Assembly: GCF_000738775.1 (NCBI RefSeq)
Contig: NZ_JPOC01000028.1
Location: 62,001 to 126,000 of the forward strand
DNA length: 64,000 bases
DNA from: Prescottella defluvii
GTDB taxonomy: Bacteria > Actinomycetota > Actinomycetes > Mycobacteriales > Mycobacteriaceae
Direction: 5' to 3'
Positions 1-64,000 of this stretch are shown in pieces. Positions within the stretch are counted from its first letter, which is position 1. The number at the start of each line of letters is the position of its first letter. The notes beneath the pieces are model-generated. The model saw only the letters and a list, made by a program, of their open reading frames with translations. It did not search any database and was not told where the DNA came from. The translations under genes and the position numbers were made by a program.

Positions 1-563
1 GGCGCCGCAAAGTATTCGACCACGGGCAGTTCCGGCAGGTGTGCGCCGTCGCCGAAGTGGTCGCCGCCGCTGCCCGACGGCTCCTCGTCCTCGGCGCCGA
101 CGCCGCGGATCAGGGTGTCGAGGTCCAGGCCACGGAGGGTGAGCAACGCGAGGGGATCGTGGTCCACCCGCTCGGCCAGCAGGTAGGCGACGGCCGCGAC
201 GTGCTTGCACGGCCAGCCCGGGTCGGGACACGTGCAGTCGAAGTCGAGTTCACCGCTGCCGCCCGGCAACAGCGTCGGCCCGAGCTCCTGCGGCACCGTG
301 CCGGACGCGAGCGCCGCGAGCATGCCCGGCGTGGCACGCACCGCCTCCACGAACGCCGCCGTCTCGTCGTCGTCGAACGCGCGCAGTGTCAACACCGACG
401 TGAACGGCGCGATCTGGCTGCCCTGCACCTCGGCACTGACCCGTCCGGGCGCGATGTGCAGCGCCACCACCCGGCCGGCGCGGGCGTAGCTGCGGCCACG
501 ACCGAACCGTCCGGTGCCACCGGTCCGTTCGAGCGCGTCCGTGAGGGCCCGTCCCCATCTCAT
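1..563 (-). CDS. SWIM zinc-finger protein (C-terminus cut by window edge)
   Basis: This frame stays open from ATG 563 to base 1, so about 187 N-terminal codons are visible and the C-terminus lies outside the window. A SWIM-type zinc site is seen at C110, C112, C119 and H121 (CTCPDPGWPCKH). SWIM domains bind zinc and are thought to mediate nucleic-acid or protein contacts. ATG 563 is preceded by GAGGTGG, and the gene starts 11 bp after the stop of the SNF2 helicase, so the two are almost surely cotranscribed. SWIM proteins downstream of SNF2 helicases are a recurring actinobacterial pair, and the same two domains are fused in the gene at 48065-51289. The cellular role is not known; it is inferred to be an accessory subunit of the helicase. 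Confidence 0.85.
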   Translation of the reverse strand, partial: MRWGRALTDALERTGGTGRFGRGRSYARAGRVVALHIAPGRVSAEVQGSQIAPFTSVLTLRAFDDDETAAFVEAVRATPGMLAALASGTVPQELGPTLLPGGSGELDFDCTCPDPGWPCKHVAAVAYLLAERVDHDPLALLTLRGLDLDTLIRGVGAEDEEPSGSGGDHFGDGAHLPELPVVEYFAA

Positions 564-573
564 CGCCACCACC

Positions 574-3423
574 TCACTCACCGACCGCCTCGTCGCCCAG
601 GGTGAGCAGGTCGTGGAGTTGGTCGGTGCTCATCTCGGTGATCCACCGCTCGCCCGTGCCCACCGCAAGGTCGGCCAGTTCCTGCTTGGTGGAGAGCATC
701 CCGTCGATGCGTTCCTCGAGCGTCCCGACGCACACGAGCTTGCGGACCTGCACGTCGCGCCGCTGCCCGATCCGGAACGCCCGGTCGGTCGCCTGGCTCT
801 CCACCGCCGGGTTCCACCAGCGATCCAGATGGACAACGTGATTGGCGGCGGTCAGATTCAGCCCGGTGCCACCGGCCTTGAGCGAGAGCAGCATGATCGG
901 TGGCCCGCCGTCGCCCTGGAACCGCTCGACCATGCGGTCGCGGCCGGTCTTGGTGACCCCACCGTGCAGGAACGGGACCTCCACCCCGAACCGCTCCGAC
1001 AGGTACGGCACCACCAGGTCACCGAACTCCCGGAACTGTGTGAACAGCAGTGCGCGTTCGCCGTCGGCGGTCACCGACTCGAGAATGTCCTCGACCAGGC
1101 CGAGCTTGCCGGACCGGTGCCGACCGCGCCGCAGCACCCCGGACCCGTCGCCGAGGAAGTGCGCCGGATGGTTGCACACCTGCTTGAGCCGGGTCAGGGC
1201 CGAGAGCACCGCGCCCTTGCGCTGCATGCCCTCGGTGTCCTTGATCTGCTTCAGCATCTCGTCCACCACCGCCCGGTACAGCGCGGCCTGCTCGACCGTG
1301 AGGTTGGCCCGCACCGTCATCTCGAACTTGTCGGGCAGATCCGAGATCACGGTCGGGTCGGTCTTCACGCGCCGCAGGATGAACGGCGAGGTCACCGCCC
1401 GGAGCCGGGTCACCGCCGCCTCGTCCTGTTCCCGTTCGATCGGGACGGAGAACCGGGCCCGGAAGGCCTGCGTGCTGCCGAGCATGCCGCGGTTGACGAA
1501 ATCGAGGATCGAGCGCAGTTCGTCGAGCCGGTTCTCGACGGGGGTACCGGTGAGTGCGATCCGGTGCTGCGCCGGGATGGCGCGAGCGGCGCGGGCCTGC
1601 GCGGTGCCCGCATTCTTGATGTGCTGCGCCTCGTCCAGCACCACCCGCCGCCACGCCTGCTCCCCCAGCGCCTCCACGTCGCGGGCCAGCAGCGAGTACG
1701 TCGTGACGACCAGGTCGCTGCCCCGCACCGCCGCCGTCAGCTCGTCGCCGCGGTTGCGCCCCGCCCCGTGGTGCACGTGCACCCGCAGGTCCGGCACGAA
1801 CCGGGCAGCCTCGCGCTGCCAGTTCCCGACCACCGACATGGGGCACACCAGCAACGTCGGGTGTTCGGACCGTTCGTGGGCCAGCAGCGCGAGCAGTTGC
1901 AGCGTCTTGCCCAGGCCCATGTCGTCGGCGAGGACAGCACCGAGGCCCGTCTCGCTCATGAACGCGAGCCAGTCCAGGCCCCGCTGCTGGTAGGGCCGCA
2001 GGGTCGCGTGCAACCCGGACGGCTGCGGGACCGGCGCGGGCTCGAGGGTGCCGTCGAGCAGCGTGCCGACCCATCCCGTGGCATGCACCTCGTCCACCGG
2101 AACCGGGGGACGCTCCGCCTCGGTGAGCTGACCGAGCAATCCGCCGAGGGTGCCGTCATCACCCGAATTACGCTGCGTCACATAGCGTGCTGCCTGAGCG
2201 AGGACGGTGTGATCGGCCTGCACCCACTTGCCGCGCAGGCGCACCAGGTCGCTCTGGGTGCCGGCCAGCCGGACCAGTTCGTCGGGGGTGAGCACTACGT
2301 CGCCGAGCGCGAGTTCCCAGTCGTAGCCGACGATCTCGTCCATCCCGACGGCGCGATCCTCGGCACCGGCCGGAACCGGCGGCGACGTCACCTTGACCCG
2401 CAGCGACGGCGAGACCACCGCCCAGGCACGCGGGAGCAGCAGCGTGATCCCGGCCCCAGTCAACGCCCGCGCCCCGTGCAGCACCAGGTCGGTGACGACG
2501 GCGGTGGGCAGCAGCAGGTCGAGGCTGTCCGGGTCGGCCGGCACGTCGCGCAGCCGCGGATACGCCGCGACCGCGGCCGCGAGCTTGCGGACACCGATCT
2601 CGAGCAGTCGGGAATCCGTGCGATGCAACAGGATCGGATTGGGCGCCTCACCCTCGGGCCGCAGGCACACCTGGAGGCGCCACAGCGCGTCGTCGAGAAG
2701 TTCGGGTTCCGCACCGGTCTCGTCGACGTCCTCGGCCTGCCCCTCCGGTTCGATCAGGCGCAACACCAGTTCCGGCTCGTCGACGGCGAGGCTGCCCCGC
2801 CACGCCTCGAGTCCGCTCGACATCCTGCTGGTGCCGCCACCGTACGGCTCGCCGCGCAGCAGCGTCCGCAGCAGCGGATGGTCCGAGTCCCGATCACCCA
2901 GCAGGTCGCGCACCACCGCGTCGGTGAGCTCGGCGACGACGTCGTCGAGGATCTCCCGCGCACTGCCCTCGTGCCGCTGCACCGGCGGCATCGCCGCGGC
3001 CAGCTCCGCGAGCCACGCCCGCTGCCGCTCCCCACCGAGCAGCCGCCACCGCGGCCACCAGTCCCCCTCGGCCCGGTACAGCTCGGGCACGACCCGTCCG
3101 GCGCGCGCCCAGCGTTCGACGCCGCGGGCCACGTGCGCGAGGTAGCGCAGGTCGCCCGAGATGCCGGGGCCACCGTCCGGCACCGCGAGCAGGACGTCGG
3201 CGGCCTCGGCCGGAGCGAGCGCGAGGACCGGCACCCGCTGTGGCTGGACCCCCACCGCCGCGGGAACCTGCACGGTGTGATGCCGTCGGAAGCGGCGGCG
3301 CAGCACCCGACCGAGAACCTCCGGCAACTCGGGCAGCTCGGAATCCGGGTCCCGCCACAGCAGCAGGCCCGCCCCCGGTGACCAGAGCCCGTGCAGCATG
3401 CGATCCATCCAACCAGCCGCCAC
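574..3423 (-). CDS. SNF2-family DEAD/DEAH-like helicase (HepA type)
   Basis: This 949-aa protein (from the longest start) is a superfamily 2 ATP-dependent DNA translocase. The N-terminal half (about 1-470) is the poorly conserved region typical of bacterial SNF2 proteins. The ATPase core follows: Walker A DDMGLGKT near residue 503, DEAQ box near 597, the TGTPVENR motif, then the C-terminal helicase lobe with SLKAGGTGLNL near 853 and the RIGQRR arginine motif near 886. The longest start is a GTG at 3423; ATG 3408 or ATG 3399 (the latter preceded by GGATGG) is equally likely and would remove 5 or 8 residues. It forms a probable two-gene unit with the SWIM protein that starts 11 bp downstream. 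Likely remodels protein-DNA complexes; the substrate is unknown. Confidence 0.93.
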   Translation of the reverse strand: MAAGWMDRMLHGLWSPGAGLLLWRDPDSELPELPEVLGRVLRRRFRRHHTVQVPAAVGVQPQRVPVLALAPAEAADVLLAVPDGGPGISGDLRYLAHVARGVERWARAGRVVPELYRAEGDWWPRWRLLGGERQRAWLAELAAAMPPVQRHEGSAREILDDVVAELTDAVVRDLLGDRDSDHPLLRTLLRGEPYGGGTSRMSSGLEAWRGSLAVDEPELVLRLIEPEGQAEDVDETGAEPELLDDALWRLQVCLRPEGEAPNPILLHRTDSRLLEIGVRKLAAAVAAYPRLRDVPADPDSLDLLLPTAVVTDLVLHGARALTGAGITLLLPRAWAVVSPSLRVKVTSPPVPAGAEDRAVGMDEIVGYDWELALGDVVLTPDELVRLAGTQSDLVRLRGKWVQADHTVLAQAARYVTQRNSGDDGTLGGLLGQLTEAERPPVPVDEVHATGWVGTLLDGTLEPAPVPQPSGLHATLRPYQQRGLDWLAFMSETGLGAVLADDMGLGKTLQLLALLAHERSEHPTLLVCPMSVVGNWQREAARFVPDLRVHVHHGAGRNRGDELTAAVRGSDLVVTTYSLLARDVEALGEQAWRRVVLDEAQHIKNAGTAQARAARAIPAQHRIALTGTPVENRLDELRSILDFVNRGMLGSTQAFRARFSVPIEREQDEAAVTRLRAVTSPFILRRVKTDPTVISDLPDKFEMTVRANLTVEQAALYRAVVDEMLKQIKDTEGMQRKGAVLSALTRLKQVCNHPAHFLGDGSGVLRRGRHRSGKLGLVEDILESVTADGERALLFTQFREFGDLVVPYLSERFGVEVPFLHGGVTKTGRDRMVERFQGDGGPPIMLLSLKAGGTGLNLTAANHVVHLDRWWNPAVESQATDRAFRIGQRRDVQVRKLVCVGTLEERIDGMLSTKQELADLAVGTGERWITEMSTDQLHDLLTLGDEAVGE

Positions 3424-3493
3424 CGACAGACCTGGAGTTCACCCCGCCACCGGGCCCATACTGGGCAGAGGCACAATCGGGAGCGGTCAGGTC

Positions 3494-3811
3494 ATGACGA
3501 TCATGCTTCAAGTCTTCGAGCAGGTGTATTCGCCCACCACGCCGTGGCAGCAACGCAAGGTCGCCTTCATCGACGCCGACCACATCGTCGCGATGCGCCT
3601 CGACGGCCAGTCCGGGGTGTGGCTCGATGTCACGAAACAGGGTGAATCGCACCGGCTGGCCACCACCAGTTCGCTGGACCAGGCCATCTACTTTCTGCTC
3701 AGCATCTTCGGCACCATCGCCGAGTGCCGCCAGAACGGCGGATCGTGGCTGATCGGCCACGACGGCGTGGACGCCCGTTCGATCCACGCCGCGAAGTTCC
3801 CACACTCCTGA
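3494..3811 (+). CDS. Small conserved-looking protein of unknown function
   Basis: A 105-aa reading frame divergent from the SNF2 helicase. I chose ATG 3494 because the protein then begins with a coherent alpha/beta sequence (MTIMLQVFEQVYSP); the longer frame upstream reads through the promoter region. It contains the segment WLDVTKQGESHRLATTSSL and ends HAAKFPHS. No signal peptide or membrane segment is apparent and I recognise no family. Its last codons form the beginning of a 51-bp repeat that recurs at 4283-4335. Function unknown. Confidence 0.6.
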   Translation: MTIMLQVFEQVYSPTTPWQQRKVAFIDADHIVAMRLDGQSGVWLDVTKQGESHRLATTSSLDQAIYFLLSIFGTIAECRQNGGSWLIGHDGVDARSIHAAKFPHS

Positions 3812-3835
3812 CGGACTGTCGGTGCCGTCCGGCAC
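3785..3835. repeat. Direct repeat copy A, includes short hairpin
   Basis: 51 bp running from the last codons of the gene at 3494-3811 into the following intergenic region. An almost identical 53-bp copy lies at 4283-4335; the only internal difference is a 2-bp insertion (cacact versus cacacact). The distal part contains GGTGCC-GTCC-GGCACC, a 6-bp stem with a 4-nt loop, so the element may act as a transcription terminator. Confidence 0.8.
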
Positions 3836-3990
3836 CCCGACCGGACGGCAGCGCCGGCCTTCGGCGGCTACCGCGGAACTGGGCCGAGCACGGCGCGCGA
3901 GTCACGCTAGCGACGGCGTACGCACGCGCGCTCGGTCAGGTGCTCCTCGACCGGGCCGGAGATTGCCGCCAGGTATCGAAGGAGACGAAC

Positions 3991-4119
3991 GTGCTCAACC
4001 TGCAGTTGGGGTGGTGGACGATGGACTCGCCCCCCAAGGCGAATCCAGGCAGCACCCGCCCACTAAGGAGGCTGCGATGTTCGATCTCCCGTTCTGGGGG
4101 CCGCTCGCGCCCGTGGTGA
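3991..4119 (+). CDS. Possible small upstream ORF
   Basis: A GTG-initiated 42-aa frame preceded by a good Shine-Dalgarno sequence (AAGGAGACGAAC before the GTG). It begins VLNLQLGWWTMDSPP and becomes arginine/serine-rich where it overlaps the microprotein gene at 4077 in another frame. Only the N-terminal part looks protein-like, so it may be a translated leader that controls the two downstream microprotein genes rather than a functional protein. Low confidence. Confidence 0.3.
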   Translation: MLNLQLGWWTMDSPPKANPGSTRPLRRLRCSISRSGGRSRPW

Positions 4120-4160
4120 TCGCCGTGGTCAACACGCTCGAATCGCTGGGGGTGTGGTGA
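4077..4160 (+). CDS. Hydrophobic microprotein A (27 aa)
   Basis: ATG 4077 is preceded by TAAGGAGG at ideal spacing, the strongest ribosome-binding site in this neighbourhood. The 27-residue product (MFDLPFWGPLAPVVIAVVNT, then LESLGVW) is hydrophobic with few charges and could insert in or lie on a membrane. Its TGA stop overlaps the ATG of the next microprotein (TGATG), implying translational coupling. Too short for family assignment; a role as a two-peptide membrane-active or regulatory pair is inference only. Confidence 0.5.
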   Translation: MFDLPFWGPLAPVVIAVVNTLESLGVW

Positions 4161-4258
4161 TGCTCGACTACGGATTCTTCGGCCGGACCCTCGGCCCACT
4201 TGGCGAGGCCATGGACTTCGTCATCTACTGGATCGCCATGGGCGGTCGACTGCCCTGA
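4160..4258 (+). CDS. Hydrophobic microprotein B (32 aa)
   Basis: Starts inside the stop codon of microprotein A (ATG at 4160-4162, TGA at 4158-4160). The product begins MLDYGFFGRTLGPLGEAM and continues DFVIYWIAMGGRLP; it is amphipathic with aromatic and glycine residues. The coupled arrangement and similar size of the two peptides argue that both are translated. Repeat copy B begins 24 bp after its stop. No known family recognised. Confidence 0.5.
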   Translation: MLDYGFFGRTLGPLGEAMDFVIYWIAMGGRLP

Positions 4259-4282
4259 TAGGACGCTCCATTGACCTCTACA

Positions 4283-4335
4283 CACGCCGCGAAGTTCCCA
4301 CACACTCCTGACGGACTGTCGGTGCCGTCCGGCAC
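4283..4335. repeat. Direct repeat copy B
   Basis: Second copy of the 51-bp element at 3785-3835, about 0.5 kb downstream and in the same orientation. It lies between microprotein B and the HNH lipoprotein. It carries the same GTGCC-GTCC-GGCAC hairpin core and a remnant of the coding tail of the gene at 3494-3811, so it arose by duplication from that gene's 3' end or the reverse. Confidence 0.8.
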
Positions 4336-4378
4336 ACTGATCGGGCAGGTGAGCGGCAGCGAGCGTCTGGGGGCAGCG

Positions 4379-5083
4379 GTGAGACCGGTTCGGGTGATGG
4401 CGTGCGCCGCGGCGGTCGCGCTGGCCTTCGGGTCGGCCGCGTGCGCGGTCGGACCGAGCATCTCGGCCCCGGCGCCCGGCAGCCCCACCCGCACCGCGGT
4501 CGACGACCTCCTCGCCCGCGTCCAGGTGGTCACCTCCCGTCCCGACGCCCCCGGCTACGAGCGCGGCTGCAAGGCCGGCCAGGGCTGCGTGTTCGGGCCG
4601 TCGTGGTCCGACGACCACTCGGGTCCCGCAGGCCACGACGGGTGCGACACCCGCAACAACGTCCTGGCGGCCGACCTCACCGACGTCACGTTCCGGGACG
4701 GCACCGGCGACTGCGTCGTGATCGCCGGGGTGCTCGCCGACCCGTACTCGGGCCGGACGATCGAGTTCACCAAGCAGGATGCCGGCGCCGTGCAGATCGA
4801 CCACGTGTACCCGCTCGCCGCGGCGTGGGACATGGGTGCCGCCGCGTGGTCACCGGAGCGGCGGCGCGACTTCGCGAACGACGTCACCTACAACCTGCTG
4901 GCCGTGAGCGGGCCGGAGAATCAGGCGAAACGTGACAGCACCCCGTCGCGCTGGCTGCCGCCCGATCCGGCATTCCACTGCTTCTACGTCGGCAAGTATC
5001 TCGGGGCCGCGGTGCACTGGGGCCTGCCGATCACCACGGCCGACAGGGACGCGATCGCCGACGTCGCCGCCGGGTGCGCGTGA
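4379..5083 (+). CDS. Secreted HNH-endonuclease-family (DUF1524/GmrSD C-terminal-like) lipoprotein
   Basis: The 234-aa product begins with a short basic stretch, a hydrophobic helix and a lipobox-like LAFGSAAC, so it is probably exported and possibly lipidated. The C-terminal half carries the DUF1524/HNH signature: QIDHVYPLAAAWDMG, then N in YNLLAV and the NQAKRD segment (catalytic His in DHVYPL; Asn and Lys typical of the His-Me fold). Paired cysteines elsewhere suggest disulfides in an extracytoplasmic protein. I chose GTG 4379 because the frame upstream reads through repeat copy B; ATG 4397 is an alternative. Likely an extracellular nuclease; a role in nutrient scavenging or competition is inference. 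Confidence 0.8.
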   Translation: MRPVRVMACAAAVALAFGSAACAVGPSISAPAPGSPTRTAVDDLLARVQVVTSRPDAPGYERGCKAGQGCVFGPSWSDDHSGPAGHDGCDTRNNVLAADLTDVTFRDGTGDCVVIAGVLADPYSGRTIEFTKQDAGAVQIDHVYPLAAAWDMGAAAWSPERRRDFANDVTYNLLAVSGPENQAKRDSTPSRWLPPDPAFHCFYVGKYLGAAVHWGLPITTADRDAIADVAAGCA

Positions 5084-5126
5084 CGGGTTGCCCCCGCCGG
5101 ACCGAGCCGACGGTTAGCGTGGACGA

Positions 5127-5957
5127 GTGAGCCGAACGATCACCGGAGATGTCAGCAAGGACACCCGACTGTGCATGTCACTGTCCGGGCGGCCGAGCAA
5201 CATCGGCACCCGGTTCCACAACTACCTGTACGACGAGCTGGGTCTCGACTTCGTCTACAAGGCGTTCACCACCACCGACCTGCCCGCCGCGATCGCCGGG
5301 ATCCGCGCCCTCGGGATCCGCGGGTGCGGGGTGTCGATGCCGTTCAAGGAGGCCTGCATCGAGCACGTCGACGTGGTGCACCCGTCGGCGTCGGCGATCG
5401 ACTCCGTCAACACCATCGTCAACGAGGACGGTGAACTGCACGCCTACAACACCGACTACCAGGCCGTCGCGGACCTGCTGCGCCGCGCCGACCTGAGCAC
5501 GGATCTCACGGTGGCGGTCGCGGGCAGCGGCGGCATGGCCAAGGCCGTCGTCGCGGCCCTGCGCGACGGCGGCTTCGAGACGGTCACCGTCGTCGCTCGC
5601 AACTCGGAATCGGGGCCGGCCCTGGCCCAGACCTACGGATTCGAATGGCAGCGCGACCTCGGGGACGCGCACCCGCAACTGCTGGTGAACGCCACCCCGG
5701 TCGGCATGGCCGGCGGTCCCGAATCCGGCGACCTGCCGTTCCACGAGGCCGCGGTCGTCGCCGCCCAGGCGGTGTTCGACGTCGTCGCGATGCCACCCGA
5801 CACCCCCCTGATCCGGCTGGCCACCGAGCACTGCAAGACCGTGATCACCGGCGCCGAGGTGATCGCATTGCAGGCCGCCGAGCAGTTCGTGCTCTACACC
5901 GGAGTCCGCCCCACCGACGAGCAGATCCGTCGGGCGTCGGAGTTCTCGAGGTCCTAG
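5127..5957 (+). CDS. Shikimate 5-dehydrogenase-like protein
   Basis: 276 aa, GTG start. The N-terminal substrate domain has the AroE-type motifs SLSGRPSNIGTRFHN, the lysine-containing GVSMPFKEA and VNTIVNEDG; the nucleotide-binding half has VAGSGGMAKAVVAAL followed by VNATPVGMAG. AroE reduces 3-dehydroshikimate to shikimate with NADPH. The Ser-Leu-Ser-x-Arg-Pro motif and lack of aromatic-pathway neighbours suggest one of the shikimate dehydrogenase-like paralogues (YdiB/AroE-like) rather than necessarily the housekeeping enzyme. The substrate is therefore uncertain. The next gene starts 9 bp downstream. Confidence 0.88.
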   Translation: MSRTITGDVSKDTRLCMSLSGRPSNIGTRFHNYLYDELGLDFVYKAFTTTDLPAAIAGIRALGIRGCGVSMPFKEACIEHVDVVHPSASAIDSVNTIVNEDGELHAYNTDYQAVADLLRRADLSTDLTVAVAGSGGMAKAVVAALRDGGFETVTVVARNSESGPALAQTYGFEWQRDLGDAHPQLLVNATPVGMAGGPESGDLPFHEAAVVAAQAVFDVVAMPPDTPLIRLATEHCKTVITGAEVIALQAAEQFVLYTGVRPTDEQIRRASEFSRS

Positions 5958-5966
5958 GACGCCCCC

Positions 5967-6449
5967 ATGGCCGACCTACCGCCGAACGAACCGGGAGAGT
6001 CACCCAGCGCGCGCCTGGCCCGCAACTTCAGTGAGCTCCTCCAGGAACTGCGGGTGGCCCAGGCCGGGGTGCAGATCCTGTTCGCGTTCCTGCTCGCGAT
6101 CGTGTTCACCGAGCCCTACCGGGAGCAGTCGGAGTTCGTCCGGGGCCTGCACCTGGTGACGGTGCTGTGCGCCGCGGCGTCGTCGGCGCTGCTGATCGCA
6201 CCGGCGGTGTGGCACCGGATCCTGTTCCGGCACCGACGGCGCGAGGACATCCTGCGCCAGGCCAACCGGTGTGCCCTCCTGGGCTCGGTGTTTCTCGCCG
6301 CGACGATGATCGGGACCGTGCTCATCGTCGCGGAAGTGGCCGTCGGCGGCTGGACCGCAGCAGTGATCGGCGCGGCCACCGCGGTGGTGTTCGTGGGCCT
6401 GTGGTTCGGCGCGCCGCGCCTGCTCCGCCCCGACGACGAGCTGCGGTGA
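5967..6449 (+). CDS. DUF6328-like four-helix membrane protein
   Basis: 160 aa. A polar N-terminus (PPNEPGESPSARLARNF) is followed by four hydrophobic segments: near residues 35-50, 58-78, 105-125 and 130-150. The motif ELLQELRVAQAGVQILFAFL is characteristic of a widespread actinobacterial membrane family of unknown function (DUF6328). It lies 9 bp after the AroE-like gene, and its stop overlaps a GTG that may start the following thioesterase. No function can be assigned. Confidence 0.75.
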   Translation: MADLPPNEPGESPSARLARNFSELLQELRVAQAGVQILFAFLLAIVFTEPYREQSEFVRGLHLVTVLCAAASSALLIAPAVWHRILFRHRRREDILRQANRCALLGSVFLAATMIGTVLIVAEVAVGGWTAAVIGAATAVVFVGLWFGAPRLLRPDDELR

Positions 6450-6478
6450 GCAACGTCCAGGCACTATCGTCTGTTGGC

Positions 6479-6937
6479 ATGGTGTCCGCCGACGAGGCCG
6501 AGCCTCGCGCCGAGGCATTTCCGGCGCTGTGGCCGGTGCCGACCCGCTGGGCGGACAACGACCACTACGGGCACGTCGACAGCGTCACCTACTACTCGTA
6601 CTTCGACACCGCCGTCAACGGTTGGCTGATGGCGAGCACCGGGCTCGACGTCCGGGACTTACCCGCGATCGGGATCGTCGCAGAGACGTCGTGCCGGTTC
6701 GTGCGCGAACTGTCCTTCCCCGACCAGCTGCACGTGGGTCTGTCGGTGGAACGGCTCGGCACCAGCAGCATCGTGTACGCGCTCGCGATCTTCCGCGAGG
6801 ACACCGAGGGGATGCTCGACCTCGCGGCGACGGGCCGGTTCGTCCACGTCTACGTCGACGCCGGGACCCGACGGCCGGTTCCGATCCCACCCGAGATCCG
6901 CAGCGCGGCACAGCTACTGAGCACCGATTCGGCCTGA
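6479..6937 (+). CDS. Acyl-CoA thioesterase, hotdog fold (4HBT family)
   Basis: 152 aa from ATG 6479; GTG 6446, overlapping the stop of the upstream membrane-protein gene, would add 11 residues. The hotdog active-site region is clear: RWADNDHYGHVDSVTYYSYF, with the Asp of the 4-hydroxybenzoyl-CoA thioesterase family, followed by RFVRELSFPDQLHVGLSVE. It hydrolyses acyl-CoA thioesters in the cytoplasm; chain length is not predictable. It converges on the phosphotransferase gene, with only 5 bp between their stops. Confidence 0.87.
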   Translation: MVSADEAEPRAEAFPALWPVPTRWADNDHYGHVDSVTYYSYFDTAVNGWLMASTGLDVRDLPAIGIVAETSCRFVRELSFPDQLHVGLSVERLGTSSIVYALAIFREDTEGMLDLAATGRFVHVYVDAGTRRPVPIPPEIRSAAQLLSTDSA

Positions 6938-6942
6938 ACCGG

Positions 6943-7974
6943 TCAGTTCAGGCCCACGGCATCGGCGGTGGCGACAGCGCGGGCGACGACGCCGTCGATC
7001 AGCTCGGCGGTAGGGCCGCCCCACTCGGCGCGGTTGCGGGGATCGTCGATGGTCCGCCGCAGCACCCCCTCCGCGATGATCGCGAGCTTCCACAGCGCCA
7101 GCACGTGCCAGAAACCCAGCGCGGAGACATCGCGTTTGGTCTCGTGGACGTACACCTCGACCAGTTCGTCCCGCGTCGGGAACCCGTCGAGCGTCGACGC
7201 CATGAACGGACCGGCGACACCGTCGCCGCGCTCCGGCCAGCAGGCGAGCAGACCGCCCAGATCCGCCAGCGGGTCGCCGAGGGTGCACAGTTCCCAGTCG
7301 AGTACCGCCACCACACGTCCATCGTCCGGCGAGGTGATGACGTTGCCGAGGTGAAAGTCGCCGTGCACCAGGGTGGTTTCGGTCTGCTCCGGAATGTTGC
7401 GCCCGAGCCGTGCGGCGAGGCTCTCGACCCCTGGTAGATCGCGGGTCCGGGACTGCTGCCACTGCGCTGACCATCGCTTGAGCTGCCTTGCCGCGTAAGG
7501 ACTCCGACTCGTCGAGAGGTCGAGCAGGCCCGCCAACTCGAGGTCCACCCGATGGATGCTCGCGAGCGCCCGGGGCAGGGACAGCCCGATCGCCCGTCGT
7601 CGCTCCGGATCGAGATTCTCCGCGACCCCCTCGTCGTCGATCACGAGTCCGTCGACGTAGCTCATCATCACGAGCGGCACGTCCGTGACCGCCGGATCCG
7701 TCGTCAGCCCCAGCATCTTCGGCACCGGCACGCCAGTGCCCTGCAGCGCGGACAGGATCCGATGCTCGCGGATCACGTCGTGCGCGGACTCGAGCAGGTC
7801 CCCCAACGGCGGCCGGCGCAGCACCCAGCGACCACCACCCGAATCCTTCACCACGTAAGTGAGATTCGACTGTCCCCTTCCGATCCGCTCGAACGACAGC
7901 GGCGCCAGCGCACCGACACCGAGACCGGCGATCCACGTCGAGACGGCATCCTCATCGAGCCCCACAATGCCCAT
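6943..7974 (-). CDS. Phosphotransferase-family (APH-fold) protein
   Basis: 343 aa. It has the protein-kinase-like aminoglycoside phosphotransferase fold: a nucleotide-loop region FERIGRGQSNLTYVV, catalytic loop LVHGDFHLGNV (Brenner motif with Asp and Asn), and metal-binding VLDWELCTLGDPLADLG. This subgroup in mycolic-acid actinobacteria is usually found with acyl-CoA dehydrogenases (FadE36-like) and is not an antibiotic-resistance enzyme. The substrate is unknown. ATG 7974 is preceded by GGGGAGTGGTGAGAA. No signal peptide. Confidence 0.87.
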   Translation of the reverse strand: MGIVGLDEDAVSTWIAGLGVGALAPLSFERIGRGQSNLTYVVKDSGGGRWVLRRPPLGDLLESAHDVIREHRILSALQGTGVPVPKMLGLTTDPAVTDVPLVMMSYVDGLVIDDEGVAENLDPERRRAIGLSLPRALASIHRVDLELAGLLDLSTSRSPYAARQLKRWSAQWQQSRTRDLPGVESLAARLGRNIPEQTETTLVHGDFHLGNVITSPDDGRVVAVLDWELCTLGDPLADLGGLLACWPERGDGVAGPFMASTLDGFPTRDELVEVYVHETKRDVSALGFWHVLALWKLAIIAEGVLRRTIDDPRNRAEWGGPTAELIDGVVARAVATADAVGLN

Positions 7975-8139
7975 TTCTCACCACTCCCCTGCCGTGTCTG
8001 TGTGCTGCTCTCGTTCAACCGAACAGTCCGGATACATTGCCGAACACGGCCGGTGAATCAGCCGATTCGACGGCACCGGACGCACCCCCGTCCACACCCG
8101 TCCGCCGATGCTAGCCGCCGGAAAGCCTCAGGCGGGCGA

Positions 8140-8619
8140 TTACGGAGCCCGGGATTCCGCGGTCCGTTCGAGCAGCGGGGCGGTACGCGGCCCGACCAAC
8201 TCGCGCATCACCAGTGCCATGTTGGTGCGTTCGACACCCGGGATCTTGAGGATCTGCCCCGCGAGGCGGTACAGGTCGTCGGCGTCGGTCGCGACGACCT
8301 TCACCGACAGGTCCGTCAGCCCGGTCATGCCGGACACCTCGACCACCTCGGGGATGTCGGCGAGCGCATCGACCACGGCGTCGAGCTGGTGCTGGTCAAC
8401 CCGGGTGGAGACGAACGCCGCGAGCGGATACCCCAGCGCCCGGGGGTCGACGAGCCGATCGAACGCGCCGAGGACGCCCGCGCCCTCCCACCGCGCCAGC
8501 CGTGCCTGCACGGTGTTGCGCGAGAGCCCGAGCCGCTGCGCGAGTTCCACCCCCGTCGCCCGCGGATTGTGCGACAGCTCGAGCAACAGCCGGGCATCGG
8601 TGGCGTCCAGAGTGGTCAT
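8140..8619 (-). CDS. Lrp/AsnC-family transcriptional regulator, probable regulator of bkd operon
   Basis: 159 aa from ATG 8619. The N-terminal winged HTH (DATDARLLLELSHNPRATGV then LAQRLGLSRNTVQARL) is followed by the RAM/effector-binding domain (VSTRVDQHQLDAVVDALA and VVATDADDLYRLAG). Lrp-type proteins form octamers that sense amino acids. The gene is divergent from bkdABC with a 167-bp shared intergenic region, so control of branched-chain 2-oxoacid breakdown in response to branched-chain amino acids is the natural inference. Purines sit directly against the ATG, so translation may use a leaderless or weak site. Confidence 0.88.
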   Translation of the reverse strand: MTTLDATDARLLLELSHNPRATGVELAQRLGLSRNTVQARLARWEGAGVLGAFDRLVDPRALGYPLAAFVSTRVDQHQLDAVVDALADIPEVVEVSGMTGLTDLSVKVVATDADDLYRLAGQILKIPGVERTNMALVMRELVGPRTAPLLERTAESRAP

Positions 8620-8786
8620 CCTTCGCAGTGTGCCCGCCCCACTCCCCGCGATGTTGGGCATTGTGCTGAATCGTTGCGGCTTCGCTTGCGCAGATCGCGG
8701 AACGGTGGATGCTGTGAGGTAGAGCACGAACATCCGGTGCCCGCTCACGAGGCGGACCCCGGATCCCGGCAGCGAGGTGACCCACC

Positions 8787-9884
8787 ATGGCCGACACGTC
8801 CGCCTTCCCGGTGCAGCTGGTCCAGCCCGACGGACGGCGCGTGCACCGCCCCGACTACGCCGCGCTGGTCGCCGACATCGGCCCCGACCGGCTGCGTGAT
8901 CTGTACGAGGACCTCGTCGTGGTGCGCCGGATCGACACCGAGGCCACCGCGCTGCAGCGGCAGGGTCAGCTCGGGATCTGGGCGCCCCTGCTGGGGCAGG
9001 AGGCCGCGCAGGTCGGGTCCGTCCGGGCACTCGAACCGGACGACTACATCTTCACCAGCTACCGCGAGCACGCGGTCGCGTACTGCCGCGGGGTGGATCC
9101 GGCGGTGATGACCCGCATGTGGCGCGGGTGCGCGTTCTCGGGCTGGGATCCGGCGTCGGTGAACATGACCAACCCGGCGATCGTGGTGGGGTCGCAGGGC
9201 CTGCACGCGACCGGCTACGCACTCGGCGCGCACCTGGACGGCGCGGAGATCGCGACGATCGTCTACTTCGGTGACGGCGCCACCAGCCAGGGCGACCTGT
9301 CGGAGGCACTGGGATTCGCGACGAGCCTGGCCGCACCGGTGGTGTTCTTCTGCCAGAACAACCAGTGGGCCATCAGCGAACCCGTGCACCTGCAGAGCCC
9401 CACGCCGATCGCGGCGCGGGCCGCGGGCTACGGGATGCCGGCGGTCCAGGTCGACGGCAACGACGTGCTCGCCGTGCTCGCGGCGACCCGCCGGGCCGCC
9501 CGTCGTGCCCGTGAAGGCGGCGGGCCGTCGTTCGTCGAGGCCATCACGTATCGCATGGGCCCCCACACCACCTCCGACGACCCCACCCGGTACCGGACGG
9601 CGGCGGACTCGGAGGTGTGGAAGGCCCGCGATCCGATCGACCGGATGCGCCGACTCCTCGAACGCGAGGGACTGTTCGACGACGCCCTCACCGCTCGGGT
9701 GCGGGCCCGAGCCGACGAGATCGCCGCCCGCCTGCGGGCCGGCGCGCTCGAGGCCCCCGACCCGGGCGTGGACGAGTTGTTCGAGCACGTCTACGCCACC
9801 GACCATCCCCTGATCGACGAGGAACGCGCCGAGTACCGGGCGTACCTCGACACCCTGACCGCCGGTGAGGAGGCCCTGTCATGA
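8787..9884 (+). CDS. bkdA: Branched-chain 2-oxoacid dehydrogenase E1 alpha subunit
   Basis: 365 aa, with ATG preceded by GAGGTGACCCACC. The thiamine-diphosphate motif begins GDGATSQGDLSEALGF and ends NN after about 28 residues (QNNQWAIS). The substrate loop RMGPHTTSDDPTRYR, which carries the phosphorylation-loop-like residues of the BCKDH alpha family, is present. With E1 beta it decarboxylates branched-chain 2-oxoacids and acylates the lipoyl group of E2. It overlaps E1 beta by 4 bp (ATGA). Matches the M. tuberculosis Rv2497c-Rv2495c arrangement, once called pdhABC. A pyruvate-specific enzyme is less likely given the Lrp neighbour. Confidence 0.93.
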   Translation: MADTSAFPVQLVQPDGRRVHRPDYAALVADIGPDRLRDLYEDLVVVRRIDTEATALQRQGQLGIWAPLLGQEAAQVGSVRALEPDDYIFTSYREHAVAYCRGVDPAVMTRMWRGCAFSGWDPASVNMTNPAIVVGSQGLHATGYALGAHLDGAEIATIVYFGDGATSQGDLSEALGFATSLAAPVVFFCQNNQWAISEPVHLQSPTPIAARAAGYGMPAVQVDGNDVLAVLAATRRAARRAREGGGPSFVEAITYRMGPHTTSDDPTRYRTAADSEVWKARDPIDRMRRLLEREGLFDDALTARVRARADEIAARLRAGALEAPDPGVDELFEHVYATDHPLIDEERAEYRAYLDTLTAGEEALS

Positions 9885-10876
9885 CCACCACGACACCCAC
9901 CACCACGATGGCCCTCGGGGCCGCGCTCAACGCGGGACTGCGCCGCGCGCTCGAGGACGACCCGAAGGTGGTGCTGATGGGCGAGGACATCGGCAAGCTC
10001 GGCGGCGTCTTCCGGATCACTGACGCGCTGCAGAAGGACTTCGGGCCGGCCCGCGTCATGGACACTCCGCTCGCCGAATCCGGCATCGTCGGAACGGCTT
10101 TCGGGCTCGCGTTGCGCGGCTATCGACCCGTGTGCGAGATCCAGTTCGACGGTTTCGTCTACCCCGCGTTCGACCAGATCGTCTCGCAGGTCGCCAAGAT
10201 CCACTACCGCACCCGCGGTCACGTGAAGGCGCCGTTGACGATTCGCATTCCGTACGGCGGCGGCATCGGCGCAGTCGAGCACCATTCGGAGTCCCCGGAG
10301 GCGTACTTCGCGCACACCGCCGGGCTGCGCGTGGTGAGCCCGAGCACCCCGGCCGACGCGTTCACGATGATCCGCCAGGCGATCGCCCTCGACGACCCCG
10401 TCGTGTTCCTCGAACCGAAACGGCGCTACTGGGATCGCGGCGAAGTCGACGTCGGCGCTCCCCCGGACCTGCCGCTGCACCGGGCCCGGATCGCCCGACC
10501 GGGCACCGATGCCACCGTCGTCGCGTACGGATCGATGGTCCCGACGGCACTGCAGGCCGCGCGGATCGCCGACGACGAGGGCACCTCGCTCGAGGTGGTC
10601 GACCTCCGGTCGCTGTCGCCGATCGACTTCGACACCGTCGAGGCGTCGGTGCGGCGGACCGGACGCCTGGTCGTCGCGCACGAGGCCCCCGTGTTCGCCG
10701 GACTCGGCGCGGAGATCGCGGCCCGCGTCTCCGAACGCTGCTTCTACCGACTCGAGGCCCCCGTGCGCCGGGTCGGCGGCTTCGACATCCCGTACCCGCC
10801 CGCGAAGCTCGAGAAGCACCACGTGCCCGACGCCGACCGAATCCTCGGCGCAGTCGACGAGGTGCTCGCCGCATGA
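9881..10876 (+). CDS. bkdB: Branched-chain 2-oxoacid dehydrogenase E1 beta subunit
   Basis: 331 aa with the transketolase-like pyrimidine domain (MGEDIGKLGGVFRIT; DTPLAESGIVGTAFG) and C-terminal transketolase domain (VVDLRSLSPIDFDTVEASV; VVAHEAPVFAGLGAE). It pairs with the alpha subunit as an alpha2beta2 heterotetramer; its glutamate-containing LAESG segment lies in the ThDP site. It starts within the stop of bkdA and its own stop overlaps the E2 start (ATGA at 10873), so the three genes are translationally coupled. Confidence 0.93.
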   Translation: MTTTTPTTTMALGAALNAGLRRALEDDPKVVLMGEDIGKLGGVFRITDALQKDFGPARVMDTPLAESGIVGTAFGLALRGYRPVCEIQFDGFVYPAFDQIVSQVAKIHYRTRGHVKAPLTIRIPYGGGIGAVEHHSESPEAYFAHTAGLRVVSPSTPADAFTMIRQAIALDDPVVFLEPKRRYWDRGEVDVGAPPDLPLHRARIARPGTDATVVAYGSMVPTALQAARIADDEGTSLEVVDLRSLSPIDFDTVEASVRRTGRLVVAHEAPVFAGLGAEIAARVSERCFYRLEAPVRRVGGFDIPYPPAKLEKHHVPDADRILGAVDEVLAA

Positions 10877-11994
10877 GCACCCTCGCGGACTTCCGACTGC
10901 CCGACCTCGGGGAAGGACTGACCGAGGCCGAACTGGTGTCGTGGGCGGTGGCCGTCGGCGACACCATCGAACTCAACCAGGTGATCGGCGAGGTCGAGAC
11001 CGCGAAGGCGCTCGTGGAGTTGCCGTCCCCCTTCGCCGGCGTCGTCCGCGAACTGGTCGCGCAGCCCGGCGACACCGTGCCGGTGGGCGCGTCGCTGATC
11101 CGGGTGGAGACCGACGCGGCGGCGCCGCCGGCCGAATCGGTGCTGGTCGGCTACGGGCCTTCCGCGCCCGCCCCGAGCCGACGCCGGCGCCGTGGCAGCC
11201 CGGTCCACCGGGAGCCCGTCGCCCGACCCGACGCGGTGCTGCGGCATCAGGTGCCACCGTCCGCCACCGCGACGACGGCCGATGCGGACGCCAGGGAGAC
11301 CCGCACCCCGATCCGCGGGGTGCGGCGGGAGACCGCCGCGGCCATGGTCCGCAGCGCGTTCACCGCCCCGCAGATCACCGAATTCCTCACCGCCGATGTC
11401 ACCGAGACGACGCGACTGCTCGCGAAGCTGCGGTCGTCGGACCGGTTCACCGGCCTGCACCTCACCCCGCTGGCCGTCGTCGCAAAGGCGGTGCTGGTGA
11501 CGCTGCGCTCCCATCCCGCGCTGAACTCGGCGTGGCTCGACGACACCCAGGAGATCGCCACCAAGCACTACGTCAACCTCGGCATCGCCGCCGCCACCGC
11601 CCGCGGACTCGTCGTCCCCAACATTGAGAACGCCGACCGGCTGACCCTGCCCGAACTGTGCCGGGCGATCACCGAACTGACCGACACCGCCCGCGCCGGG
11701 AAGACGACGCCCGCGCGACTGTCCGGCGGAACCGTCACCATCACCAACGTCGGGGTGTACGGCATCGACGCGGGCACCCCGATCCTCAACCCGGGCGAGG
11801 CCGCGATCCTCGCCCTCGGCGCGATCAACCCTCGCCCCTGGGTGCACGACGACCGACTGGCGATCCGGGACGTCACCACCCTGAGCCTGACCGTGGACCA
11901 CCGCCTCGTCGATGGCGAACAGGCATCGCGGTTCCTCGCCGACCTCGGCGCGCTCCTCACCGATCCCGTCCCGGCCCTCCTCGCCCAACTCTGA
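10873..11994 (+). CDS. bkdC: Branched-chain 2-oxoacid dehydrogenase E2, apparently lacking the subunit-binding domain
   Basis: 373 aa. Residues 1-80 are a lipoyl domain with lipoylated K45 in VETAKALVELPSPF. Residues about 150-373 are the acyltransferase domain ending in TVDHRLVDG (catalytic His/Asp). Between them, where E2 proteins carry a 35-residue peripheral subunit-binding domain, there is only an Arg/Pro/Ala-rich stretch (SRRRRRGSPVHREPVA and ATATTADADA) with no recognisable LA-x-x-x-GVDL or GTGPGGRI motif. Other frames across 11150-11320 do not restore it either. The ORF is otherwise intact. Either the domain was lost or E1/E3 dock differently. A palindromic repeat follows the stop. 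Confidence 0.88.
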   Translation: MSTLADFRLPDLGEGLTEAELVSWAVAVGDTIELNQVIGEVETAKALVELPSPFAGVVRELVAQPGDTVPVGASLIRVETDAAAPPAESVLVGYGPSAPAPSRRRRRGSPVHREPVARPDAVLRHQVPPSATATTADADARETRTPIRGVRRETAAAMVRSAFTAPQITEFLTADVTETTRLLAKLRSSDRFTGLHLTPLAVVAKAVLVTLRSHPALNSAWLDDTQEIATKHYVNLGIAAATARGLVVPNIENADRLTLPELCRAITELTDTARAGKTTPARLSGGTVTITNVGVYGIDAGTPILNPGEAAILALGAINPRPWVHDDRLAIRDVTTLSLTVDHRLVDGEQASRFLADLGALLTDPVPALLAQL

Positions 11995-12000
11995 CTGAGC

Positions 12001-12044
12001 TGAAGGGTCCCTTCACGCGCCGGCAGCGCATGAACGGACCCTTC
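12001..12044. repeat. Long palindromic repeat, copy 1 (probable terminator)
   Basis: TGAAGGGTCCCTTCACGCGC, a short spacer, then GCGCATGAACGGACCCTTCA: an imperfect inverted repeat with about 18-nt arms (mismatch at the AACGG position). The same element, nearly perfect, recurs at 13267-13316 on the other side of the MFS gene. Placed right after the bkdC stop it probably terminates the operon; its dispersed, palindromic nature also fits a REP-like genomic repeat. Confidence 0.8.
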
Positions 12045-12072
12045 AGCTCGGCCGTTCGGTACAAAGGGGTAC

Positions 12073-13263
12073 GTGGATACCCAGCAGACGGACCGGCCGC
12101 CGCATCTGAGGTCGGCGCGCGCCGCGGTCTTCGGGGTGTTCGGGATCAACGGTTTCCTCCTCGCGATGTGGGTGGTCCACATCCCGGCGATCAAGACGCG
12201 GACGGACATCGCGCACTCCACGTTGGGGTCGCTGCTGCTGTTGCTGGCGGTCGGTGCGATCGCGGGCATGCAGCTGTCGGGGCCGCTGGCCGACCGGTTC
12301 GGCAGTCGTGTCATGGTCGCGTTCGGTGGCACGCTGCTGGCCGCCGCGACGATCGGTCCCGGGTTGGCGTCGACCGCGTGGCAGCTGGGCCTGGCGCTGA
12401 CGGTGTTCGGGTTCGGCAACGGCGCGCTCGACGTGTCGATGAACTCGCAGGCCGTCCTCCTCGAACGGGAGTACCGCCGTCCGATCATGTCGGCGTTCCA
12501 CGGGATGTTCTCGATCGGCGGTGTCGCCGGATCCGTCGTCGGGGCGGTGACGATCGGGGCGGGCTGGTCCCCGGCGACGACGCTCGCTGCCGCGTCCGTG
12601 CTGGGTGTCGCGGTGATCGCGGTGTGTACGCCCCGGCTGTTGCCGCCGTCGGCGCATCCGAGCGCGGAACACCACGAGCGACGGCCCCGGGCGAGCTACT
12701 CGCCGCGGGTACTCACGATGGGTGCGGTGGCGTTCACGCTCATGCTCGCCGAGGGCGTCGCGAACGACTGGACGACGCTGCAGGTCAAGGAGCACCTGGG
12801 CGTCTCGGAGTCCGTCGGGGCGCTCGCGTTCGGCGCGTTCTCGTTGACGATGACGGTGGGACGGTTCACCGCGGACCGGGTCAGTTCCGCGCTCGGCCCG
12901 GTCGCGGTGGTCCGGTACGGGACGCTGATCGCGGCGACCGGAATGGGCCTGGTGGTCGTGTCCCCGTGGCTGGCGACGACGTTGCTCGGCTGGGCACTGT
13001 TCGGTCTCGGGCTGTCGGGGTGTGTGCCGCAGATCTTCACCGCGGCCGGCAATCTCGATTCCGGTTCCGCCGGGGCGAACATGTCCCGGGTCGTGGGCAT
13101 GGGCTACATCGGGTTCCTCGCCGGACCGGCGACCATCGGCTGGCTCACCCAGCTGGTGCCGCTGACGATCGCGATGGTCGTGCCGCTGGTGTGTGTGCTG
13201 CTCGCGTGCCGCTTCGCGGGCATCGTCGGGCGTCCGGCACCCCGCCCGGTCGCCGTCGGCTGA
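12073..13263 (+). CDS. MFS transporter (FucP/YbjJ-like)
   Basis: 396 aa, with GTG 12073 preceded by AAAGGGGTAC. About twelve transmembrane segments are visible, from AVFGVFGINGFLLAMWVVHI to LVPLTIAMVVPLVCVLLAC. The loop 2-3 motif GPLADRFGSR is the MFS signature, and VSMNSQAVLLEREYRRPIMS with AFHGMFSIGGVAGS is typical of the YbjJ/FucP-like subgroup of uncharacterised exporters. The substrate is unknown. The gene is monocistronic, enclosed by two copies of a palindromic element. Confidence 0.88.
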   Translation: MDTQQTDRPPHLRSARAAVFGVFGINGFLLAMWVVHIPAIKTRTDIAHSTLGSLLLLLAVGAIAGMQLSGPLADRFGSRVMVAFGGTLLAAATIGPGLASTAWQLGLALTVFGFGNGALDVSMNSQAVLLEREYRRPIMSAFHGMFSIGGVAGSVVGAVTIGAGWSPATTLAAASVLGVAVIAVCTPRLLPPSAHPSAEHHERRPRASYSPRVLTMGAVAFTLMLAEGVANDWTTLQVKEHLGVSESVGALAFGAFSLTMTVGRFTADRVSSALGPVAVVRYGTLIAATGMGLVVVSPWLATTLLGWALFGLGLSGCVPQIFTAAGNLDSGSAGANMSRVVGMGYIGFLAGPATIGWLTQLVPLTIAMVVPLVCVLLACRFAGIVGRPAPRPVAVG

Positions 13264-13266
13264 AAC

Positions 13267-13316
13267 GGCGGAAGGGTCCCTTCACGCGCTCGGAGCGTGT
13301 GAAGGGACCCTTCAGC
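13267..13316. repeat. Long palindromic repeat, copy 2 (probable bidirectional terminator)
   Basis: GAAGGGTCCCTTCACGCGCT, then C, a short GGA-like loop, and GAGCGTGTGAAGGGACCCTTC: 21-nt arms that pair almost perfectly, and each arm itself contains the palindrome AAGGGTCCCTT. It separates the convergent MFS gene and the pntB end and would terminate transcription both ways. Confidence 0.85.
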
Positions 13317-13369
13317 TGACGGGCGGAGGGGGAGCGTCCGCCAGTGCCGTCTTCTGATTCCCGAAGTGG

Positions 13370-14794
13370 CTACAGGGCCTTGAGCTCTTCGGTGACCTCG
13401 GAGACCATCTTCTTGGCGTCGCCGAACAGCATGGACGTGCCGTCTGCGGTGAACAGCGGGTTGTCGATGCCGGCGTAGCCGGAGGACATCGAGCGCTTGA
13501 GCACGATGACCGACTTGGACTGGTCGACGTTGAGGATCGGCATGCCGTAGATCGGGGACGTGGAGTCCTCGCGGGCGGCCGGGTTGGTGACGTCGTTGGC
13601 GCCGATGACGACGGTGACGTCGGTGCGCGAGAACTCGCCGTTGATGTCGTCCATTTCCTTCATCGCGTCGTACGCGACGTCGGCCTCGGCGAGGAGGACG
13701 TTCATGTGGCCGGGCATACGACCGGCGACCGGGTGGATCGCGTACTTGACCTCGACGCCCTTGTCCTCGAGCAGTGCGGCCATTTCCTTGACCGCGTGCT
13801 GGGCCTGCGCGACGGCGAGACCGTAGCCGGGGACGACGATGACCTGGTTGGCGTACGCCATCTGGATCGCCGCGTCCGACGCGGAGGTGGCCTTGACGGT
13901 GCCGCCGGCTGCGGGACCGCCCGCACCGCCGGCGTCGCCGCCACCGAACGAGCCGAAGATGATCGCGGGGATCGAGCGGTTCATGGCCTTGGCCATGAGG
14001 TTGGTCAGGATCGAGCCGGACGCGCCGACGATCATGCCGGCGACGATCATCGCCTGGTTGTTGAGCGCCAGACCCGCGGCCGCGGCCGACAGACCGGTGA
14101 GCGCGTTGAGCAGCGAGATGACGACGGGCATGTCGGCGCCGCCGATCGGCAGCACCACGAACAGGCCCATGACGCCGGCCGCGATCAGCAGGCCGACGAT
14201 CAGCCATGCCGACTGCGGGTCGCCGTCGGCGCCGAGACCGATGTAGACGGCCAGGCCGACCGAGACCACCGCGAGGATCATGTTCGCGAGCTGGAACAGC
14301 TTCGCGGAGGCGACGACCTTCTTCTCGAAGTTCTTGTTCAGCAGCTCCTGCAGCTTCGCGAACGCCACCAGCGAGCCCCAGAAGGAGACCGAGCCGATGA
14401 TCGCCGCGAACAGCGAGCCGACGATGAACGGCGACGAGGGCACCGCGTCGACGGTGGTGAATCCGTCCGAGTCGAGGAACTCGGCCCACGCGATCAGCGC
14501 GACGGTGCCGCCACCGACACCGTTGAACAGTGCGACGAGCTGCGGCATCGCGGTCATCTTGGTGCGCAGGGCCGGCGGGACGCCGAGCACGATACCGACG
14601 ATCAGACCGCCGGCGATGAGGAGCCAGTTGTCGGTGTCGCGGACGTCGATGAGGACGGCGACGACAGCGACGAGCATGCCGATCGCGGCGATGTAGTTGC
14701 CGCGCACCGCGGTCTTCGGGCCCGTCAGACCGGACAGGCCGTAGATGAACATCGCGAACGCGACGATGTAGAGGATCGTGACGAGGTAGCTCAT
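13370..14794 (-). CDS. pntB: NAD(P) transhydrogenase subunit beta
   Basis: 474 aa. The N-terminal half holds about nine transmembrane helices; the C-terminal domain III binds NADP(H) (VVPGYGLAVAQAQHAVKEMA, then GRMPGHMNVLLAEADV, VVIGANDVTNPAAR and GMPILNVDQSKSVIVLKRSM). With PntAA and PntAB it couples proton entry to hydride transfer from NADH to NADP+, supplying NADPH. Its ATG overlaps the stop of pntAB (TGATG at 14792-14796). It is the last gene of the operon and faces the palindromic terminator. Confidence 0.96.
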   Translation of the reverse strand: MSYLVTILYIVAFAMFIYGLSGLTGPKTAVRGNYIAAIGMLVAVVAVLIDVRDTDNWLLIAGGLIVGIVLGVPPALRTKMTAMPQLVALFNGVGGGTVALIAWAEFLDSDGFTTVDAVPSSPFIVGSLFAAIIGSVSFWGSLVAFAKLQELLNKNFEKKVVASAKLFQLANMILAVVSVGLAVYIGLGADGDPQSAWLIVGLLIAAGVMGLFVVLPIGGADMPVVISLLNALTGLSAAAAGLALNNQAMIVAGMIVGASGSILTNLMAKAMNRSIPAIIFGSFGGGDAGGAGGPAAGGTVKATSASDAAIQMAYANQVIVVPGYGLAVAQAQHAVKEMAALLEDKGVEVKYAIHPVAGRMPGHMNVLLAEADVAYDAMKEMDDINGEFSRTDVTVVIGANDVTNPAAREDSTSPIYGMPILNVDQSKSVIVLKRSMSSGYAGIDNPLFTADGTSMLFGDAKKMVSEVTEELKAL

Positions 14795-15126
14795 CAGGCG
14801 TCAGCCCCCTTCTTCTCGGCCGCCGACTTGGCGTCCTTCTTGGGCTTGAACATCGCGAGCATGCGGTCGGTGACGACGAAGCCACCGACGACGTTCAGGG
14901 TGCCGAACACCAGCGCGACGAACAGAATGATCTTGATCGACCAGGGGGCGTCACCGGGCAGGTGCCCGAGCACGACCAGGGCGCCGAGCACGACGATGCC
15001 GTGGATGGCGTTGGTGCCCGACATCAGCGGCGTGTGCAGCGTGTTGGGGACCTTGGAGATCACGGCGAAGCCGACGAACCCGGAGAGGACCAGGATCGCG
15101 ATGTTCGCCAACAATTCGGTGTACAT
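14794..15126 (-). CDS. pntAB: NAD(P) transhydrogenase subunit alpha, membrane part
   Basis: 110 aa from ATG 15126. Three to four transmembrane segments are seen (MYTELLANIAILVLSGFVGF, IHGIVVLGALVVLGHL, IKIILFVALVFGTLNVVGGF), then a charged tail with DRMLAMFKPKK. This is the short domain-II piece in the three-subunit form of the enzyme. I rejected an upstream start at 15156 because ATG 15126 overlaps the pntAA stop by the TGATG coupling used at the next junction and matches the family N-terminus. Confidence 0.94.
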   Translation of the reverse strand: MYTELLANIAILVLSGFVGFAVISKVPNTLHTPLMSGTNAIHGIVVLGALVVLGHLPGDAPWSIKIILFVALVFGTLNVVGGFVVTDRMLAMFKPKKDAKSAAEKKGADA

Positions 15127-16241
15127 CAGGAGTTCTCCTTCGACCGGGTCACGCACGCACCGGCGAGGATCTCGTCCGAGAAGTCCGGGGCCAGGCCGCC
15201 GTTCTCGTCGAGCATCAACTCGATCAGCGCGGCGACGTTCTTCGAGTACAGCTCGGAGGCGTGCTCGGGCATCGTCGCGGGCAGGTTCAGCGGCGAGCAG
15301 ATCGTCACACCGTGCTTGACGGCGATCTGTCCGGGCTCGGTCAGCTCGCAGTTGCCACCGGTCTCACCGGCGAGGTCCACGATCACCGAACCGGGCTTCA
15401 TGCCCTCGACCGCACCGGCGGTCACCAGACGCGGCGCGGGGCGACCGGGCACGAGCGCGGTCGTGATGACCACGTCGAAGTTCTTGATCGCGTCCTCGAG
15501 CGCCTGCTGCTGCTGGGCACGCTCGGCGTCGGTCAGCTCGCGGGCGTAGCCGCCCTCACCGGCCGCGTCGATGCCGAGGTCGAGCCACTGCGCACCGACC
15601 GAACGGACCTGGTCGGCCACCTCGGGGCGCACGTCGTAGCCGGTGGTGCGGCCACCGAGACGCTTGGCCGTGGCCAGCGCCTGCAGGCCTGCGACACCCA
15701 CACCGAGCACCAGCACGGTCGCCGGCTTCACGGTGCCCGCGGCGGTGGTCAGCATCGGGAAGAACCGCGTCGACTCCGACGCCGCCATCACGACGGCCTT
15801 GTAGCCGGCGACGTTCGCCTGCGAGGACAGCGCGTCCATCACCTGGGCGCGGGAGATACGCGGAATCGCCTCGACGGCGAACGCGTCCACACCAGCGGAG
15901 CTGAGGGCACCGATCTGGTTGTCGGCGTTGCGCGGTGCGAGGAAACCGATCAGCGTCTGCCCCGAACGGAGCTTGGCGACCTCGTCGTCGGACGGCGGCG
16001 CGACCTTGGCCACGACGTCCGCCGACCACGCGTCACCGATCGTCGCGCCGGCTTCCTTGTACAGCTCGTCCGGAATCAACGCACCCAGGCCGGCTCCGGG
16101 CTCGACGACGACGTCGACACCCTTCGCGGCCAACGTCGCCACAACCTTGGGCACCAACGCCACCCGCCGCTCGCCGTCGCTCGTCTCCCGAACGACACCG
16201 ACCGACGGGCGCGCCTGTGCCGCACTCTTCGATGTATCCAA
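15126..16241 (-). CDS. pntAA: NAD(P) transhydrogenase subunit alpha, NAD-binding part
   Basis: 371 aa, starting at TTG 16241 with a GCAGGAAG site about 8 nt upstream. It has the alanine-dehydrogenase/transhydrogenase N-terminal domain (GVVRETSDGERRVALVPKVV), the NAD-binding Rossmann motif VLVLGVGVAGLQALATAKRL and the RQD-loop-like DYDVRPE equivalent (GYDVRPEVADQV). It is cytoplasmic and binds NAD(H) as domain I. First gene of pntAA-pntAB-pntB. A CRP/GlxR-like site lies 199 bp upstream, but nearer the divergent gene. Confidence 0.95.
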   Translation of the reverse strand: MDTSKSAAQARPSVGVVRETSDGERRVALVPKVVATLAAKGVDVVVEPGAGLGALIPDELYKEAGATIGDAWSADVVAKVAPPSDDEVAKLRSGQTLIGFLAPRNADNQIGALSSAGVDAFAVEAIPRISRAQVMDALSSQANVAGYKAVVMAASESTRFFPMLTTAAGTVKPATVLVLGVGVAGLQALATAKRLGGRTTGYDVRPEVADQVRSVGAQWLDLGIDAAGEGGYARELTDAERAQQQQALEDAIKNFDVVITTALVPGRPAPRLVTAGAVEGMKPGSVIVDLAGETGGNCELTEPGQIAVKHGVTICSPLNLPATMPEHASELYSKNVAALIELMLDENGGLAPDFSDEILAGACVTRSKENS

Positions 16242-16439
16242 TGTTTCGACTTCCTGCGTTAGATGGTGTGCACGCCACGACGGGCGGCAACTATCGAGCG
16301 ATCGACGGACGATGACCCGATCGATGCAAGTGGTCCACGATGGTAAGCAGAACTACCGTGATCAAGGGAATGCGGTCAAGTCGAATTATTTATCTGAATC
16401 GAGTCCGAACAGAGGTATACCACCATAGGGATAGTCATT

Positions 16440-16455
16440 TGTGATATAGCTCACT
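16440..16455. promoter_or_regulatory. CRP/GlxR-type operator
   Basis: TGTGATATAGCTCACT matches the cyclic-AMP receptor consensus TGTGA-N6-TCACA at every conserved base except the last. It lies in an A+T-rich 269-bp divergent region, 56 bp upstream of the DUF488 gene and 199 bp upstream of pntAA. Corynebacterial GlxR and mycobacterial Crp bind such sites. Which promoter it serves is inferred; position favours the DUF488 gene unless the pntAA transcript starts far upstream. Confidence 0.6.
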
Positions 16456-16510
16456 ACTTCAAGGGAATGCAAATCGACGCCGAGATCGACCCCGGACACG
16501 GAGGTGGGAG

Positions 16511-16885
16511 ATGGCCGCGAAGAGTGTGGAGATCGAGCGCGTGTACGACCGTCCGGGCGCCGAAGCGGCGTTCCGGGTCTTCGTCGACCGACTGTGGCCG
16601 CGGGGGCTGCGCAAGGATTCGTTCCACTACGACGACTGGGCCAAGGAACTGGCACCGTCCACCGAGCTGCGCCGGTGGTACAGCCACGACGTCGCCGAGT
16701 TCGGCGAGTTCCGGTCCCGCTATCTCGCGGAACTCGAATCGCCCGACGGTCGCAGCGAGGTGGAACGCGTTCTCGAACTCGCACAGGACCGTCCGATCGT
16801 CCTGTTGACCGCCACCAAGGACGTCGAACACAGCCAGGCCGCAGTGCTGCGGGACTTCCTGCGCAAACTCGACCAACCCGAATGA
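16511..16885 (+). CDS. DUF488-family protein
   Basis: 124 aa. Family hallmarks are visible: an N-terminal ERVYDRPGAEAAFRVFVDRL, then WPRGLRKDSFHYDDWAKELAP, ELRRWYSHD and the C-terminal LLTATKDVEHSQAAVL, where the usual LxYAAKDxxHNQAxVL pattern is present in modified form. The biochemical role of DUF488 is unknown. ATG 16511 is preceded directly by GGAGGTGGGAG. The gene stands alone downstream of the CRP-like site. Confidence 0.88.
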   Translation: MAAKSVEIERVYDRPGAEAAFRVFVDRLWPRGLRKDSFHYDDWAKELAPSTELRRWYSHDVAEFGEFRSRYLAELESPDGRSEVERVLELAQDRPIVLLTATKDVEHSQAAVLRDFLRKLDQPE

Positions 16886-17074
16886 TCGCCGTGCAACCAC
16901 CCACCACAGACGTCACTTCCGCACCGAACATGCTTGGGCGGCTTCAGCATTCGCGCGAACGTCACGCCACGCGCCGACGCGGCGTGACCGGCTGCGCCCC
17001 CGGTCGTGGACGGACGTCCGGTTTCGGCGCGGCATCGCCTCCCGCCGGACACCGATCGGCCATAGAGTGACAAG

Positions 17075-17833
17075 GTGACCACCGACACACCCGATGCTGC
17101 GACCTCCACCGGGACCTCCACCGGCGACGTCGCGATCACGTCCGTGGACTTCCACTTCGACCCGATGTGCCCGTTCGCGTTCCACGCGTCGCGGTGGATC
17201 CGGCACGTGCGGGCCGAGACGGCGATCGACATCGGCTGGCGCTTCTTCAGTCTCGAGGAGATCAACCGGCGCGACGATCAGAAGCACCCCTGGGACCGTG
17301 AGTGGTCGTACGGGTGGTCACTCATGCGGATCGGCGCGCTCCTGCGCCGCGAGAGCATGGATCTGCTGGATCGCTGGTACTTCGCGATCGGCCACCTGTT
17401 GCACGTCGACGGCGGCAAACCGCACGACCCTGCGGTCGCGCGGGATCTGCTCGGACGGCTCGGTCTGGACCCCGGCCTGGTCGACGCCGCGCTGGCCGAC
17501 CCCACCACCCACGACGACGTCCGGGCCGATCACGACCGGGTGGTCGCAGCGGGCGGATTCGGCGTGCCGACACTGTTCGTGCAGGGCACCGCGTTCTTCG
17601 GACCCGTACTGATCGATCCGCCCGCGGGCGAGGCGGCGGTCCGTCTCTGGAACACGGTGACCGAACTCGTGGAGTTCCCGCACGTGTACGAGATCCAACG
17701 GATCAAGGGCGTGTCGGACGCCGCGGACATCGCCCGCGCCCTCGAACCGTACGTGCGGGGTCGCGACTGGCAGAGCATCGATCGAGGCGAGGTCGTGGAC
17801 CTCCCGATAGCGGAAACGGAGAGCGATACATGA
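17075..17833 (+). CDS. DsbA-family (FrnE-like) thioredoxin-fold protein
   Basis: 252 aa, GTG start. Begins [19 protein letters not shown]: the position of the CxxC of DsbA is replaced by DPMCPF, with one cysteine, as in the mycothiol- or glutathione-linked isomerase/FrnE subgroup rather than a disulfide oxidase. The cis-proline loop [17 protein letters not shown] is intact. Cytoplasmic (no signal peptide). It overlaps the next gene by 4 bp (ATGA); that gene is a mycothiol-dependent-isomerase-fold protein, so the pair may act on the same thiol-conjugated substrate (inference). Confidence 0.86.
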
Positions 17834-18651
17834 CGGAGTTCCTTCAGGGCATGCTGGTCGACGCCCTGTCCGAGCAGTGGGCGGTGCTCGACGACGTGTT
17901 GTCCACGGTCGAGGGCGATGCGTGGATCACGCCGACGGCACTGCCCGGCTGGACCGTGCGCGACATCGTCTCCCACATCATCGGAACCGAGTCGATGCTG
18001 TCGGGTCTGGAGCCGCCGCCGACGGCCATCGACGTGCACACCCTCCCCCACGTGCGCAACGAGATCGGCGCCCTCAACGAGCGCTGGGTCGAGGGACTGC
18101 GCGCCCACACCGGGCAGCAGATCCTCACGATGTTCCGCGAGATCACCTCCAGCCGGCTCGAGGTGCTCGGCGCGATGACGCAGGCCGACTTCGACGCCGC
18201 GGCCCTCACCCCGGTCGGACCGGCCACGTACGGACGGTTCATGCGGATCCGGCTGTTCGACTGCTGGGTGCACGAGCACGACATCCGCGATGCGCTCGGC
18301 GCCCCGCCCGGCGACGAGGGCGGTTCGCGGGGCGAGTTGGCGTTCACGGAGATCGCGGGCGCGCTGGGGTTCATCGTCGGCAAGCTGGGCCACGCCCCCG
18401 ACGGCGCCCGGGTGACGTTCGAGCTGTCCGGGCCGCTGGCCCGCGCGATCCACGTCGAGGTGGACGGGCGCGCGGCGGTCGTGCCGCAGTTGTCCGGGCC
18501 GGCGACGTCGACGATCGCGATGGACTCACGCCTGTTCACCCGGGTGGCCACCGGTCGCACGACGGCGGCCGAGCACGTGTCGGAGTTCGGGCTGGGCGGC
18601 GACACCGAGGTGGGCCGGCGGATCGTCGACAACCTCGCCTTCACGATCTGA
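17830..18651 (+). CDS. Maleylpyruvate isomerase-fold, mycothiol-dependent enzyme
   Basis: 273 aa. The N-terminal MDMPI/DinB-like four-helix domain shows [20 protein letters not shown] (first metal-ligand His) and [15 protein letters not shown] (Glu and second His of the triad), followed by a C-terminal SCP2-like region. Members use mycothiol in isomerisation or detoxification; the substrate is unknown here. Coupled by ATGA to the DsbA-like gene and 6 bp upstream of peptidase E. Confidence 0.87.
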
Positions 18652-18657
18652 GGGCGC

Positions 18658-19332
18658 GTGCGACTGTTCCTGGCGTCGTACCGTTTCGGTGCGCACGTGG
18701 ACCGGTTCGTCGATCTGGTCGGCGGACCCGGACCGATCGCGGTGATCGCGAATGCGGCGGACGCATGGCCGGCGCGGGCCCGGGAGTCGGCGGTGGTGAG
18801 CGACGTCGTGCCGCTGCGCCGGCTCGGGTTCGCGCCGTCGGAGGTGGATCTACGCGACTACGTGGGCCGTCCGGCGGACCTCGCCGAGGCGCTCTCGCGG
18901 TTCCGGGCGGTGTGGGTGCGCGGGGGCAACACGTTCGTTCTGCGTGCCCAGTTGGCGCGCAGCGGCGCCGACGACGTGCTGCGGGATCTGCTCGACCGTG
19001 ACGTGATCGGCTACGCGGGCTACAGCGCCGGCGCGTGCGTCATGGCACCGTCCCTGGTCGGGGTCGACTGTGCGGACGATCCGGGCGAGGTGGCGCCGAC
19101 GTGCGGGACGGCGCCGCGCTGGGACGGGCTGGGCCTGATCGACTTCTCGATCGTGCCGCACCATGTGGAGACGGGAACCCTCGACGACGCGAGCACCCCC
19201 GCGGACGCACCGAACCCCGGCGACGACGCGGCTCGAATGATCGAGGCCTGTCGTGCTGCCGGGGTTCGGTATCGGGCGTTGACCGACGATCAGGCGATCG
19301 TCGTGGATGCCGAGGCCACCGCGCTGCTGTAG
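18658..19332 (+). CDS. Peptidase E-like serine peptidase (family S51)
   Basis: 224 aa, GTG 18658. Nucleophile elbow GYSAGACVMAP carries the catalytic Ser; WVRGGNTFVLRAQL is the conserved strand-loop upstream; the His-containing DFSIVPHHVE follows. S51 enzymes (PepE) cleave Asp-X dipeptides or related small substrates. It lies 6 bp after the MDMPI gene, in the same probable operon. Its 3' end overlaps the convergent gene at 19290-19658 by 43 bp. Confidence 0.88.
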   Translation: MRLFLASYRFGAHVDRFVDLVGGPGPIAVIANAADAWPARARESAVVSDVVPLRRLGFAPSEVDLRDYVGRPADLAEALSRFRAVWVRGGNTFVLRAQLARSGADDVLRDLLDRDVIGYAGYSAGACVMAPSLVGVDCADDPGEVAPTCGTAPRWDGLGLIDFSIVPHHVETGTLDDASTPADAPNPGDDAARMIEACRAAGVRYRALTDDQAIVVDAEATALL

Positions 19333-19658
19333 CCACCGACGGCGACCAGTTCACGCGTTCCCTCGCGCGGAGCCGTCCGGTCCAGCGCGGACCAGGTGAT
19401 CCGAGCGCGCTTGACCGTCATCTCGTCCGCCTCGGAGAGCAGGGCCGTGAGCAGGGACTCGGGATCGCGGACCCACGCGGCGTCGATGCGGGCCACCTGC
19501 GCGTTGGTGAACAATCCGGAGCCGGCCACCGCGGCGACCCAGTCGCTCACGTCGGCACGGTGGATGCGCTCGAGGGCGTCGTAGTCGATCCCGCCGTCGA
19601 GGAACTCGTACGAGAACATGGCGGCGACGTAGCTCTCGATGCAGTTCGAAGCGCTCAC
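19290..19658 (-). CDS. Hypothetical protein overlapping peptidase E
   Basis: About 122 aa from GTG 19658; MFSYEFLDGG, 15 residues further in, is an alternative start. Coherent helical sequence ALERIHRADVSDWVAAVAG and AQVARIDAAWVRDPESLLTA supports coding. Its last 43 bp are antisense to the end of peptidase E. No family recognised. The upstream 260 bp are A+T-rich and probably carry its promoter. Confidence 0.55.
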   Translation of the reverse strand: MSASNCIESYVAAMFSYEFLDGGIDYDALERIHRADVSDWVAAVAGSGLFTNAQVARIDAAWVRDPESLLTALLSEADEMTVKRARITWSALDRTAPREGTRELVAVGGYSSAVASASTTIA

Positions 19659-19733
19659 GATCCTGCGCCCCTTTCTCCCCGACGGCCTAGACCTCGCCCC
19701 CGGGATAACGGATCCGGAACCAAGGAGATGTTC

Positions 19734-19892
19734 ATGGTCACATCGCGTAACGCTTTGATTGCGCAGTGCGATACGAACGACGCTAACGTGACGAAAGACG
19801 TAGGCGTTACTTTTGATCATAACAATCAGGTAACGACTTCGGATGTCCGTTCAGGGCTGCAGCCAGGGAAAATGCGCGTGAAGTCCAGTTGA
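19734..19892 (+). CDS. Possible 52-aa small protein in an A+T-rich region
   Basis: ATG 19734 follows AAGGAGATGTTC, a strong ribosome-binding site. The product begins MVTSRNALIAQCDTNDANVT and ends GKMRVKSS; it is polar, with no membrane helix. Base composition is visibly lower in G+C than flanking genes. The frame contains an inverted repeat GTAACGC (about 19746) and GCGTTAC (about 19804), so it may instead be regulatory DNA for the divergent gene. Low confidence. Confidence 0.35.
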   Translation: MVTSRNALIAQCDTNDANVTKDVGVTFDHNNQVTTSDVRSGLQPGKMRVKSS

Positions 19893-19919
19893 ACGAGTCA
19901 CGAAATCTCCGGTCCGGAG

Positions 19920-21173
19920 CTAGCGAGCGGAGTGCGGCGCGCCCATCCCCGGATCGATCCGGACCGGCCCGGACGCGGACGGGGCGATCGGGAAGTCGAA
20001 GATCGCGGACGGCAGGTACACCGTGGCGCACGAGTTCGGGATGTCCACCACCCCCGACAGCCGGCCCTCGATCGGTGCGGCGCCCAGCAGCAGGTAGGCC
20101 TGCTCGGGGCTGTAGCCGAACTTGGTGAGGTAGTCGATCGCGTGCAGGCACGCCCGCTGATAGGCGAGCTGCGAATCGAGGTACCGCTGTTCGCCGTCGA
20201 GTGTCACGGATGTCCCGGAGAAGGCGAGCCACTCGGAGTACTGGGGGTCGGTGTTGCCGGGCATGAAGATCGCGTTCTCCGACACCCCGTACGTCTCCAT
20301 GCCGCCCCGGATGAGGTCGACGCGCAGGTCGATGAACCCACCCATCTCGATGGCACCGCAGAAGGTGATCTCGCCGTCGCCCTGCGAGAAGTGCAGATCC
20401 CCCACCGACAGGTGCGCGCCGTCGACGAACACCGGGTAGAAGATCCGACTGCCCTTGGTGAGGTTCTTGATGTCCTGGTTGCCACCGTTCTCGCGGGGCG
20501 GCGCGGTGCGGGCCGCCTCCGCTGCAACGCGGTCGAAGTCCGCGCCGGACAGGGTCCCGAGGATCGCGTCACGGGGCTCCGGCGGCAACGCCAGGGGCGG
20601 CACCCGGTCGGGGTCGGTCGCGATCAGGGCGGCCTCGCGGGTGTTCCACGTGCCGAGCAACGCGTGCGACGGTGCGGTACCCATCAGGCCCGGGTGCACG
20701 ATGCCGGTGAACTTCACGTGCGGCACGTGCCGGGACGTCGCGGTCTGCCCGGCGAAGTCCCACACCGCCTTGTAGGCGTCGGGGAACTGGTCGGTGAGGA
20801 ACCCGCCGCCGTTGTCGCGCGGGAAGATGCCGGTGTAGCCCCAGCCCTGACCGGCCAACGGCCCCGAGTCCTCCTGCGGGATCGGACCGAGGTCGAGGAT
20901 GTCGACGATCAGCAGGTCGCCGGGCTTGGCGCCCTCGATCGCGAAGGGACCCGACAGCGTGTGCACCGTGGTCAGCGGCGCGTTCAGGATGTCGTCGGCC
21001 GAGTCGTCGTTGCGGATCGCGCCGTCGAACCATTCGCGGCAGTGCACCCGGAACGAGTCGCCCGGTTTCACCGTGACTGCGGCCGGGATGTCGGGGTGCC
21101 ACCGGTTGTGGCCGATCTTCTCCTGCTCGGTGAACTTCTTCGTCGAATCCAGCGGGAACAGCAGCTCGGGCAT
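19920..21173 (-). CDS. fmdA: Formamidase/acetamidase
   Basis: 417 aa, the usual size. Shows the FmdA/AmdA fold motifs: KIGHNRWHPDIPAAVTVKPG, GDLLIVDILDLGPIP, VPHVKFTGIVHPGLMGTAPS, the GGNQDIKNLTKGSRIFYPVF core with its conserved Asn, Asp and Lys, and FSQGDGEITFCGAIEM. It hydrolyses formamide (or short amides) to formate and ammonia in the cytoplasm. ATG 21173 follows AAGGAGATCGC. Cotranscribed with the FmdB-type zinc ribbon 30 bp upstream. Confidence 0.95.
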   Translation of the reverse strand: MPELLFPLDSTKKFTEQEKIGHNRWHPDIPAAVTVKPGDSFRVHCREWFDGAIRNDDSADDILNAPLTTVHTLSGPFAIEGAKPGDLLIVDILDLGPIPQEDSGPLAGQGWGYTGIFPRDNGGGFLTDQFPDAYKAVWDFAGQTATSRHVPHVKFTGIVHPGLMGTAPSHALLGTWNTREAALIATDPDRVPPLALPPEPRDAILGTLSGADFDRVAAEAARTAPPRENGGNQDIKNLTKGSRIFYPVFVDGAHLSVGDLHFSQGDGEITFCGAIEMGGFIDLRVDLIRGGMETYGVSENAIFMPGNTDPQYSEWLAFSGTSVTLDGEQRYLDSQLAYQRACLHAIDYLTKFGYSPEQAYLLLGAAPIEGRLSGVVDIPNSCATVYLPSAIFDFPIAPSASGPVRIDPGMGAPHSAR

Positions 21174-21203
21174 GCGATCTCCTTCACGACTCGGGGGAAA
21201 GAC

Positions 21204-21491
21204 TCAGGGGCGGGGCAACTTTCGGTGCAGCGGGTTGGTGGTGGTCTTCTGCGGGGCGCGTCGTCCGCCGGGGCCGGGCCCGGTGACGACGGTCGGCTCG
21301 CTCGCCGACCGGGCGGTCGCGTCGAGAAGTCGCATCGGTGTCGAACCGCCCCGGCCGAGGCGCGGGCCGGTGATCTGCCGGCGCCCGTCGGACTCGCATT
21401 CGGGGCAGTTCGCACTGTCGGGGACGGTGGCCATCGGGAAGTGCCGATCGAACGGACCGCACTGGGCGCACCGGAACTGGTAGAGGGGAAT
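21204..21491 (-). CDS. fmdB: FmdB-type zinc-ribbon protein, apparent ATT start
   Basis: 95 aa. Two CxxC pairs (C8/C11 and C29/C32) form the FmdB/putative regulatory zinc ribbon; the tail is Arg/Pro-rich. Family members start M-P-L-Y; here the aligned codons are ATT CCC CTC TAC, with GAAAGGA at ideal spacing before the ATT, and no ATG or GTG lies nearby in frame. The nearest canonical alternative is TTG about 27 bp upstream, where the ribosome-binding site would fall inside the gene. Expected role: partner or regulator of formamidase. Confidence 0.75.
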   Translation of the reverse strand: MPLYQFRCAQCGPFDRHFPMATVPDSANCPECESDGRRQITGPRLGRGGSTPMRLLDATARSASEPTVVTGPGPGGRRAPQKTTTNPLHRKLPRP

Positions 21492-21690
21492 GACCGCGTC
21501 CTTTCGCCGGGGCAAGGATCGAAGTCCCTCAGACGTTAACCGAGGCGGCACCCGATCGCGCGGGATGCGACTTGTCCGCCGTGTCCGGAAAGGCTCCGGA
21601 AAAGGCAAGCACCGAAACGTGTGACGTGCCCGCTCCCGCGGGGCCACACTTGAGGCGACACCCCCGATCACGGTTTCGAGGAGCGTGCGT

Positions 21691-23163
21691 ATGGCCGACG
21701 GGCAGCCGTTCGTCCCACCGAGTGCGGTGGATGTGGATCTCTCCGCTGTCGGCTGGGCGCAGAGCCGGACCATGTCGGACTTCGAGACCGGCATGTGGCG
21801 GATGGAGGAGGTTCGCCCCGAACTCCGCACCCCCATCGTCGCGGTCGACGTCCTCGACCGCGCGCCGGACTGGGACCGGCTGGTGCGGGCGCACGAATGG
21901 GCATCGCACATCGTCCCCCGGATCCGGATGCGCGCGGTGGAACCGGCGTTCGGGCTGGGGAATCCGGTGTGGTCGGTGGATCCCGAGTTCGACCTCGACT
22001 ACCACCTGCGCCGGGTCCGGCTGCCGGAGCCGGCCGACCTCGACCACGCGCTGCGGATCTGCCGGCACCTGGCCACCGAACCGTTCGACAAGGCCCGGCC
22101 GCCGTGGATGGCGATGCTCATCGAGGGCCTGGCCGACGGCCGCGCCGTCTACGTCGTCAAGACGCATCACAGCATCACCGACGGCATGGGCGGCATCCAG
22201 ATGATGGCGTTGCTGCACAGCCGTCGCGCCGAACCGACCCCCGACAAGCCGGACCGGGCGCCGGCACCGCCCGAGCACCTGTCGGATCTGTCGGCGCTGG
22301 GACTCGAGCTGCTCACCGAGGTGCGCCGGGCCCCGAGCCGGATCGCCGACCTGGTGTCCGGTTCGGCGCGGGCGGCGATCACCGCTGTCACCCGGCCGTT
22401 CGACGCGGCGGGCGAGCTCCTCGACTACGCCAATTCCCTGCGCCGGGTGGTCCAACCGCCCCCGGCGACGGGCTCTCCCCTGCTGCGCAACCGTGGACTC
22501 GGTCGCTGGTTCGGGGTGCTCGAGGTGGACCTGCAGGTCCTGCGGGCCGCCGGTCACGCCGCCGGCGGATCGGTCAACGACGCCTACATCGCGGCGCTGC
22601 TCGGCGGGTTCCGCCGCTACCACGAGGAACTCGGGGAGGCGGTCGGCAAGATACCGATGGGCATGCCGATCAGCATGCGGGCGGCGTCGGATCCGTCCGG
22701 CGGCAACCGGATCGCGGCGGTCCGCTTCGCGGGGCCCGCCACCGAAGCGGACCCGGCGTCACGGATCCGGAAGGTCCGCGCGATCGTGCTGGCGCTGCGG
22801 GAGGAACCGGCCCTCGACATCGTCGAGGCGGCGTCGCCACTGCTGGTGCGGCTGCCGACCCGGCTGCTCGCCGAGTGGTACCTGTCGCAGTCGAAAGGTC
22901 TGGACCTGCAGGCGTCCAACGTCGCGGGGGTGCCCGTGCCGGTGTACCTGGCGGGGGCCCGGATCGAGCGGATGTTCCCCTTCGGTCCGGCACCGGGCTG
23001 CGCCGTGATGGCGACGATGGTCTCCCACGTCGGGACCTGCTGCATCGGCGTCAATCTCGACACCGCGGCGGTGACCGAACCGGCGCTGTTCATGCAGTGC
23101 CTGCAGGAGGGGTTGGACGAGGTGGTGGCGCTGACCGGCGCCGCGAAGGGAGCCCAGCGATGA
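21691..23163 (+). CDS. WS/DGAT-family O-acyltransferase (wax ester synthase/diacylglycerol acyltransferase)
   Basis: 490 aa. Active-site motif HHSITDG (HHxxxDG) near residue 160, and the C-terminal WES domain with SVNDAYIAALLGGF and the membrane-associated NVAGVPVPVYLAGARI. It transfers acyl-CoA to diacylglycerol or fatty alcohols for storage lipid. The N-terminal PLSPxD motif of classical enzymes is not evident, suggesting a divergent member (like Rv2484c). ATG 21691 preceded by GAGGAG; GTG 21685 is possible. First gene of a three-gene operon, overlapping plsB by 4 bp. Confidence 0.92.
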   Translation: MADGQPFVPPSAVDVDLSAVGWAQSRTMSDFETGMWRMEEVRPELRTPIVAVDVLDRAPDWDRLVRAHEWASHIVPRIRMRAVEPAFGLGNPVWSVDPEFDLDYHLRRVRLPEPADLDHALRICRHLATEPFDKARPPWMAMLIEGLADGRAVYVVKTHHSITDGMGGIQMMALLHSRRAEPTPDKPDRAPAPPEHLSDLSALGLELLTEVRRAPSRIADLVSGSARAAITAVTRPFDAAGELLDYANSLRRVVQPPPATGSPLLRNRGLGRWFGVLEVDLQVLRAAGHAAGGSVNDAYIAALLGGFRRYHEELGEAVGKIPMGMPISMRAASDPSGGNRIAAVRFAGPATEADPASRIRKVRAIVLALREEPALDIVEAASPLLVRLPTRLLAEWYLSQSKGLDLQASNVAGVPVPVYLAGARIERMFPFGPAPGCAVMATMVSHVGTCCIGVNLDTAAVTEPALFMQCLQEGLDEVVALTGAAKGAQR

Positions 23164-25472
23164 CCGAGCATGCACCGTCCGCATCCCCGACGATCTATCT
23201 GACCGAGCCGATGACGGACTCCGAGCAACGCGCGCTGCGGACCTGGCTCACCCACCGCGAAGCCGAAACGGGAGGCCCGACGGTCACGTTCACGACCGAT
23301 CACCAGTCGCTGGCGACGCTGGTCCGCCGCGACGACGACCCGGTGCTCACCCCGGTGCGGGTGGTGTGGCTTCCCGACGTGACCAACGGCCATCGTGCAC
23401 AACGGATTCGGGATGTACTGTCCACCCGGGACCCGCTCCGCCTCGGTTCGAACGCGCAACGCCGGGTGCTCCGCAACGATCCGGGCCGCTGCCGGGTCGT
23501 CGAGGGCGACGGGGCCGCGCTGAGCGAACTGCGCGATCGGCTGGCCGAGCGCGGCGGCGGATCGTTGCCGGACTTCATCCGCCGACAGGCCGCCCTCGCG
23601 CTGGAACGCGCCGAGCGGAACCTGCTCGGCACGCAGTACAAGGTGTCCCGGTTCGTGGTCGAGGAGATCACCGATACCAGTCGGTTCACCGCGGGGATCA
23701 AGGACCTCGCCGCGCGGCTCAACCTGACGGTGGTGGATGTCGACCGTCGGTCCCGCACCGATCTCGACGAGATGGTGGCCGCGCAGAGCCGTCGGGCGAT
23801 CGCGCTGTGGGACCAGTTGGGCCGCTACTTCTCCCGCGCCTACCGACTGGACGTGGACACCACCCGGTTCGAGGAACTGCGCGAGCTCAACCGGGAGCAC
23901 TCGCTGGTGTTCCTGCCCAGTCACCGCTCCTACCTGGATCCGCTGGTGCTGCGGCCGGCGCTGCTCGCCAACGACCTGCCCCTCAACCATGTGATGGGCG
24001 GACTCAACGTCAGCTTCTGGCCGATCGGGCCGATCAGCAAGCGGTCGGGCACGGTGTTCATCCGTCGCAAGTTCGACGGCGACGAGATCTACAAGTGGAC
24101 GCTGCGCGAGTACATGCGGTTCCTGCTGACCAAACGCTTCAACCTCGAGTGGTACATCGAGGGCGGACGGTCCCGCACCGGGAAGCTGCGCCCACCCCGG
24201 TACGGGCTGCTGACCTACCTCGCGAAGGCGTTCCAGTCGAGTGAGGCGTCCGACGTCTATCTGGTCCCCATCTCGCTGGTGTACGACCAGTTGTACGAGG
24301 TGAACGCGATGGCCGCGGAAGCGCACGGCGCGGAGAAGCGGAAGGAGAGCTTCCGCTGGATGGTCGGCTACGTCCGGGCGCAGGGGCAGCGCCGCGGCGT
24401 CGCGCACGTGACCGTGGGACGTCCGCTGTCGCTGCGGGATTCCCTTGCGCAGGAGGAGGATCTGCGACTGGCGATCCAGAAGACCGGTATCGAGGTGAGC
24501 CACCGGATCAACGAGGTCACCCCGATCACGGCGTCGTCGCTGGTGATGCTCGCGTTCCTCGGCATCGAGGACCGGGCGCTGACGGTGCCCGAGCTTGGGT
24601 TCATCCTCGGCCCGCTGGTGGACTACATCACCGCCCGCAAGCTCCCCACCGCGGGCGATGTGGATCTCACCAACCCGCAGGTGATCCGCAAGGCGCTGTT
24701 CACCCACCTCGATTCGGGGGTGCTCGAGCGGTTCGACGAGGGCAACGAGCGGGTGTACTACCTGGGCAAGGATCAGGGGTTGGTGGCGGCGTTCTACCGC
24801 AACAACACCGTCCATTTCCTGCTGGTGCGGGCGATCGCGGAGATGGTGCTCTGCGCGGCCGTCGACGAGAAGTTCGCCGATCCGCTCGCCGATGGTTGGG
24901 CCGAGGCCAAACGGATCCGGGATCTGCTGAAGTTCGAGTTCTTCTTCAGCGACAAGGAGACGTTCCAGGAGGAGTTGCGCTCGGAGCTGAGCCTGATCGA
25001 CCCGGCGTGGGAGAGCGATCTGAGCAACCCGGAGCACGTGGAGCACATCCTCGCCGACGTCCGCCCGTATCTGGCGCACCGGGTGCTGCAGCCGTTCCTC
25101 GAGGCCTACGAGGTGGTGGCCGATCACCTGCTGGATGCGCCGGTGTCCGAGGACTTCGACGAGAAGAGCTTCGTCGCCGGGTGTCTCGCCCTGGCGCAGC
25201 AGCGTCGGCTGCGCCAGCAGATCGCGAGCAGCGAGTCCATCTCGTCGGAACTGTTCGCGACCGCGCTGCAGCTGGCGCGCAACCGCAAGCTGGTGGGGGT
25301 GGTCGATCCCGAGGTGTCGGCGCGCCGGACCGCGTTCGCCGACGAGGTGCGGACGCTGGTCCGCCGGGTCCGCGAGATCCGCGCTCTCGCGCACGCGAAG
25401 CTCGACCAGATGCACGACGCCGACGCGGCCGCCCAGGTCGTCGGACACTCCGGGACGGAGTCGGACCGATGA
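23160..25472 (+). CDS. plsB: Glycerol-3-phosphate 1-O-acyltransferase
   Basis: 770 aa, as expected for PlsB2. Acyltransferase blocks in order: SHRSYLDP (HX4D, about residue 255), GGLNVSFWPIGPI, a SGTVFIRRKF block, EGGRSRTGKL (about 334-341) and VPISLVYDQ. The first committed step of glycerolipid synthesis: acyl-CoA plus sn-glycerol-3-phosphate gives lysophosphatidic acid. Membrane-associated. Starts inside the stop of the WS/DGAT gene and overlaps the HAD-PlsC gene by 4 bp, matching the M. tuberculosis Rv2484c-Rv2482c neighbourhood although the internal order may differ. Confidence 0.95.
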   Translation: MTEHAPSASPTIYLTEPMTDSEQRALRTWLTHREAETGGPTVTFTTDHQSLATLVRRDDDPVLTPVRVVWLPDVTNGHRAQRIRDVLSTRDPLRLGSNAQRRVLRNDPGRCRVVEGDGAALSELRDRLAERGGGSLPDFIRRQAALALERAERNLLGTQYKVSRFVVEEITDTSRFTAGIKDLAARLNLTVVDVDRRSRTDLDEMVAAQSRRAIALWDQLGRYFSRAYRLDVDTTRFEELRELNREHSLVFLPSHRSYLDPLVLRPALLANDLPLNHVMGGLNVSFWPIGPISKRSGTVFIRRKFDGDEIYKWTLREYMRFLLTKRFNLEWYIEGGRSRTGKLRPPRYGLLTYLAKAFQSSEASDVYLVPISLVYDQLYEVNAMAAEAHGAEKRKESFRWMVGYVRAQGQRRGVAHVTVGRPLSLRDSLAQEEDLRLAIQKTGIEVSHRINEVTPITASSLVMLAFLGIEDRALTVPELGFILGPLVDYITARKLPTAGDVDLTNPQVIRKALFTHLDSGVLERFDEGNERVYYLGKDQGLVAAFYRNNTVHFLLVRAIAEMVLCAAVDEKFADPLADGWAEAKRIRDLLKFEFFFSDKETFQEELRSELSLIDPAWESDLSNPEHVEHILADVRPYLAHRVLQPFLEAYEVVADHLLDAPVSEDFDEKSFVAGCLALAQQRRLRQQIASSESISSELFATALQLARNRKLVGVVDPEVSARRTAFADEVRTLVRRVREIRALAHAKLDQMHDADAAAQVVGHSGTESDR

Positions 25473-26908
25473 ACCGGCTCCGGGATCTGTACGCTGCCAT
25501 CGCCGCCGCCCCCGAGGGCCCGTCGACAATCGCGGCCTTCGATCTGGACGGCACCCTCATCACCGGCTACTCGGCCACCGTGGTGTACCGGGATCGACTG
25601 CGCCGCTTCGACATCAGCATCGCCGAACTGCTGCGGACCACCGGCGCGGCGTTCGACACCCAGTTCCGCGGCGCCGACGTGGGCCGGCTGATGGAGATCG
25701 CGATCACCGGCCTCGCCGGTCGACGCGAGGACGAACTGCGGGAATGGAGTCAGCGGCTGTTCCGGCAGGAGATCGCCGCGATGATCTATCCCGATGTCCG
25801 ACGACTGCTCGACGCGCACCGCCGGGCGGGACACCGGATCGTGATGGCGACGTCGGCGACGACGTACCAGGCGCAGTTCGTGGCGGAGGACCTCGGGATC
25901 GACGACGTGCTGTGCAGTCGGCCGGAGGTGGTCGACGGCATGCTGACCGGCGCGCTCACCGGCCCCGCGTTGTGGGGTCCGGCGAAGGCGAAGGCGTTGC
26001 GGGACTTCGCGGCCGAGGTGAGGGCACCGCTGTCGGAGGCGTTCGCCTACTCCAACGGCGTCGAGGACGTCCCGATGCTCGATTCGGTGGGACGCCCGGT
26101 GGCGCTGAACCCGGATCGCAAGCTGGCTGGGATCGCGCGGGCCGAGGGGTGGCTGTCGGTGAATCTGTCGCGGCCGGAGCGGGGTGCGACGCCGATCGCG
26201 ACGGCCCGCACCGGTGTCGCGCTGAGTGCGTTGACGGCGGGCACGGTGGCGGCAGTGGCGGCGGGGGTCGTGACGGGAAATCGGCGGACCGCGGCGAACC
26301 TGGTGGGGACGTTCGGTCCGGGTCTGGCGTTGTCGATCTGCGGGATCGACGTGCAGATCACCGGCGAGGACAACGCGTGGACGAACCGTCCGGCGGTCTT
26401 CATGTTCAATCACCAGAGCTCGTTGGACATGCTGCTGATCGCCAAGGTAATCCGGCGGGATGTGACGGGGGTGGCGAAGAAGGAGGCGGCGCACGATCCG
26501 CGGTTCGCGGCGGTGGGAACACTGCTCGATGTCGCGTACGTGGACCGGACGGACAGCGCGCAGGCGCGGGCCGCCCTGGCGCCGGCGGTCGATAAACTGA
26601 AGAACGGCACGTCGATTGCGATCGCCCCGGAGGGCACCCGCTCCCCCACCCCGCGTCTGGGCCGGTTCAAGAAGGGCGGCTTCCACCTGGCGATGCAGGC
26701 GCAGGTGCCGATCGTGCCGATCGTCATCCACAACGCCGGGGATCTGATGTGGCGCAACTCGTTCGTCGCCCACCCGGGCACCGTCTACGTCGACGTGCTG
26801 GAACCGGTCGACACGAAGGACTGGAACGTCGACGACCTCGACCGGCACATCTCGGATGTCCGGGACCGGTTCGACGAGATCCTCCGGGCGGGGCCGGTCA
26901 AGGCCTGA
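25469..26908 (+). CDS. plsC: HAD-IB hydrolase fused to 1-acylglycerol-3-phosphate acyltransferase (PlsC)
   Basis: 479 aa fusion. Residues 20-220 are a HAD-IB phosphatase (AAFDLDGTL with D25/D27; MATSATTYQ; NGVEDVPML). After a hydrophobic segment (residues about 250-275) the acyltransferase domain follows: NHQSSLD (H315, D320), VAKKEAAHDPRFAAVG, APEGTRSPTP (about 388) and VPIVPIVIHN. It can acylate lysophosphatidate at sn-2, and the phosphatase half might dephosphorylate a lipid or related substrate. Third gene of the operon; a hairpin follows. Confidence 0.93.
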   Translation: MNRLRDLYAAIAAAPEGPSTIAAFDLDGTLITGYSATVVYRDRLRRFDISIAELLRTTGAAFDTQFRGADVGRLMEIAITGLAGRREDELREWSQRLFRQEIAAMIYPDVRRLLDAHRRAGHRIVMATSATTYQAQFVAEDLGIDDVLCSRPEVVDGMLTGALTGPALWGPAKAKALRDFAAEVRAPLSEAFAYSNGVEDVPMLDSVGRPVALNPDRKLAGIARAEGWLSVNLSRPERGATPIATARTGVALSALTAGTVAAVAAGVVTGNRRTAANLVGTFGPGLALSICGIDVQITGEDNAWTNRPAVFMFNHQSSLDMLLIAKVIRRDVTGVAKKEAAHDPRFAAVGTLLDVAYVDRTDSAQARAALAPAVDKLKNGTSIAIAPEGTRSPTPRLGRFKKGGFHLAMQAQVPIVPIVIHNAGDLMWRNSFVAHPGTVYVDVLEPVDTKDWNVDDLDRHISDVRDRFDEILRAGPVKA

Positions 26909-26946
26909 GCGGGACTTCGCCGACGGCTCGGAGTCTCGTACCGGCG

Positions 26947-26975
26947 GACCGGCCTGCCTGCGGGACAGGCCGGTC
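26947..26975. terminator. Hairpin terminator between convergent operons
   Basis: GACCGGCCTG, 9-nt loop, CAGGCCGGTC: a perfect 10-bp stem 39 bp after the plsC stop and 13 bp before the end of the minus-strand PPE-like gene. No long T-run, as usual in high-G+C actinobacteria. Probably works in both directions. Confidence 0.75.
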
Positions 26976-26987
26976 GCGGCCGGACGG

Positions 26988-28442
26988 TCAGTTCCCCCCG
27001 ATGACCGGGGGTGCGGCCAGTGGGAGATTACCGATCAGTTCGCTGCCGTTGTCGACGTTGACCAGGTAGCCGGGGGTCTTGTGTTCGGATTCGTCCTCGC
27101 CGCGCCCGCGTGCACCGGCGCCGGGCATCATGCCGGCGCCCGCCATTCCCGATCGGGCTGACGCCGCACCTGATCCCGGCGTTCCGGCGGTCGTTCCGGC
27201 TCCACCGGCGGCGCCCGATCCTGCGCCGGAACCGTTTCCGCTGCTGAGGATTCCGCCGCCTCCGTAGCCTCCGAAGGCGCCCGCGCCCGATCCGCCACTG
27301 CCGCCGGAGCCCAGCCCCCCGGCCCCGGCGGAGTAGCCGCCGATTCCCGAGCCGGACGGTCCGACGCCGGACTGGCCGAGCCTGGTGCCGTCGATGCCGG
27401 ACGCGGCCGCCGGCGCGGTCCAGGCCGACGCCGGTGCGGTGAGGGCGTCGGTCTGGTTGGGGTTCACGGCGTACTGGCCGTTCGCGCCGGGTTGGGCGCC
27501 GGCGGCCATGGGGTCGAAGGCGTCGGCTCCGGGAGCCGCCCCGGAACCCGGTGCCCCACCGGGAATCGGTGCACCGGGTGTGGACGTCGGCATGTTCGGG
27601 GATCCCGAGTTCGGTCCCGCGAAGGGCGCGTACGGGTTCGGTGCACCGATACCGGGTGCGCCAACGCCGGATCGGCTCCAGTCGAGCTCTGGGTCGGCGA
27701 CGCGGGGAGGTTCGGGGAGTTTCGGCACTCTGGTGTCGGACTGCTGCATGACGGGTGTGTAGACGGTGCGCATGATCTCGATCGCCTGCTGGTGCGCCTC
27801 GTCCCGCTCGTGGAGGACCAACTTGAGGAATCCGACGGTCGGCAGCAGTTGGTCCACGGCGCGGTCGAAGATCCCGCGCTCGGCGACCGGAGGCAGGGTG
27901 GCCTTCACCTGGTCGACGGCGGTTGCGGCTTCGGCGATCTTGGTTCCGATCAGGGTTCCGGCCTCCGCAAGCTTCCCCGACTCTGTGGCGTATCTACCGG
28001 TTGCCGCGACGGCGGAGTCCTTCGCGATGCCTTCCCACTTGCCGGCGGTCTCGTGGGTGATGAAGTCACGGAAGTCGTTGAGTGCCTGCGTGAGCGACTC
28101 GCCGATCTTCTTCCAACCTTCGGCACTCGCTCGGAGGGATCCACCGTTCATCGAGTCGACAGCGGCCTTGATGTCCTCGTGCGACATCGCCTCGAACGCT
28201 TCCGGTGACCCTAGTGACGGGGCGTCGAACTCGCCGTCGAAGCGATCGTAGAGGGGTGCCCTTTCCCGGTACAGCGTCTCACGCGAAGCATTGCCGGCGG
28301 CCTGCTCGTCGCGCACGCGGGCGCTCTCGTCCAGGTCGTAGCCGGTGACGAGATCCCACGCCTTGTTCGCCGGATCCTTGACGAACTCGGCAGCATCCCG
28401 ACGCATGCTGTCGACGATCTCGCTGAAACTCGGCAGTCCCAT
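26988..28442 (-). CDS. PPE/ESX-like protein with Gly/Ala-rich C-terminal half
   Basis: 484 aa. Residues about 1-230 are helical with an all-alpha hairpin pattern (MSHEDIKAAVDSMNGGSLRA; GWKKIGESLTQALNDFRDF; WEGIAKDSAVAATGRYA) resembling WXG100/PPE-like type VII substrates, including a GW and KWEG. Residues 235-440 are a Pro/Gly/Ser/Ala low-complexity region. The C-terminus is a conserved-looking short block (TPGYLVNVDNGSELIGNL). No signal peptide. Last gene after two lipoprotein/small-helical-protein pairs, so secretion with them is inferred. Not a classical PPE family member by sequence. Confidence 0.7.
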   Translation of the reverse strand: MGLPSFSEIVDSMRRDAAEFVKDPANKAWDLVTGYDLDESARVRDEQAAGNASRETLYRERAPLYDRFDGEFDAPSLGSPEAFEAMSHEDIKAAVDSMNGGSLRASAEGWKKIGESLTQALNDFRDFITHETAGKWEGIAKDSAVAATGRYATESGKLAEAGTLIGTKIAEAATAVDQVKATLPPVAERGIFDRAVDQLLPTVGFLKLVLHERDEAHQQAIEIMRTVYTPVMQQSDTRVPKLPEPPRVADPELDWSRSGVGAPGIGAPNPYAPFAGPNSGSPNMPTSTPGAPIPGGAPGSGAAPGADAFDPMAAGAQPGANGQYAVNPNQTDALTAPASAWTAPAAASGIDGTRLGQSGVGPSGSGIGGYSAGAGGLGSGGSGGSGAGAFGGYGGGGILSSGNGSGAGSGAAGGAGTTAGTPGSGAASARSGMAGAGMMPGAGARGRGEDESEHKTPGYLVNVDNGSELIGNLPLAAPPVIGGN

Positions 28443-28527
28443 CTTCGTCCCCCTTGTTACTTTTCTCGGCCAACCACACGCGAAATCCGGGGCCGCGACA
28501 TCCCCTGAGTACCACGGCCCAGAATCA

Positions 28528-28905
28528 TCAGTTGATCTTCGACCCGACAGTTTTCAGAGCAGCCACATTCGCGTCCTCCGCTGCGGCGTAGCGGGATTCA
28601 ATGGTGAGGAAGACGTCGCGCATCTGCTCGACCTCTGCGATGTGGTCCGCAAGCGCCTGGTCCAGCGAATATTCGCCCCCTGCGGCCTTTCTTTCGAACT
28701 TCGCCGTGAGCGCGATACCCGATGGAAGTAGGTCCCCGAACCCTTCCAGTTTGGCCAGGTCCTGCGTTTCCAAACGCATGCTCTTCAATCGGGAGATGAG
28801 ATCGCCACAACGATCTGCACACCTCTGGGCTACGCCCCGATGAAGAACGAGGTCACCAGAAGCGGCCGCCTCGCCCAGATTCCGCCATCCGGCCAGTTCA
28901 GACAT
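28528..28905 (-). CDS. Small helical ESX-like protein, module copy 1
   Basis: 125 aa from ATG 28905 (AGGTGGGGG upstream). Conserved core shared with 29553-29930 and 44986-45354: RCADRCGDLI, GFGDLLPSG, then ALADHIAEVEQMRDVF and the YAAAEDAN end. Predicted as two long helices, like WXG100 proteins, though no strict WxG is present. Two cysteines 4 residues apart in the first helix are conserved in all three paralogues. It follows the DUF3558 lipoprotein gene by 21 bp and precedes the PPE-like gene. Confidence 0.72.
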   Translation of the reverse strand: MSELAGWRNLGEAAASGDLVLHRGVAQRCADRCGDLISRLKSMRLETQDLAKLEGFGDLLPSGIALTAKFERKAAGGEYSLDQALADHIAEVEQMRDVFLTIESRYAAAEDANVAALKTVGSKIN

Positions 28906-28926
28906 GAGTCCCCCACCTATCAATGG

Positions 28927-29457
28927 TCATCCAGGTATGAATTGAGCAAGACGCCCCGCTCGCTCAACCGCTACCACGCACGGATTATCGAGAACGGGAT
29001 CGACGCCGAGGTTCGCGATCGAAATAAGCACGACCCCGCCGCCAGATGCCATCGCAACATCGCAGTTGCGCCGATCACGATCCGCACTCTCCCGGTATGT
29101 GAAGCCCTGACGACCCCCGACTTCCACCGGCATGAACTCGGTGTTTCGCTGGTTCTGACGAACATCGTCAAGAGTAAATTTCGTAGCGAAAACGCTCAGG
29201 GCTGGCACTTCGCCAGCACCCTGCCACTTACAGATCTTCCATCCGGGCTGTTTGACGCCGACGATGTCGGGCGATTCGGTCGCTGGGTCCAGTCCAAGCT
29301 CCACCAAGACCTGATCAGGAATGTCATCGCACGGGCTGAACACAGGCTCCCCCGCCGCAACGCCATCGGGATCTGCCTCCCCTGACACTGTTCCCGAACC
29401 ACACCCCGCCAACAGCAGACCGGCACCGATCAACCCAACCGCCGCAGCCAAGCGCAC
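28927..29457 (-). CDS. DUF3558-family lipoprotein, module copy 1
   Basis: 176 aa, GTG 29457. Signal peptide with lipobox LLLAGC (lipidated C19). Mature part has the family block GEPVFSPCDDIPDQVL, a GWKICKW segment, and four to five further cysteines or conserved pairs. DUF3558 proteins are cell-envelope lipoproteins of mycolic-acid actinobacteria with no known biochemical role. It sits just upstream of the small helical protein; a shared upstream motif lies at 29484-29504. Confidence 0.88.
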   Translation of the reverse strand: MRLAAAVGLIGAGLLLAGCGSGTVSGEADPDGVAAGEPVFSPCDDIPDQVLVELGLDPATESPDIVGVKQPGWKICKWQGAGEVPALSVFATKFTLDDVRQNQRNTEFMPVEVGGRQGFTYRESADRDRRNCDVAMASGGGVVLISIANLGVDPVLDNPCVVAVERAGRLAQFIPG

Positions 29458-29483
29458 CCGGCACCCCCTTCATCCCAAACCCG

Positions 29484-29504
29484 TTCCACCCTAGACAGAC
29501 GCAC
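29484..29504 (-). promoter_or_regulatory. Shared upstream element of DUF3558 modules (copy 1)
   Basis: On the minus strand: GTGCGTCTGTCTAGGGTGGAA. The same element occurs before the lipoprotein genes at 30473 and, less exactly, at 45896, each with the TAGGGT-like hexamer 26-31 bp before the start codon. TAGGGT fits an actinobacterial -10 box (TAnnnT); the GTGCGTC part may be an extended -10 or operator. Confidence 0.6.
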
Positions 29505-29552
29505 AACGCTTGGGTTCGGTTCCATCGCGACGGCAATTCCATCCGAATGCGG

Positions 29553-29930
29553 TCAGAAACCGCCACCCACGGCGGTCACAGCCTGCTGATTCGCGTCCTC
29601 GGATGCTTGGTACTGCGCGCCGATCTTCAGGAACAGATCGCGCATCTGCTCGACCTCAGCGATGTGGTCGGCAAGCGCCTGATCCAGCGAGTAGTCACCA
29701 CCGGATGCCTTACGCCCGAACTTCGCGGCGAGCGCAACACCCGACGGAAGCCGATCACCGAAGCCGTCAACTGAGCTCAAACTGCGACCCTTTAACTGCA
29801 CGTCCTTCAGTTGCTCGATGAGCTGGCCGCACCGGTCTGCACACCTTCGAGCGGTGTCTCCGTCGAAGAACAGCTCTCCCGCGGCGACCGAGGAACTCAG
29901 CTGACTCCAACTCATGTCCGAACTGTTCAC
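29553..29930 (-). CDS. Small helical ESX-like protein, module copy 2
   Basis: 125 aa from GTG 29930; ATG 29915 is an alternative. It is very similar to the copy at 28528-28905: RRCADRCGQLIEQL, GFGDRLPSGVALAAKFGRKA, ALADHIAEVEQMRDLF, YQASEDANQQAV. The similarity extends to the DNA around 29640-29700 versus 28620-28680, showing a fairly recent duplication. Function unknown; presumed partner of the adjacent lipoprotein. Confidence 0.72.
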   Translation of the reverse strand: MNSSDMSWSQLSSSVAAGELFFDGDTARRCADRCGQLIEQLKDVQLKGRSLSSVDGFGDRLPSGVALAAKFGRKASGGDYSLDQALADHIAEVEQMRDLFLKIGAQYQASEDANQQAVTAVGGGF

Positions 29931-29948
29931 TGATCTACCCTTCTACAA

Positions 29949-30473
29949 CTACGCCGGGATGTACCCGATCAGTTCACGGATCGTGCGTTCGGCAACAAGA
30001 CAGGGATCCTCAGTTACCTGATCGACGCCCAAGTATGCGAGAGATATCAGAACGGCACCATCTGCCGAACCGACTGCCACGCTGCAACTTCTGCGGTCGA
30101 GGTCGACGACCTCGCGGTAGGAAATCGCTTCTCGGCCACTGACTTCAAGAGAGCTGAACTCGGTGTACTTCGAGTTGGAACGCACATCGTCCAACGTGTG
30201 GGTAGTTGAGAAGACCGTGAGATACGGACCCGACCCACGCCAATCGCAAATATTCCACCCCGGTTGCTTTACCCCGTAGATATCTCGTGACTCCGTCGCT
30301 GGGTCCATGCCTACCGCCCGCAACGCATCATCCGGAATGTCATCGCACGGGCTGAAGACCGGTTCCCCTGCGGCAACGCCTTCGGGATCAGCCTCCCCAG
30401 ACACAGCCCCCGAAGCACACCCCGCCAACAGCAGCCCCGCACCGATCAGCCCTACGACAATCGTCGTACGCAC
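29949..30473 (-). CDS. DUF3558-family lipoprotein, module copy 2
   Basis: 174 aa, GTG 30473. Signal peptide and lipobox LLLAGC; mature sequence SGEADPEGVAAGEPVFSPCD, then DIPDDALRAVG and a GWNICDW segment, closely paralogous to copy 1 (first 45 residues nearly identical) but diverging towards the C-terminus. First gene of the five-gene run that ends with the PPE-like protein; 18 bp upstream of the small helical protein. Confidence 0.88.
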   Translation of the reverse strand: MRTTIVVGLIGAGLLLAGCASGAVSGEADPEGVAAGEPVFSPCDDIPDDALRAVGMDPATESRDIYGVKQPGWNICDWRGSGPYLTVFSTTHTLDDVRSNSKYTEFSSLEVSGREAISYREVVDLDRRSCSVAVGSADGAVLISLAYLGVDQVTEDPCLVAERTIRELIGYIPA

Positions 30474-30496
30474 CCGAACCCCCTCGTCTCAGACCC

Positions 30497-30518
30497 GTCC
30501 CACCCTAAACAGACGCAC
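30497..30518 (-). promoter_or_regulatory. Shared upstream element of DUF3558 modules (copy 2)
   Basis: On the minus strand: GTGCGTCTGTTTAGGGTGGG, differing at one base from the core of the element at 29484-29504 and set at nearly the same distance (about 30 bp) from the lipoprotein start at 30473. Probable promoter, TAGGGT as -10. Confidence 0.6.
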
Positions 30519-30760
30519 GGGATTCGCCTTCGGTTCCGGCTCGATCAGAACTGCCGCGCTCCGCCGCCGGCACCTACTCAGGCCAGTATCCGCTGGTGCG
30601 CCGGGCGTTCAGCCCTTCCACACGGCGGGCTCACACTCGATCACCACAGGCAACCCGCCTATCAGGGCCTCGATCAGTTAGCCTTCGGTCGCGCCGAGTC
30701 GCCGATCAACCGCTGACACGGACCCACAACGGTTCACACGCCGTCACTGCGGCATCCCCG

Positions 30761-31387
30761 TCACCGCATCACCGGCAGCACCTGATCGCTCGACCGCCCC
30801 GATGCCGCCTCGATGAACGCCCGCGGTTCCGGGACCGCCGCCAGCACGTCGCGGGTGCGCTCGAGCGCCGCCGTCTCCGGTGCCGGACCACCGATCGCGT
30901 CGACGACGTCGAGCAGATGCACGGTCGCCTCGAGGATCGCCATGTCCATGAAGGCGCCCAGCGTCACCAAACCCAGGATGGGGTGCGCGATGACGGAATC
31001 GCGGGTGAGTCCGGTCAGCTGCTCGAACGCGACGGGCAATTCGACGTCGAACCGCTCGATCAGCGTCTCCCGCTGAACATCGGCGGCAAGGTCACGGACC
31101 ATCTCGGCAAGTTGTTCGTGCATCGGTTCCGAAATGGCGGAGCCGGCGTTGTAGATGCGGAGCATCTGGGCAGCACTGGTCACCTCCGCGACACCGTCGG
31201 CTGCAGGACCGGCGAGCATCGCGATCATGACGTCGGGCGTGACGTGAACATAGAGGTCGCGGACGGTCCAGCCCGGCAGTCGCGTCTCGGTCAGCCACTG
31301 CTCGTCGGACAGTTCCGCAGCGCGTTTCGCCCACGCCCGCCACAGCCTGATCAGCAGATTCCGGTCCTCATCGAAGCTCGCTGCCAC
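30761..31387 (-). CDS. TIGR03083/MDMPI N-terminal-like protein
   Basis: 208 aa from GTG 31387, chosen because GAGGGGGAGCGCG precedes it and the longer frame upstream is low-complexity. The motif [20 protein letters not shown] matches the mycothiol-dependent maleylpyruvate isomerase N-terminal fold (second MDMPI-like protein in the window; compare 17830-18651). A second-half histidine is seen in AILEATVHLLDVVDA. Substrate unknown. Divergent from the FAD oxidase gene. Confidence 0.8.
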   Translation of the reverse strand: MAASFDEDRNLLIRLWRAWAKRAAELSDEQWLTETRLPGWTVRDLYVHVTPDVMIAMLAGPAADGVAEVTSAAQMLRIYNAGSAISEPMHEQLAEMVRDLAADVQRETLIERFDVELPVAFEQLTGLTRDSVIAHPILGLVTLGAFMDMAILEATVHLLDVVDAIGGPAPETAALERTRDVLAAVPEPRAFIEAASGRSSDQVLPVMR

Positions 31388-31484
31388 CGCGCTCCCCCTC
31401 GGTCCGATTTCGTCGACGGATCCGACGCTATCGGCCCCGCTTCGCCTCCGGTCGAAAACCGGGCGTCCGGGGGATGATGGATTC

Positions 31485-32864
31485 ATGACGACGGTCGACC
31501 CTGCTGTGCTGGACGAACTCATCGACGCGCTGCCCGACGGTTCGGTGCTCACCGATCCGGACCTCATCGCGGGCTATCGTCAGGACTGGGCCGCCGACCC
31601 CAACGCCGGCATGCCGATCGCCGTGGTCCGCGCGACCTGCACCGAGGACGTGCAGGCGGTACTGCGGTGGGCGTCCGCGCATCACGTGCCGGTGGTGCCG
31701 CGCGGTGCCGGGTCCGGGTTGTCGGGCGGGTCGAGCGCCGTCGACCACGGCATCGTCCTGACGACCGAACGGATGCGCGAGATCACCGTCGACCCCGTCA
31801 CCCGCGTTGCCGTCACCCAACCCGGACTGCTCAACGCCGAGGTCAAACAGGCCGCCGCCGAGCACGGGCTGTGGTACCCGCCGGATCCGTCGTCGTTCGA
31901 GATCTGTTCGATCGGCGGCAACGCCGCCACCAACGCGGGCGGACTCTGCTGCGTCAAGTACGGCGTGACCACCGACTACGTCCTCGGCATGCAGGTGGTG
32001 CTCGCCGACGGCACCGCCGTCCGGCTGGGCGGCCCACTGCTCAAGGACGTCGCCGGGCTGTCGTTGACCAAACTGTTCGTCGGCAGCGAGGGCACACTCG
32101 GCATCATCACCGAACTGACGCTGCGGCTCATTCCGGCACAACCGCCCGCGTCGACGGTGGTCGCGTCGTTCCCGTCGGTGGAGTCGGCCGCCGACGCCGT
32201 CCTCGCGATCACCCGCGAGATCCGGCCGGCGATGCTCGAGTTCATGGACCACGCCAGCATCAACGCCGTCGAGGACGCGGTCCGCATGGGCCTGGACCGC
32301 AATGCCCGCGCGCTCCTGCTGGCGCAGTCCGACGCCCCCGGCGCCGCCGGAGCACAGGAGATCGCAACGATCGTCGCCGCCTGCGAGAAGCACGGCGCCA
32401 CCGAAGTGTTCGCCACCGACGACCCCGCCGAAGGCGAGGCCTTCACCGCCGCGCGACGATCCGTCTTCCCCGCTGTGCAGGCGATGGGCAGTCTCCTACT
32501 CGAGGACGTCGGCGTGCCGATGCAGCAACTCCCCGCGCTCATCACCGGGGTCGAGGCCATCGCGGAGGACTGCGACGTCCTGATCTGCACCGTCGCCCAC
32601 GCCGGCGACGGCAACACCCATCCCCTGATCGTCTTCGACCCCACCGACCCCGACATGACCGACCGCGCCCACACGGCCTTCGCCCGCGTCATGGAACTGG
32701 CAATCGCATTGGGCGGCACCATCTCCGGCGAACACGGCGTCGGACGCCTCAAGCGGGACTGGCTGCCCGGCCAGCTCGGCGAGGACGTCATGGAGCTGAA
32801 TCGGAGGGTCAAGACCGCACTCGATCCGCTGGGGATCCTCAATCCCGGTGCAGTGTTGTCCTGA
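31485..32864 (+). CDS. FAD-linked oxidase (GlcD/D-lactate dehydrogenase type)
   Basis: 459 aa. FAD-binding domain (PCMH fold): VVPRGAGSGLSGGSSAVDHG, then CSIGGNAATNAGGLCCVKYG with GSEGTLGIITELTLRLIP. C-terminal FAD-oxidase domain ends HAGDGNTHPLIVFD and GEHGVGRLKRDWL (conserved His and metal-site residues). Oxidises a 2-hydroxy acid such as glycolate or D-lactate and passes electrons to the respiratory chain; the substrate is not decidable from sequence. Last backbone gene before the accessory island. Confidence 0.93.
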   Translation: MTTVDPAVLDELIDALPDGSVLTDPDLIAGYRQDWAADPNAGMPIAVVRATCTEDVQAVLRWASAHHVPVVPRGAGSGLSGGSSAVDHGIVLTTERMREITVDPVTRVAVTQPGLLNAEVKQAAAEHGLWYPPDPSSFEICSIGGNAATNAGGLCCVKYGVTTDYVLGMQVVLADGTAVRLGGPLLKDVAGLSLTKLFVGSEGTLGIITELTLRLIPAQPPASTVVASFPSVESAADAVLAITREIRPAMLEFMDHASINAVEDAVRMGLDRNARALLLAQSDAPGAAGAQEIATIVAACEKHGATEVFATDDPAEGEAFTAARRSVFPAVQAMGSLLLEDVGVPMQQLPALITGVEAIAEDCDVLICTVAHAGDGNTHPLIVFDPTDPDMTDRAHTAFARVMELAIALGGTISGEHGVGRLKRDWLPGQLGEDVMELNRRVKTALDPLGILNPGAVLS

Positions 32865-32912
32865 TCTGACGTCGCGCAAAGACCCGTGCAGCAGTCCCCT
32901 ACACTTCGACCG

Positions 32913-32942
32913 AAGTTGCGGAACCAGTTCTCAACGCAACTT
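32913..32942. repeat. Inverted repeat at island edge
   Basis: AAGTTGCG, 14 nt, CGCAACTT: a perfect 8-bp inverted repeat in the 113-bp gap between the FAD oxidase and the A+T-rich ATPase gene. It could be an operator, the terminator of the oxidase gene or a feature of the island junction. Confidence 0.55.
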
Positions 32943-32977
32943 GGGGACGGACGCCGCGCGAGCCCGATACGAGATCA

Positions 32978-35215
32978 GTGACCTCCATGGATGGCATTGC
33001 TTCAACTATTGACCGTAGTGGTCTGCGATTCACTCTACTTCTCCTGCCCCGTTGCTGCGCTGGTCGTCTCGTGGCTCAGCGGTTCATACTATGCATTGAG
33101 AGCATATCTCTTAAGGATTCACATCCCGGTGGACTTTCCTTGAAAGTTTGCTCACCTCACGGATATGTTTGGCCCGACTTGTTTCTGGAAAATAATTCCG
33201 ATATCGGCTCGGCCCTTCTGATTCAGGCACCAGGCGCAATGGGCAAGTCCATGGCCGCTCAAGCTATCGCAGCCCAAGCAGGATGCGCCTACGCCGACCT
33301 TTCAACCGTAAAAGTTGGAGACAATAGTCTCACTGGAATGATCTTTAAATCCCTCGATGTCGACCAGGGCGCAAGTTTCATGACTCGACTGAAGAACGGC
33401 GAAGGGAGCCTTCTTCTCGACAGTCTCGACGAAGCCGCCCTCGCTGCCGGACAGTCGCACTTTTGGGCGTTCCTCGACGACGTGGCGGGCCTACTTGTCA
33501 ATTCCACCCCAAATCGGCAACTCGTAATACTAGGCCGACCCGAATCCATCCAATCCGCAGAAATGGTATTGCGCGACAAGGGAGTATCAGTTGAGGTCGC
33601 CGAACTCTCTCCACTATCATCAATCCAGGTCGCCGAGCTGACTGGCAATGTGCTCGATGCCAATGCGACCGAAAATCAAAGGTACACGATACACCGAACG
33701 CACCCCGAGCCATTCAATGATCTCCGCGACCACGTATATCAAGATATGGCGATCGCGCTCGATCACAAAAACAGCGAGTCTTTCGAATGGAGCTCCGTCG
33801 AGTCATTCTTGGGATATCCGCCGGTAGTGGAAGCAATTGCGAAGCGACTTGAGGTCGAGAATCCGAGGAGCGAGCTTTCGCGCATAAGGTCCACCAGTTA
33901 CACTGCCCGTGCACAGGCCGACAGAGGACGCCTGCTACTTGACGTCACTGAGGTCATACTGGATCGAGAGTCACAGAAAGTACGAACACAACTTCAGAAA
34001 ATACTTTCTGTCGATGATGCAACCGCCTCACTTCTATACATCAGAGAGGAGCAAATTGTAAGAATACTCTCCCTGTTGTTGCCTGAATCCCTCGATGTTC
34101 ATGCCCCGGCATTCCTGCCCCCTGCAATGCGTGCAAAGTACGAGGAGCGTGTAGCATACTTCGTGCCCGAACACCCATTCTTGTATGGAAATAGGTTTGC
34201 CAATCAAGTATTCGCAGACTACCTTCGGGCATACGTTTCGATCGCTGACAGCATACAGGCGCACGGCGCAAATCGCGAGAAGCTTCTTTCCGCGTGCGCT
34301 CGCCCTGGTCCGTTCTTCGTGTACTTTTGCCACGCGCTGGCGGGCCAAGACGCGGGGAATTATGCAGTCACCGAAGCAATTGTGGATGACCTGGTAAAGT
34401 CCTTCACTTCCGGGAGCCGTGGAAACACCCAATTCAATCTCGTCGAAGATCGAAATAGTCGTCTTCGGTTGTGGCTTAGAGACGAGCTTGGCGACTCCGC
34501 CGAGGGCACCACCGTCGAATTCACGATCGATCCGGGATCCGGAGTCATCGAGCTTTCATCGCCAATTTCTCGCTGCTGGATTGTGACCACCAACTTTAGC
34601 TTTGTTCTACATGGAAGCACCAACAGCCTCGAGCTTGGACCAGACTGCAACATCTTGTGCGATTCGCTTGAGATCCGGGCAAGTGATATCAACGTCTTCG
34701 GCCGGGTCGATCGATCCGTAGGATCAGACACACTTCTGATGGCGCACGATTTCGTCGGACAAAAATCCCAGCGGGTGGTGGTCGACTCTTCCGCATCACT
34801 GGTAATCAATTGGCCGGACCCTTGGCATCCTTGGCAATCCCACTACCACGCCATAAGAAGCGAGCTATCAGTACCTCCGCATATAGCCCGCGAGACCCTG
34901 ATTGGCCTTCGGAAAATTCTCTTGTCGTTCAATAAATCATCAACAAAGGCCGAGCCTAGTCAGCATCGCGACCTCGTCGACAACATCATTGTCGGTAGCA
35001 GTGAAACCTTCAAGGTAATCCTGCAATCGATGCTTCACATCGGCGCTGTGATCCTGGATGGAAAGATGTATCGACTACAGACGTCAGTTCTTGCTCCGCT
35101 GGGCGTCAACTACGCCGCGTTACGGAGTGGAGAATGGACATCTTCACTAAAGGGCCTGATGGACAAAGTCCTAGCCTCGGAGACAATGCAGTCCTATGTC
35201 GAAAGTGAAAAGTAG
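32978..35215 (+). CDS. STAND/NACHT-like P-loop ATPase, accessory gene
   Basis: 745 aa from GTG 32978. Walker A APGAMGKS (about residues 84-91), Walker B LLLDSLDEA (about 145-153) and a sensor-like LVILGRPESIQ follow the pattern of STAND/NACHT NTPases; the rest, about 400 residues, is helical then beta-rich and unrecognised. The DNA is visibly much lower in G+C than the backbone. The first ~45 residues look atypical and no ribosome-binding site precedes the GTG, so the true start may be further in or the 5' end truncated. Defence or signalling ATPase is inferred from fold and island context. Confidence 0.75.
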   Translation: MTSMDGIASTIDRSGLRFTLLLLPRCCAGRLVAQRFILCIESISLKDSHPGGLSLKVCSPHGYVWPDLFLENNSDIGSALLIQAPGAMGKSMAAQAIAAQAGCAYADLSTVKVGDNSLTGMIFKSLDVDQGASFMTRLKNGEGSLLLDSLDEAALAAGQSHFWAFLDDVAGLLVNSTPNRQLVILGRPESIQSAEMVLRDKGVSVEVAELSPLSSIQVAELTGNVLDANATENQRYTIHRTHPEPFNDLRDHVYQDMAIALDHKNSESFEWSSVESFLGYPPVVEAIAKRLEVENPRSELSRIRSTSYTARAQADRGRLLLDVTEVILDRESQKVRTQLQKILSVDDATASLLYIREEQIVRILSLLLPESLDVHAPAFLPPAMRAKYEERVAYFVPEHPFLYGNRFANQVFADYLRAYVSIADSIQAHGANREKLLSACARPGPFFVYFCHALAGQDAGNYAVTEAIVDDLVKSFTSGSRGNTQFNLVEDRNSRLRLWLRDELGDSAEGTTVEFTIDPGSGVIELSSPISRCWIVTTNFSFVLHGSTNSLELGPDCNILCDSLEIRASDINVFGRVDRSVGSDTLLMAHDFVGQKSQRVVVDSSASLVINWPDPWHPWQSHYHAIRSELSVPPHIARETLIGLRKILLSFNKSSTKAEPSQHRDLVDNIIVGSSETFKVILQSMLHIGAVILDGKMYRLQTSVLAPLGVNYAALRSGEWTSSLKGLMDKVLASETMQSYVESEK

Positions 35216-35368
35216 AACAGGCGCGCAGACGTTCCGGTCATCTGGCGAAGAATCCGTTGCGAGGTCCGCAAATATCGATCAATCGCAGATCTCCAGGGGC
35301 TCACCCCAAGGCGCCCTGCTCATTCGGCAATAATGCGGTAGGCGGCGGCCCACTGATCTAAAGGAAGC

Positions 35369-35426
35369 GGACGGGACTTCCGGGAGAAGGATGCAGTCGA
35401 TACTTCTATTCCCGGAAGACCCGTCC
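35369..35426. repeat. Long inverted repeat (17-nt arms)
   Basis: GGACGGGACTTCCGGGA at 35369-35385 and TCCCGGAAGACCCGTCC at 35410-35426 pair at 16 of 17 positions, with a further AGAAG/CTTCT inside. The stretch 35216-35582 has no gene I can support; a minus-strand frame ending RPLPLDQWAAAYRIIAE may be the tail of a lost transposase. The hairpin could be an insertion-sequence end or terminator. Confidence 0.65.
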
Positions 35427-35582
35427 ATGCTGGTCTTGCATCACACGCGGGTCCAGCTGTACTGCCCAGGCAGGTTGGTTGAGAGATTGCGACGACACGC
35501 TGTAGCTGGTCGTTTAACAGCGAAAGTCTCCTGTCGTGAAGTGGAAGTTGCTGAGACAACCACAGTCCGACAGGAGACCTTC

Positions 35583-36567
35583 GTGGTCCACGCTGACGCA
35601 CCCCTGACTCCGAAGGGCAGGCGACTGCTGAAGCAGCGCATCGTCGACGACGGCTGGCCGATCGTGCGGGCACGCCGAGCATTTCAACGTCTCCTGGCCA
35701 CCGCCAAAGGATGGGCCGTGCGATACGTGGAGAAGGGGCAGGATGGGATGCATGACCGTTCCAGCCGCCCGCACCACACACCGGAACCCACCAAACGCAA
35801 GATCGTCGACCTGCGCTGGCGCAAACGTCTCACCGCAGGCGATCGGGTCACGGCTGAATATGCTGGCCAGGGCCGTGCACGCCGTGTTGGTGCGGTGGCG
35901 ACTGAATCGGCTCTCGCAAATCGACATCAGCGCCGACGAGGTGATCCGCCGCTACGAACACCTTCATTCCGGGGTCGATAATCCACGTCGATGTGAAGAA
36001 GCTCGACAATGTCTCTGATGGTAGCGGCTGGCGGTTCGTCTGCCGGGCCAAGGGCCGCAAGCGCCGGCAGGACACCCCGGCACTAAGCGCAGCAAGTACC
36101 GCAACGAACTACTCGGTCAAGCATTCGTGCACACCGCCATCGACGACCATTCCCGCGTCGCCTACGCCGAGATCCTTGGGTGACGAATACGCCGTCACCG
36201 CCGCCGGGCTACTCCGTCGTGCGGTCGGCAGGTTCGCCGCCCGTTGTGTCACCGTCGAACGCGTCCTGTCCGACAACGGTGGCTGCTACCGCTCTAAACT
36301 GTGGAATCAGACCTGCGCCGAACGGGGCATCAAAGCCAGGTACACCCGCTCCTATCGACAGCAAACCAATGGCAAGATCGAACGCTTCCACCGCACCATG
36401 GCTGCCCAGTGGGCACTCGCCCGGCACTACCAGTCCGAACAAGCCTGACGATCAGCGTTGCCGGGGTGGTTGCACACCTACAATCACCACCGGCAACACT
36501 CCGCCATCGGCAGGATCGTTCTCTTCAGCCGCTTGACCAACGTCCCTGGGCAGTGCATCAGTCATGA
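35583..36567 (+). pseudogene. Degenerate IS481-family transposase
   Basis: The IS481 transposase is readable only by switching frames. Pieces in order: VHADAPLTPKGRRLLKQRIV with MHDRSSRPHH (frame 1); AVHAVLVRWRLNRLSQID with EVIRRYEHLH (frame 2); HVDVKKLDNVSDGSGWRFV (frame 3); FVHTAIDDHSRVAYAEI (another frame); VERVLSDNGG, RSYRQQTNGKIERFHRTMA; and after a stop at 36448, GWLHTYNHHRQHSAIGR. The catalytic DDE residues are separated by at least four frameshifts (near 35840, 35960, 36085 and 36180). Not functional. Confidence 0.85.
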
Positions 36568-36579
36568 GTCCTGTGGTTT

Positions 36580-37213
36580 ATCGATGAGTGGCGTAGGGAC
36601 CCTTATCCTCACACCGCAGGACTCATCTACATCGTGGGCCTCCACCAAAAAAAGGCCCTCGCATCGCGTCAACGGATACACGGTCGACCTGGAGACCTGC
36701 AGAACGGTATTCCGCAGGTGTACCGCCATCTTCCGGCGCCCGTATAGCCCCTCCGCATGCCGATCGTGCTGAGCGTTCGTGACATGTGCATCAGTGCCGG
36801 CGCGACCCGATGGGTCGTGCGGACTTCCAGTTCCAATACTTGTGTGGGGCGAACTTGACGCTGCGGTCGGTGAGCATGGCACAGATCGGCTAAACGTGGC
36901 GCCCTGAGGTACGCATCTGGTCGATGAACTGGCAGATCAGCGGTGGCGAGGTGGGGGTACCTCCGCTTGCAGGGACGCGCCCCATCGCGAAGAAAATCGA
37001 GGCCGCATTCAGGATCTCGTTGGCGTCTTTGAGGTCTCGAATCCCACGCTTGAGTTCTGGGAATCTCCTCGGACCTACAACCAGATCGTCGATACGTCGG
37101 CCGGATACACCGTATGACGCCCGTCGTGCTTGGCGGGTGCGAGCCCACCGTACTCGCCAGTTGCGGTTGTCGAGGTTCCTGAAGCCGAACGCCAGGCGGC
37201 TACGCCCCTGCAA
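36580..37213 (-). pseudogene. Degenerate IS3-family transposase (orfA/orfB remnants)
   Basis: On the minus strand, ELKRGIRDLKDANEILNAAS followed by IFFA is the end of an IS3 OrfA; downstream fragments in shifted frames include RYPHLATADLPVHR, AEGLYGRRKMAVHLRNTVLQ and RSTVYPLTRCEGL, matching the start of OrfB. The C-terminal DDE region is absent. Several frameshifts and truncation by the neighbouring IS481 remnant. The 57 bp from 37214 to 37270 hold nothing recognisable. Confidence 0.75.
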
Positions 37214-37270
37214 ACTTGGCAGAGCGAGCAGTCCGTCTTGTGTGAACCGTCCCGGCGTGACGCCGGTGGT

Positions 37271-38125
37271 CTACCCGGGCCACCCGATCTCGCGACAAAG
37301 CATGGTTACCTTGTGCCCAAGATAGGGAGCGAGTGCAGGGATCCCCGGCTGGGCGACTCCCGCGGGGACGTCGACGCGAAATGACTCCCATCGACCGTAT
37401 TCACCGTGGTCGGACGGAGCCTGTGATTCGAGCCAAACCCGAGGTATCGATGCGACAGCACGTGGCTTCAGGTCATCCGTAAGCCGAACTGCAACAAGGC
37501 TCCAGGCTGGGTCACGGAGCATCGTCTCGTACTCATTGCGTGACAGGAAGACAGACAGTCGACCGCGGCGCGTGGTGCTCTTGACCTCCAGGTGCGCCGA
37601 AAAATCCTGACATTCAACTGAAATGTCGTAGCCGAAGCCATCCGACCAGGCTGCTACGTGCTCGACCTGAAAGTGCTCATACTGGTGCAGAAGATCGACA
37701 AGAGCGAGCTCCCCTGCCAAACCCACCCGCGCTCTCGCCGCCGTATCAACTTTGCCCCATACCGCCCCGACTTGGGCATGCGCATCCACCGTGTCGAGCC
37801 CGAGGATTGCTGCAGCTCCGAGCAGATCCTCGGGCAACTCGTCAGGAGACCGCACCAGCACGTCAGCATCGGGCAGCCAGGGCGCGCCGGAGTGCGCGAC
37901 CACGGCCTGGAAGAGCCTATGACGCATAGGAATTTGGCTTGCCGTGCTCGCAAGGAGACCGACTTGATCGAGCCAAAGATACGCGGCGTCGTACTGGGTC
38001 GGCGTGATGTCGCTGAAGTCGGGATGTGTGACGAAGATCGATCGACTACGGGCAGCACCAGACACAGGCAGCCGCTCCAACCACCGGACCGCTGCGCGCA
38101 GGACTGGTTTAGGCGGAACCGGCAT
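37271..38125 (-). CDS. DUF3883-domain protein, probable PD-(D/E)XK nuclease-like component
   Basis: 284 aa. The C-terminal half shows GYDISVECQDFSAHLEVKST (about residues 162-183): an Asp about 15 residues before E-V-K, the pattern of the DUF3883 (NOV C-terminal) domain related to restriction endonuclease folds. The N-terminal half (residues 1-130) is helical, perhaps wHTH-like. Its start lies inside the 3' end of the helicase gene (17-bp overlap), third gene of a minus-strand operon. Expected to be the cleavage or DNA-sensing component; inference. Confidence 0.78.
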   Translation of the reverse strand: MPVPPKPVLRAAVRWLERLPVSGAARSRSIFVTHPDFSDITPTQYDAAYLWLDQVGLLASTASQIPMRHRLFQAVVAHSGAPWLPDADVLVRSPDELPEDLLGAAAILGLDTVDAHAQVGAVWGKVDTAARARVGLAGELALVDLLHQYEHFQVEHVAAWSDGFGYDISVECQDFSAHLEVKSTTRRGRLSVFLSRNEYETMLRDPAWSLVAVRLTDDLKPRAVASIPRVWLESQAPSDHGEYGRWESFRVDVPAGVAQPGIPALAPYLGHKVTMLCREIGWPG

Positions 38126-39968
38126 TGAGGTGTCCGATCAGTGCCTGCAGATCACCTTGGTCCAGTCCGCCACCGATTGCAGGCTCCTCATCGAGGTCAG
38201 CAAGTTCCTGAACTGTGGGATCGTCCAGGATTTTGCCCATGAAGTGCAGTTTGTCGGCGAGCCGCTCGGCAACTACCTCGTCGATCGTTCCTTCGGAAAC
38301 CAGAACCGTCACCGTTGTCTCGGTATCAGGCGCCAGTCCTAGTCGATGGATCCGGTCCAAGCTCTGTAGGAAGCGGCCGGCCGCGAAATCGCGATCCACG
38401 TAAACGGCGTCGTGGCAATGGTGGTGGAGACTGATGCCCTCACCCAAGGTCGCGGGGTTGGACAGCAGCACCATGCATGCCGGGTCGTTCCGAAAACGAT
38501 CGATCTGATCCTCGCGATCCTTCGTCCCGCCGTGCACCACTGCCGGCGAGAACTTGCTGAGAAGGCGTTCGAGTGTCATGAGGCTTCGAACGAAGGTAGA
38601 CCACACCAGGGTCTTCCGACCGGAAGCCGCGTTCGCCGCAACGATTGCCAGAACTTCCTGGTACTTCGGTGACATCTCGTAGCTCGGGAGATCCCGCATG
38701 AGCTCGAACAATGCAGTGCCCTGAGGGACTGCGAGTGGCGCCACTTGATACGCGAGCGGTTCGTATGGTGTCGTGCCAACGGCGAGTAGTGCCGGGCTGG
38801 TTGCAGCCATCAGCATGTAAACGATGATCTTGCCAAGCGCTTGGAAGTCCTCTTCGTGCGTAGCGGCACGGGCCGATAGGCGACCGACCAGCGCGTCGTA
38901 GACCTCCTTGTGCAACGGCGGCAACGGCACCGGCCGGATCTGCGGGGTGACCGGAGGGAGACCCAGCTCGTTCTTCGTCGTTCGAGTGAACAACGGCCGA
39001 AGCACCTGGCTTGCCTTCATGAGGTCCCCGCCCGCCACTGCCTGCGTCACTGTCCGGCGACCGTGCCCGGGCCATACGAAGCCGAAGAGGTTCTCGAGAT
39101 CCTTCGCACCGTTCGGCGCTGGGGTGCCAGTGAGGATCAGCCGGTGCCGGACACGCGTCCCCAGCGCCAAACACGCTGATCCATAAGTTCCTTCGGCTCC
39201 AAGCTTCATGCGATGCGCCTCATCCAGTAGCAACATCGACGGCCGTGTGGCCAGCCATTCACCTAGTTCGTTCAGTGAACCACTCAGCCGTTCGTAGTTG
39301 ACGATGAGAACCTCGGCTGCCGGGTCGTTGTCCTTTCCGAAGACCTCCATCCGGAGTGGAGTGTCGAAGCAAACTGTGTTCTCGTATTGCCACGACTCGT
39401 AGCACGACTTCGGCCCGACGATGAGCAGCCGCTCGATCCCGCTGGCCTGTCGTTGTGCTTGAAAAACCGCCAGGCCCACCCGCGTCTTACCTGCACCCGG
39501 CACAGAGAAATTGGCACCGTGCCGCAACGACAGCAGCTTCGCGATGTCACGCCGCTGGAATGAGGTCAGGCTCCCCGTCCAGGAACTGCCAAGCAGGCTT
39601 TCTATCGCATCGGGATCCACCTCGGCAGCCGTATCCGTCGACGCATCAAGGTGCCGGGACACCGTCTGTGCATCCGCGACCGAGTCCGTGGCCAACGACG
39701 CGAGGTGCGGATCCCACACCACGCTGTCGGCCGATGGCCAGCTCGTCAACGCCACAAGGTTAGTGAGCAGCTCGTCGATCTCTACGTCAATCGAAGCGGA
39801 CGATCGTTGAATGCCCGTGCGGAATCGTGCCGCCAGTCGACGTAGATCGTGTTCGAACCCGGCTCCGGCACTCAATCGCGCCGTTGTGACACTGTTCCCG
39901 AATCCGATCTCCAGGCTCGGCTGGCCGACTACTGTCACGCCCTCTCCACGGTGGATTCGATGAGCCAT
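38109..39968 (-). CDS. SNF2/DEAH-box helicase of defence cluster
   Basis: 619 aa, shorter than chromatin-type SNF2 proteins. Motifs: SVPGAGKTRVGLAVF (Walker A, near 154), LLLDEAHRMKLG (DEAH, near 247), LILTGTPAPNGAKDLENLFG, then the C-terminal lobe with TLVWSTFVRSL, VVHGGTKDREDQI, NPATLGEGISLHHHCHDAVY and the RIHRLG motif. The N-terminal 120 residues are specific to this protein. It overlaps ParB-like by 34 bp and the DUF3883 gene by 17 bp, so the three are one transcription and probably one functional unit. Confidence 0.88.
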   Translation of the reverse strand: MAHRIHRGEGVTVVGQPSLEIGFGNSVTTARLSAGAGFEHDLRRLAARFRTGIQRSSASIDVEIDELLTNLVALTSWPSADSVVWDPHLASLATDSVADAQTVSRHLDASTDTAAEVDPDAIESLLGSSWTGSLTSFQRRDIAKLLSLRHGANFSVPGAGKTRVGLAVFQAQRQASGIERLLIVGPKSCYESWQYENTVCFDTPLRMEVFGKDNDPAAEVLIVNYERLSGSLNELGEWLATRPSMLLLDEAHRMKLGAEGTYGSACLALGTRVRHRLILTGTPAPNGAKDLENLFGFVWPGHGRRTVTQAVAGGDLMKASQVLRPLFTRTTKNELGLPPVTPQIRPVPLPPLHKEVYDALVGRLSARAATHEEDFQALGKIIVYMLMAATSPALLAVGTTPYEPLAYQVAPLAVPQGTALFELMRDLPSYEMSPKYQEVLAIVAANAASGRKTLVWSTFVRSLMTLERLLSKFSPAVVHGGTKDREDQIDRFRNDPACMVLLSNPATLGEGISLHHHCHDAVYVDRDFAAGRFLQSLDRIHRLGLAPDTETTVTVLVSEGTIDEVVAERLADKLHFMGKILDDPTVQELADLDEEPAIGGGLDQGDLQALIGHLNAGSA

Positions 39969-41347
39969 GCCACTCCGTCGCCCGGCTCATCGAATGCCCG
40001 ACCGGCAAGCTTGGCCAGGCGCCGGAGGCTATCGCGGAGCGTGATTAGGGCATCATCGAATGCCTCGTCATCGAGGACGCGCTTGGACCTCGCTTCCGCA
40101 AACTCGCTGGCGCACTGAGTTACATGCTCAGCGGCGTCGGTGAGCCGCTCGGGCACCGCGACCTTCCGCTTCTGCAGCTGGGCGTTCTGCCCAGCGAGCT
40201 TGACCGCCGTATCGAACGTCTCACGAGCCGACTTGATGAGTCCGTCCGCCTCGGAAACGGTGCCAGGTGCAAGTTTGTCCCCCGCCTGCGCGGTTGCTTT
40301 TGCCCGGAGAAGCGCATCGGTCAGTGCACGTGTTGTCTTGACCGCCGACGTCGCATCTTGCAGCTGAACTCCCGCGAGCCCGGGAATCGCAACTGACGCA
40401 GAACTTTCGACGCTGGGCTGGAGCGTGTCGGGAAGCCGCTCACTGAGATACCGCACATGGAAGTCGGACTCGGCGAGCCGGACGGATGTCTTGGGGTAGT
40501 TGAGGAGCACCATCGCCAGACGTGATTCCTTGAGCAGTTCCGCTGCATCCGGATCAGTCTTGGCAAGCTTGGTGAAGTCGCGGTGAAGCTCGCGGAGCTT
40601 CTCTTGATGGTTCTCGAAGTCAACCAGTCGCAGCCCGACGTTGTCAGCGACACGACTCCGCTCGATCGCGTCGAGGATCAGCTGGTATACCCAGCGATCT
40701 TGAGTGAGCGTCGTGGTCTTGATGTTGAAGGCTCGCGCAATGTCGTGCTCGAGGCGCCCAGCTGCGAGCTCGTCTTCGATAGCGATGAGGCGGTTGATGT
40801 AGGAGTACTCACGCCGCTTGTCTTGCCTTAGCTGAAGAGCCAGCTCAACAGCGTTGATGTCATCACGTGAGGTATCCATCGGCAGAACACCGACGCGAAT
40901 ATCCTTGACCCCCAATTCGAGCAATGCCGCGCATCGGGTGTTTCCGTCGACCAGGATCCCATCGGGGGTAATGATCCCAGGTTCCTTCTGGCCGAAGTCC
41001 TCAAGCTCGTCGAGCAGCGTAGTGAAGTCGGGGTCGGTTTGGCTTGGATTCGAAGGCTGGCATTGCAGCAAGTGCCGCAGATAGTCCTGCGCCGTCTCAC
41101 TCCACGGCTCTTCCTCGAGGATCCGGTTCTTCACTGGATCCAGCGAGCGCTGAGCGCGGATGCGGTGAGTATCCGGGTTGAAGTACAGCATCTTCACCGG
41201 CATGACGATCACGTCGAGGTGCTTCTGCTGCCCTCGCCAGTCCACAGTAACCTTGGCACCGTTTTCGTTCAGCACCTGCTGGAGCCGCTCCACCACGAGA
41301 GAACGCGTCTTCTCCCCCTCCGGCGGAAATCCGAATTTCACAGCCAT
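39935..41347 (-). CDS. ParB/sulfiredoxin-like N-terminal domain protein
   Basis: 470 aa. The motif GILVDGNTRCAALLELGVKD (about residues 128-146) is the ParB/Srx-like nucleotide-binding signature (DGN-R). Then a helical region with an HTH-like stretch (AAGRLEHDIARAFNIKTTTL), and a long helical, coiled-coil-like C-terminus (LIKSARETFDTAVKLAGQNA). Not near a ParA gene, so not partitioning. ATG 41347 follows AGGAGG. First gene of the defence operon; may sense or modify DNA or hydrolyse CTP/ATP as a switch, inference only. Confidence 0.8.
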   Translation of the reverse strand: MAVKFGFPPEGEKTRSLVVERLQQVLNENGAKVTVDWRGQQKHLDVIVMPVKMLYFNPDTHRIRAQRSLDPVKNRILEEEPWSETAQDYLRHLLQCQPSNPSQTDPDFTTLLDELEDFGQKEPGIITPDGILVDGNTRCAALLELGVKDIRVGVLPMDTSRDDINAVELALQLRQDKRREYSYINRLIAIEDELAAGRLEHDIARAFNIKTTTLTQDRWVYQLILDAIERSRVADNVGLRLVDFENHQEKLRELHRDFTKLAKTDPDAAELLKESRLAMVLLNYPKTSVRLAESDFHVRYLSERLPDTLQPSVESSASVAIPGLAGVQLQDATSAVKTTRALTDALLRAKATAQAGDKLAPGTVSEADGLIKSARETFDTAVKLAGQNAQLQKRKVAVPERLTDAAEHVTQCASEFAEARSKRVLDDEAFDDALITLRDSLRRLAKLAGRAFDEPGDGVAWLIESTVERA

Positions 41348-41457
41348 ACCACGAGCCTCCTACCCCTACGCCACATCGACTCGTGCATCATTGCAGGGGC
41401 AATCACCCGACTGCTCAGCGACCTCAGCTGACCCCACTCCCGAAACGGAGCATCCTA

Positions 41458-42156
41458 ATGTCGATCCCTACATGGAATGGACCCGACACCAAGGGCGGCA
41501 CCATGGTGAAGGGGGCCCTCTGGCTCCTCCAGGTCGTCGGGGAGGGCAGCATCTTCACCAAAGCGGATGTGCGCGCAGCTTTTCCCGGTATCTCACAAGC
41601 CGACCGCCGAATCCGGGACCTTCGGAGTCAGTTCGGCTGGGTCATTCTGACAAACACCGAAGATGCCACGCTGCTCGCCGAACAGCAACGGTTCGTTAAA
41701 CAAGGTATTCCGGTGTGGGATCCAGTCGCTCGGCGGGCGGCCACCCCGAAATCGATCCCGTCTGGAGAACTGCAGGCGGCGATGGCGCGTGACGACTTCA
41801 TGTGCACCAGGTGCGGCATCGTCGGCGGCGAGTCGTACATCGACGACTCCAACCAAACAGCCGTGCTATCCGTCTCGCGTGTGACGACGGTCCTCGCCAA
41901 CGGACGGACCGAGACCATGCTGGTTACGGAATGCAAGCGCTGCCGTTCCGGCGCCGGAAACGACCGGGCTCCCATTCGCGTGGACGACCTCATTGCAGAC
42001 ATCAAACAGTTGGATGCCAGCGATCAGGCCAGGTTTGCAAGGTGGGTCGAACGGGGGCGCCGAGGCGCAACTGCCCTGGACCGCGCGTGGTCCGAGTATC
42101 GCCGTCTTCCCGCCGACGCACGAGAAGACGTTCAGGCGTCCCTGGGTAGCCGGTGA
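41458..42156 (+). CDS. Zinc-binding HNH-like protein of defence cluster
   Basis: 232 aa from ATG 41458 (CGGAG upstream). Residues 1-90 look like a winged-helix (FTKADVRAAFPGISQADRRI). Middle: RDDFMCTRCGIVGGESYIDD then LVTECKRCRSGAGN: two CxxC pairs as in HNH nucleases, but the His residues of the H-N-H triad are not evident. It may be a degenerate HNH, a zinc-finger, or a nuclease with a shifted active site. Divergent from the ParB-helicase-DUF3883 operon with a 110-bp shared region; same strand as the methyltransferase. Confidence 0.68.
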   Translation: MSIPTWNGPDTKGGTMVKGALWLLQVVGEGSIFTKADVRAAFPGISQADRRIRDLRSQFGWVILTNTEDATLLAEQQRFVKQGIPVWDPVARRAATPKSIPSGELQAAMARDDFMCTRCGIVGGESYIDDSNQTAVLSVSRVTTVLANGRTETMLVTECKRCRSGAGNDRAPIRVDDLIADIKQLDASDQARFARWVERGRRGATALDRAWSEYRRLPADAREDVQASLGSR

Positions 42157-42422
42157 TCACACGCCGTTTTGATGCGTACGCTGCCTCCACTGAGGTCTTC
42201 GCAGTCACCTGAGCACGGAGTAGGCACGCGGAATCAGAATTGTCACCGAGTCCACCTACACTTGCCACCCGTACCTGTCATGCCCGCTCCATACGCCGAC
42301 CGCTTGATCACTGTTGAACTTGCGTCGAGGAGACGAGCGGTGGCGCGATGAACCGTAAACCTGCACCAGGTAGAGGTCATCTGCGCCGACAGGGCGTTCA
42401 GGCGAACCAGAGGGAGAACCAC

Positions 42423-43733
42423 ATGTCGGCATCAGTGCAGAAGCAACGACTCAAAGTGGTCGAGATTTGCGCTGGTGCCGGCGGGCAATCCCTTGGACTC
42501 GAACGCGCCGGGTTCGAGCACGCGCTTGCCGTTGAACTCGATCTTCACGCTGCAGCCACGCTGCGACACAACCTCACGCATGGGGACGAGGTAGTGCGGG
42601 TCGGGGACGTTGCCGATCCAGAGACGTGGAATCCAGACGAGTACGCCGGCATCGACCTGCTGGCCGGTGGCGTCCCATGCCCTCCCTTCAGCATTGCAGG
42701 GAAGCAACTCGGCGCAGGAGATGAGCGGGATCTGTTCGCTTGGGCAATCGAGCTCTGCGGACGTATGAAGCCCCGAGCTCTGCTGCTCGAGAACGTCCGA
42801 GGTCTCAGCTCCAACAGGTTCTCGGCCTACCGTCAGCATGTTCTTGATCGGCTGCACGAGTACGGCTATGTGGGTGAATGGAAGCTCCTGCACGCGTCTG
42901 ACTACGGCGTTCCCCAGCTGCGTCCCCGTTTTGTGCTCGTTGCGATGCTGCCCGAGTACGCGGAGCACTTCGAGTGGCCCGCGCCCAATACCATCCAAGC
43001 GCCGACCGTCGGAGATGTTCTCGCCGACCTCATGGCAGACGGCGGATGGGAGTCACAAGAAGTCGAGCGGTGGGTGAACACCGCTAGTGACATCGCGCCG
43101 ACAATCGTCGGCGGATCCAAGAAGCACGGCGGCGCTGACCTTGGCCCCACTCGTGCGAAGCGCGCCTGGGCGGCGCTCGGCGTTGATGCGAAGGGCGTCG
43201 CTGACGGCCCGCCTGGCCCGGGCTGGAGGCCCGCCGGCGACGCTCCTGGGCCCAGGCTCACCACCGAGATGGTTGCTCGAATCCAAGGGTGGCACGGTAG
43301 CGAGTTCGCGCACTGGAAGTTCCTCGGCCGGAAGACCACCGTCTACCGGCAGATTGGCAACGCTTTCCCCCCACCCGTCGCGAAAGCAGTCGGCGAGTCC
43401 ATCATGAACGCACTCTGCAAGGTTGGAACCCCACGTCAGCTCATCGAAACGACGAGTGCCGTGCATGATCCGGTTTACAAACTGCTACGTGGAAGCACGC
43501 GCCCACTCAGCGTGACCCAGATCGTCTCCAAGCTAGCGAAGGCAGGCTTGACGATCGACCAGCCTACGGTCGAACGCCATCTTGCCCATCTCGGCCATGA
43601 CTTCGAGATCTTCACTGTCGAACGGGCAACTGGCGAGACGAGCTACAGCCTCGGAGAGTTCCGCGCATTCACAGGGCAAGAAGATCATCAGCGTCACGAC
43701 CTCTTCACTCAGCACCGAGCAAAGATCAGCTGA
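42423..43733 (+). CDS. DNA (cytosine-5-)-methyltransferase
   Basis: 436 aa. Motif I ICAGAGGQSLGLERAGF, motif IV with catalytic Cys in GGVPCPPFSIAG (near 86-88), motif VI LLENVRGL (near 122), motif VIII-like LRPRFVLVAML, target-recognition region 180-290, and IX/X in YRQIGNAFPPPVAKAVGE. A C-terminal ~90-residue winged-helix-like extension (RPLSVTQIVSKLAKAGLTID) is unusual. ATG 42423 follows AGGGAG; ATG 42348 would add 25 residues. Pairs with the convergent Vsr gene, overlapping by 8 bp. Modifies an unknown sequence and probably protects the host from this cluster's nuclease. Confidence 0.93.
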   Translation: MSASVQKQRLKVVEICAGAGGQSLGLERAGFEHALAVELDLHAAATLRHNLTHGDEVVRVGDVADPETWNPDEYAGIDLLAGGVPCPPFSIAGKQLGAGDERDLFAWAIELCGRMKPRALLLENVRGLSSNRFSAYRQHVLDRLHEYGYVGEWKLLHASDYGVPQLRPRFVLVAMLPEYAEHFEWPAPNTIQAPTVGDVLADLMADGGWESQEVERWVNTASDIAPTIVGGSKKHGGADLGPTRAKRAWAALGVDAKGVADGPPGPGWRPAGDAPGPRLTTEMVARIQGWHGSEFAHWKFLGRKTTVYRQIGNAFPPPVAKAVGESIMNALCKVGTPRQLIETTSAVHDPVYKLLRGSTRPLSVTQIVSKLAKAGLTIDQPTVERHLAHLGHDFEIFTVERATGETSYSLGEFRAFTGQEDHQRHDLFTQHRAKIS

Positions 43734-44214
43734 CCTCAAGCTTCGATTCCACTCGCTGAACTGAGTCATTCAATGACTCATGCTCCCAAACCCGCACGAC
43801 CGTCCATCCAGCGTTGGTCAACGCCTGGTCGGCTGCGCGGTCACGTTCGATGTTTCGACGCAGCTTGGGAGTCCAGTACCACTCATTCGCCGTCGGGTAC
43901 CTTCCATGAATTGGACATACATGCCAGAAGCATCCGTCCACAAACACCGCGACCATTCTCCGAGTGAAGACGATGTCCGGGCGCACTCGAACATCATCGA
44001 GGTCGATCCGGAAATCCTTCCTGAACCGGTACCCCAGCCTGTGCAGCTCGCTCCGAAGAGCCACCTCAGGCTTCGTATCTACCCGCCTGTTCGCACGCAT
44101 ATTGCGGGACCGCCGCGGATCGCCCGCGGCTGGATAACGCTCACTCCGCGAAACAGCAGGGGCCTCGACAGTACCGACATCACCCCGAGCAGCACCCCTG
44201 GACACTTGCATCAC
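43726..44214 (-). CDS. vsr: Very short patch repair endonuclease (Vsr)
   Basis: 162 aa. Family motifs: RNMRANRRVDTKPEVALRSE, then RPDIVFTRRMVAVFVDGCF and FWHVCPIHG (catalytic D80 region, D93, and the Cys/His zinc ligands), and RDRAADQALTNAGWTVVRVW. Vsr nicks 5' to T in T:G mismatches created by deamination of 5-methylcytosine, so it accompanies C5 methyltransferases. Its 3' end overlaps the methyltransferase by 8 bp, tail to tail. The start is uncertain: GTG 44214, ATG 44211 and GTG 44205 all follow TGGAG. Right end of the island. Confidence 0.92.
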   Translation of the reverse strand: MMQVSRGAARGDVGTVEAPAVSRSERYPAAGDPRRSRNMRANRRVDTKPEVALRSELHRLGYRFRKDFRIDLDDVRVRPDIVFTRRMVAVFVDGCFWHVCPIHGRYPTANEWYWTPKLRRNIERDRAADQALTNAGWTVVRVWEHESLNDSVQRVESKLEVS

Positions 44215-44369
44215 TCCAGGTTAGTAACCCGCCCAAAGTTCAGGAGCACGTCGAAGATCTGGAGCCATCCGATGCCTCCGGCTGGCGCCGCGATACCGTG
44301 GACACCCACCGACCACCGACTTTGCAGCGCCTGAACCGTAGATCCGGCCGGCGCCGGACAGGGGAAGAA

Positions 44370-44948
44370 ATGACCGAGCACGATACGCCCGAACAGCCGC
44401 TCCAGCTCGAGGGCGCGTTTGCGATTGCCACGGAGGAGCGCCATCAGCTGCACAGTCTGTCGGTGCGGACGCTGACGGAGCTGCTCGGCAGTGCGCCGGA
44501 GGTTGATGAGGACGGTGACATCCTCGTTCCCGTGCACGGCTTCGGCGTGTACGTCACGGTCGCGGATGACGGCCCGCAGCTGCATGTGTGGTCCTCGCTG
44601 GTCACCGGGATCGCCGATCGCACCAAGGCCGTCGAGCAGCTCGTCGAGCTGTCCACGGAGTGGCCGCGTCTGCGTTTCACCCTCGAGGACGAGCACCTGC
44701 TGGTCTCGACGGTCCTCGACGCGGACCCGTTCGCGCCGCAGCACCTGATCAACCTGGTCGACGAAGTCCACGAGTTCACGCACGAGCTGGACGACGATTT
44801 CGCGGCGAAGTTCGGCGGCACCCTCGACTGCGATGCCGACGACGACTCCTACGCCGGCGGCTGCGGCGGCTGCGGTGACGACTGCGACTGCGGCCACGAC
44901 GCCGGCGACCTCGGGGAGACCATCCCCGTCGGTAAGCCCACGAACTGA
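44370..44948 (+). CDS. YbjN-like protein with Cys-rich tail
   Basis: 192 aa from ATG 44370. The central region (LTELLGSAPEVDEDGDILVP; GFGVYVTVADDGPQLHVWS; then RFTLEDEHLLVSTVLD) has the alternating beta-alpha pattern of YbjN/type III chaperone-like proteins in actinobacteria. The C-terminus ends in an unusual stretch, GGCGGCGDDCDCGHDAGD, with four Cys and one His, plausibly a metal site. A strong hairpin follows 7 bp after the stop. Function unknown. Confidence 0.72.
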   Translation: MTEHDTPEQPLQLEGAFAIATEERHQLHSLSVRTLTELLGSAPEVDEDGDILVPVHGFGVYVTVADDGPQLHVWSSLVTGIADRTKAVEQLVELSTEWPRLRFTLEDEHLLVSTVLDADPFAPQHLINLVDEVHEFTHELDDDFAAKFGGTLDCDADDDSYAGGCGGCGDDCDCGHDAGDLGETIPVGKPTN

Positions 44949-44955
44949 CCGAAGT

Positions 44956-44980
44956 GGGCGGGTCCGTCACGGACCCGCCC
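44956..44980 (+). terminator. Intrinsic terminator hairpin
   Basis: GGGCGGGTCCG, TCA loop, CGGACCCGCCC: perfect 11-bp stem between the YbjN-like gene and the convergent small-helical-protein gene that ends at 44986. Likely bidirectional. Confidence 0.85.
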
Positions 44981-44985
44981 CTCAG

Positions 44986-45354
44986 TCAGCCTTGCCCGAT
45001 CACCCCGAACTTCGTGGCGTTGTCGTTTTCGGTGGCAGAGAAGCGCGCGTCGATCTTCTCGAACAGCGAACGCATCCGGTCCACTTCCTCGATGTGATCG
45101 GTGAGCGCCTGCACCATCGGATAGTCGCCACTGACAGCTTTGGCCTCGAATTTGGCCTGCATGACAGATCCGCTCGGCAGGTGCCCGAACCCCTCGACCT
45201 TCCCCAGCACTCGGGCACGCTCACGCAACTGAGAGAGTTCTGATATCAAGGCCTCGCAACGTTGCGCGCACCGGAGTGCGACTCCGGGCTCCAAATAAAG
45301 CTCACCGCCATCCACCGCGCCAGCAAGGTCGCTCCAACCGCCGCCATCCACCAT
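44986..45354 (-). CDS. Small helical ESX-like protein, module copy 3
   Basis: 122 aa from ATG 45354 (GAGGGG upstream). More divergent paralogue of the proteins at 28528 and 29553: RCAQRCEALISELSQL, GFGHLPSGSVMQAKFEAKAV, QALTDHIEEVDRMRSLF, FSATENDN. The Cys pair of helix 1 and the GFG-PSG turn are kept. 26 bp after the DUF3558 lipoprotein gene. Confidence 0.72.
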   Translation of the reverse strand: MVDGGGWSDLAGAVDGGELYLEPGVALRCAQRCEALISELSQLRERARVLGKVEGFGHLPSGSVMQAKFEAKAVSGDYPMVQALTDHIEEVDRMRSLFEKIDARFSATENDNATKFGVIGQG

Positions 45355-45380
45355 CGCAGGTTCCCCTCGACTGGGCTCGA

Positions 45381-45896
45381 TCATTCCGGGATGTGCGGGA
45401 CCAGTAGGCCCGCCATCTCGACTACCAACGTGCACGGATCATCTGGCACGCGGGCCAGTACCGCCTCCGAGATCGAGATCATCACCGCTCCGGAACCGGA
45501 TCTTGTTGCCACATCACAGATCCCGCCTTCCGTATCGGTGCGGTCCCGATACTTGATCATCTCGCGGTGATCGATCTCGAGGTCCGAGAAATCCGTGTAC
45601 CGATCGTTGCCACGAATGTCGTCGAGGGTGTAGGTCGTCGCGAAGACACTGAGAAAGTGCGTCGAGTTGTTCCACCCGCAGATGTTCCATCCAGGCTGAT
45701 GCACGTCCATGATGTCGCGTGCTTCGGTCGCCGGATCCATTCCGATCGCCCGGATCGCCTCGTCGGGGATGTCGTCGCACGGACTGAACACCGGATCGCC
45801 TGCCGCCCGCTCGGTCGGCGCGGCCTCCCCTGCCACTGCCCCACCGCACCCGGCCAACATCACCGCCGAGCACACCACACCCAGTGCAATTCGCAC
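45381..45896 (-). CDS. DUF3558-family lipoprotein, module copy 3
   Basis: 171 aa from GTG 45896, preceded by GGGGAGG. Signal peptide with lipobox VMLAGC. Mature part keeps AAGDPVFSPCDDIPDEAIRA, GMDPATEARDI, GWNICGW and the FATTYTLDDIRGNDRYTDFS block of copies 1 and 2. The upstream region carries a variant of their shared element (GTGCGTC, then TAGTGT). Cell-envelope protein of unknown function. Confidence 0.88.
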   Translation of the reverse strand: MRIALGVVCSAVMLAGCGGAVAGEAAPTERAAGDPVFSPCDDIPDEAIRAIGMDPATEARDIMDVHQPGWNICGWNNSTHFLSVFATTYTLDDIRGNDRYTDFSDLEIDHREMIKYRDRTDTEGGICDVATRSGSGAVMISISEAVLARVPDDPCTLVVEMAGLLVPHIPE

Positions 45897-45921
45897 CCGA
45901 ATCCTCCCCCTCACCACGCCC

Positions 45922-45937
45922 ACACTAGCTTCGACGC
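45922..45937 (-). promoter_or_regulatory. Shared upstream element of DUF3558 modules (copy 3)
   Basis: On the minus strand: GTGCGTCGAAGCTAGTGT, matching the GTGCGTC-n-TAGGGT elements at 29484 and 30497 with a slightly longer spacer. The TAGTGT hexamer lies about 26 bp before the lipoprotein start. Weaker match than the other two. Confidence 0.45.
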
Positions 45938-46072
45938 ACCGAACCGAACGACGGTTCCACCCACGTGACAGCAGTGAACTGCCAGCACACTCCGCTTCCG
46001 CACAACTATCACGGTGCCCGGAGGACCTCCTCGAACTGTTGCCTCGAGTTACGTCGACGCTGCAACCGCCGC

Positions 46073-47917
46073 TCAGCCGTCCACTTCCAGGCCGTAGTCG
46101 GTTGCCAGGGCCGCGAGGCCGTCTTCGTTGCCCTGGCCGACGGCGCGGATCCGCCAGGCGCCGCCGCGGCGGTAGATCTCGGTGAGGACCATGGTCCGTT
46201 CGACGGTGCCGGCGTCGAGCACGAATGTCGCGAAGGTGTTGTCGGGTCCGTCGACGCTGACCGACACGGCCCCGAGGTCGCCGAAGGTGCGGTCGCCGTC
46301 GATGGCGGCGGCGATCACGATGCGCTGGCATTCAGCTGGCAGTGCTGCGAGGTCGACGCGGATGCACTGCTCGCTGCCGCCGTCGATCGACAGTTCGACG
46401 GCGTTGTCGGCGTCGACCGGGTTGTTGTAGAACACGAAGTCCTGATCGGAATCGACGCGGAAGTTCTCGCCGAGGAGGAAGGCGACGACGTCGACCTCGA
46501 ACTCGTCGCCCACGTTCTCGGCCCGCCAGGCCACGTTGACCGCCCACGACGGCGGCGCCGACGGCAGGTCGACGACCTGCCCGCGGGCCAACATCGGTGC
46601 GGCCAGACGGGATTCGACGCGCATGTGCGCCGGGACGGTCCCCGAGGCGAGTGCCTCGTTCACGTCGGCTTCCCGGATCAGCGGCAACCCGCGGGCCTCG
46701 ACCCGGGGCATGCGGCGATCGGATTCGCCGCCGGCCAGGACGAGGACGTCGGTGACGGCGGCGGTGAGGTTGAGCGACGGTCGCGCGCCGAGCTGGACGA
46801 TCCGCGAACGCATCAGGACACAGTCCAGATGCGTGCCGCCCATCAACAGCACCCGGCGCCCCCGCCACGCCGTGGACTTACTGCTGGGGAGCGGCTTCGG
46901 TGTCGATGTAGCCGGCTGCGGAGCCTCCACGACGATCACCTCGGGGACGACCACCTCGGGAACGATCGCCGCCGGCACGCTGAGCATCGGCTCCGTCTTC
47001 GACACGCCCGCAACGACTCTCGCCAGCAGCTCGTCCAGTTGCGCTTCCGAGATCACCGGGATCCCGTCCGCGGCGGCCCTGCGCACCTTCGCGCTGCCGG
47101 AGCGCGGGTCGTCGCACACCACGACGCTGGTCTGCCGGCTCACCGAGTTCATGACGTCGAAACCGGCGTCGGCCAGCCGGGCCGCCAGGGTCAGTCGCGG
47201 GGTCCGGGTGGAGCCGCTGATGACGATCTTCATGCCCTGGACCAGACCCGTCGCCGGATCGAGTCGACCGGGGTTCTCGAACGCGGACGGCACCCGCGTC
47301 ACCTGGTCGGGGTAGACGGTCGTGCGCCGACCCCGGCAGTTCACCACCGGCAGCGGCAGCTGCAGCGCCTCGGCCAGTGACACGCTCCGCGTGAACACCT
47401 CGGTGAGGACCCGCGCGTCGTCGTAGGCGTCGTGCGCCTGGAGTTGCTGCACCTGCCAGTATTCGGCGAGCGTGCCCAGCCGATGGTTGGGGACGTCGAG
47501 TTCGAGTCGCCGCGACAGCGCCAGCGTGCACAGCCGATGCTCGATGGGGTTGGGCACGCCGACCCGCTGGAACTCGGCGTCGAGGAAGCCGTAGTCGAAG
47601 GACGCGTTGTGCGCGACCATCGTCGGCCCGGACAGCAGTTCCGCGACCTCGTCGGCGACGTCGTCGAACCGCGGCGCCCCCGCCAGCCGCTCCCGGGTGA
47701 GTCCGTGGATCTCGACGGGCCCCGGATCGCATCCGGGATCGAGGAGCGTGGAGAACTCGCGCTCGACAGAGCCGTCCTCCCGCAGCACCAGCGCCGCCAG
47801 GCTCAGGACCCGGTGTGACGCGGCCCGACGGCCGGACGTCTCGACGTCGACCACCACCCACTTGTGTCCGTGCGGCATCGAGTGCGTCCCCGCCCGGTAC
47901 ACGCCTGCCCTGGTCAT
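46073..47917 (-). CDS. DEDDh exonuclease - BRCT - TerD fusion protein
   Basis: 614 aa, with ATG 47917 following an ideal GGAGGAAACGC. Residues 18-190: DnaQ-type exonuclease (VVVDVETSG with D24/E26; VAHNASFDYGFL; HDAYDDARVL). Residues 225-300: BRCT (GMKIVISGSTRTPRLTLAAR); a second BRCT-like segment (RGRRVLLMGGTHLDCVLMRS) at about 350-420. Residues 430-614: TerD/tellurium-resistance domain (WRAENVGDEFEVDVVAFLLG; SDQDFVFYNNP calcium site; TEIYRRGGAWRIRAVGQG). Combines nuclease and stress-response domains in one chain; role in DNA-damage or envelope stress is inferred. Confidence 0.88.
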   Translation of the reverse strand: MTRAGVYRAGTHSMPHGHKWVVVDVETSGRRAASHRVLSLAALVLREDGSVEREFSTLLDPGCDPGPVEIHGLTRERLAGAPRFDDVADEVAELLSGPTMVAHNASFDYGFLDAEFQRVGVPNPIEHRLCTLALSRRLELDVPNHRLGTLAEYWQVQQLQAHDAYDDARVLTEVFTRSVSLAEALQLPLPVVNCRGRRTTVYPDQVTRVPSAFENPGRLDPATGLVQGMKIVISGSTRTPRLTLAARLADAGFDVMNSVSRQTSVVVCDDPRSGSAKVRRAAADGIPVISEAQLDELLARVVAGVSKTEPMLSVPAAIVPEVVVPEVIVVEAPQPATSTPKPLPSSKSTAWRGRRVLLMGGTHLDCVLMRSRIVQLGARPSLNLTAAVTDVLVLAGGESDRRMPRVEARGLPLIREADVNEALASGTVPAHMRVESRLAAPMLARGQVVDLPSAPPSWAVNVAWRAENVGDEFEVDVVAFLLGENFRVDSDQDFVFYNNPVDADNAVELSIDGGSEQCIRVDLAALPAECQRIVIAAAIDGDRTFGDLGAVSVSVDGPDNTFATFVLDAGTVERTMVLTEIYRRGGAWRIRAVGQGNEDGLAALATDYGLEVDG

Positions 47918-48064
47918 GCGTTTCCTCCGTAGTCGTGCCTGGGCCCACGTCGATCCCCCGGCGCAGAACTGCCCGGACATCATGGCCGATCGAACCGACA
48001 GGTCGGACGGCGACCTCCTGCCGGGCCCCGTCGGTCTGTCGGCGGCAGCGACTACCGTCGATGC

Positions 48065-51000
48065 ATGCTCTCGCCCGCGGACCGCGACCACACGACGCTC
48101 AGCCTGGTACGCGTCGTCGGTCGGACGACGTACGACCGCGGCGCGCGCTACGCCGGGCGCGGAGCGGTGCTCGAACTCGAATGGATGCCGGACTCCGGTG
48201 TCGCAGTCGGACTGGTCGACGGCACCGACCTGTACCGGACGGTCGTGCAGCTCGACCGGCGCCGGGACGGGCTCGAGTTCGGGCACGGCCAGTGCAGCTG
48301 CCCGGTCCGGCTGAACTGCAAGCACGCGGCGGCGCTGACCATCGCGCTGCTGGACCGGGCCGCCGACGCGGTCGCCCCGGCTCCCCCGTCCTGGGAGGAC
48401 GTCCTCGGCGCGGCGCTCGGCGAGCCCACCGGAACTCGAGACCACGCATTTTCCCTGGGGGTGCAGTTGTCACTGACCCCCGGACCGCGCTCGCAGTTCT
48501 GGCGGCTCAGCGCCCGGCTGGCCCGGCCCGGCAAGTCCGGCTGGGTCAACGCCAACCTGCTGTGGACCAACCTTGGTCACATGCCCGACGCCGACCGCCG
48601 CCATGTCGACCTGCTCACCGAGCTGTACTCGATGTATCTGGCCGGCAATCGGCGCAGCCACTCGTACGGCGCGGTCAAGGACATCGATCTCACCACCGTC
48701 GCCAGCGCGCGGCTGTGGCCGCTGCTCGACGAGGCCGCCGACGCCGGCCTGGAACTGCTCTACGCCCGCAAGGGTGCGGGGGCGCTGCCACGGCCGGCGA
48801 CGGCGCAGCTGTGCGTGGACATCGACGAGGATCGCGGCGGGCTCGAGGTCACTCCCGCCGTGCGGACCGACGACGCCGAACAGCCGGTCACGGTGCTCGG
48901 TTTCTTCGGCGCCCCGGCGCACGGGGTGCTCTATCTGCCTCCGGGCGAGCGCCCCGGCGCGACGTCGGCGCAGTGGCCGTTCCGGATCGCCCGCCTGTCC
49001 GGCGACACCCCGAAGGCCATGCAGGAGTTGATCATCGACGGCGGCTCGATCACCGTGCCCGCCGCGGACGCCGACCGGTTCGCGGTCGAGTTCTTCCCGC
49101 GACTGCAGCGCGCCGCGACCGTCCGCTCCGGCGCCGGGTCGTTCACCGCACCGACGATCACCGGACCGGATCTGCTGCTGCACGTCGCCTACCGGCCGGG
49201 GCACCGGGCGGATCTGCGCTGGCAGTTCCGCTACACGGTCGGCGACGCCGAACGCCTGGTGGATCCGTCGGCCGAGCCCGCCGAGTCGTTCCGCGACGCC
49301 GGACGGGAACGCGCGGCGGCGGAGTTGGACGCGCCGCTCGAGTCGTACGGGCTGCGGACCGGTGGCGTCCTGGTGCCCCGGGTGACGCTCACCGGCCTGG
49401 ACACGGCGCGACTGAGCACCGAACTGCTTCCGCTGCTGCGCGGCCGCGACGACGTCGAGGTCCTGATCGAGGGCGCGCCGGCGGACTACCGCGACGCCGG
49501 TGACTCGCTGCACATCGGTGTCGGCACCGCGGCCACCGACGACAGCGACTGGTTCGACCTGTCCATCACCGTCCGCGTCGAGGACCGGCCCGTGCCGTTC
49601 CGCGACCTGTTCGCCGCCCTGACCGCCGGCGAGAGCCACCTGCTGCTCGACGACGGCGCGTACCTGTCGCTGGACAAGCCGGAGTTGCAGCGCCTGAGGG
49701 ATCTGATCGCCGAGGCTCGCGGCCTGCACGAACAGGATCCGGACCGGTTGCGGCTGAGCCGTTTCCAGGCCGGACTGTGGGAGGAACTGGCCGCGCTCGG
49801 TGTGGTCGAACAGCAGGCCGCGCAGTGGCGCAAGCAGGTGCAGGGCCTGCTCGAGGTGGCGACCGCCGCCAAGACCCGGGTGCCGGGCCAACTGCAGGCC
49901 ACGCTGCGCCCGTACCAGCTCGACGGGTTCCGGTGGCTGACGTTCCTGTGGGCCAACGGGCTCGGCGGCATCCTCGCCGACGACATGGGCCTGGGCAAGA
50001 CGGTGCAGTCGCTGGCGTTGATCTGCCACGCGCGAGCGAAGAAGCCCACCGATCCCCCGGTGCTGATCGTGGCGCCGACGTCGGTGGTGGCGAACTGGGC
50101 GGCGGAGGCCGCACGCTTCGCCCCGCATTTGACCGTCGTCCCGATCGCCGAGACGGCCACGAAACGCGGTGCGCCGCTCGCGGACTCGATCGAGGGTGCG
50201 GACGTCGTGGTCACCTCGTACACCCTCGCCCGGCTCGACGACGAGGAGTACCAGGCGCAACGCTGGTCGATGCTGCTGCTCGACGAGGCGCAGTTCGTGA
50301 AGAACCACCGCGCCAAGGCCTACCAGTGCATGCGACGGATCGACGCGCCGACGAAGATCGCGATCACCGGCACCCCGATGGAGAACAACCTGATGGAGCT
50401 GTGGTCGCTGCTGTCGATCACCGCGCCCGGACTGTTCCCCAATCCCACCAAGTTCCAGGACTTCTACCGCAAGCCGATCGAGGCCGACGGCGACAGCGAG
50501 CTGCTCGGGCAGCTGCGGCGCCGGATCCGGCCGTTGCTGTTGCGGCGCACCAAGGAACAGGTGGCGACGGACCTGCCGGACAAGCAGGAGCAGGTGCTCG
50601 AGGTGGAACTGTCGCCGCGGCACCGCAGGCTCTACGACACCCAGCTGCAGCGGGAGCGGCAGAAGATCCTCGGCCTGGTCGACGACGTCGACACCAACAG
50701 GTTCACCATCCTGAGCTCGCTGACGCTGCTGCGCCGGCTGAGCCTGGATCCGGCGCTGCTCGACGACGAGCACGCCGCGATCGGGTCGGCGAAGGTGGAC
50801 GCGCTGCTCGAACAACTCGACGACGTCGTCGCCGGTGGGCATCGGGCGCTGGTGTTCAGCCAGTTCACCGGCTTCCTGGATCGGGTGCGTCAGCGGCTCG
50901 ACGCCGAAGGCATCGGCTACACCTACCTCGACGGCGGGACCCGGAACCGCGCGGACGTACTGGCGACGTTCAAGTCCGGCGACGCCCCGGTGTTCCTGAT

Positions 51001-51289
51001 CAGCCTCAAGGCCGGCGGATTCGGCCTCAACCTCACCGAGGCCGACTACTGCTTCCTGCTCGACCCATGGTGGAATCCGGCGTCCGAGGCGCAGGCGGTG
51101 GACCGCACCCACCGGATCGGACAGACCCGAAATGTGATGGTGTATCGGCTGATCGCGAAGGACACCATCGAGGAGAAGGTGCTCGCGATGCAGGCCCGCA
51201 AGTCCGAACTGTTCGCCAGCGTCGTCGACGAGGGCGGCGAATTCAATGCGACGCTCACCGCCGACGACATCCGGGAACTACTGAGCTGA
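48065..51289 (+). CDS. SWIM zinc finger - SNF2 helicase fusion
   Basis: 1074 aa. SWIM site CSCPVRLNCKH near residues 77-88, then an ~500-residue middle region, then SNF2 ATPase: LADDMGLGKTVQSLAL (near 638-650), LLLDEAQFVKNHRAK (DEAQ, near 739), ITGTPMENNLMELWSLL, C-terminal SLKAGGFGLNLTEADY and RTHRIGQTRNVMVYRL. An ATP-driven DNA translocase. The window also has SWIM and SNF2 as separate adjacent genes (1-563, 574-3423), so the pair is probably one functional unit. Ends 2 bp before the convergent slipin gene. Confidence 0.93.
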   Translation: MLSPADRDHTTLSLVRVVGRTTYDRGARYAGRGAVLELEWMPDSGVAVGLVDGTDLYRTVVQLDRRRDGLEFGHGQCSCPVRLNCKHAAALTIALLDRAADAVAPAPPSWEDVLGAALGEPTGTRDHAFSLGVQLSLTPGPRSQFWRLSARLARPGKSGWVNANLLWTNLGHMPDADRRHVDLLTELYSMYLAGNRRSHSYGAVKDIDLTTVASARLWPLLDEAADAGLELLYARKGAGALPRPATAQLCVDIDEDRGGLEVTPAVRTDDAEQPVTVLGFFGAPAHGVLYLPPGERPGATSAQWPFRIARLSGDTPKAMQELIIDGGSITVPAADADRFAVEFFPRLQRAATVRSGAGSFTAPTITGPDLLLHVAYRPGHRADLRWQFRYTVGDAERLVDPSAEPAESFRDAGRERAAAELDAPLESYGLRTGGVLVPRVTLTGLDTARLSTELLPLLRGRDDVEVLIEGAPADYRDAGDSLHIGVGTAATDDSDWFDLSITVRVEDRPVPFRDLFAALTAGESHLLLDDGAYLSLDKPELQRLRDLIAEARGLHEQDPDRLRLSRFQAGLWEELAALGVVEQQAAQWRKQVQGLLEVATAAKTRVPGQLQATLRPYQLDGFRWLTFLWANGLGGILADDMGLGKTVQSLALICHARAKKPTDPPVLIVAPTSVVANWAAEAARFAPHLTVVPIAETATKRGAPLADSIEGADVVVTSYTLARLDDEEYQAQRWSMLLLDEAQFVKNHRAKAYQCMRRIDAPTKIAITGTPMENNLMELWSLLSITAPGLFPNPTKFQDFYRKPIEADGDSELLGQLRRRIRPLLLRRTKEQVATDLPDKQEQVLEVELSPRHRRLYDTQLQRERQKILGLVDDVDTNRFTILSSLTLLRRLSLDPALLDDEHAAIGSAKVDALLEQLDDVVAGGHRALVFSQFTGFLDRVRQRLDAEGIGYTYLDGGTRNRADVLATFKSGDAPVFLISLKAGGFGLNLTEADYCFLLDPWWNPASEAQAVDRTHRIGQTRNVMVYRLIAKDTIEEKVLAMQARKSELFASVVDEGGEFNATLTADDIRELLS

Positions 51290-51291
51290 CC

Positions 51292-52131
51292 TCACCGGTC
51301 CTGCACGGTCGCGCGCGTACCGACGGGGTTCGGCACGACGAAATTCCGGGGATCCAGCGGCTCCGGGCCGGCGGTCAGGAACGGCCGGACCAGGTCGAGC
51401 GGCAACGGGAAGACGACGGTGGAGTTGTTCTCCCCGCCCATCTCGCCGAGGGTCTGCAGGTAGCGCAGTTGCAGGGTGGTCGGGTTGCGGCTGATGACGT
51501 CGGCGGCATCGGCGAGTTTCGTGGACGCCTGGAACTCGGCCTCCGCGTTGATGATCTTGGCACGCCGTTCGCGTTCGGCCTCGGCCTGCCGCGCGATGGC
51601 CCGCTGCATGTCCCGCGGGATCTCGACGTCCTTGATCTCTACGGTGGTGACCTTCACGCCCCACGGTTCGGTCTGCTGGTCGATCACCTTCTGCAGGTCC
51701 TCGTTGAGCCGCTCCCGCTCCGCGAGCAGGGCGTCCAGTTCGGCCTTGCCGAGGATCGACCGCAGTGTCGTCTGCGCGATCTGCGACGTCGCCGCGTAGT
51801 AGTCCTCGACCCCGACGATCGCGCGGTCCGCGTCCACCACCCGGAAGTACGCGACGGCGGTGACCTTGACCGGCACGTTGTCGCGGGTGATCACCTCCTG
51901 CATCGGCACGTTCAACGTGACCGTCCGCAGGCTCACCCGCACCATGCGGTCCACCGCGGGAATCAGCAGCACGAGGCCGGGACCGCGCAGTTCGACGAGC
52001 CGGCCGAGCCGGAACAGCACGCCCCGCTCGTACTCGCGCAGCACCCGAACGGCCGCCGATGCCACGATGACGGCGAGCAGGGCGACGACGATGGCGGCAA
52101 GGGCAATGGTCATCAACATGGCAACTCCCAC
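51292..52131 (-). CDS. Slipin/stomatin-family SPFH protein
   Basis: 279 aa. One N-terminal transmembrane helix ([20 protein letters not shown]), then the SPFH domain ([80 protein letters not shown]) and a helical, charged coiled-coil ([20 protein letters not shown]). Scaffolds membrane microdomains. It overlaps the upstream NfeD-like gene by 19 bp, the usual NfeD-stomatin partnership. Confidence 0.93.
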
Positions 52132-52580
52132 GGTTCACGGCGCCGCACACTCAGGGTGAGTCCACGGACCTGTTCGACGACGACGGGCTCCCCCGCCCGC
52201 GGCGTGTCGGTGTAGCCGAACTCCATTCTGGCGCTCCACAGTCCACCGTCGGCCTCGACCTGACCGTGGTCGCCGTCCCAGCTGCGGACGGTGGCCTCCG
52301 ACCCGATCATCGACGCCGCCCCGGTGCGCACTGGTTCACGTCGAGCCCGCAGGACCTTCCGGCCGGTCACCACGGCCACCCCGAATCCGGCGACGGCCAC
52401 CCCGGCCGCAGCGGGGACCGCGATCTCCATGCCCAGCCCACCGGAGGTGAACAGCAGCCACACCCCCGCCGCGGAGAGCACCGTGCCCGCGACACCGAGC
52501 ACACCGAACGTCGGGACGTGCGCCTCGATCACGATCAGCGCCGCGCCCAGTACCAGCGCCAACACACCCAATGCGGTCAT
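52113..52580 (-). CDS. NfeD-like membrane protein with OB-fold
   Basis: 155 aa from ATG 52580 (AGGTGAG upstream; GTG 52586 is possible). Three hydrophobic helices ([53 protein letters not shown]) then the cytosolic OB-fold region ([20 protein letters not shown]). Short NfeD-type without the ClpP-like protease part. Forms an operon with the slipin; the family is thought to act in membrane-domain quality control. Confidence 0.86.
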
Positions 52581-52722
52581 CTGCACTCACCTGCGGCGAG
52601 GGCCCGGTCGCCTCGCGTAGCCATCCGCGATCGAGCCCTCGCTGTCAACGGTATGCCCGGTTTCTCCGCTCTGCCACCGTGTCGTGCGCCGCCCCGCGGG
52701 TGGTTGGTGCGATCATCGCGGC

Positions 52723-53487
52723 ATGCATCTGCTTGACGAGGGGTTCGAGCCGCCGGAGGCGTGTGTGCAGTGGTGTGGCGCCCGCGCCTATCCGCTCCAT
52801 GTGCTGGATGACGGCGTCCACGTCGACCTCAACTGGTGGAATCACCATCTCCGCGAGAGCAAGCACGAGATCGTGCTCCACGGACGCGATCTGGACGGCC
52901 GGGTGGTCGACCGCGGGACCGCGATCGTGCAGCGCAACGACCTCCGGCTCGACAGTGAACTGTTCGACGCCGACCACGACGGACTGGGTCTGCTGTTCCT
53001 GTGCGCGGCGTGGCGCAGCGCCCACCGCGGCCGCCGTGCCACCCGGCGGCTGCCGGACGTGTTCGACCCCTACACCGCGAAGGATCCCCTCCGGAAGATC
53101 AAGCTGATCCTCGACCACTGCGCCACCTCGCGGACGCTGCCGCCCGCGTCGAGCAGCAACTGGTCCGGCTGGCCCGACACCCCCGGGGTGGGTGTGTCCC
53201 TCATGTCGGTCTACCTGTGGGCGGTCGGTGTGACGCGAGAGGGCATCCGCGCGCAGTTGATCGACCAGCACGGCGTCTCGACGCTGATCCACGAGGGCTG
53301 GCTCGAGGAGCCGTCGGTCAGTGGCTTCACGCTCCGTCGCTACGACCGCTACCAGGAGTTGCTGCGCACGTGGTCGATCCAGGCCCGGACCCACCCGGAG
53401 CTGATCGAGATGTGGCTGGTCCAGCGCTGGAACGCCCGAGTGCAGGAGGCCCGCAGCGGCGCCCGGGCCGAGCCGACGCTGTTCTGA
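52723..53487 (+). CDS. Hypothetical protein
   Basis: 254 aa from ATG 52723; the longer frame upstream has no ribosome-binding site and atypical composition. Sequence is well-formed coding (HVDLNWWNHHLRESKHEIVL; WSGWPDTPGVGVSLMSVYL; EGWLEEPSVSGFTLRRYDRY). No family, signal peptide or transmembrane helix recognised. Alone between divergent NfeD and the SIMPL gene. Confidence 0.7.
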   Translation: MHLLDEGFEPPEACVQWCGARAYPLHVLDDGVHVDLNWWNHHLRESKHEIVLHGRDLDGRVVDRGTAIVQRNDLRLDSELFDADHDGLGLLFLCAAWRSAHRGRRATRRLPDVFDPYTAKDPLRKIKLILDHCATSRTLPPASSSNWSGWPDTPGVGVSLMSVYLWAVGVTREGIRAQLIDQHGVSTLIHEGWLEEPSVSGFTLRRYDRYQELLRTWSIQARTHPELIEMWLVQRWNARVQEARSGARAEPTLF

Positions 53488-53537
53488 GCCGACCCGTTCC
53501 GTACTGACCTGTCGGTGTTCTCGGGGACACTGGGCTC

Positions 53538-54221
53538 ATGCCGACCAACCCCGTCACGATCACCGTCACCGGACACGCCGAACGCTCGATCGCACCCAAT
53601 CGGTGTGTGGTGCACCTGAACATCGAGTTCGACGCCACCACCCGCGCCGAGGCCGCCGACGCCACGACCGCGTCCGCCGCGGCACTCACCGACCTGGTGC
53701 GCGCGCTCGAGCAGGATGCGGCACGGCCGCTCCGCCGGTGGTCCCTCGACCAGGTGCAGCACTCGCGTTACCGCCCGTACCACCCGCAGGGCAAGAAGCT
53801 GCCGTGGAACTACCGGTCGACGGTCACCGCCGCCGTGACGTTCCGCGATCTCGACGCCGTCGCGGCATTCGTCGATCGGGCAGCGGCAATCGACGGCGCC
53901 AACATCACGAACCTCGCATGGACCCTCACCCGCACGGCCCACGCGAAGGCGATCGCGCGAGTCCGGGACCTCGCGGTCCGCGACGCTCTCGCGAAGGCGA
54001 AGGGTTACACGCGGAGCCTGGGCTGCAAGCGCATCGAGGCCGTCGCCGTGGCCGACCCGGGCATGCTCAACGCCGGCGGGCGCCCCGACTTCGGCCAACC
54101 GGCCGTGCGGATGATGGCGGCCTCGGCCCCGGCCCAGGACACCGAACGATCCGTGATGGAACTCAAGCCCGAGAAGCTGCGGATCACCGCCGACGTCGAG
54201 GCGCGATTCGAGGCGTCCTGA
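53538..54221 (+). CDS. SIMPL-domain (DUF541) protein
   Basis: 227 aa. Begins TITVTGHAERSIAPNRCVVHLNIE, the typical first strand of the DUF541/SIMPL domain, and contains YRSTVTAAVTFRDLDAVAAF plus ARVRDLAVRDALAKAKGYTR. Unlike most bacterial members it has no signal peptide, so it is probably cytoplasmic. Function of the family is unclear (oxidative stress, interaction with envelope proteins in others). 50 bp after the hypothetical gene. Confidence 0.85.
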   Translation: MPTNPVTITVTGHAERSIAPNRCVVHLNIEFDATTRAEAADATTASAAALTDLVRALEQDAARPLRRWSLDQVQHSRYRPYHPQGKKLPWNYRSTVTAAVTFRDLDAVAAFVDRAAAIDGANITNLAWTLTRTAHAKAIARVRDLAVRDALAKAKGYTRSLGCKRIEAVAVADPGMLNAGGRPDFGQPAVRMMAASAPAQDTERSVMELKPEKLRITADVEARFEAS

Positions 54222-54257
54222 CGGACCACCCGATCGTGGCGGGCGTGCATCTCGGCG

Positions 54258-55085
54258 TCAGTCGGTCCGACCCCAGAAGCCGACGAGCACGTCGGTCAGT
54301 TCCTCGGGCTTCTCCTCGTTCGGTGTGTGGCCGGCTCCCGCGATGATCTCGAACTTCACACCGAGTCGGGCGGCGGCGTCGGCCTGGACCTCGAGTGGAA
54401 TGACGTCTTCCTCACCTGCGACGACGAGGATCGGCAGCCCCGTCGCCGCCAGTTCGTCGACGCGGTCCGGCTCGGCGCTCATGGTGCGGGCGATGCCGGC
54501 GATGTTCGCGGTCTTGGTGGCCAGGATGCGGCCCCGCAGGAATTCTTTGACCGGTGCCGGGAAGATCTCCTGCAGGTCGCCGAACATGGCCTGCCACAGG
54601 GCCTCGTTGCCGCCTTCCTCCAGCAGTGCCGGGATCTGGTCCATGTCCACGGAGGTGCCCACGTTCTGGCCGCTCGGCGGGGAGTCGAGGATCACGTAGT
54701 CGAGGAAGCGCGCCGGATCGTTCAGCACGGCAGCCCGGGTGACGAGACCCCCGAAGCTGTGGCCGAGGAGGTGGACCTTCTCGTCGGGCGCGGCCTCGTC
54801 GAGTACCTCGGCGAGGTCCCGGGCGAACTTGGTGATCGTGTACTCGCCGACGGCGTCCGGACCGTCGGGGCCGTCCGAGTCGTACTGGCCGAGTTGCGAG
54901 TACGAGATCAGGCGGTAGCCGGCGGCGGTGACGAACGGCGCCATCGGGAGGAAGTCCTCACGGGAGCCGGTGAATCCGGGAACCATGAGCACGGTGCCCT
55001 TGACTGCCGTGCCGGATTCGGGCGTCGCTTCGAAGAAGGACAGCTCGCCGCGCGAGATCGTGATGCGGGACAGGGTGACGGTCAT
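54258..55085 (-). CDS. Alpha/beta hydrolase
   Basis: 275 aa. Oxyanion region MVPGFTGSREDFLPMA; nucleophile GHSFGGLV; acid in VVAGEEDVIPLEVQADA; catalytic His in GAGHTPNEEKPEEL. No signal peptide. Specificity unknown (esterase or lipase type). It is transcribed away from the TetR gene in the same direction as the GH3 gene 36 bp upstream, so the two probably share a promoter. Confidence 0.9.
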   Translation of the reverse strand: MTVTLSRITISRGELSFFEATPESGTAVKGTVLMVPGFTGSREDFLPMAPFVTAAGYRLISYSQLGQYDSDGPDGPDAVGEYTITKFARDLAEVLDEAAPDEKVHLLGHSFGGLVTRAAVLNDPARFLDYVILDSPPSGQNVGTSVDMDQIPALLEEGGNEALWQAMFGDLQEIFPAPVKEFLRGRILATKTANIAGIARTMSAEPDRVDELAATGLPILVVAGEEDVIPLEVQADAAARLGVKFEIIAGAGHTPNEEKPEELTDVLVGFWGRTD

Positions 55086-55121
55086 GGTGCATTCTCCTCG
55101 TTCGGGTTCACAGGGTCGGGT

Positions 55122-57602
55122 TCACCGGGCGCGGTTCGCGGGCTCTCCAGCCGAGTCCTTCAGTTCGATCTCGGCCGTCAGCCGACGGTCGGTGGCCGAG
55201 CGCGCCGCGATCAGCGTCCGCGGGCCACCGACGATCCGCCACTCCTGCGCCGCCTCGTCCCAGCGAGCCAACGTCCTGCGGTCCACGGTGATTCGTGCGA
55301 TCGCGCTCTCCCCCGCGTCGGCGGTCACCGACGCGAAACCGATGAGCCGCAGCGGGTCGTTCCCGGCGGCACCCTCGCCGCCGAGGTAGAGCTGGACGAC
55401 CTCGCGGCCGGCGCGCTCCCCGGTGTTGCGGACCGACACTTCTACCGTCACCGCGCCCGATTCGGTCTCCGCGGCAGCGATGTCCTCGTACTCCCAGGTG
55501 CTGTAGCCGAGACCGTGCCCGAACGAATAGGCCGGGACGATCGACGCCTTCTCGTACGCGCGGTACCCGAACGTCGACCCCTCGGCGTAGTCGATGACGC
55601 CGTCGACGGGCCGGGTCGACAAGACCGGTGAGTCGGCACCGACGGCGGGGAACGTCGTGGGCAGTCGGCCGCCCGGCTCGACGACGCCGGTGAGCGCGTC
55701 GGCGATCGCATCACCGCCCTCCTGGCCCGGCAGCCACGCCCACAGCACCGCCGCGACCTCGTCGCGCCACGGCATCTCGACCGGCGCACCGGCGTTGACG
55801 ACGACGACGGTCTTCGGATTCACCGCTGCCACGGCCGACACCAGTTCGTCCTGGCGACCCGGAAGCGCGAGGTCGGCACGGTCGAATCCCTCGCTCTCCA
55901 CCTCGTCCGTGGTGCCGACGAACACCAGCGCCACGTCGGCGTTCCGCGCGGCCTCGACGGCGGCGGCGAACGCGTCGTCTGCGGGCGGGCGCGGTGCCTC
56001 GTGGTTGAGGCCGAACATCACCATCGGGAAATCCGGTGCGACCATCCGCATCTCGACGCCGACCGCCCCCGCAGCGAGCTCCGCCGCGACGCGATACTCC
56101 GGCGGCTTGACGAGGTTCTCAATCAGGTCGGCGTCGGCGCCGGCGAGCGTGATCTCGTGCTCGGCCGTGCCGATCTGCAGGGAGTACTTCCCGGCGCCGG
56201 ACACCGAGAACTGGTGGGTTCCGGCCCGATCGACGGTCAGGTCGGTCCGCATCCGAATCTCGGCGGTGCCGGGCGGCACACTGCCCATGAACACCAGACG
56301 CGATGCGAGCCGGTGCTCGGTGCCGAGAACGGCACCGTCGGCCGCGACGAAGTCGACGCGGAAACCGGGCTCCCCGGTCTCCGGGTCGCGGGCGTCCTCC
56401 ACCGACACGGCCGGGAGGATGCGCTGCGTCGACACGCCTTCCTGATGCTCGATCTCGACCGAGGCGCCGAAGGCCTCGCGCAGACCGTCCAACGGGCTGA
56501 CGACATGTTCGGGGTTGACGTGCGCGGAGCCGCCACCCTGAGCGGTCAGCACCGCAGCGTTCGGGCCGAGGACGGCGATGCGCTTCAGCGACGCCGGCAC
56601 CAGCGGCAGGACGCCGCCGTCGTTGCGCAACACGACCATGGCGCGTGCGGTGATGTCGCGCAGCTGGTCGCGGGCGTCGGCCGGCGTCGTGGACGGCGCG
56701 GGCCCGTCGAATCCGTCCAGGTGGCCGGTGCGGGCGGCGAGCCGGAGCACGCGGAGCACCTTGTCGTCGACGATGCTCTCGGCGACCTCACCCGCGCGGA
56801 CCGCGGCCACCAGCGCCTCGTTCCACGGGCTCTGCGGTCCGGGCATCGCGACGTCGAGGCCCGCATTCGCGGACGCGGCCGTCGAGCGGGTGGCGAACCA
56901 GTCGGACACGACCACCCCGTCGAACCCCAGCTCGTCCTTGAGGACCTCGGTGAGCAGGCGCCGGTTGTCGGTCAGGCTCGCGCCGTTGACCGAGTTGTAG
57001 GAGGCCATCACGGACCAGGATCCGGCACGGATCCCCGCCTCGAAGGGGACCAGGTAGACCTCACGCAGAGCCTTCTCCGAGATCCGGGCGTCGTAGGTCA
57101 TGCGGTCGGTCTCGGACTCGTTGCCGATGTAGTGCTTGATCGTCACGGCGACGCCGTTGGCCTGAACGCCGGAGACGAAGCCTTCCACGGTGGCGGCGGT
57201 CAGCAGCGGATCCTCGGAGTAGCACTCGAAGTGCCGGCCGCCGAGGGGCGAGCGGTGAAGGTTGATGTTCGGGGCGAGCAACCATGCGATGCCCTTGTCC
57301 CGGGCTTGGGCGCCCATGAGGTCTCCCGCCCGCCGGACCTGTTCGGGGTCCCAGGTCGCGGACAGCGCCGAGGGGTTCGGGAACAGGAGGCTGGTGTCGC
57401 GCTCGTCCCAGCTCGTGCCCCGGACCCCGTTGGGCCCGTCCGAGAGAAGCACCTTCCGCAGGCCGATCTTCTCGATCTCGTGGAGCGACCAGAAGTCCGC
57501 TCCGGTGAGCACGCCGACCTTCTCCTCCAGCGTCAGTTCCGCGAGGAGGCGTGCAAGCCTCTCCTCGTCGACCGCAGCAGCATCGTCTCGGGGCTTGTCC
57601 AC
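55122..57602 (-). CDS. Glycoside hydrolase family 3 beta-glucosidase
   Basis: 826 aa. GH3 N-terminal barrel: LLSDGPNGVRGTSWDERDTS, TIKHYIGNESETDRM, and the catalytic Asp in VVVSDWFATRST (about residue 230). Middle: RIAVLGPNAAVLTAQGGGSA, a PA14-like insertion (about 400-530), then VALVFVGTTDEVESEGFDRA, and a C-terminal fibronectin-III-like domain (TVEVSVRNTGERAGREVVQL). No signal peptide: intracellular beta-glucosidase or related activity. I placed the start at GTG 57602, 8 nt after AGGAG; GTG 57611 abuts that site. Divergent TetR at 57733. Confidence 0.92.
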   Translation of the reverse strand: MDKPRDDAAAVDEERLARLLAELTLEEKVGVLTGADFWSLHEIEKIGLRKVLLSDGPNGVRGTSWDERDTSLLFPNPSALSATWDPEQVRRAGDLMGAQARDKGIAWLLAPNINLHRSPLGGRHFECYSEDPLLTAATVEGFVSGVQANGVAVTIKHYIGNESETDRMTYDARISEKALREVYLVPFEAGIRAGSWSVMASYNSVNGASLTDNRRLLTEVLKDELGFDGVVVSDWFATRSTAASANAGLDVAMPGPQSPWNEALVAAVRAGEVAESIVDDKVLRVLRLAARTGHLDGFDGPAPSTTPADARDQLRDITARAMVVLRNDGGVLPLVPASLKRIAVLGPNAAVLTAQGGGSAHVNPEHVVSPLDGLREAFGASVEIEHQEGVSTQRILPAVSVEDARDPETGEPGFRVDFVAADGAVLGTEHRLASRLVFMGSVPPGTAEIRMRTDLTVDRAGTHQFSVSGAGKYSLQIGTAEHEITLAGADADLIENLVKPPEYRVAAELAAGAVGVEMRMVAPDFPMVMFGLNHEAPRPPADDAFAAAVEAARNADVALVFVGTTDEVESEGFDRADLALPGRQDELVSAVAAVNPKTVVVVNAGAPVEMPWRDEVAAVLWAWLPGQEGGDAIADALTGVVEPGGRLPTTFPAVGADSPVLSTRPVDGVIDYAEGSTFGYRAYEKASIVPAYSFGHGLGYSTWEYEDIAAAETESGAVTVEVSVRNTGERAGREVVQLYLGGEGAAGNDPLRLIGFASVTADAGESAIARITVDRRTLARWDEAAQEWRIVGGPRTLIAARSATDRRLTAEIELKDSAGEPANRAR

Positions 57603-57732
57603 AACCAACACTCCTTCGCACCGTCACGGCGACCGGGCGTGTTCGGCCGCCGCCATCGAGGCTAACCCCGAATACCTAGTGGTGACTCGGTTTGTTATCT
57701 CGCCGTTATAGAAGGACTCCTACAGTGAGACG

Positions 57733-58389
57733 GTGACCACCCGCGACAAGGGCAAAGATGCGGCCGTTCGTCCCCCACGAGGCGGCAGCTACGCGGTCGG
57801 GCGGGCCCGACGCACCTTGATCCTGCAGATCGCCATGGAGGAGTTCGCCGAGAACGGCTACCGAGGCACCTCGCTCGCCCGGATCGCCGAGCGTGCCGAA
57901 CTCTCCCAACCCGGCCTGCTGCACCACTTCCGCACCAAGGAAGAACTGCTGGCCGCGACGCTCGACCTACGCGACGAGATGGACGCCGCGCGCTTCACCG
58001 ACGCGGACGGACGGCCACTGACCGGCGTCGCCGCGATGACGGCCCTCCTCGACCTGGTCGAGCGCAATCAACGTCTTCCCGGACTCGTCCAACTCTTCAC
58101 GGTCCTCAGCGCGGAGTCCGTCACCGCTGACCATCCCGCGCACAGCTGGGCCTGCAACCGCTACCGACGCATCCGGGGGTTCATCGCGGACGCCATCCGC
58201 GCCGGGATCACAGCCGGCGAGTTCCTGGACGGCGTCGATCCCGAAGCACATGCGTTCCGGCTGGTCGCCGTCATGGACGGCCTGCAGCAGCAGTGGCTGC
58301 TGGACCCCGAGGCCGTCGACATGGCGACGGTGTTCGGGGCCTATCTGCGGGAGATGCTGGACACGATCGGGACCCCTCCGGCCGCCTAG
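57733..58389 (+). CDS. TetR-family regulator
   Basis: 218 aa from GTG 57733. The HTH (ILQIAMEEFAENGYRGTSLA, then RIAERAELSQPGLLHHFRTK, LLAATL) is classic TetR; the ligand domain has helices with YRRIRGFIADAIRAGI and RLVAVMDGLQQQWLLDP. Divergent from the GH3-hydrolase genes across 130 bp, so it probably controls them, perhaps sensing a sugar-derived ligand. The divergent region contains a possible -10 (TTGTTATCT). Confidence 0.9.
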   Translation: MTTRDKGKDAAVRPPRGGSYAVGRARRTLILQIAMEEFAENGYRGTSLARIAERAELSQPGLLHHFRTKEELLAATLDLRDEMDAARFTDADGRPLTGVAAMTALLDLVERNQRLPGLVQLFTVLSAESVTADHPAHSWACNRYRRIRGFIADAIRAGITAGEFLDGVDPEAHAFRLVAVMDGLQQQWLLDPEAVDMATVFGAYLREMLDTIGTPPAA

Positions 58390-58448
58390 CGCACGCCAGC
58401 CGACCCGCTTCGCCGGACCGGATCCACCCCCCCTCCGAGGACCACCCC

Positions 58449-60305
58449 TCAGCCCAGCCGCAGCCCGCTCGCCCGCAGGACCCGCCGCCCCACAGCGGCG
58501 CGGACGGCCACTTCCGTCCCGACGATGCGCACGCGGGTGCGGGCGCGGGTGATGGCGGTGTAGAGCAACTCGCGGGTGAGCAGGGTCGAGTGCTCCTCCG
58601 GGAGAATCACCGAGACGGTGCCGTACTGGCTGCCCTGGCTGCGGTGGATCGTCATGGCGTAGACGGTCTGCACCGAGCCGAGATGACTCAGCCGCAGCAG
58701 GTACGGGTTCTCGCCGCGCGCGAATGCCGCCACCAGTTCACCGTCGTCGCCGGCGACGACGACGCCGGTGTCGCCGTTGTAGATCTGCATATCGTGGTCG
58801 TTCGCGGTCACCATCAGCGGCTGCCCCGCATACCAGCGCTCCGGATCCAGCCAGCTTCCCGTGGCCTCGCTGATCCAGGTCATCGCGTTGCGGGCCCACC
58901 ACGACGCCCCGAACGGGCCCTCCCGGTGGGCGCACAGCAGCCGGTGCTGCTCGGACGCCTTCACCGCGGCGGACGCCTCACCGGCCAGTGCGGCCGCCGT
59001 CACCGCTTCCGACGACGTCACCACGTCCGATCGCAGCTCCGACAGATCCCCGGAGTCGACGAACGACACTGCCGGGTCCCCGCTGCGGAGAATCTCCATC
59101 ACCCGGTCCTCGAGGCCGTCCCGCACGGCCGCGGCGAGGTCGGCGATCGCGCCGTCGAATCGCCTGCCCCTGCTGAGGCGAACGATGCCCTTGCACAACA
59201 AGTCTCGTTCGGCCCCGGACAGCGGCGCCTCGTTCGCGCCTCCCGACGCCGACAGGTCCGCGCCCACCACCCGCGCCAGCACTGGGTTCTCCGTCCCGGC
59301 CACCGGGCGCGCCACCAGGTCGGCGAGCACCGCGCCGGCGTCGACCGACGTCAACTGGTCCGGGTCGCCGACCAGCACCAACCGCGCGGACGGCCGGACG
59401 GCCTCGAGCAGTCGGCACATCATGGTGAGCGACACCATCGACGTCTCGTCCACCACGATCACGTCGTAGGGCAGGTGGTTGGTCTCGTTGTGCCGGAACC
59501 TGCTGGTCCCCCGCTGCCAGCCGAGCATCCGGTGCAGGGTCATCGCCGACAGTTCGGCCTGCAATCCGACGGCCCCGACCTGCTCGCTCACCGACTCCTG
59601 CAGTCGCGCCGCGGCCTTCCCGGTGGGGGCCGCCAGCCCGATCCGCAGACCGGGTTGCTGCCGCTCGAGCAGCGCGAGGACCCGCGCGACGGTGTGGGTC
59701 TTACCGGTGCCGGGGCCGCCGGCGATCACCGACGTCCAGTGCGTGGCCGCGACGGCCGCCGCGATGCGCTGCCGATCCGGCGGCGACGACGGCCGTGACT
59801 GGTCGTCCTTCTCGCGGAACAACTCGTCCAGCCCGGCACGCAGCACGTCCTCGTCGACCGGCGGATAGCCGTCGGCGCGTTCGTCGAGGATGCGCCGCAC
59901 CGTCTGTTCCTGCCGGAAGTACCGCTCCAGGTACAGCAGATCGCCGTCCGGATGTTCGACGAGCCGCAACGGGCGCAGTGGCCCCGCGCCCCCGCCGATC
60001 ACCAGCGGACTCGACCGCAGGCCCTCGGCCACCGCCGCGTCGTCGGGCCACGGCAGCGTCGCCGGGTCGACCTCGAACTTCTCATCGACGGTCACGTCGC
60101 GAATCCGGCCGAGGTCCAGGCACACCGAACCCGATCTCACGGCTCGCACCGCGAGCGCGGTCGCCAGGTGCACCGGCTCGCTGGTCTCCCCACCGAGTGC
60201 CGCCAGCCTCAGCGCGACATGCACGTCGGCGGCCTCGAGCACCCCGTTCTCGTTGAACTCGCGCAGCACCCCCTTGCCGCGCTGCGCGACCCGTGCCTCG
60301 ATCAT
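58449..60305 (-). CDS. recD: Exodeoxyribonuclease V subunit RecD
   Basis: 618 aa. Motor motifs: VIAGGPGTGKTHTVARVL (near 195-211), IVVDETSMVSLTMM, LVGDPDQLTSVDAGAVLADL, and the C-terminal TIHRSQGSQYGTV and TAITRARTRV. A 5'-3' helicase of the RecBCD complex. Its ATG overlaps the recB stop (60302-60305). Downstream of recC and recB, as in M. tuberculosis (Rv0631c-Rv0629c). Confidence 0.95.
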   Translation of the reverse strand: MIEARVAQRGKGVLREFNENGVLEAADVHVALRLAALGGETSEPVHLATALAVRAVRSGSVCLDLGRIRDVTVDEKFEVDPATLPWPDDAAVAEGLRSSPLVIGGGAGPLRPLRLVEHPDGDLLYLERYFRQEQTVRRILDERADGYPPVDEDVLRAGLDELFREKDDQSRPSSPPDRQRIAAAVAATHWTSVIAGGPGTGKTHTVARVLALLERQQPGLRIGLAAPTGKAAARLQESVSEQVGAVGLQAELSAMTLHRMLGWQRGTSRFRHNETNHLPYDVIVVDETSMVSLTMMCRLLEAVRPSARLVLVGDPDQLTSVDAGAVLADLVARPVAGTENPVLARVVGADLSASGGANEAPLSGAERDLLCKGIVRLSRGRRFDGAIADLAAAVRDGLEDRVMEILRSGDPAVSFVDSGDLSELRSDVVTSSEAVTAAALAGEASAAVKASEQHRLLCAHREGPFGASWWARNAMTWISEATGSWLDPERWYAGQPLMVTANDHDMQIYNGDTGVVVAGDDGELVAAFARGENPYLLRLSHLGSVQTVYAMTIHRSQGSQYGTVSVILPEEHSTLLTRELLYTAITRARTRVRIVGTEVAVRAAVGRRVLRASGLRLG

Positions 60306-63300
60306 GCGTCCTCCTCACGATCGGTGATCCCGGCCAGCAGATCCGACAACTCCACCACCAGCGCGGCCGGCGGATCCCAGTCGAACACCCCGGCACCGTC
60401 CGGGGTGTCGGGGCCGACCATGCCGCGCACGAACAGGTACTGCACGCCCCCGAGATGTGCCGCCGGGTCGTAGCCGGGCAGCCGCCACCGCAGATAGCGG
60501 TGCAGCGCAACCGCATACAGCAGCGCCTGCAGCGGATAGTGCGATCGCATCATCTCGCCCGCCATGGCGTCGCGGGTGAAGTCGGCGGTGGTCAGTTCCC
60601 CGGGCGCGATGCGGTTGGTCTTGTAGTCGACGACGACGAACCGGGGGCCGGACGGACCGGCGAGGCGCAGCACCGCGTCGATGCTGCCGGTGAGATAGCC
60701 GCGCAGCGGCGTCGGCTCGAGCGTCGCGAGCCGGTCGGCGTACGGGGCCAGCACGTCGTCGGCGGGCAGGTGGGTGCGCAGCAGTCCGGCGATCCGGTGC
60801 AGTGTCACCGCGATCGACGCGGGAGTGTCGCCACCGGCCAGCGGCAACTCGAAGTCCAACTCCGGCAGCCGGTCCGCGGGTGTGACGTCGGCGAGCGTGC
60901 CGCCCCCGGCGAGCGGGGTGCGCAGCACCGGCAGTAACGCCGCCGCCAGCTCGTCGGGCTCCACCTGCGACATCCGGGACGCGACCGCCTCGCGGCAGTG
61001 CCGCACCAGTTCGGCCTCGAGGTCGTCGGCGGCGGTGTCGACGTGTTCGAGGATTTCGTGGACCAGGGTGCCGAACACCGCGCCGTACGGCATCGCGTTC
61101 ATCGTCGACGGGATGCCGGGCACCGGCGCAGCCGCGATCAGCGCCGGCTCGGCCGGTTCGTCGTCGGTCTCGGGGTCCTCGGCCTCGCTGCCGGTGCCGG
61201 GATGCTCGTGCGCGGACGCGGTGAGCGCCGAGTACGACGTCCGCCGCCACCCGGTGTCGAGCGCCCGATCGAACGTCGCGGCCTTCAGCTCGCCGGATTC
61301 CTCCTGCGGCGGCGTCCACGACACCTGCGGGATCGGGTCGGCGCCGACGGCCTCGACGTCGATCGGCACCGGCGCGGTCCCCGCCCAGCGCGTGAGCTGC
61401 TGCGCCACGATCGGATCCTCGGGAACCCCGACCTTCTGCGGCACGTCGCCGTCTCCCGGTTCGCGCCCGAACAGCATCCGGTGCAGCGGCGCCTCGGTGG
61501 TCGAGTACGCCGGCGCCCACCACAGCACCAGCTGGCACTGGGCGCGGGTGAGCGCGACGTACAGCAGTCGCAGGTCCTCACCCGCGGCCTCGGCGTCGCG
61601 GCGGCGTCGACGGTCCGCGTAGCCGGGGCTGCCCTCGCCACCGATGTCGAGGATGCGCCGGCCGTCGTCGTCGTGCAGCAGGAGCCGGTTGGGGTCGGAG
61701 AACCGGCCGGTGCTCCACCCGAACGGCACGTACACCACCGGGTATTCGAGTCCCTTGCTGGCGTGGACGGTCGCGATCTGCACGGCCGCGGCATCGCTGT
61801 CGAGGCGTCGGCTGCGGTCGCCGCCACCGGACTTGGGGTCCTTGATCCGGTCGGTGAGCCAGCCGGTGAGCGCGGTGAGCCCGAGCGATTCGTCGACCGC
61901 GACGGCGCCGAGCAGCTGACCGATGTGCCGCAGGTCCGTCAGCGCGCGTTCCCCCGACGCGATCGCCAGCAGCCGGGCCTCGAGACCCGACTCGGCGGCC
62001 AGCCGCTCGAACAGCGCCGCGAAGCCGGCCTGCGCGAACACCGCCGACAACTCCCGCAGCCGCCCGCCGATCCGCGCGACCAGTTCGTCGCCGCGGGTGT
62101 CGATCTGCTCGGCGGTGCAGCCGAACAGCGGTGTCAGCGCGGCGAGCCGCACCCGATCGGGGCGGTGCGGTTGCTCGAGCGCCTGCAACACCCGCAGCCA
62201 GTGCTGCGCGGCGGGCGTCTCGAACACGCTGGCGCCACCGGCGAGCACCGACGGCACGCCGGCCCGGTCGAGGGCCTCACGGACCAGCGCGATCTGCGCA
62301 TTGGTTCCGGCCAGGATCGCGATGTCGCCCGGCTCGACGGGGCGCGCCGCACCGTCGAGGTCGAGCGTCGCGCCGCTGTCGAGCAGCCGCACGATGTCGG
62401 CGGCCACGTCGGCGGCCACGCGCGAGCGCAGCGCCCCGACCGCCGGGTAGCCCGAGTTGTTGAGCCGTCCGGCCCCGGCCCGGCACAGGTACCGCAGCCG
62501 CAGCGGCGGGGCCCCCTGCAACCGCGACGTCTGCTTGGCCGCCGACACCGGATGGACGACGATGTCGCGGTGCCCGAGCGCGGCGCCGCCGTGCAGATGC
62601 CCCAGCGCCGCAACGAGATCGGCGTCGCTGCGCCAGTTGCGGGTCAGTTCCTGCCGGCTGCCGGCGACCCCGACCGCATCGAGGTAGCTGAGCACCTCGG
62701 CGCCACGGAACGCGTAGATGGCCTGCTTGGGGTCGCCGACGAGGACCAGTGTCGAATGCCCGTGGAACGCGGAGTGCAGGATCCCCCACTGCTGCGGGTC
62801 GGTGTCCTGGAACTCGTCGACGAGCACGACGCGGTAGCGGTCGCGGACCCGCCGGCACGCGGCCTCCCCGTGCTCGGGGTCGGTGAGCACTCCGTGCAAC
62901 AGCGCGGGCAGATCGTCGAAGTCGCGGAGGCCGGCCAACCGCTTGCGCCGCTGCGCCTCCCGCCGGACCGCCGCCGCGAATGCGACGGCGTCCCCCGCGC
63001 GGCCACCGTCGACGCCCTCGGGGGCGAGTGTCGACTGCGGGTCGAAGATCGCGGCCCGGGCCGCGGCGCGGGCCTCCGACGGCCGCAGCGTCGGCGAGTC
63101 GGAGCGGGCGAAGCGGTGCAGGAACAGGTCAGCGATCACCTCGGAGACGAGGTCCTCGGCCTCCTCGACCAGCACCGCGTCAGGATCCCGCTCCCCGGCG
63201 ATGCCGAGACCGTCGAGCATCCGCTGGCAGAAACTGTGGGTGGTGACGATGGTGCCGGCGTCGAAGTCGGACAGTGCCTGCATCAGTCGTCGGCGCCGCC

Positions 63301-63643
63301 GGGCGATCTCGGCGTCGTCGGTGGCGGCGAGGTGCGCGACCAGCGGGTCACGGCTGTCGCGGGCCGCGACGGGGTCGGCCAATCCTGCTGCGGCCGAAGC
63401 CAACCGTTCCCGGGTCCGCTCGCGCAGTTCCTTGGTGGCCGCGCGGCTGAACGTCACGAGCAGCAGCTGTGACAGGTCGATGCCCTCCTCCGCGACGAAC
63501 CGGGCGGCGAGCCCGACGATGGCGTACGTCTTGCCGGTGCCGGCGCTGGCCTCGAGCACGGTGGTGCCCTGCGGCAGCGGCGCGAACAGGTCGAAGGCAC
63601 TGTCGGTCATGGTCACGGAGTCCAGGCTCGCGGTGTCCGTCAC
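60302..63643 (-). CDS. recB: Exodeoxyribonuclease V subunit RecB
   Basis: 1113 aa from GTG 63643 (overlapping the recC stop as GTGA, with GGAG 4 nt upstream). UvrD-like motor: VLEASAGTGKTYAIVG (near 33-48), LVTFSRAATKELRERTRERL, VVLVDEFQDTDPQQW, TVHASKGLEYPVVYVPFGW. C-terminal nuclease domain with the catalytic VVDYKTNRIAPGEL (near 1005). 3'-5' helicase and nuclease; processes double-strand breaks for RecA. ATG 63610 is a shorter start option. Confidence 0.95.
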   Translation of the reverse strand: MTDTASLDSVTMTDSAFDLFAPLPQGTTVLEASAGTGKTYAIVGLAARFVAEEGIDLSQLLLVTFSRAATKELRERTRERLASAAAGLADPVAARDSRDPLVAHLAATDDAEIARRRRRLMQALSDFDAGTIVTTHSFCQRMLDGLGIAGERDPDAVLVEEAEDLVSEVIADLFLHRFARSDSPTLRPSEARAAARAAIFDPQSTLAPEGVDGGRAGDAVAFAAAVRREAQRRKRLAGLRDFDDLPALLHGVLTDPEHGEAACRRVRDRYRVVLVDEFQDTDPQQWGILHSAFHGHSTLVLVGDPKQAIYAFRGAEVLSYLDAVGVAGSRQELTRNWRSDADLVAALGHLHGGAALGHRDIVVHPVSAAKQTSRLQGAPPLRLRYLCRAGAGRLNNSGYPAVGALRSRVAADVAADIVRLLDSGATLDLDGAARPVEPGDIAILAGTNAQIALVREALDRAGVPSVLAGGASVFETPAAQHWLRVLQALEQPHRPDRVRLAALTPLFGCTAEQIDTRGDELVARIGGRLRELSAVFAQAGFAALFERLAAESGLEARLLAIASGERALTDLRHIGQLLGAVAVDESLGLTALTGWLTDRIKDPKSGGGDRSRRLDSDAAAVQIATVHASKGLEYPVVYVPFGWSTGRFSDPNRLLLHDDDGRRILDIGGEGSPGYADRRRRRDAEAAGEDLRLLYVALTRAQCQLVLWWAPAYSTTEAPLHRMLFGREPGDGDVPQKVGVPEDPIVAQQLTRWAGTAPVPIDVEAVGADPIPQVSWTPPQEESGELKAATFDRALDTGWRRTSYSALTASAHEHPGTGSEAEDPETDDEPAEPALIAAAPVPGIPSTMNAMPYGAVFGTLVHEILEHVDTAADDLEAELVRHCREAVASRMSQVEPDELAAALLPVLRTPLAGGGTLADVTPADRLPELDFELPLAGGDTPASIAVTLHRIAGLLRTHLPADDVLAPYADRLATLEPTPLRGYLTGSIDAVLRLAGPSGPRFVVVDYKTNRIAPGELTTADFTRDAMAGEMMRSHYPLQALLYAVALHRYLRWRLPGYDPAAHLGGVQYLFVRGMVGPDTPDGAGVFDWDPPAALVVELSDLLAGITDREEDA

Positions 63644-64000
63644 GGTTCTCCCAGGGTCTCGGCCGCAAGCAGCGGGCCCCACAGCACGGCGGCCTCGGTG
63701 CCGAAGCAGGTCGGTTCGTGCGCGCCGGGCGGTGCCTGCTGTTCGGTGAGCACCGACAGGCTCGCGCCGGAACCGTGCACGAACTGGACGTGGCGGTCCT
63801 TGCCGTCGCCGAAGTCGCCGTCCCATGCGCGTTCGGCCGCACCCAGCGCCAGCTCGATCGACCGGCCCCGGAACCGCTGGTCGGCGTAGGCCGCCGACGC
63901 CCCGAGGGTCACCGGCAGCGGCGCGACCAGGCCACGGTCGCGCATCGCGACCAGCCGGGCCAGGATCTCGACCGGGTTCTCGGGCACCGCGAGCGTCGAC
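63640..64000 (-). CDS. recC: Exodeoxyribonuclease V subunit RecC (C-terminal fragment)
   Basis: The open frame continues beyond the right edge; only about 119 C-terminal codons are visible. Ending WGPLLAAETLGEP and the preceding ERAWDGDFGDGKDRHVQFVH fit RecC C-termini, and it sits directly upstream of recB with a 4-bp GTGA overlap. RecC recognises Chi-like sequences and holds RecB and RecD. Confidence 0.88.
   Translation of the reverse strand, partial: STLAVPENPVEILARLVAMRDRGLVAPLPVTLGASAAYADQRFRGRSIELALGAAERAWDGDFGDGKDRHVQFVHGSGASLSVLTEQQAPPGAHEPTCFGTEAAVLWGPLLAAETLGEP

Follow-up and report, generated by a model that had tools for sequence, protein, structure and literature searches.

Six adjoining genes in a 64,000-nucleotide stretch of Prescottella defluvii DNA (the window) probably constitute a composite restriction–modification defence system. 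The initial annotation had proposed a candidate defence system from their restriction-type ingredients, and this proposal is supported by recurrence of the gene set and by its placement at a variable spot that holds predicted defence-like genes in congeners. With this locus, a restriction-type system that has no name among the PADLOC 2.0.0 and NCBIfam matches listed acquires a gene set that can be tested.

Layout and chromosomal setting

All six open reading frames were confirmed within positions 37271–44214, where they form one accessory locus:

37271..38125, minus strand: DUF3883/NOV_C protein, 284 amino acids; predicted PD-(D/E)xK nuclease
38109..39968, minus strand: SWI2/SNF2 ATPase, 619 amino acids (609 if the start is GTG 39938)
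39935..41347, minus strand: ParB-like protein, 470 amino acids, with a VDGNTRxAAL box; putative ParB/Srx-fold NTP switch or nickase
41348..41457, no strand: divergent intergenic region between the ParB-like and HNH-like genes, 110 bp, from sequence
41458..42156, plus strand: wHTH and HNH-like Zn-finger protein, 232 amino acids; longest open reading frame from 41383
42423..43733, plus strand: C5 cytosine DNA methyltransferase, 436 amino acids; longest open reading frame from 42348
43726..44214, minus strand: Vsr very-short-patch-repair endonuclease, 162 amino acids, start uncertain; convergent with the methyltransferase

Their description as six adjoining genes in an accessory island is borne out by these positions, by the variable spot and by recurrence, and GC content is 0.61–0.62 across 36–44 kb compared with ~0.70 in much of the window. 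Gene junctions largely agreed with the initial annotation. The 17-bp overlap of SNF2 with DUF3883 is identical in 22 of the 36 relatives that have DUF3883, the methyltransferase and Vsr stops do overlap (by 8 bp, 43726–43733), and the 110-bp divergent gap is correct provided that ATG 41458 is the start of the HNH-like gene, which homologues suggest. No sigma-70 consensus match was found in this gap, and sigma-70 and terminator scans stayed at chance level. The 34-bp overlap claimed for ParB and SNF2 holds if SNF2 starts at ATG 39968, but an in-frame GTG at 39938 would replace it with a 4-bp stop–start overlap (GTGA). Taken alone, the base preceding the ParB TGA was no better than chance in the relatives, and the SNF2 frame was therefore tested as well: it overlaps the ParB stop as a 4-bp stop–start in 68 of 80 relatives, with ATG, GTG or TTG there in 45.

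The locus sits at a variable spot, which in congeners is occupied by defence-like genes. All six genes occupy the same chromosomal spot in one congener (G686), and each of the six other congeners scanned there yielded PADLOC matches at E≤1e-10 (13 of 20 chosen proteins).

Recurrence of the gene set

The recurrence sample comprised 80 loci, retrieved by searching with no protein other than the ParB-like one. The initial annotation had proposed looking for co-occurrence of the neighbours in unrelated genera, and this was found: SNF2 and the HNH-like protein accompany the ParB-like protein in 80/80 loci, the C5 methyltransferase in 78/80 and Vsr in 74/80, across 23 named genera and 11 named families, although 47 of the 80 loci are from Streptomyces. 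One locus is from Corallococcus (L048) and one from a Clostridia metagenome-assembled genome (L064, possibly misbinned); one relative lies on a viral contig (L104), with SNF2, DUF3883 and C5 methyltransferase genes adjoining. DUF3883, present in 36/80 loci, is an optional part. The five core genes are complete in 74 loci, in which they span a median of 6.3 kb and take 17 arrangements; all 80 loci give 25 arrangement strings, six of them from loci without Vsr. Of those six loci, two also lack the methyltransferase, and four (L025, L029, L036 and L101) run up to the end of their contig, whereas L046 and L050 do not. Counting its own genome, the set occurs in 8 of 298 genomes in the order, 4 of 396 in the phylum and 2 of 14 in the genus, a rarity that fits an accessory system.

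These co-occurrence counts exceed chance when set against the background in 41 related genomes, which hold 0–6 C5-methylase stretches and 0–2 Vsr each. That the genes stay linked through 17 arrangements, and do so in more than one phylum, makes it very hard to credit, given this background, that an ordinary type II methyltransferase–Vsr pair merely lies beside helicase genes with which it shares neither origin nor function, even though a second C5-methylase/Vsr pair elsewhere in the same genome (G000:C38) demonstrates that such pairs can exist apart from ParB–SNF2.

Distance correlations, computed over the window and 75 loci (L015, L016, L022, L023, L026 and L104 were dropped, along with any locus in which a member was missing, short or weak), were 0.85–0.94 among the HNH-like, ParB-like and SNF2 proteins and 0.60–0.64 between these and the methyltransferase; with SNF2 removed, the HNH-like and ParB-like proteins retained correlations of 0.28 and 0.26 with the methyltransferase. 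Methyltransferase type switches six times on the SNF2 tree, which omits L026 (split open reading frame). The looser co-inheritance of Vsr and the methyltransferase would suit a system that depends on modification (type IV-like) or acts against plasmids. In such a system foreign DNA, either modified or replicating, would be sensed by the ParB-like and HNH-like proteins, and the methyltransferase–Vsr pair would be an independent neighbour; ParB/Srx and HNH domains are also the parts of GmrSD-type enzymes. We regard this reading as improbable, given the presence of the methyltransferase and Vsr at nearly all of the 80 loci, their joint occurrence near ParB–SNF2 in Rhizobium, Mesorhizobium and one Lactiplantibacillus plasmid, and the lack of a match between the ParB-like protein and GmrSD_N. 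Membership of the GmrSD type IV group was rejected directly: no Pfam match to GmrSD_N (DUF262) was found, and profile comparison with seven GmrSD rows gave 0.3–0.7%.

Protein families and a proposed mechanism

Domain assignments at the locus are of varying strength. Vsr (TIGR00632, 1.8e-46, 157.3 bits, cut-off 97.85) and the methyltransferase (PF00145, 2.6e-58, 198 bits; also TIGR00675) are clear, and PADLOC profiles place the latter closest to DruM2 (656 bits, the best model) and MTase_II (586 bits). Its C-terminal extension is weakly wHTH-like, with an Arg_repressor-like segment at 390–437 of the long open reading frame, below cut-off. The SNF2 protein (55 bits; PF00176, 8.9e-15; PF00271, 7.9e-7) keeps intact Walker A GAGKT and DEAH motifs in an 11-row alignment; its matches to DpdE, ZorD and DrmD (≤56 bits) reflect generic helicase similarity, and assignment to these families was rejected. 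The DUF3883/NOV_C protein (PF13020, 1.5e-7, 31.8 bits, cut-off 22.1) retains the D...ExK motif (GYDI ... EVK), with D and ExK aligned in 7/7 sequences compared.

The ParB-like protein matched no Pfam or NCBIfam family above cut-off, and a Pfam scan of 59 relatives returned no convincing family; RefSeq names relatives 'ParB N-terminal domain-containing protein'. Comparison with ParB_N in hhalign gave a weak match in a plausible register (probabilities 9.3, 5.3 and 3.0 in three runs; best-run E 0.0035) against probabilities of ≤0.7 for other profiles; its alignment found nothing meaningful among PDB sequences (best E 0.012).

The HNH-like protein likewise had no Pfam or NCBIfam family above cut-off. 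It carries two CxxC pairs and an HNH-like fold, but no histidine is conserved between the pairs in an 87-row alignment; an arginine is kept in 82/87 rows, its equivalence to the catalytic histidine position being judged by eye. Because the conserved histidine is missing, the protein probably binds rather than cuts. A weak match to the REase_II profile (0.0046; 14 of 66 family members match, best 2.3e-6) was recovered, whereas PDB sequences gave nothing meaningful (best E 0.55), and a Pfam scan of the 66 relatives found no convincing family beyond a weak HTH_39 wing in 24. A fold search, which does not itself exclude a PacI-type relation, placed no PacI-type enzyme among the matches listed. The gene resembles a degenerate occupant of the endonuclease slot, and we infer that its product is an endonuclease-slot or recognition subunit.

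In a composite restriction–modification system, the C5 methyltransferase would mark the host's own recognition sites, and Vsr would mend T:G mismatches arising from deamination of those 5-methylcytosines. The wHTH/HNH-like protein, in the slot held in some other lineages by an endonuclease-like gene, would recognise unmethylated sites. Acting in an NTP-dependent manner as a DNA clamp, a switch or a nickase, the ParB-like protein would then load the SNF2 double-stranded DNA translocase, and this motor would recruit the DUF3883 PD-(D/E)xK nuclease, so that unmarked phage or plasmid DNA would be destroyed, with marking and cutting presumably divided among the components.

Named systems and the ParB–SNF2 pair

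The claim that the locus matches no already named system holds for the PADLOC 2.0.0 and NCBIfam matches listed, none of which is to a model that names it; AbiR was compared by description only. The stated absence of DISARM, BREX and Druantia signatures stands in so far as their defining genes were not seen, but not for the methyltransferase, given its fit to DruM2. Despite this likeness to Druantia type II, no DruE, DruF or DruG appeared at E≤0.1 among the matches listed, which for the methyltransferase were those to the best 25 of 62 families. DISARM was rejected on SNF2 scores of ~40 bits against DrmD and 11.6 against DrmA, with no DrmB or DrmC among the matches listed; the methyltransferase scored 98.7 bits against DrmMII, far below DruM2. 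For BREX, solely BrxHI/BrxHII helicase similarity (17–19 bits) was seen, with no PglZ or BrxX/PglX among the matches listed.

A classical type II system with Vsr shares the C5 methyltransferase, Vsr and a protein in the endonuclease slot; ours adds the ParB-like, SNF2 and DUF3883 proteins, and its slot protein lacks the HNH histidine. MORC/paraMORC restriction–modification operons are similar in that Iyer 2008 (PMC2292703) describes a type with a SWI2/SNF2 helicase and an HNH nuclease, with C5 methylase and VSR genes frequent nearby. Those operons are defined by a GHKL ATPase (PMC2292703), however, and none of our six proteins matches GHKL/HATPase at E≤0.1; 'ParB' is absent from the text of PMC2292703.

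We found no description of the six-gene set as a system. The closest parallel is AbiR, a phage-resistance system of Lactococcus lactis plasmid pKR223 that is possibly a distant relation: as far as its description goes, it is multigene and includes an SNF2 helicase (AbiRc), whereas no Vsr or HNH-like protein is mentioned. An AbiR-like abortive system, with AbiR as a distant family member, would make ParB–SNF2–DUF3883 a suicidal DNA attacker restrained by the methyltransferase, infection or loss of methylation leading to cell death. Sau3AI-type genes do occur with ParB–SNF2 on Bacillota plasmids, and LlaKR2I, which adjoins AbiR, is a Sau3AI isoschizomer. We nonetheless consider this reading unlikely, as methylase dependence is equally expected of plain restriction–modification and no AbiR-named model was among the PADLOC matches listed for these proteins. 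A composite restriction–modification system offers a frame in which AbiR, dependent on its methylase, could be understood.

The ParB–SNF2 pair exchanges partners. Among plasmid records with the SNF2 gene, the ParB-like gene immediately precedes it in 19/19, and many of these pairs lie beside C5-methyltransferase/Vsr, Sau3AI-type or type III restriction genes. The pair is also found in Pseudomonadota and Bacillota. The endonuclease slot holds a BanI/DpnII-like gene ahead of ParB–SNF2–NOV in Streptococcus phage Javan191 and a REase_II match (67.7 bits) ahead of ParB in Mesorhizobium; Sau3AI/MutH genes lie nearby in Lactiplantibacillus and Priestia. Such exchange is consistent with a portable motor module that could be coupled to different restriction–modification cores. 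Going further, we tentatively suggest, with rather less confidence than we place in the six-gene system, that ParB-like and SNF2 proteins form a general, previously unrecognised immunity motor module, joined in several phyla to chemically different cores (a C5 methyltransferase with HNH-like, BanI-like or Sau3AI-type partners, or type III Mod/Res), with the nuclease supplied either by DUF3883 as a gene of its own or, probably, by fusion of a PLD-like domain to the motor. What such a module would sense is the result of site recognition, not the methyl mark itself, and how one motor pair serves both C5-methyltransferase-based and type III recognition is open to direct test. Type III mod–res genes lie just upstream of ParB–SNF2 in Lactococcus, Lacticaseibacillus, Enterococcus and L. 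reuteri. DUF3883 was not found beside these Lactobacillales pairs with a profile that also missed the Pfam-detected Javan191 member. In the Lactobacillales plasmid systems, Mod/Res replaces the C5 methyltransferase, Vsr and HNH-like genes, yet the same ParB–SNF2 pair follows (profile E values 1e-13 to 6e-17 and, for intact genes, 2e-68 to 4e-73).

A compact six-gene set and its recurrence

All six open reading frames placed by the initial annotation at 37271–44214 were confirmed in the window sequence, with gene families assigned from Pfam, PADLOC and NCBIfam models:

minus strand, ParB-like protein, 470 aa
minus strand, SNF2 protein, 619 aa
minus strand, DUF3883/NOV_C protein, 284 aa
plus strand, ATG at 41458, HNH-like protein, 232 aa
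plus strand, ATG at 42423, C5 methyltransferase, 436 aa
minus strand, Vsr, stop overlapping the methyltransferase stop by 8 bp

The GC content of this stretch is 61–62%, versus about 70% in a large part of the window. The ParB-like, SNF2 and DUF3883/NOV_C genes overlap, and the proposed methyltransferase/Vsr stop overlap was upheld, at a size of 8 bp. Relatives were taken from a ParB alignment scan across a collection of species genomes, of which the best 80 of 140 were kept. The sequence of the ParB/SNF2 junction is compatible with a GTGA stop–start overlap; among the 80 relatives, a 4-nt overlap between the SNF2 frame and the ParB stop is seen in 68 (with ATG, GTG or TTG at that point in 45), and the 17-bp SNF2/DUF3883 overlap is common to 22 of the 36 relatives with DUF3883.

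SNF2 and HNH-like genes were found in all 80 loci, C5 methyltransferase in 78, Vsr in 74 and DUF3883 in 36. The five core genes (all but DUF3883) were complete in 74 loci and all six in 32, with a median locus span of 6.3 kb. Co-occurrence across genomes, the check that the initial annotation had proposed, was borne out: the neighbours recur together across 23 named genera (11 named families; Streptomyces accounts for 47 loci), and the core five take 17 gene orders or strand arrangements across the 74 loci. A chance neighbourhood is unlikely, because 41 related genomes carry only 0–6 C5-methylase stretches and 0–2 Vsr genes each. The genome studied here has a second C5-methylase–Vsr pair (G000:C38:11768-13148), with similar matches in congeners. 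By phylum label, 77 loci belong to Actinomycetota, one to Myxococcota (Corallococcus) and one to Bacillota, and one is unlabelled; the single Bacillota locus, a Clostridia metagenome-assembled genome, may be misbinned.

The set is rare in the genomes sampled. Across the order, ParB-like matches were found in 8 of 298 genomes (two of them distant); the phylum sample gave 4 of 396 (one match weak) and the genus sample 2 of 14, each count including the genome studied here. A tblastn search with all six proteins recovered the complete set in genomes G226 and G249, and five genes in G255, G097 and G278.

Two layouts and co-inheritance

The window-type layout, with HNH-like divergent, DUF3883 present and no HTH regulator, accounts for 28 of the 80 loci. 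In a second layout (40 loci), HNH-like, ParB and SNF2 share a strand, an HTH regulator is present and DUF3883 was not found; seven further loci combine this layout with DUF3883 and five are mixed. The regulator, XRE-like by eye (for example, L076:7333-8094 in one relative), lies near the HNH-like gene of the second layout and was seen in 47 of 80 loci. On a quick, unrooted SNF2 tree, DUF3883 presence requires seven changes, and methyltransferase type changes six times. DUF3883 was present in all four rows of a distant clade (L015, L016, L022 and the viral-contig relative L104) and in none of a 32-row clade, a pattern consistent with loss, provided that the tree is rooted between the two.

In permutation tests without phylogeny correction, HNH-like, ParB and SNF2 distances correlated at 0.85–0.94, methyltransferase distances with these three at 0.60–0.64, and Vsr distances least (0.30–0.49). 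Removing SNF2 left methyltransferase correlations of 0.28 with HNH-like, 0.26 with ParB and 0.09 with Vsr; the SNF2–methyltransferase correlation was 0.006 with ParB removed and 0.17 with HNH-like removed.

The ParB–SNF2 pair outside Actinomycetota

Among six plasmid records with a ParB-like match (one from Streptomyces), SNF2 adjoined in all six and DUF3883 was present in five. A ParB-family ORF lay directly upstream in 19 of 19 plasmid records with an SNF2 match at E ≤ 1e-40, several of which are near-copies and one of which, from Enterococcus, has a split SNF2 gene. Partners were read from the annotation, which the Paracoccus stretch and three Enterococcus stretches lack. C5 methyltransferase and Vsr accompany the pair in Rhizobium and Mesorhizobium; dcm and a Sau3AI-type endonuclease do so in Lactiplantibacillus and Priestia, with Vsr once; and in Exiguobacterium, dcm lies about 5.6 kb away. 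Plasmids L211, L229 and L230 encode SNF2-related proteins of about 850–880 aa; Sau3AI/MutH endonuclease genes and dcm lie close by, joined by Vsr in L230. The SNF2 N-terminal stretch of L211 (Lactiplantibacillus) matches PbeA and PLD_Helicase profiles. Type III mod–res genes are directly upstream of the pair in Lactococcus, Lacticaseibacillus, L. reuteri, L. plantarum and Enterococcus; mod–res–ParB–SNF2 arrays were seen on Lactobacillales plasmids L215, L216, L217, L218, L220, L221 and L225. The annotation of L228, an Enterococcus faecalis plasmid, lists no methyltransferase or other partner near the pair, which sits behind an 864-aa sigma-like HTH protein; a Lactiplantibacillus SNF2 query matches 52 Enterococcus plasmid records, and L228 is the sole one read from the 36%-identity group. 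Streptococcus phage Javan191 has the order BanI/DpnII-like endonuclease, ParB, SNF2, NOV_C, with a C5 methyltransferase on the opposite strand.

Predicted roles and chromosomal setting

The D...ExK motif of DUF3883 is kept in seven of seven aligned sequences, and the Walker A and DEAH motifs of the SNF2 protein are intact in alignment. The ParB-like protein gave a weak ParB_N profile match in an alignment register that appears plausible, at 9.3, 5.3 and 3.0% over three runs against no more than 0.7% for other profiles, and its [VI][DN][GA]N[TR]R box is found from Actinomycetota to Bacillota. Passages of PMC5512222 describe NTP-regulated nucleases or nickases among ParB/Srx proteins. Families and context suggest a scheme that probably runs in five steps: the C5 methyltransferase would mark self DNA, Vsr would mend deaminated marks, the HNH-like protein would locate unmarked sites, ParB-like and SNF2 proteins would act as motor and DUF3883 would cut. 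The strongest competing explanation would be a suicidal system of the AbiR type, with the methylase as restraint; AbiRc is described as an SNF2 helicase (PMC10925250) and AbiR as requiring its own methylase to spare the host (PMC2661086). The set is probably a variant form of restriction-modification and may be related to AbiR. No PADLOC 2.0.0 or NCBIfam model among the matches shown names the set, and searches of open-licence literature found no description of it.

The set lies in a variable chromosomal spot (31485–46331) downstream of a conserved gene that looks FAD-oxidase-like by eye. Of 13 congeners, 11 keep that gene (31485–32864) nearly entire at 89–97% identity and one more has a partial copy (92%). 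The cargo varies among the 11 congeners whose downstream stretch was examined, with some families common to several. The congener G686 carries all six genes here, arranged differently. Of 20 hand-picked cargo proteins from six of the other ten congeners (all but L204, L207, L208 and L209), 13 matched PADLOC at E ≤ 1e-10, at least one per congener; matches include MzaC/MzaD, type IIG enzymes, LeoA/LeoBC, DrmB and Hhe/PDC-S37. A 745-aa ORF (32978–35215) with a P-loop-like GAMGKS by eye, for which Pfam and PADLOC gave no match at E ≤ 0.01, is possibly another defence NTPase. Short ORFs in several frames at 35391–36448, one with a below-cut-off rve (integrase core) match, are apparently a decayed insertion sequence. 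Small-protein and lipoprotein-like pairs flank the island on both sides (28528–30473 and 44986–46331), with DUF3558 matches at 28927–29457 and 45381–46331. Further along, 48065–51289 encodes a 1074-aa SWIM–SNF2 protein that scores 758 bits against a PADLOC DpdE profile.
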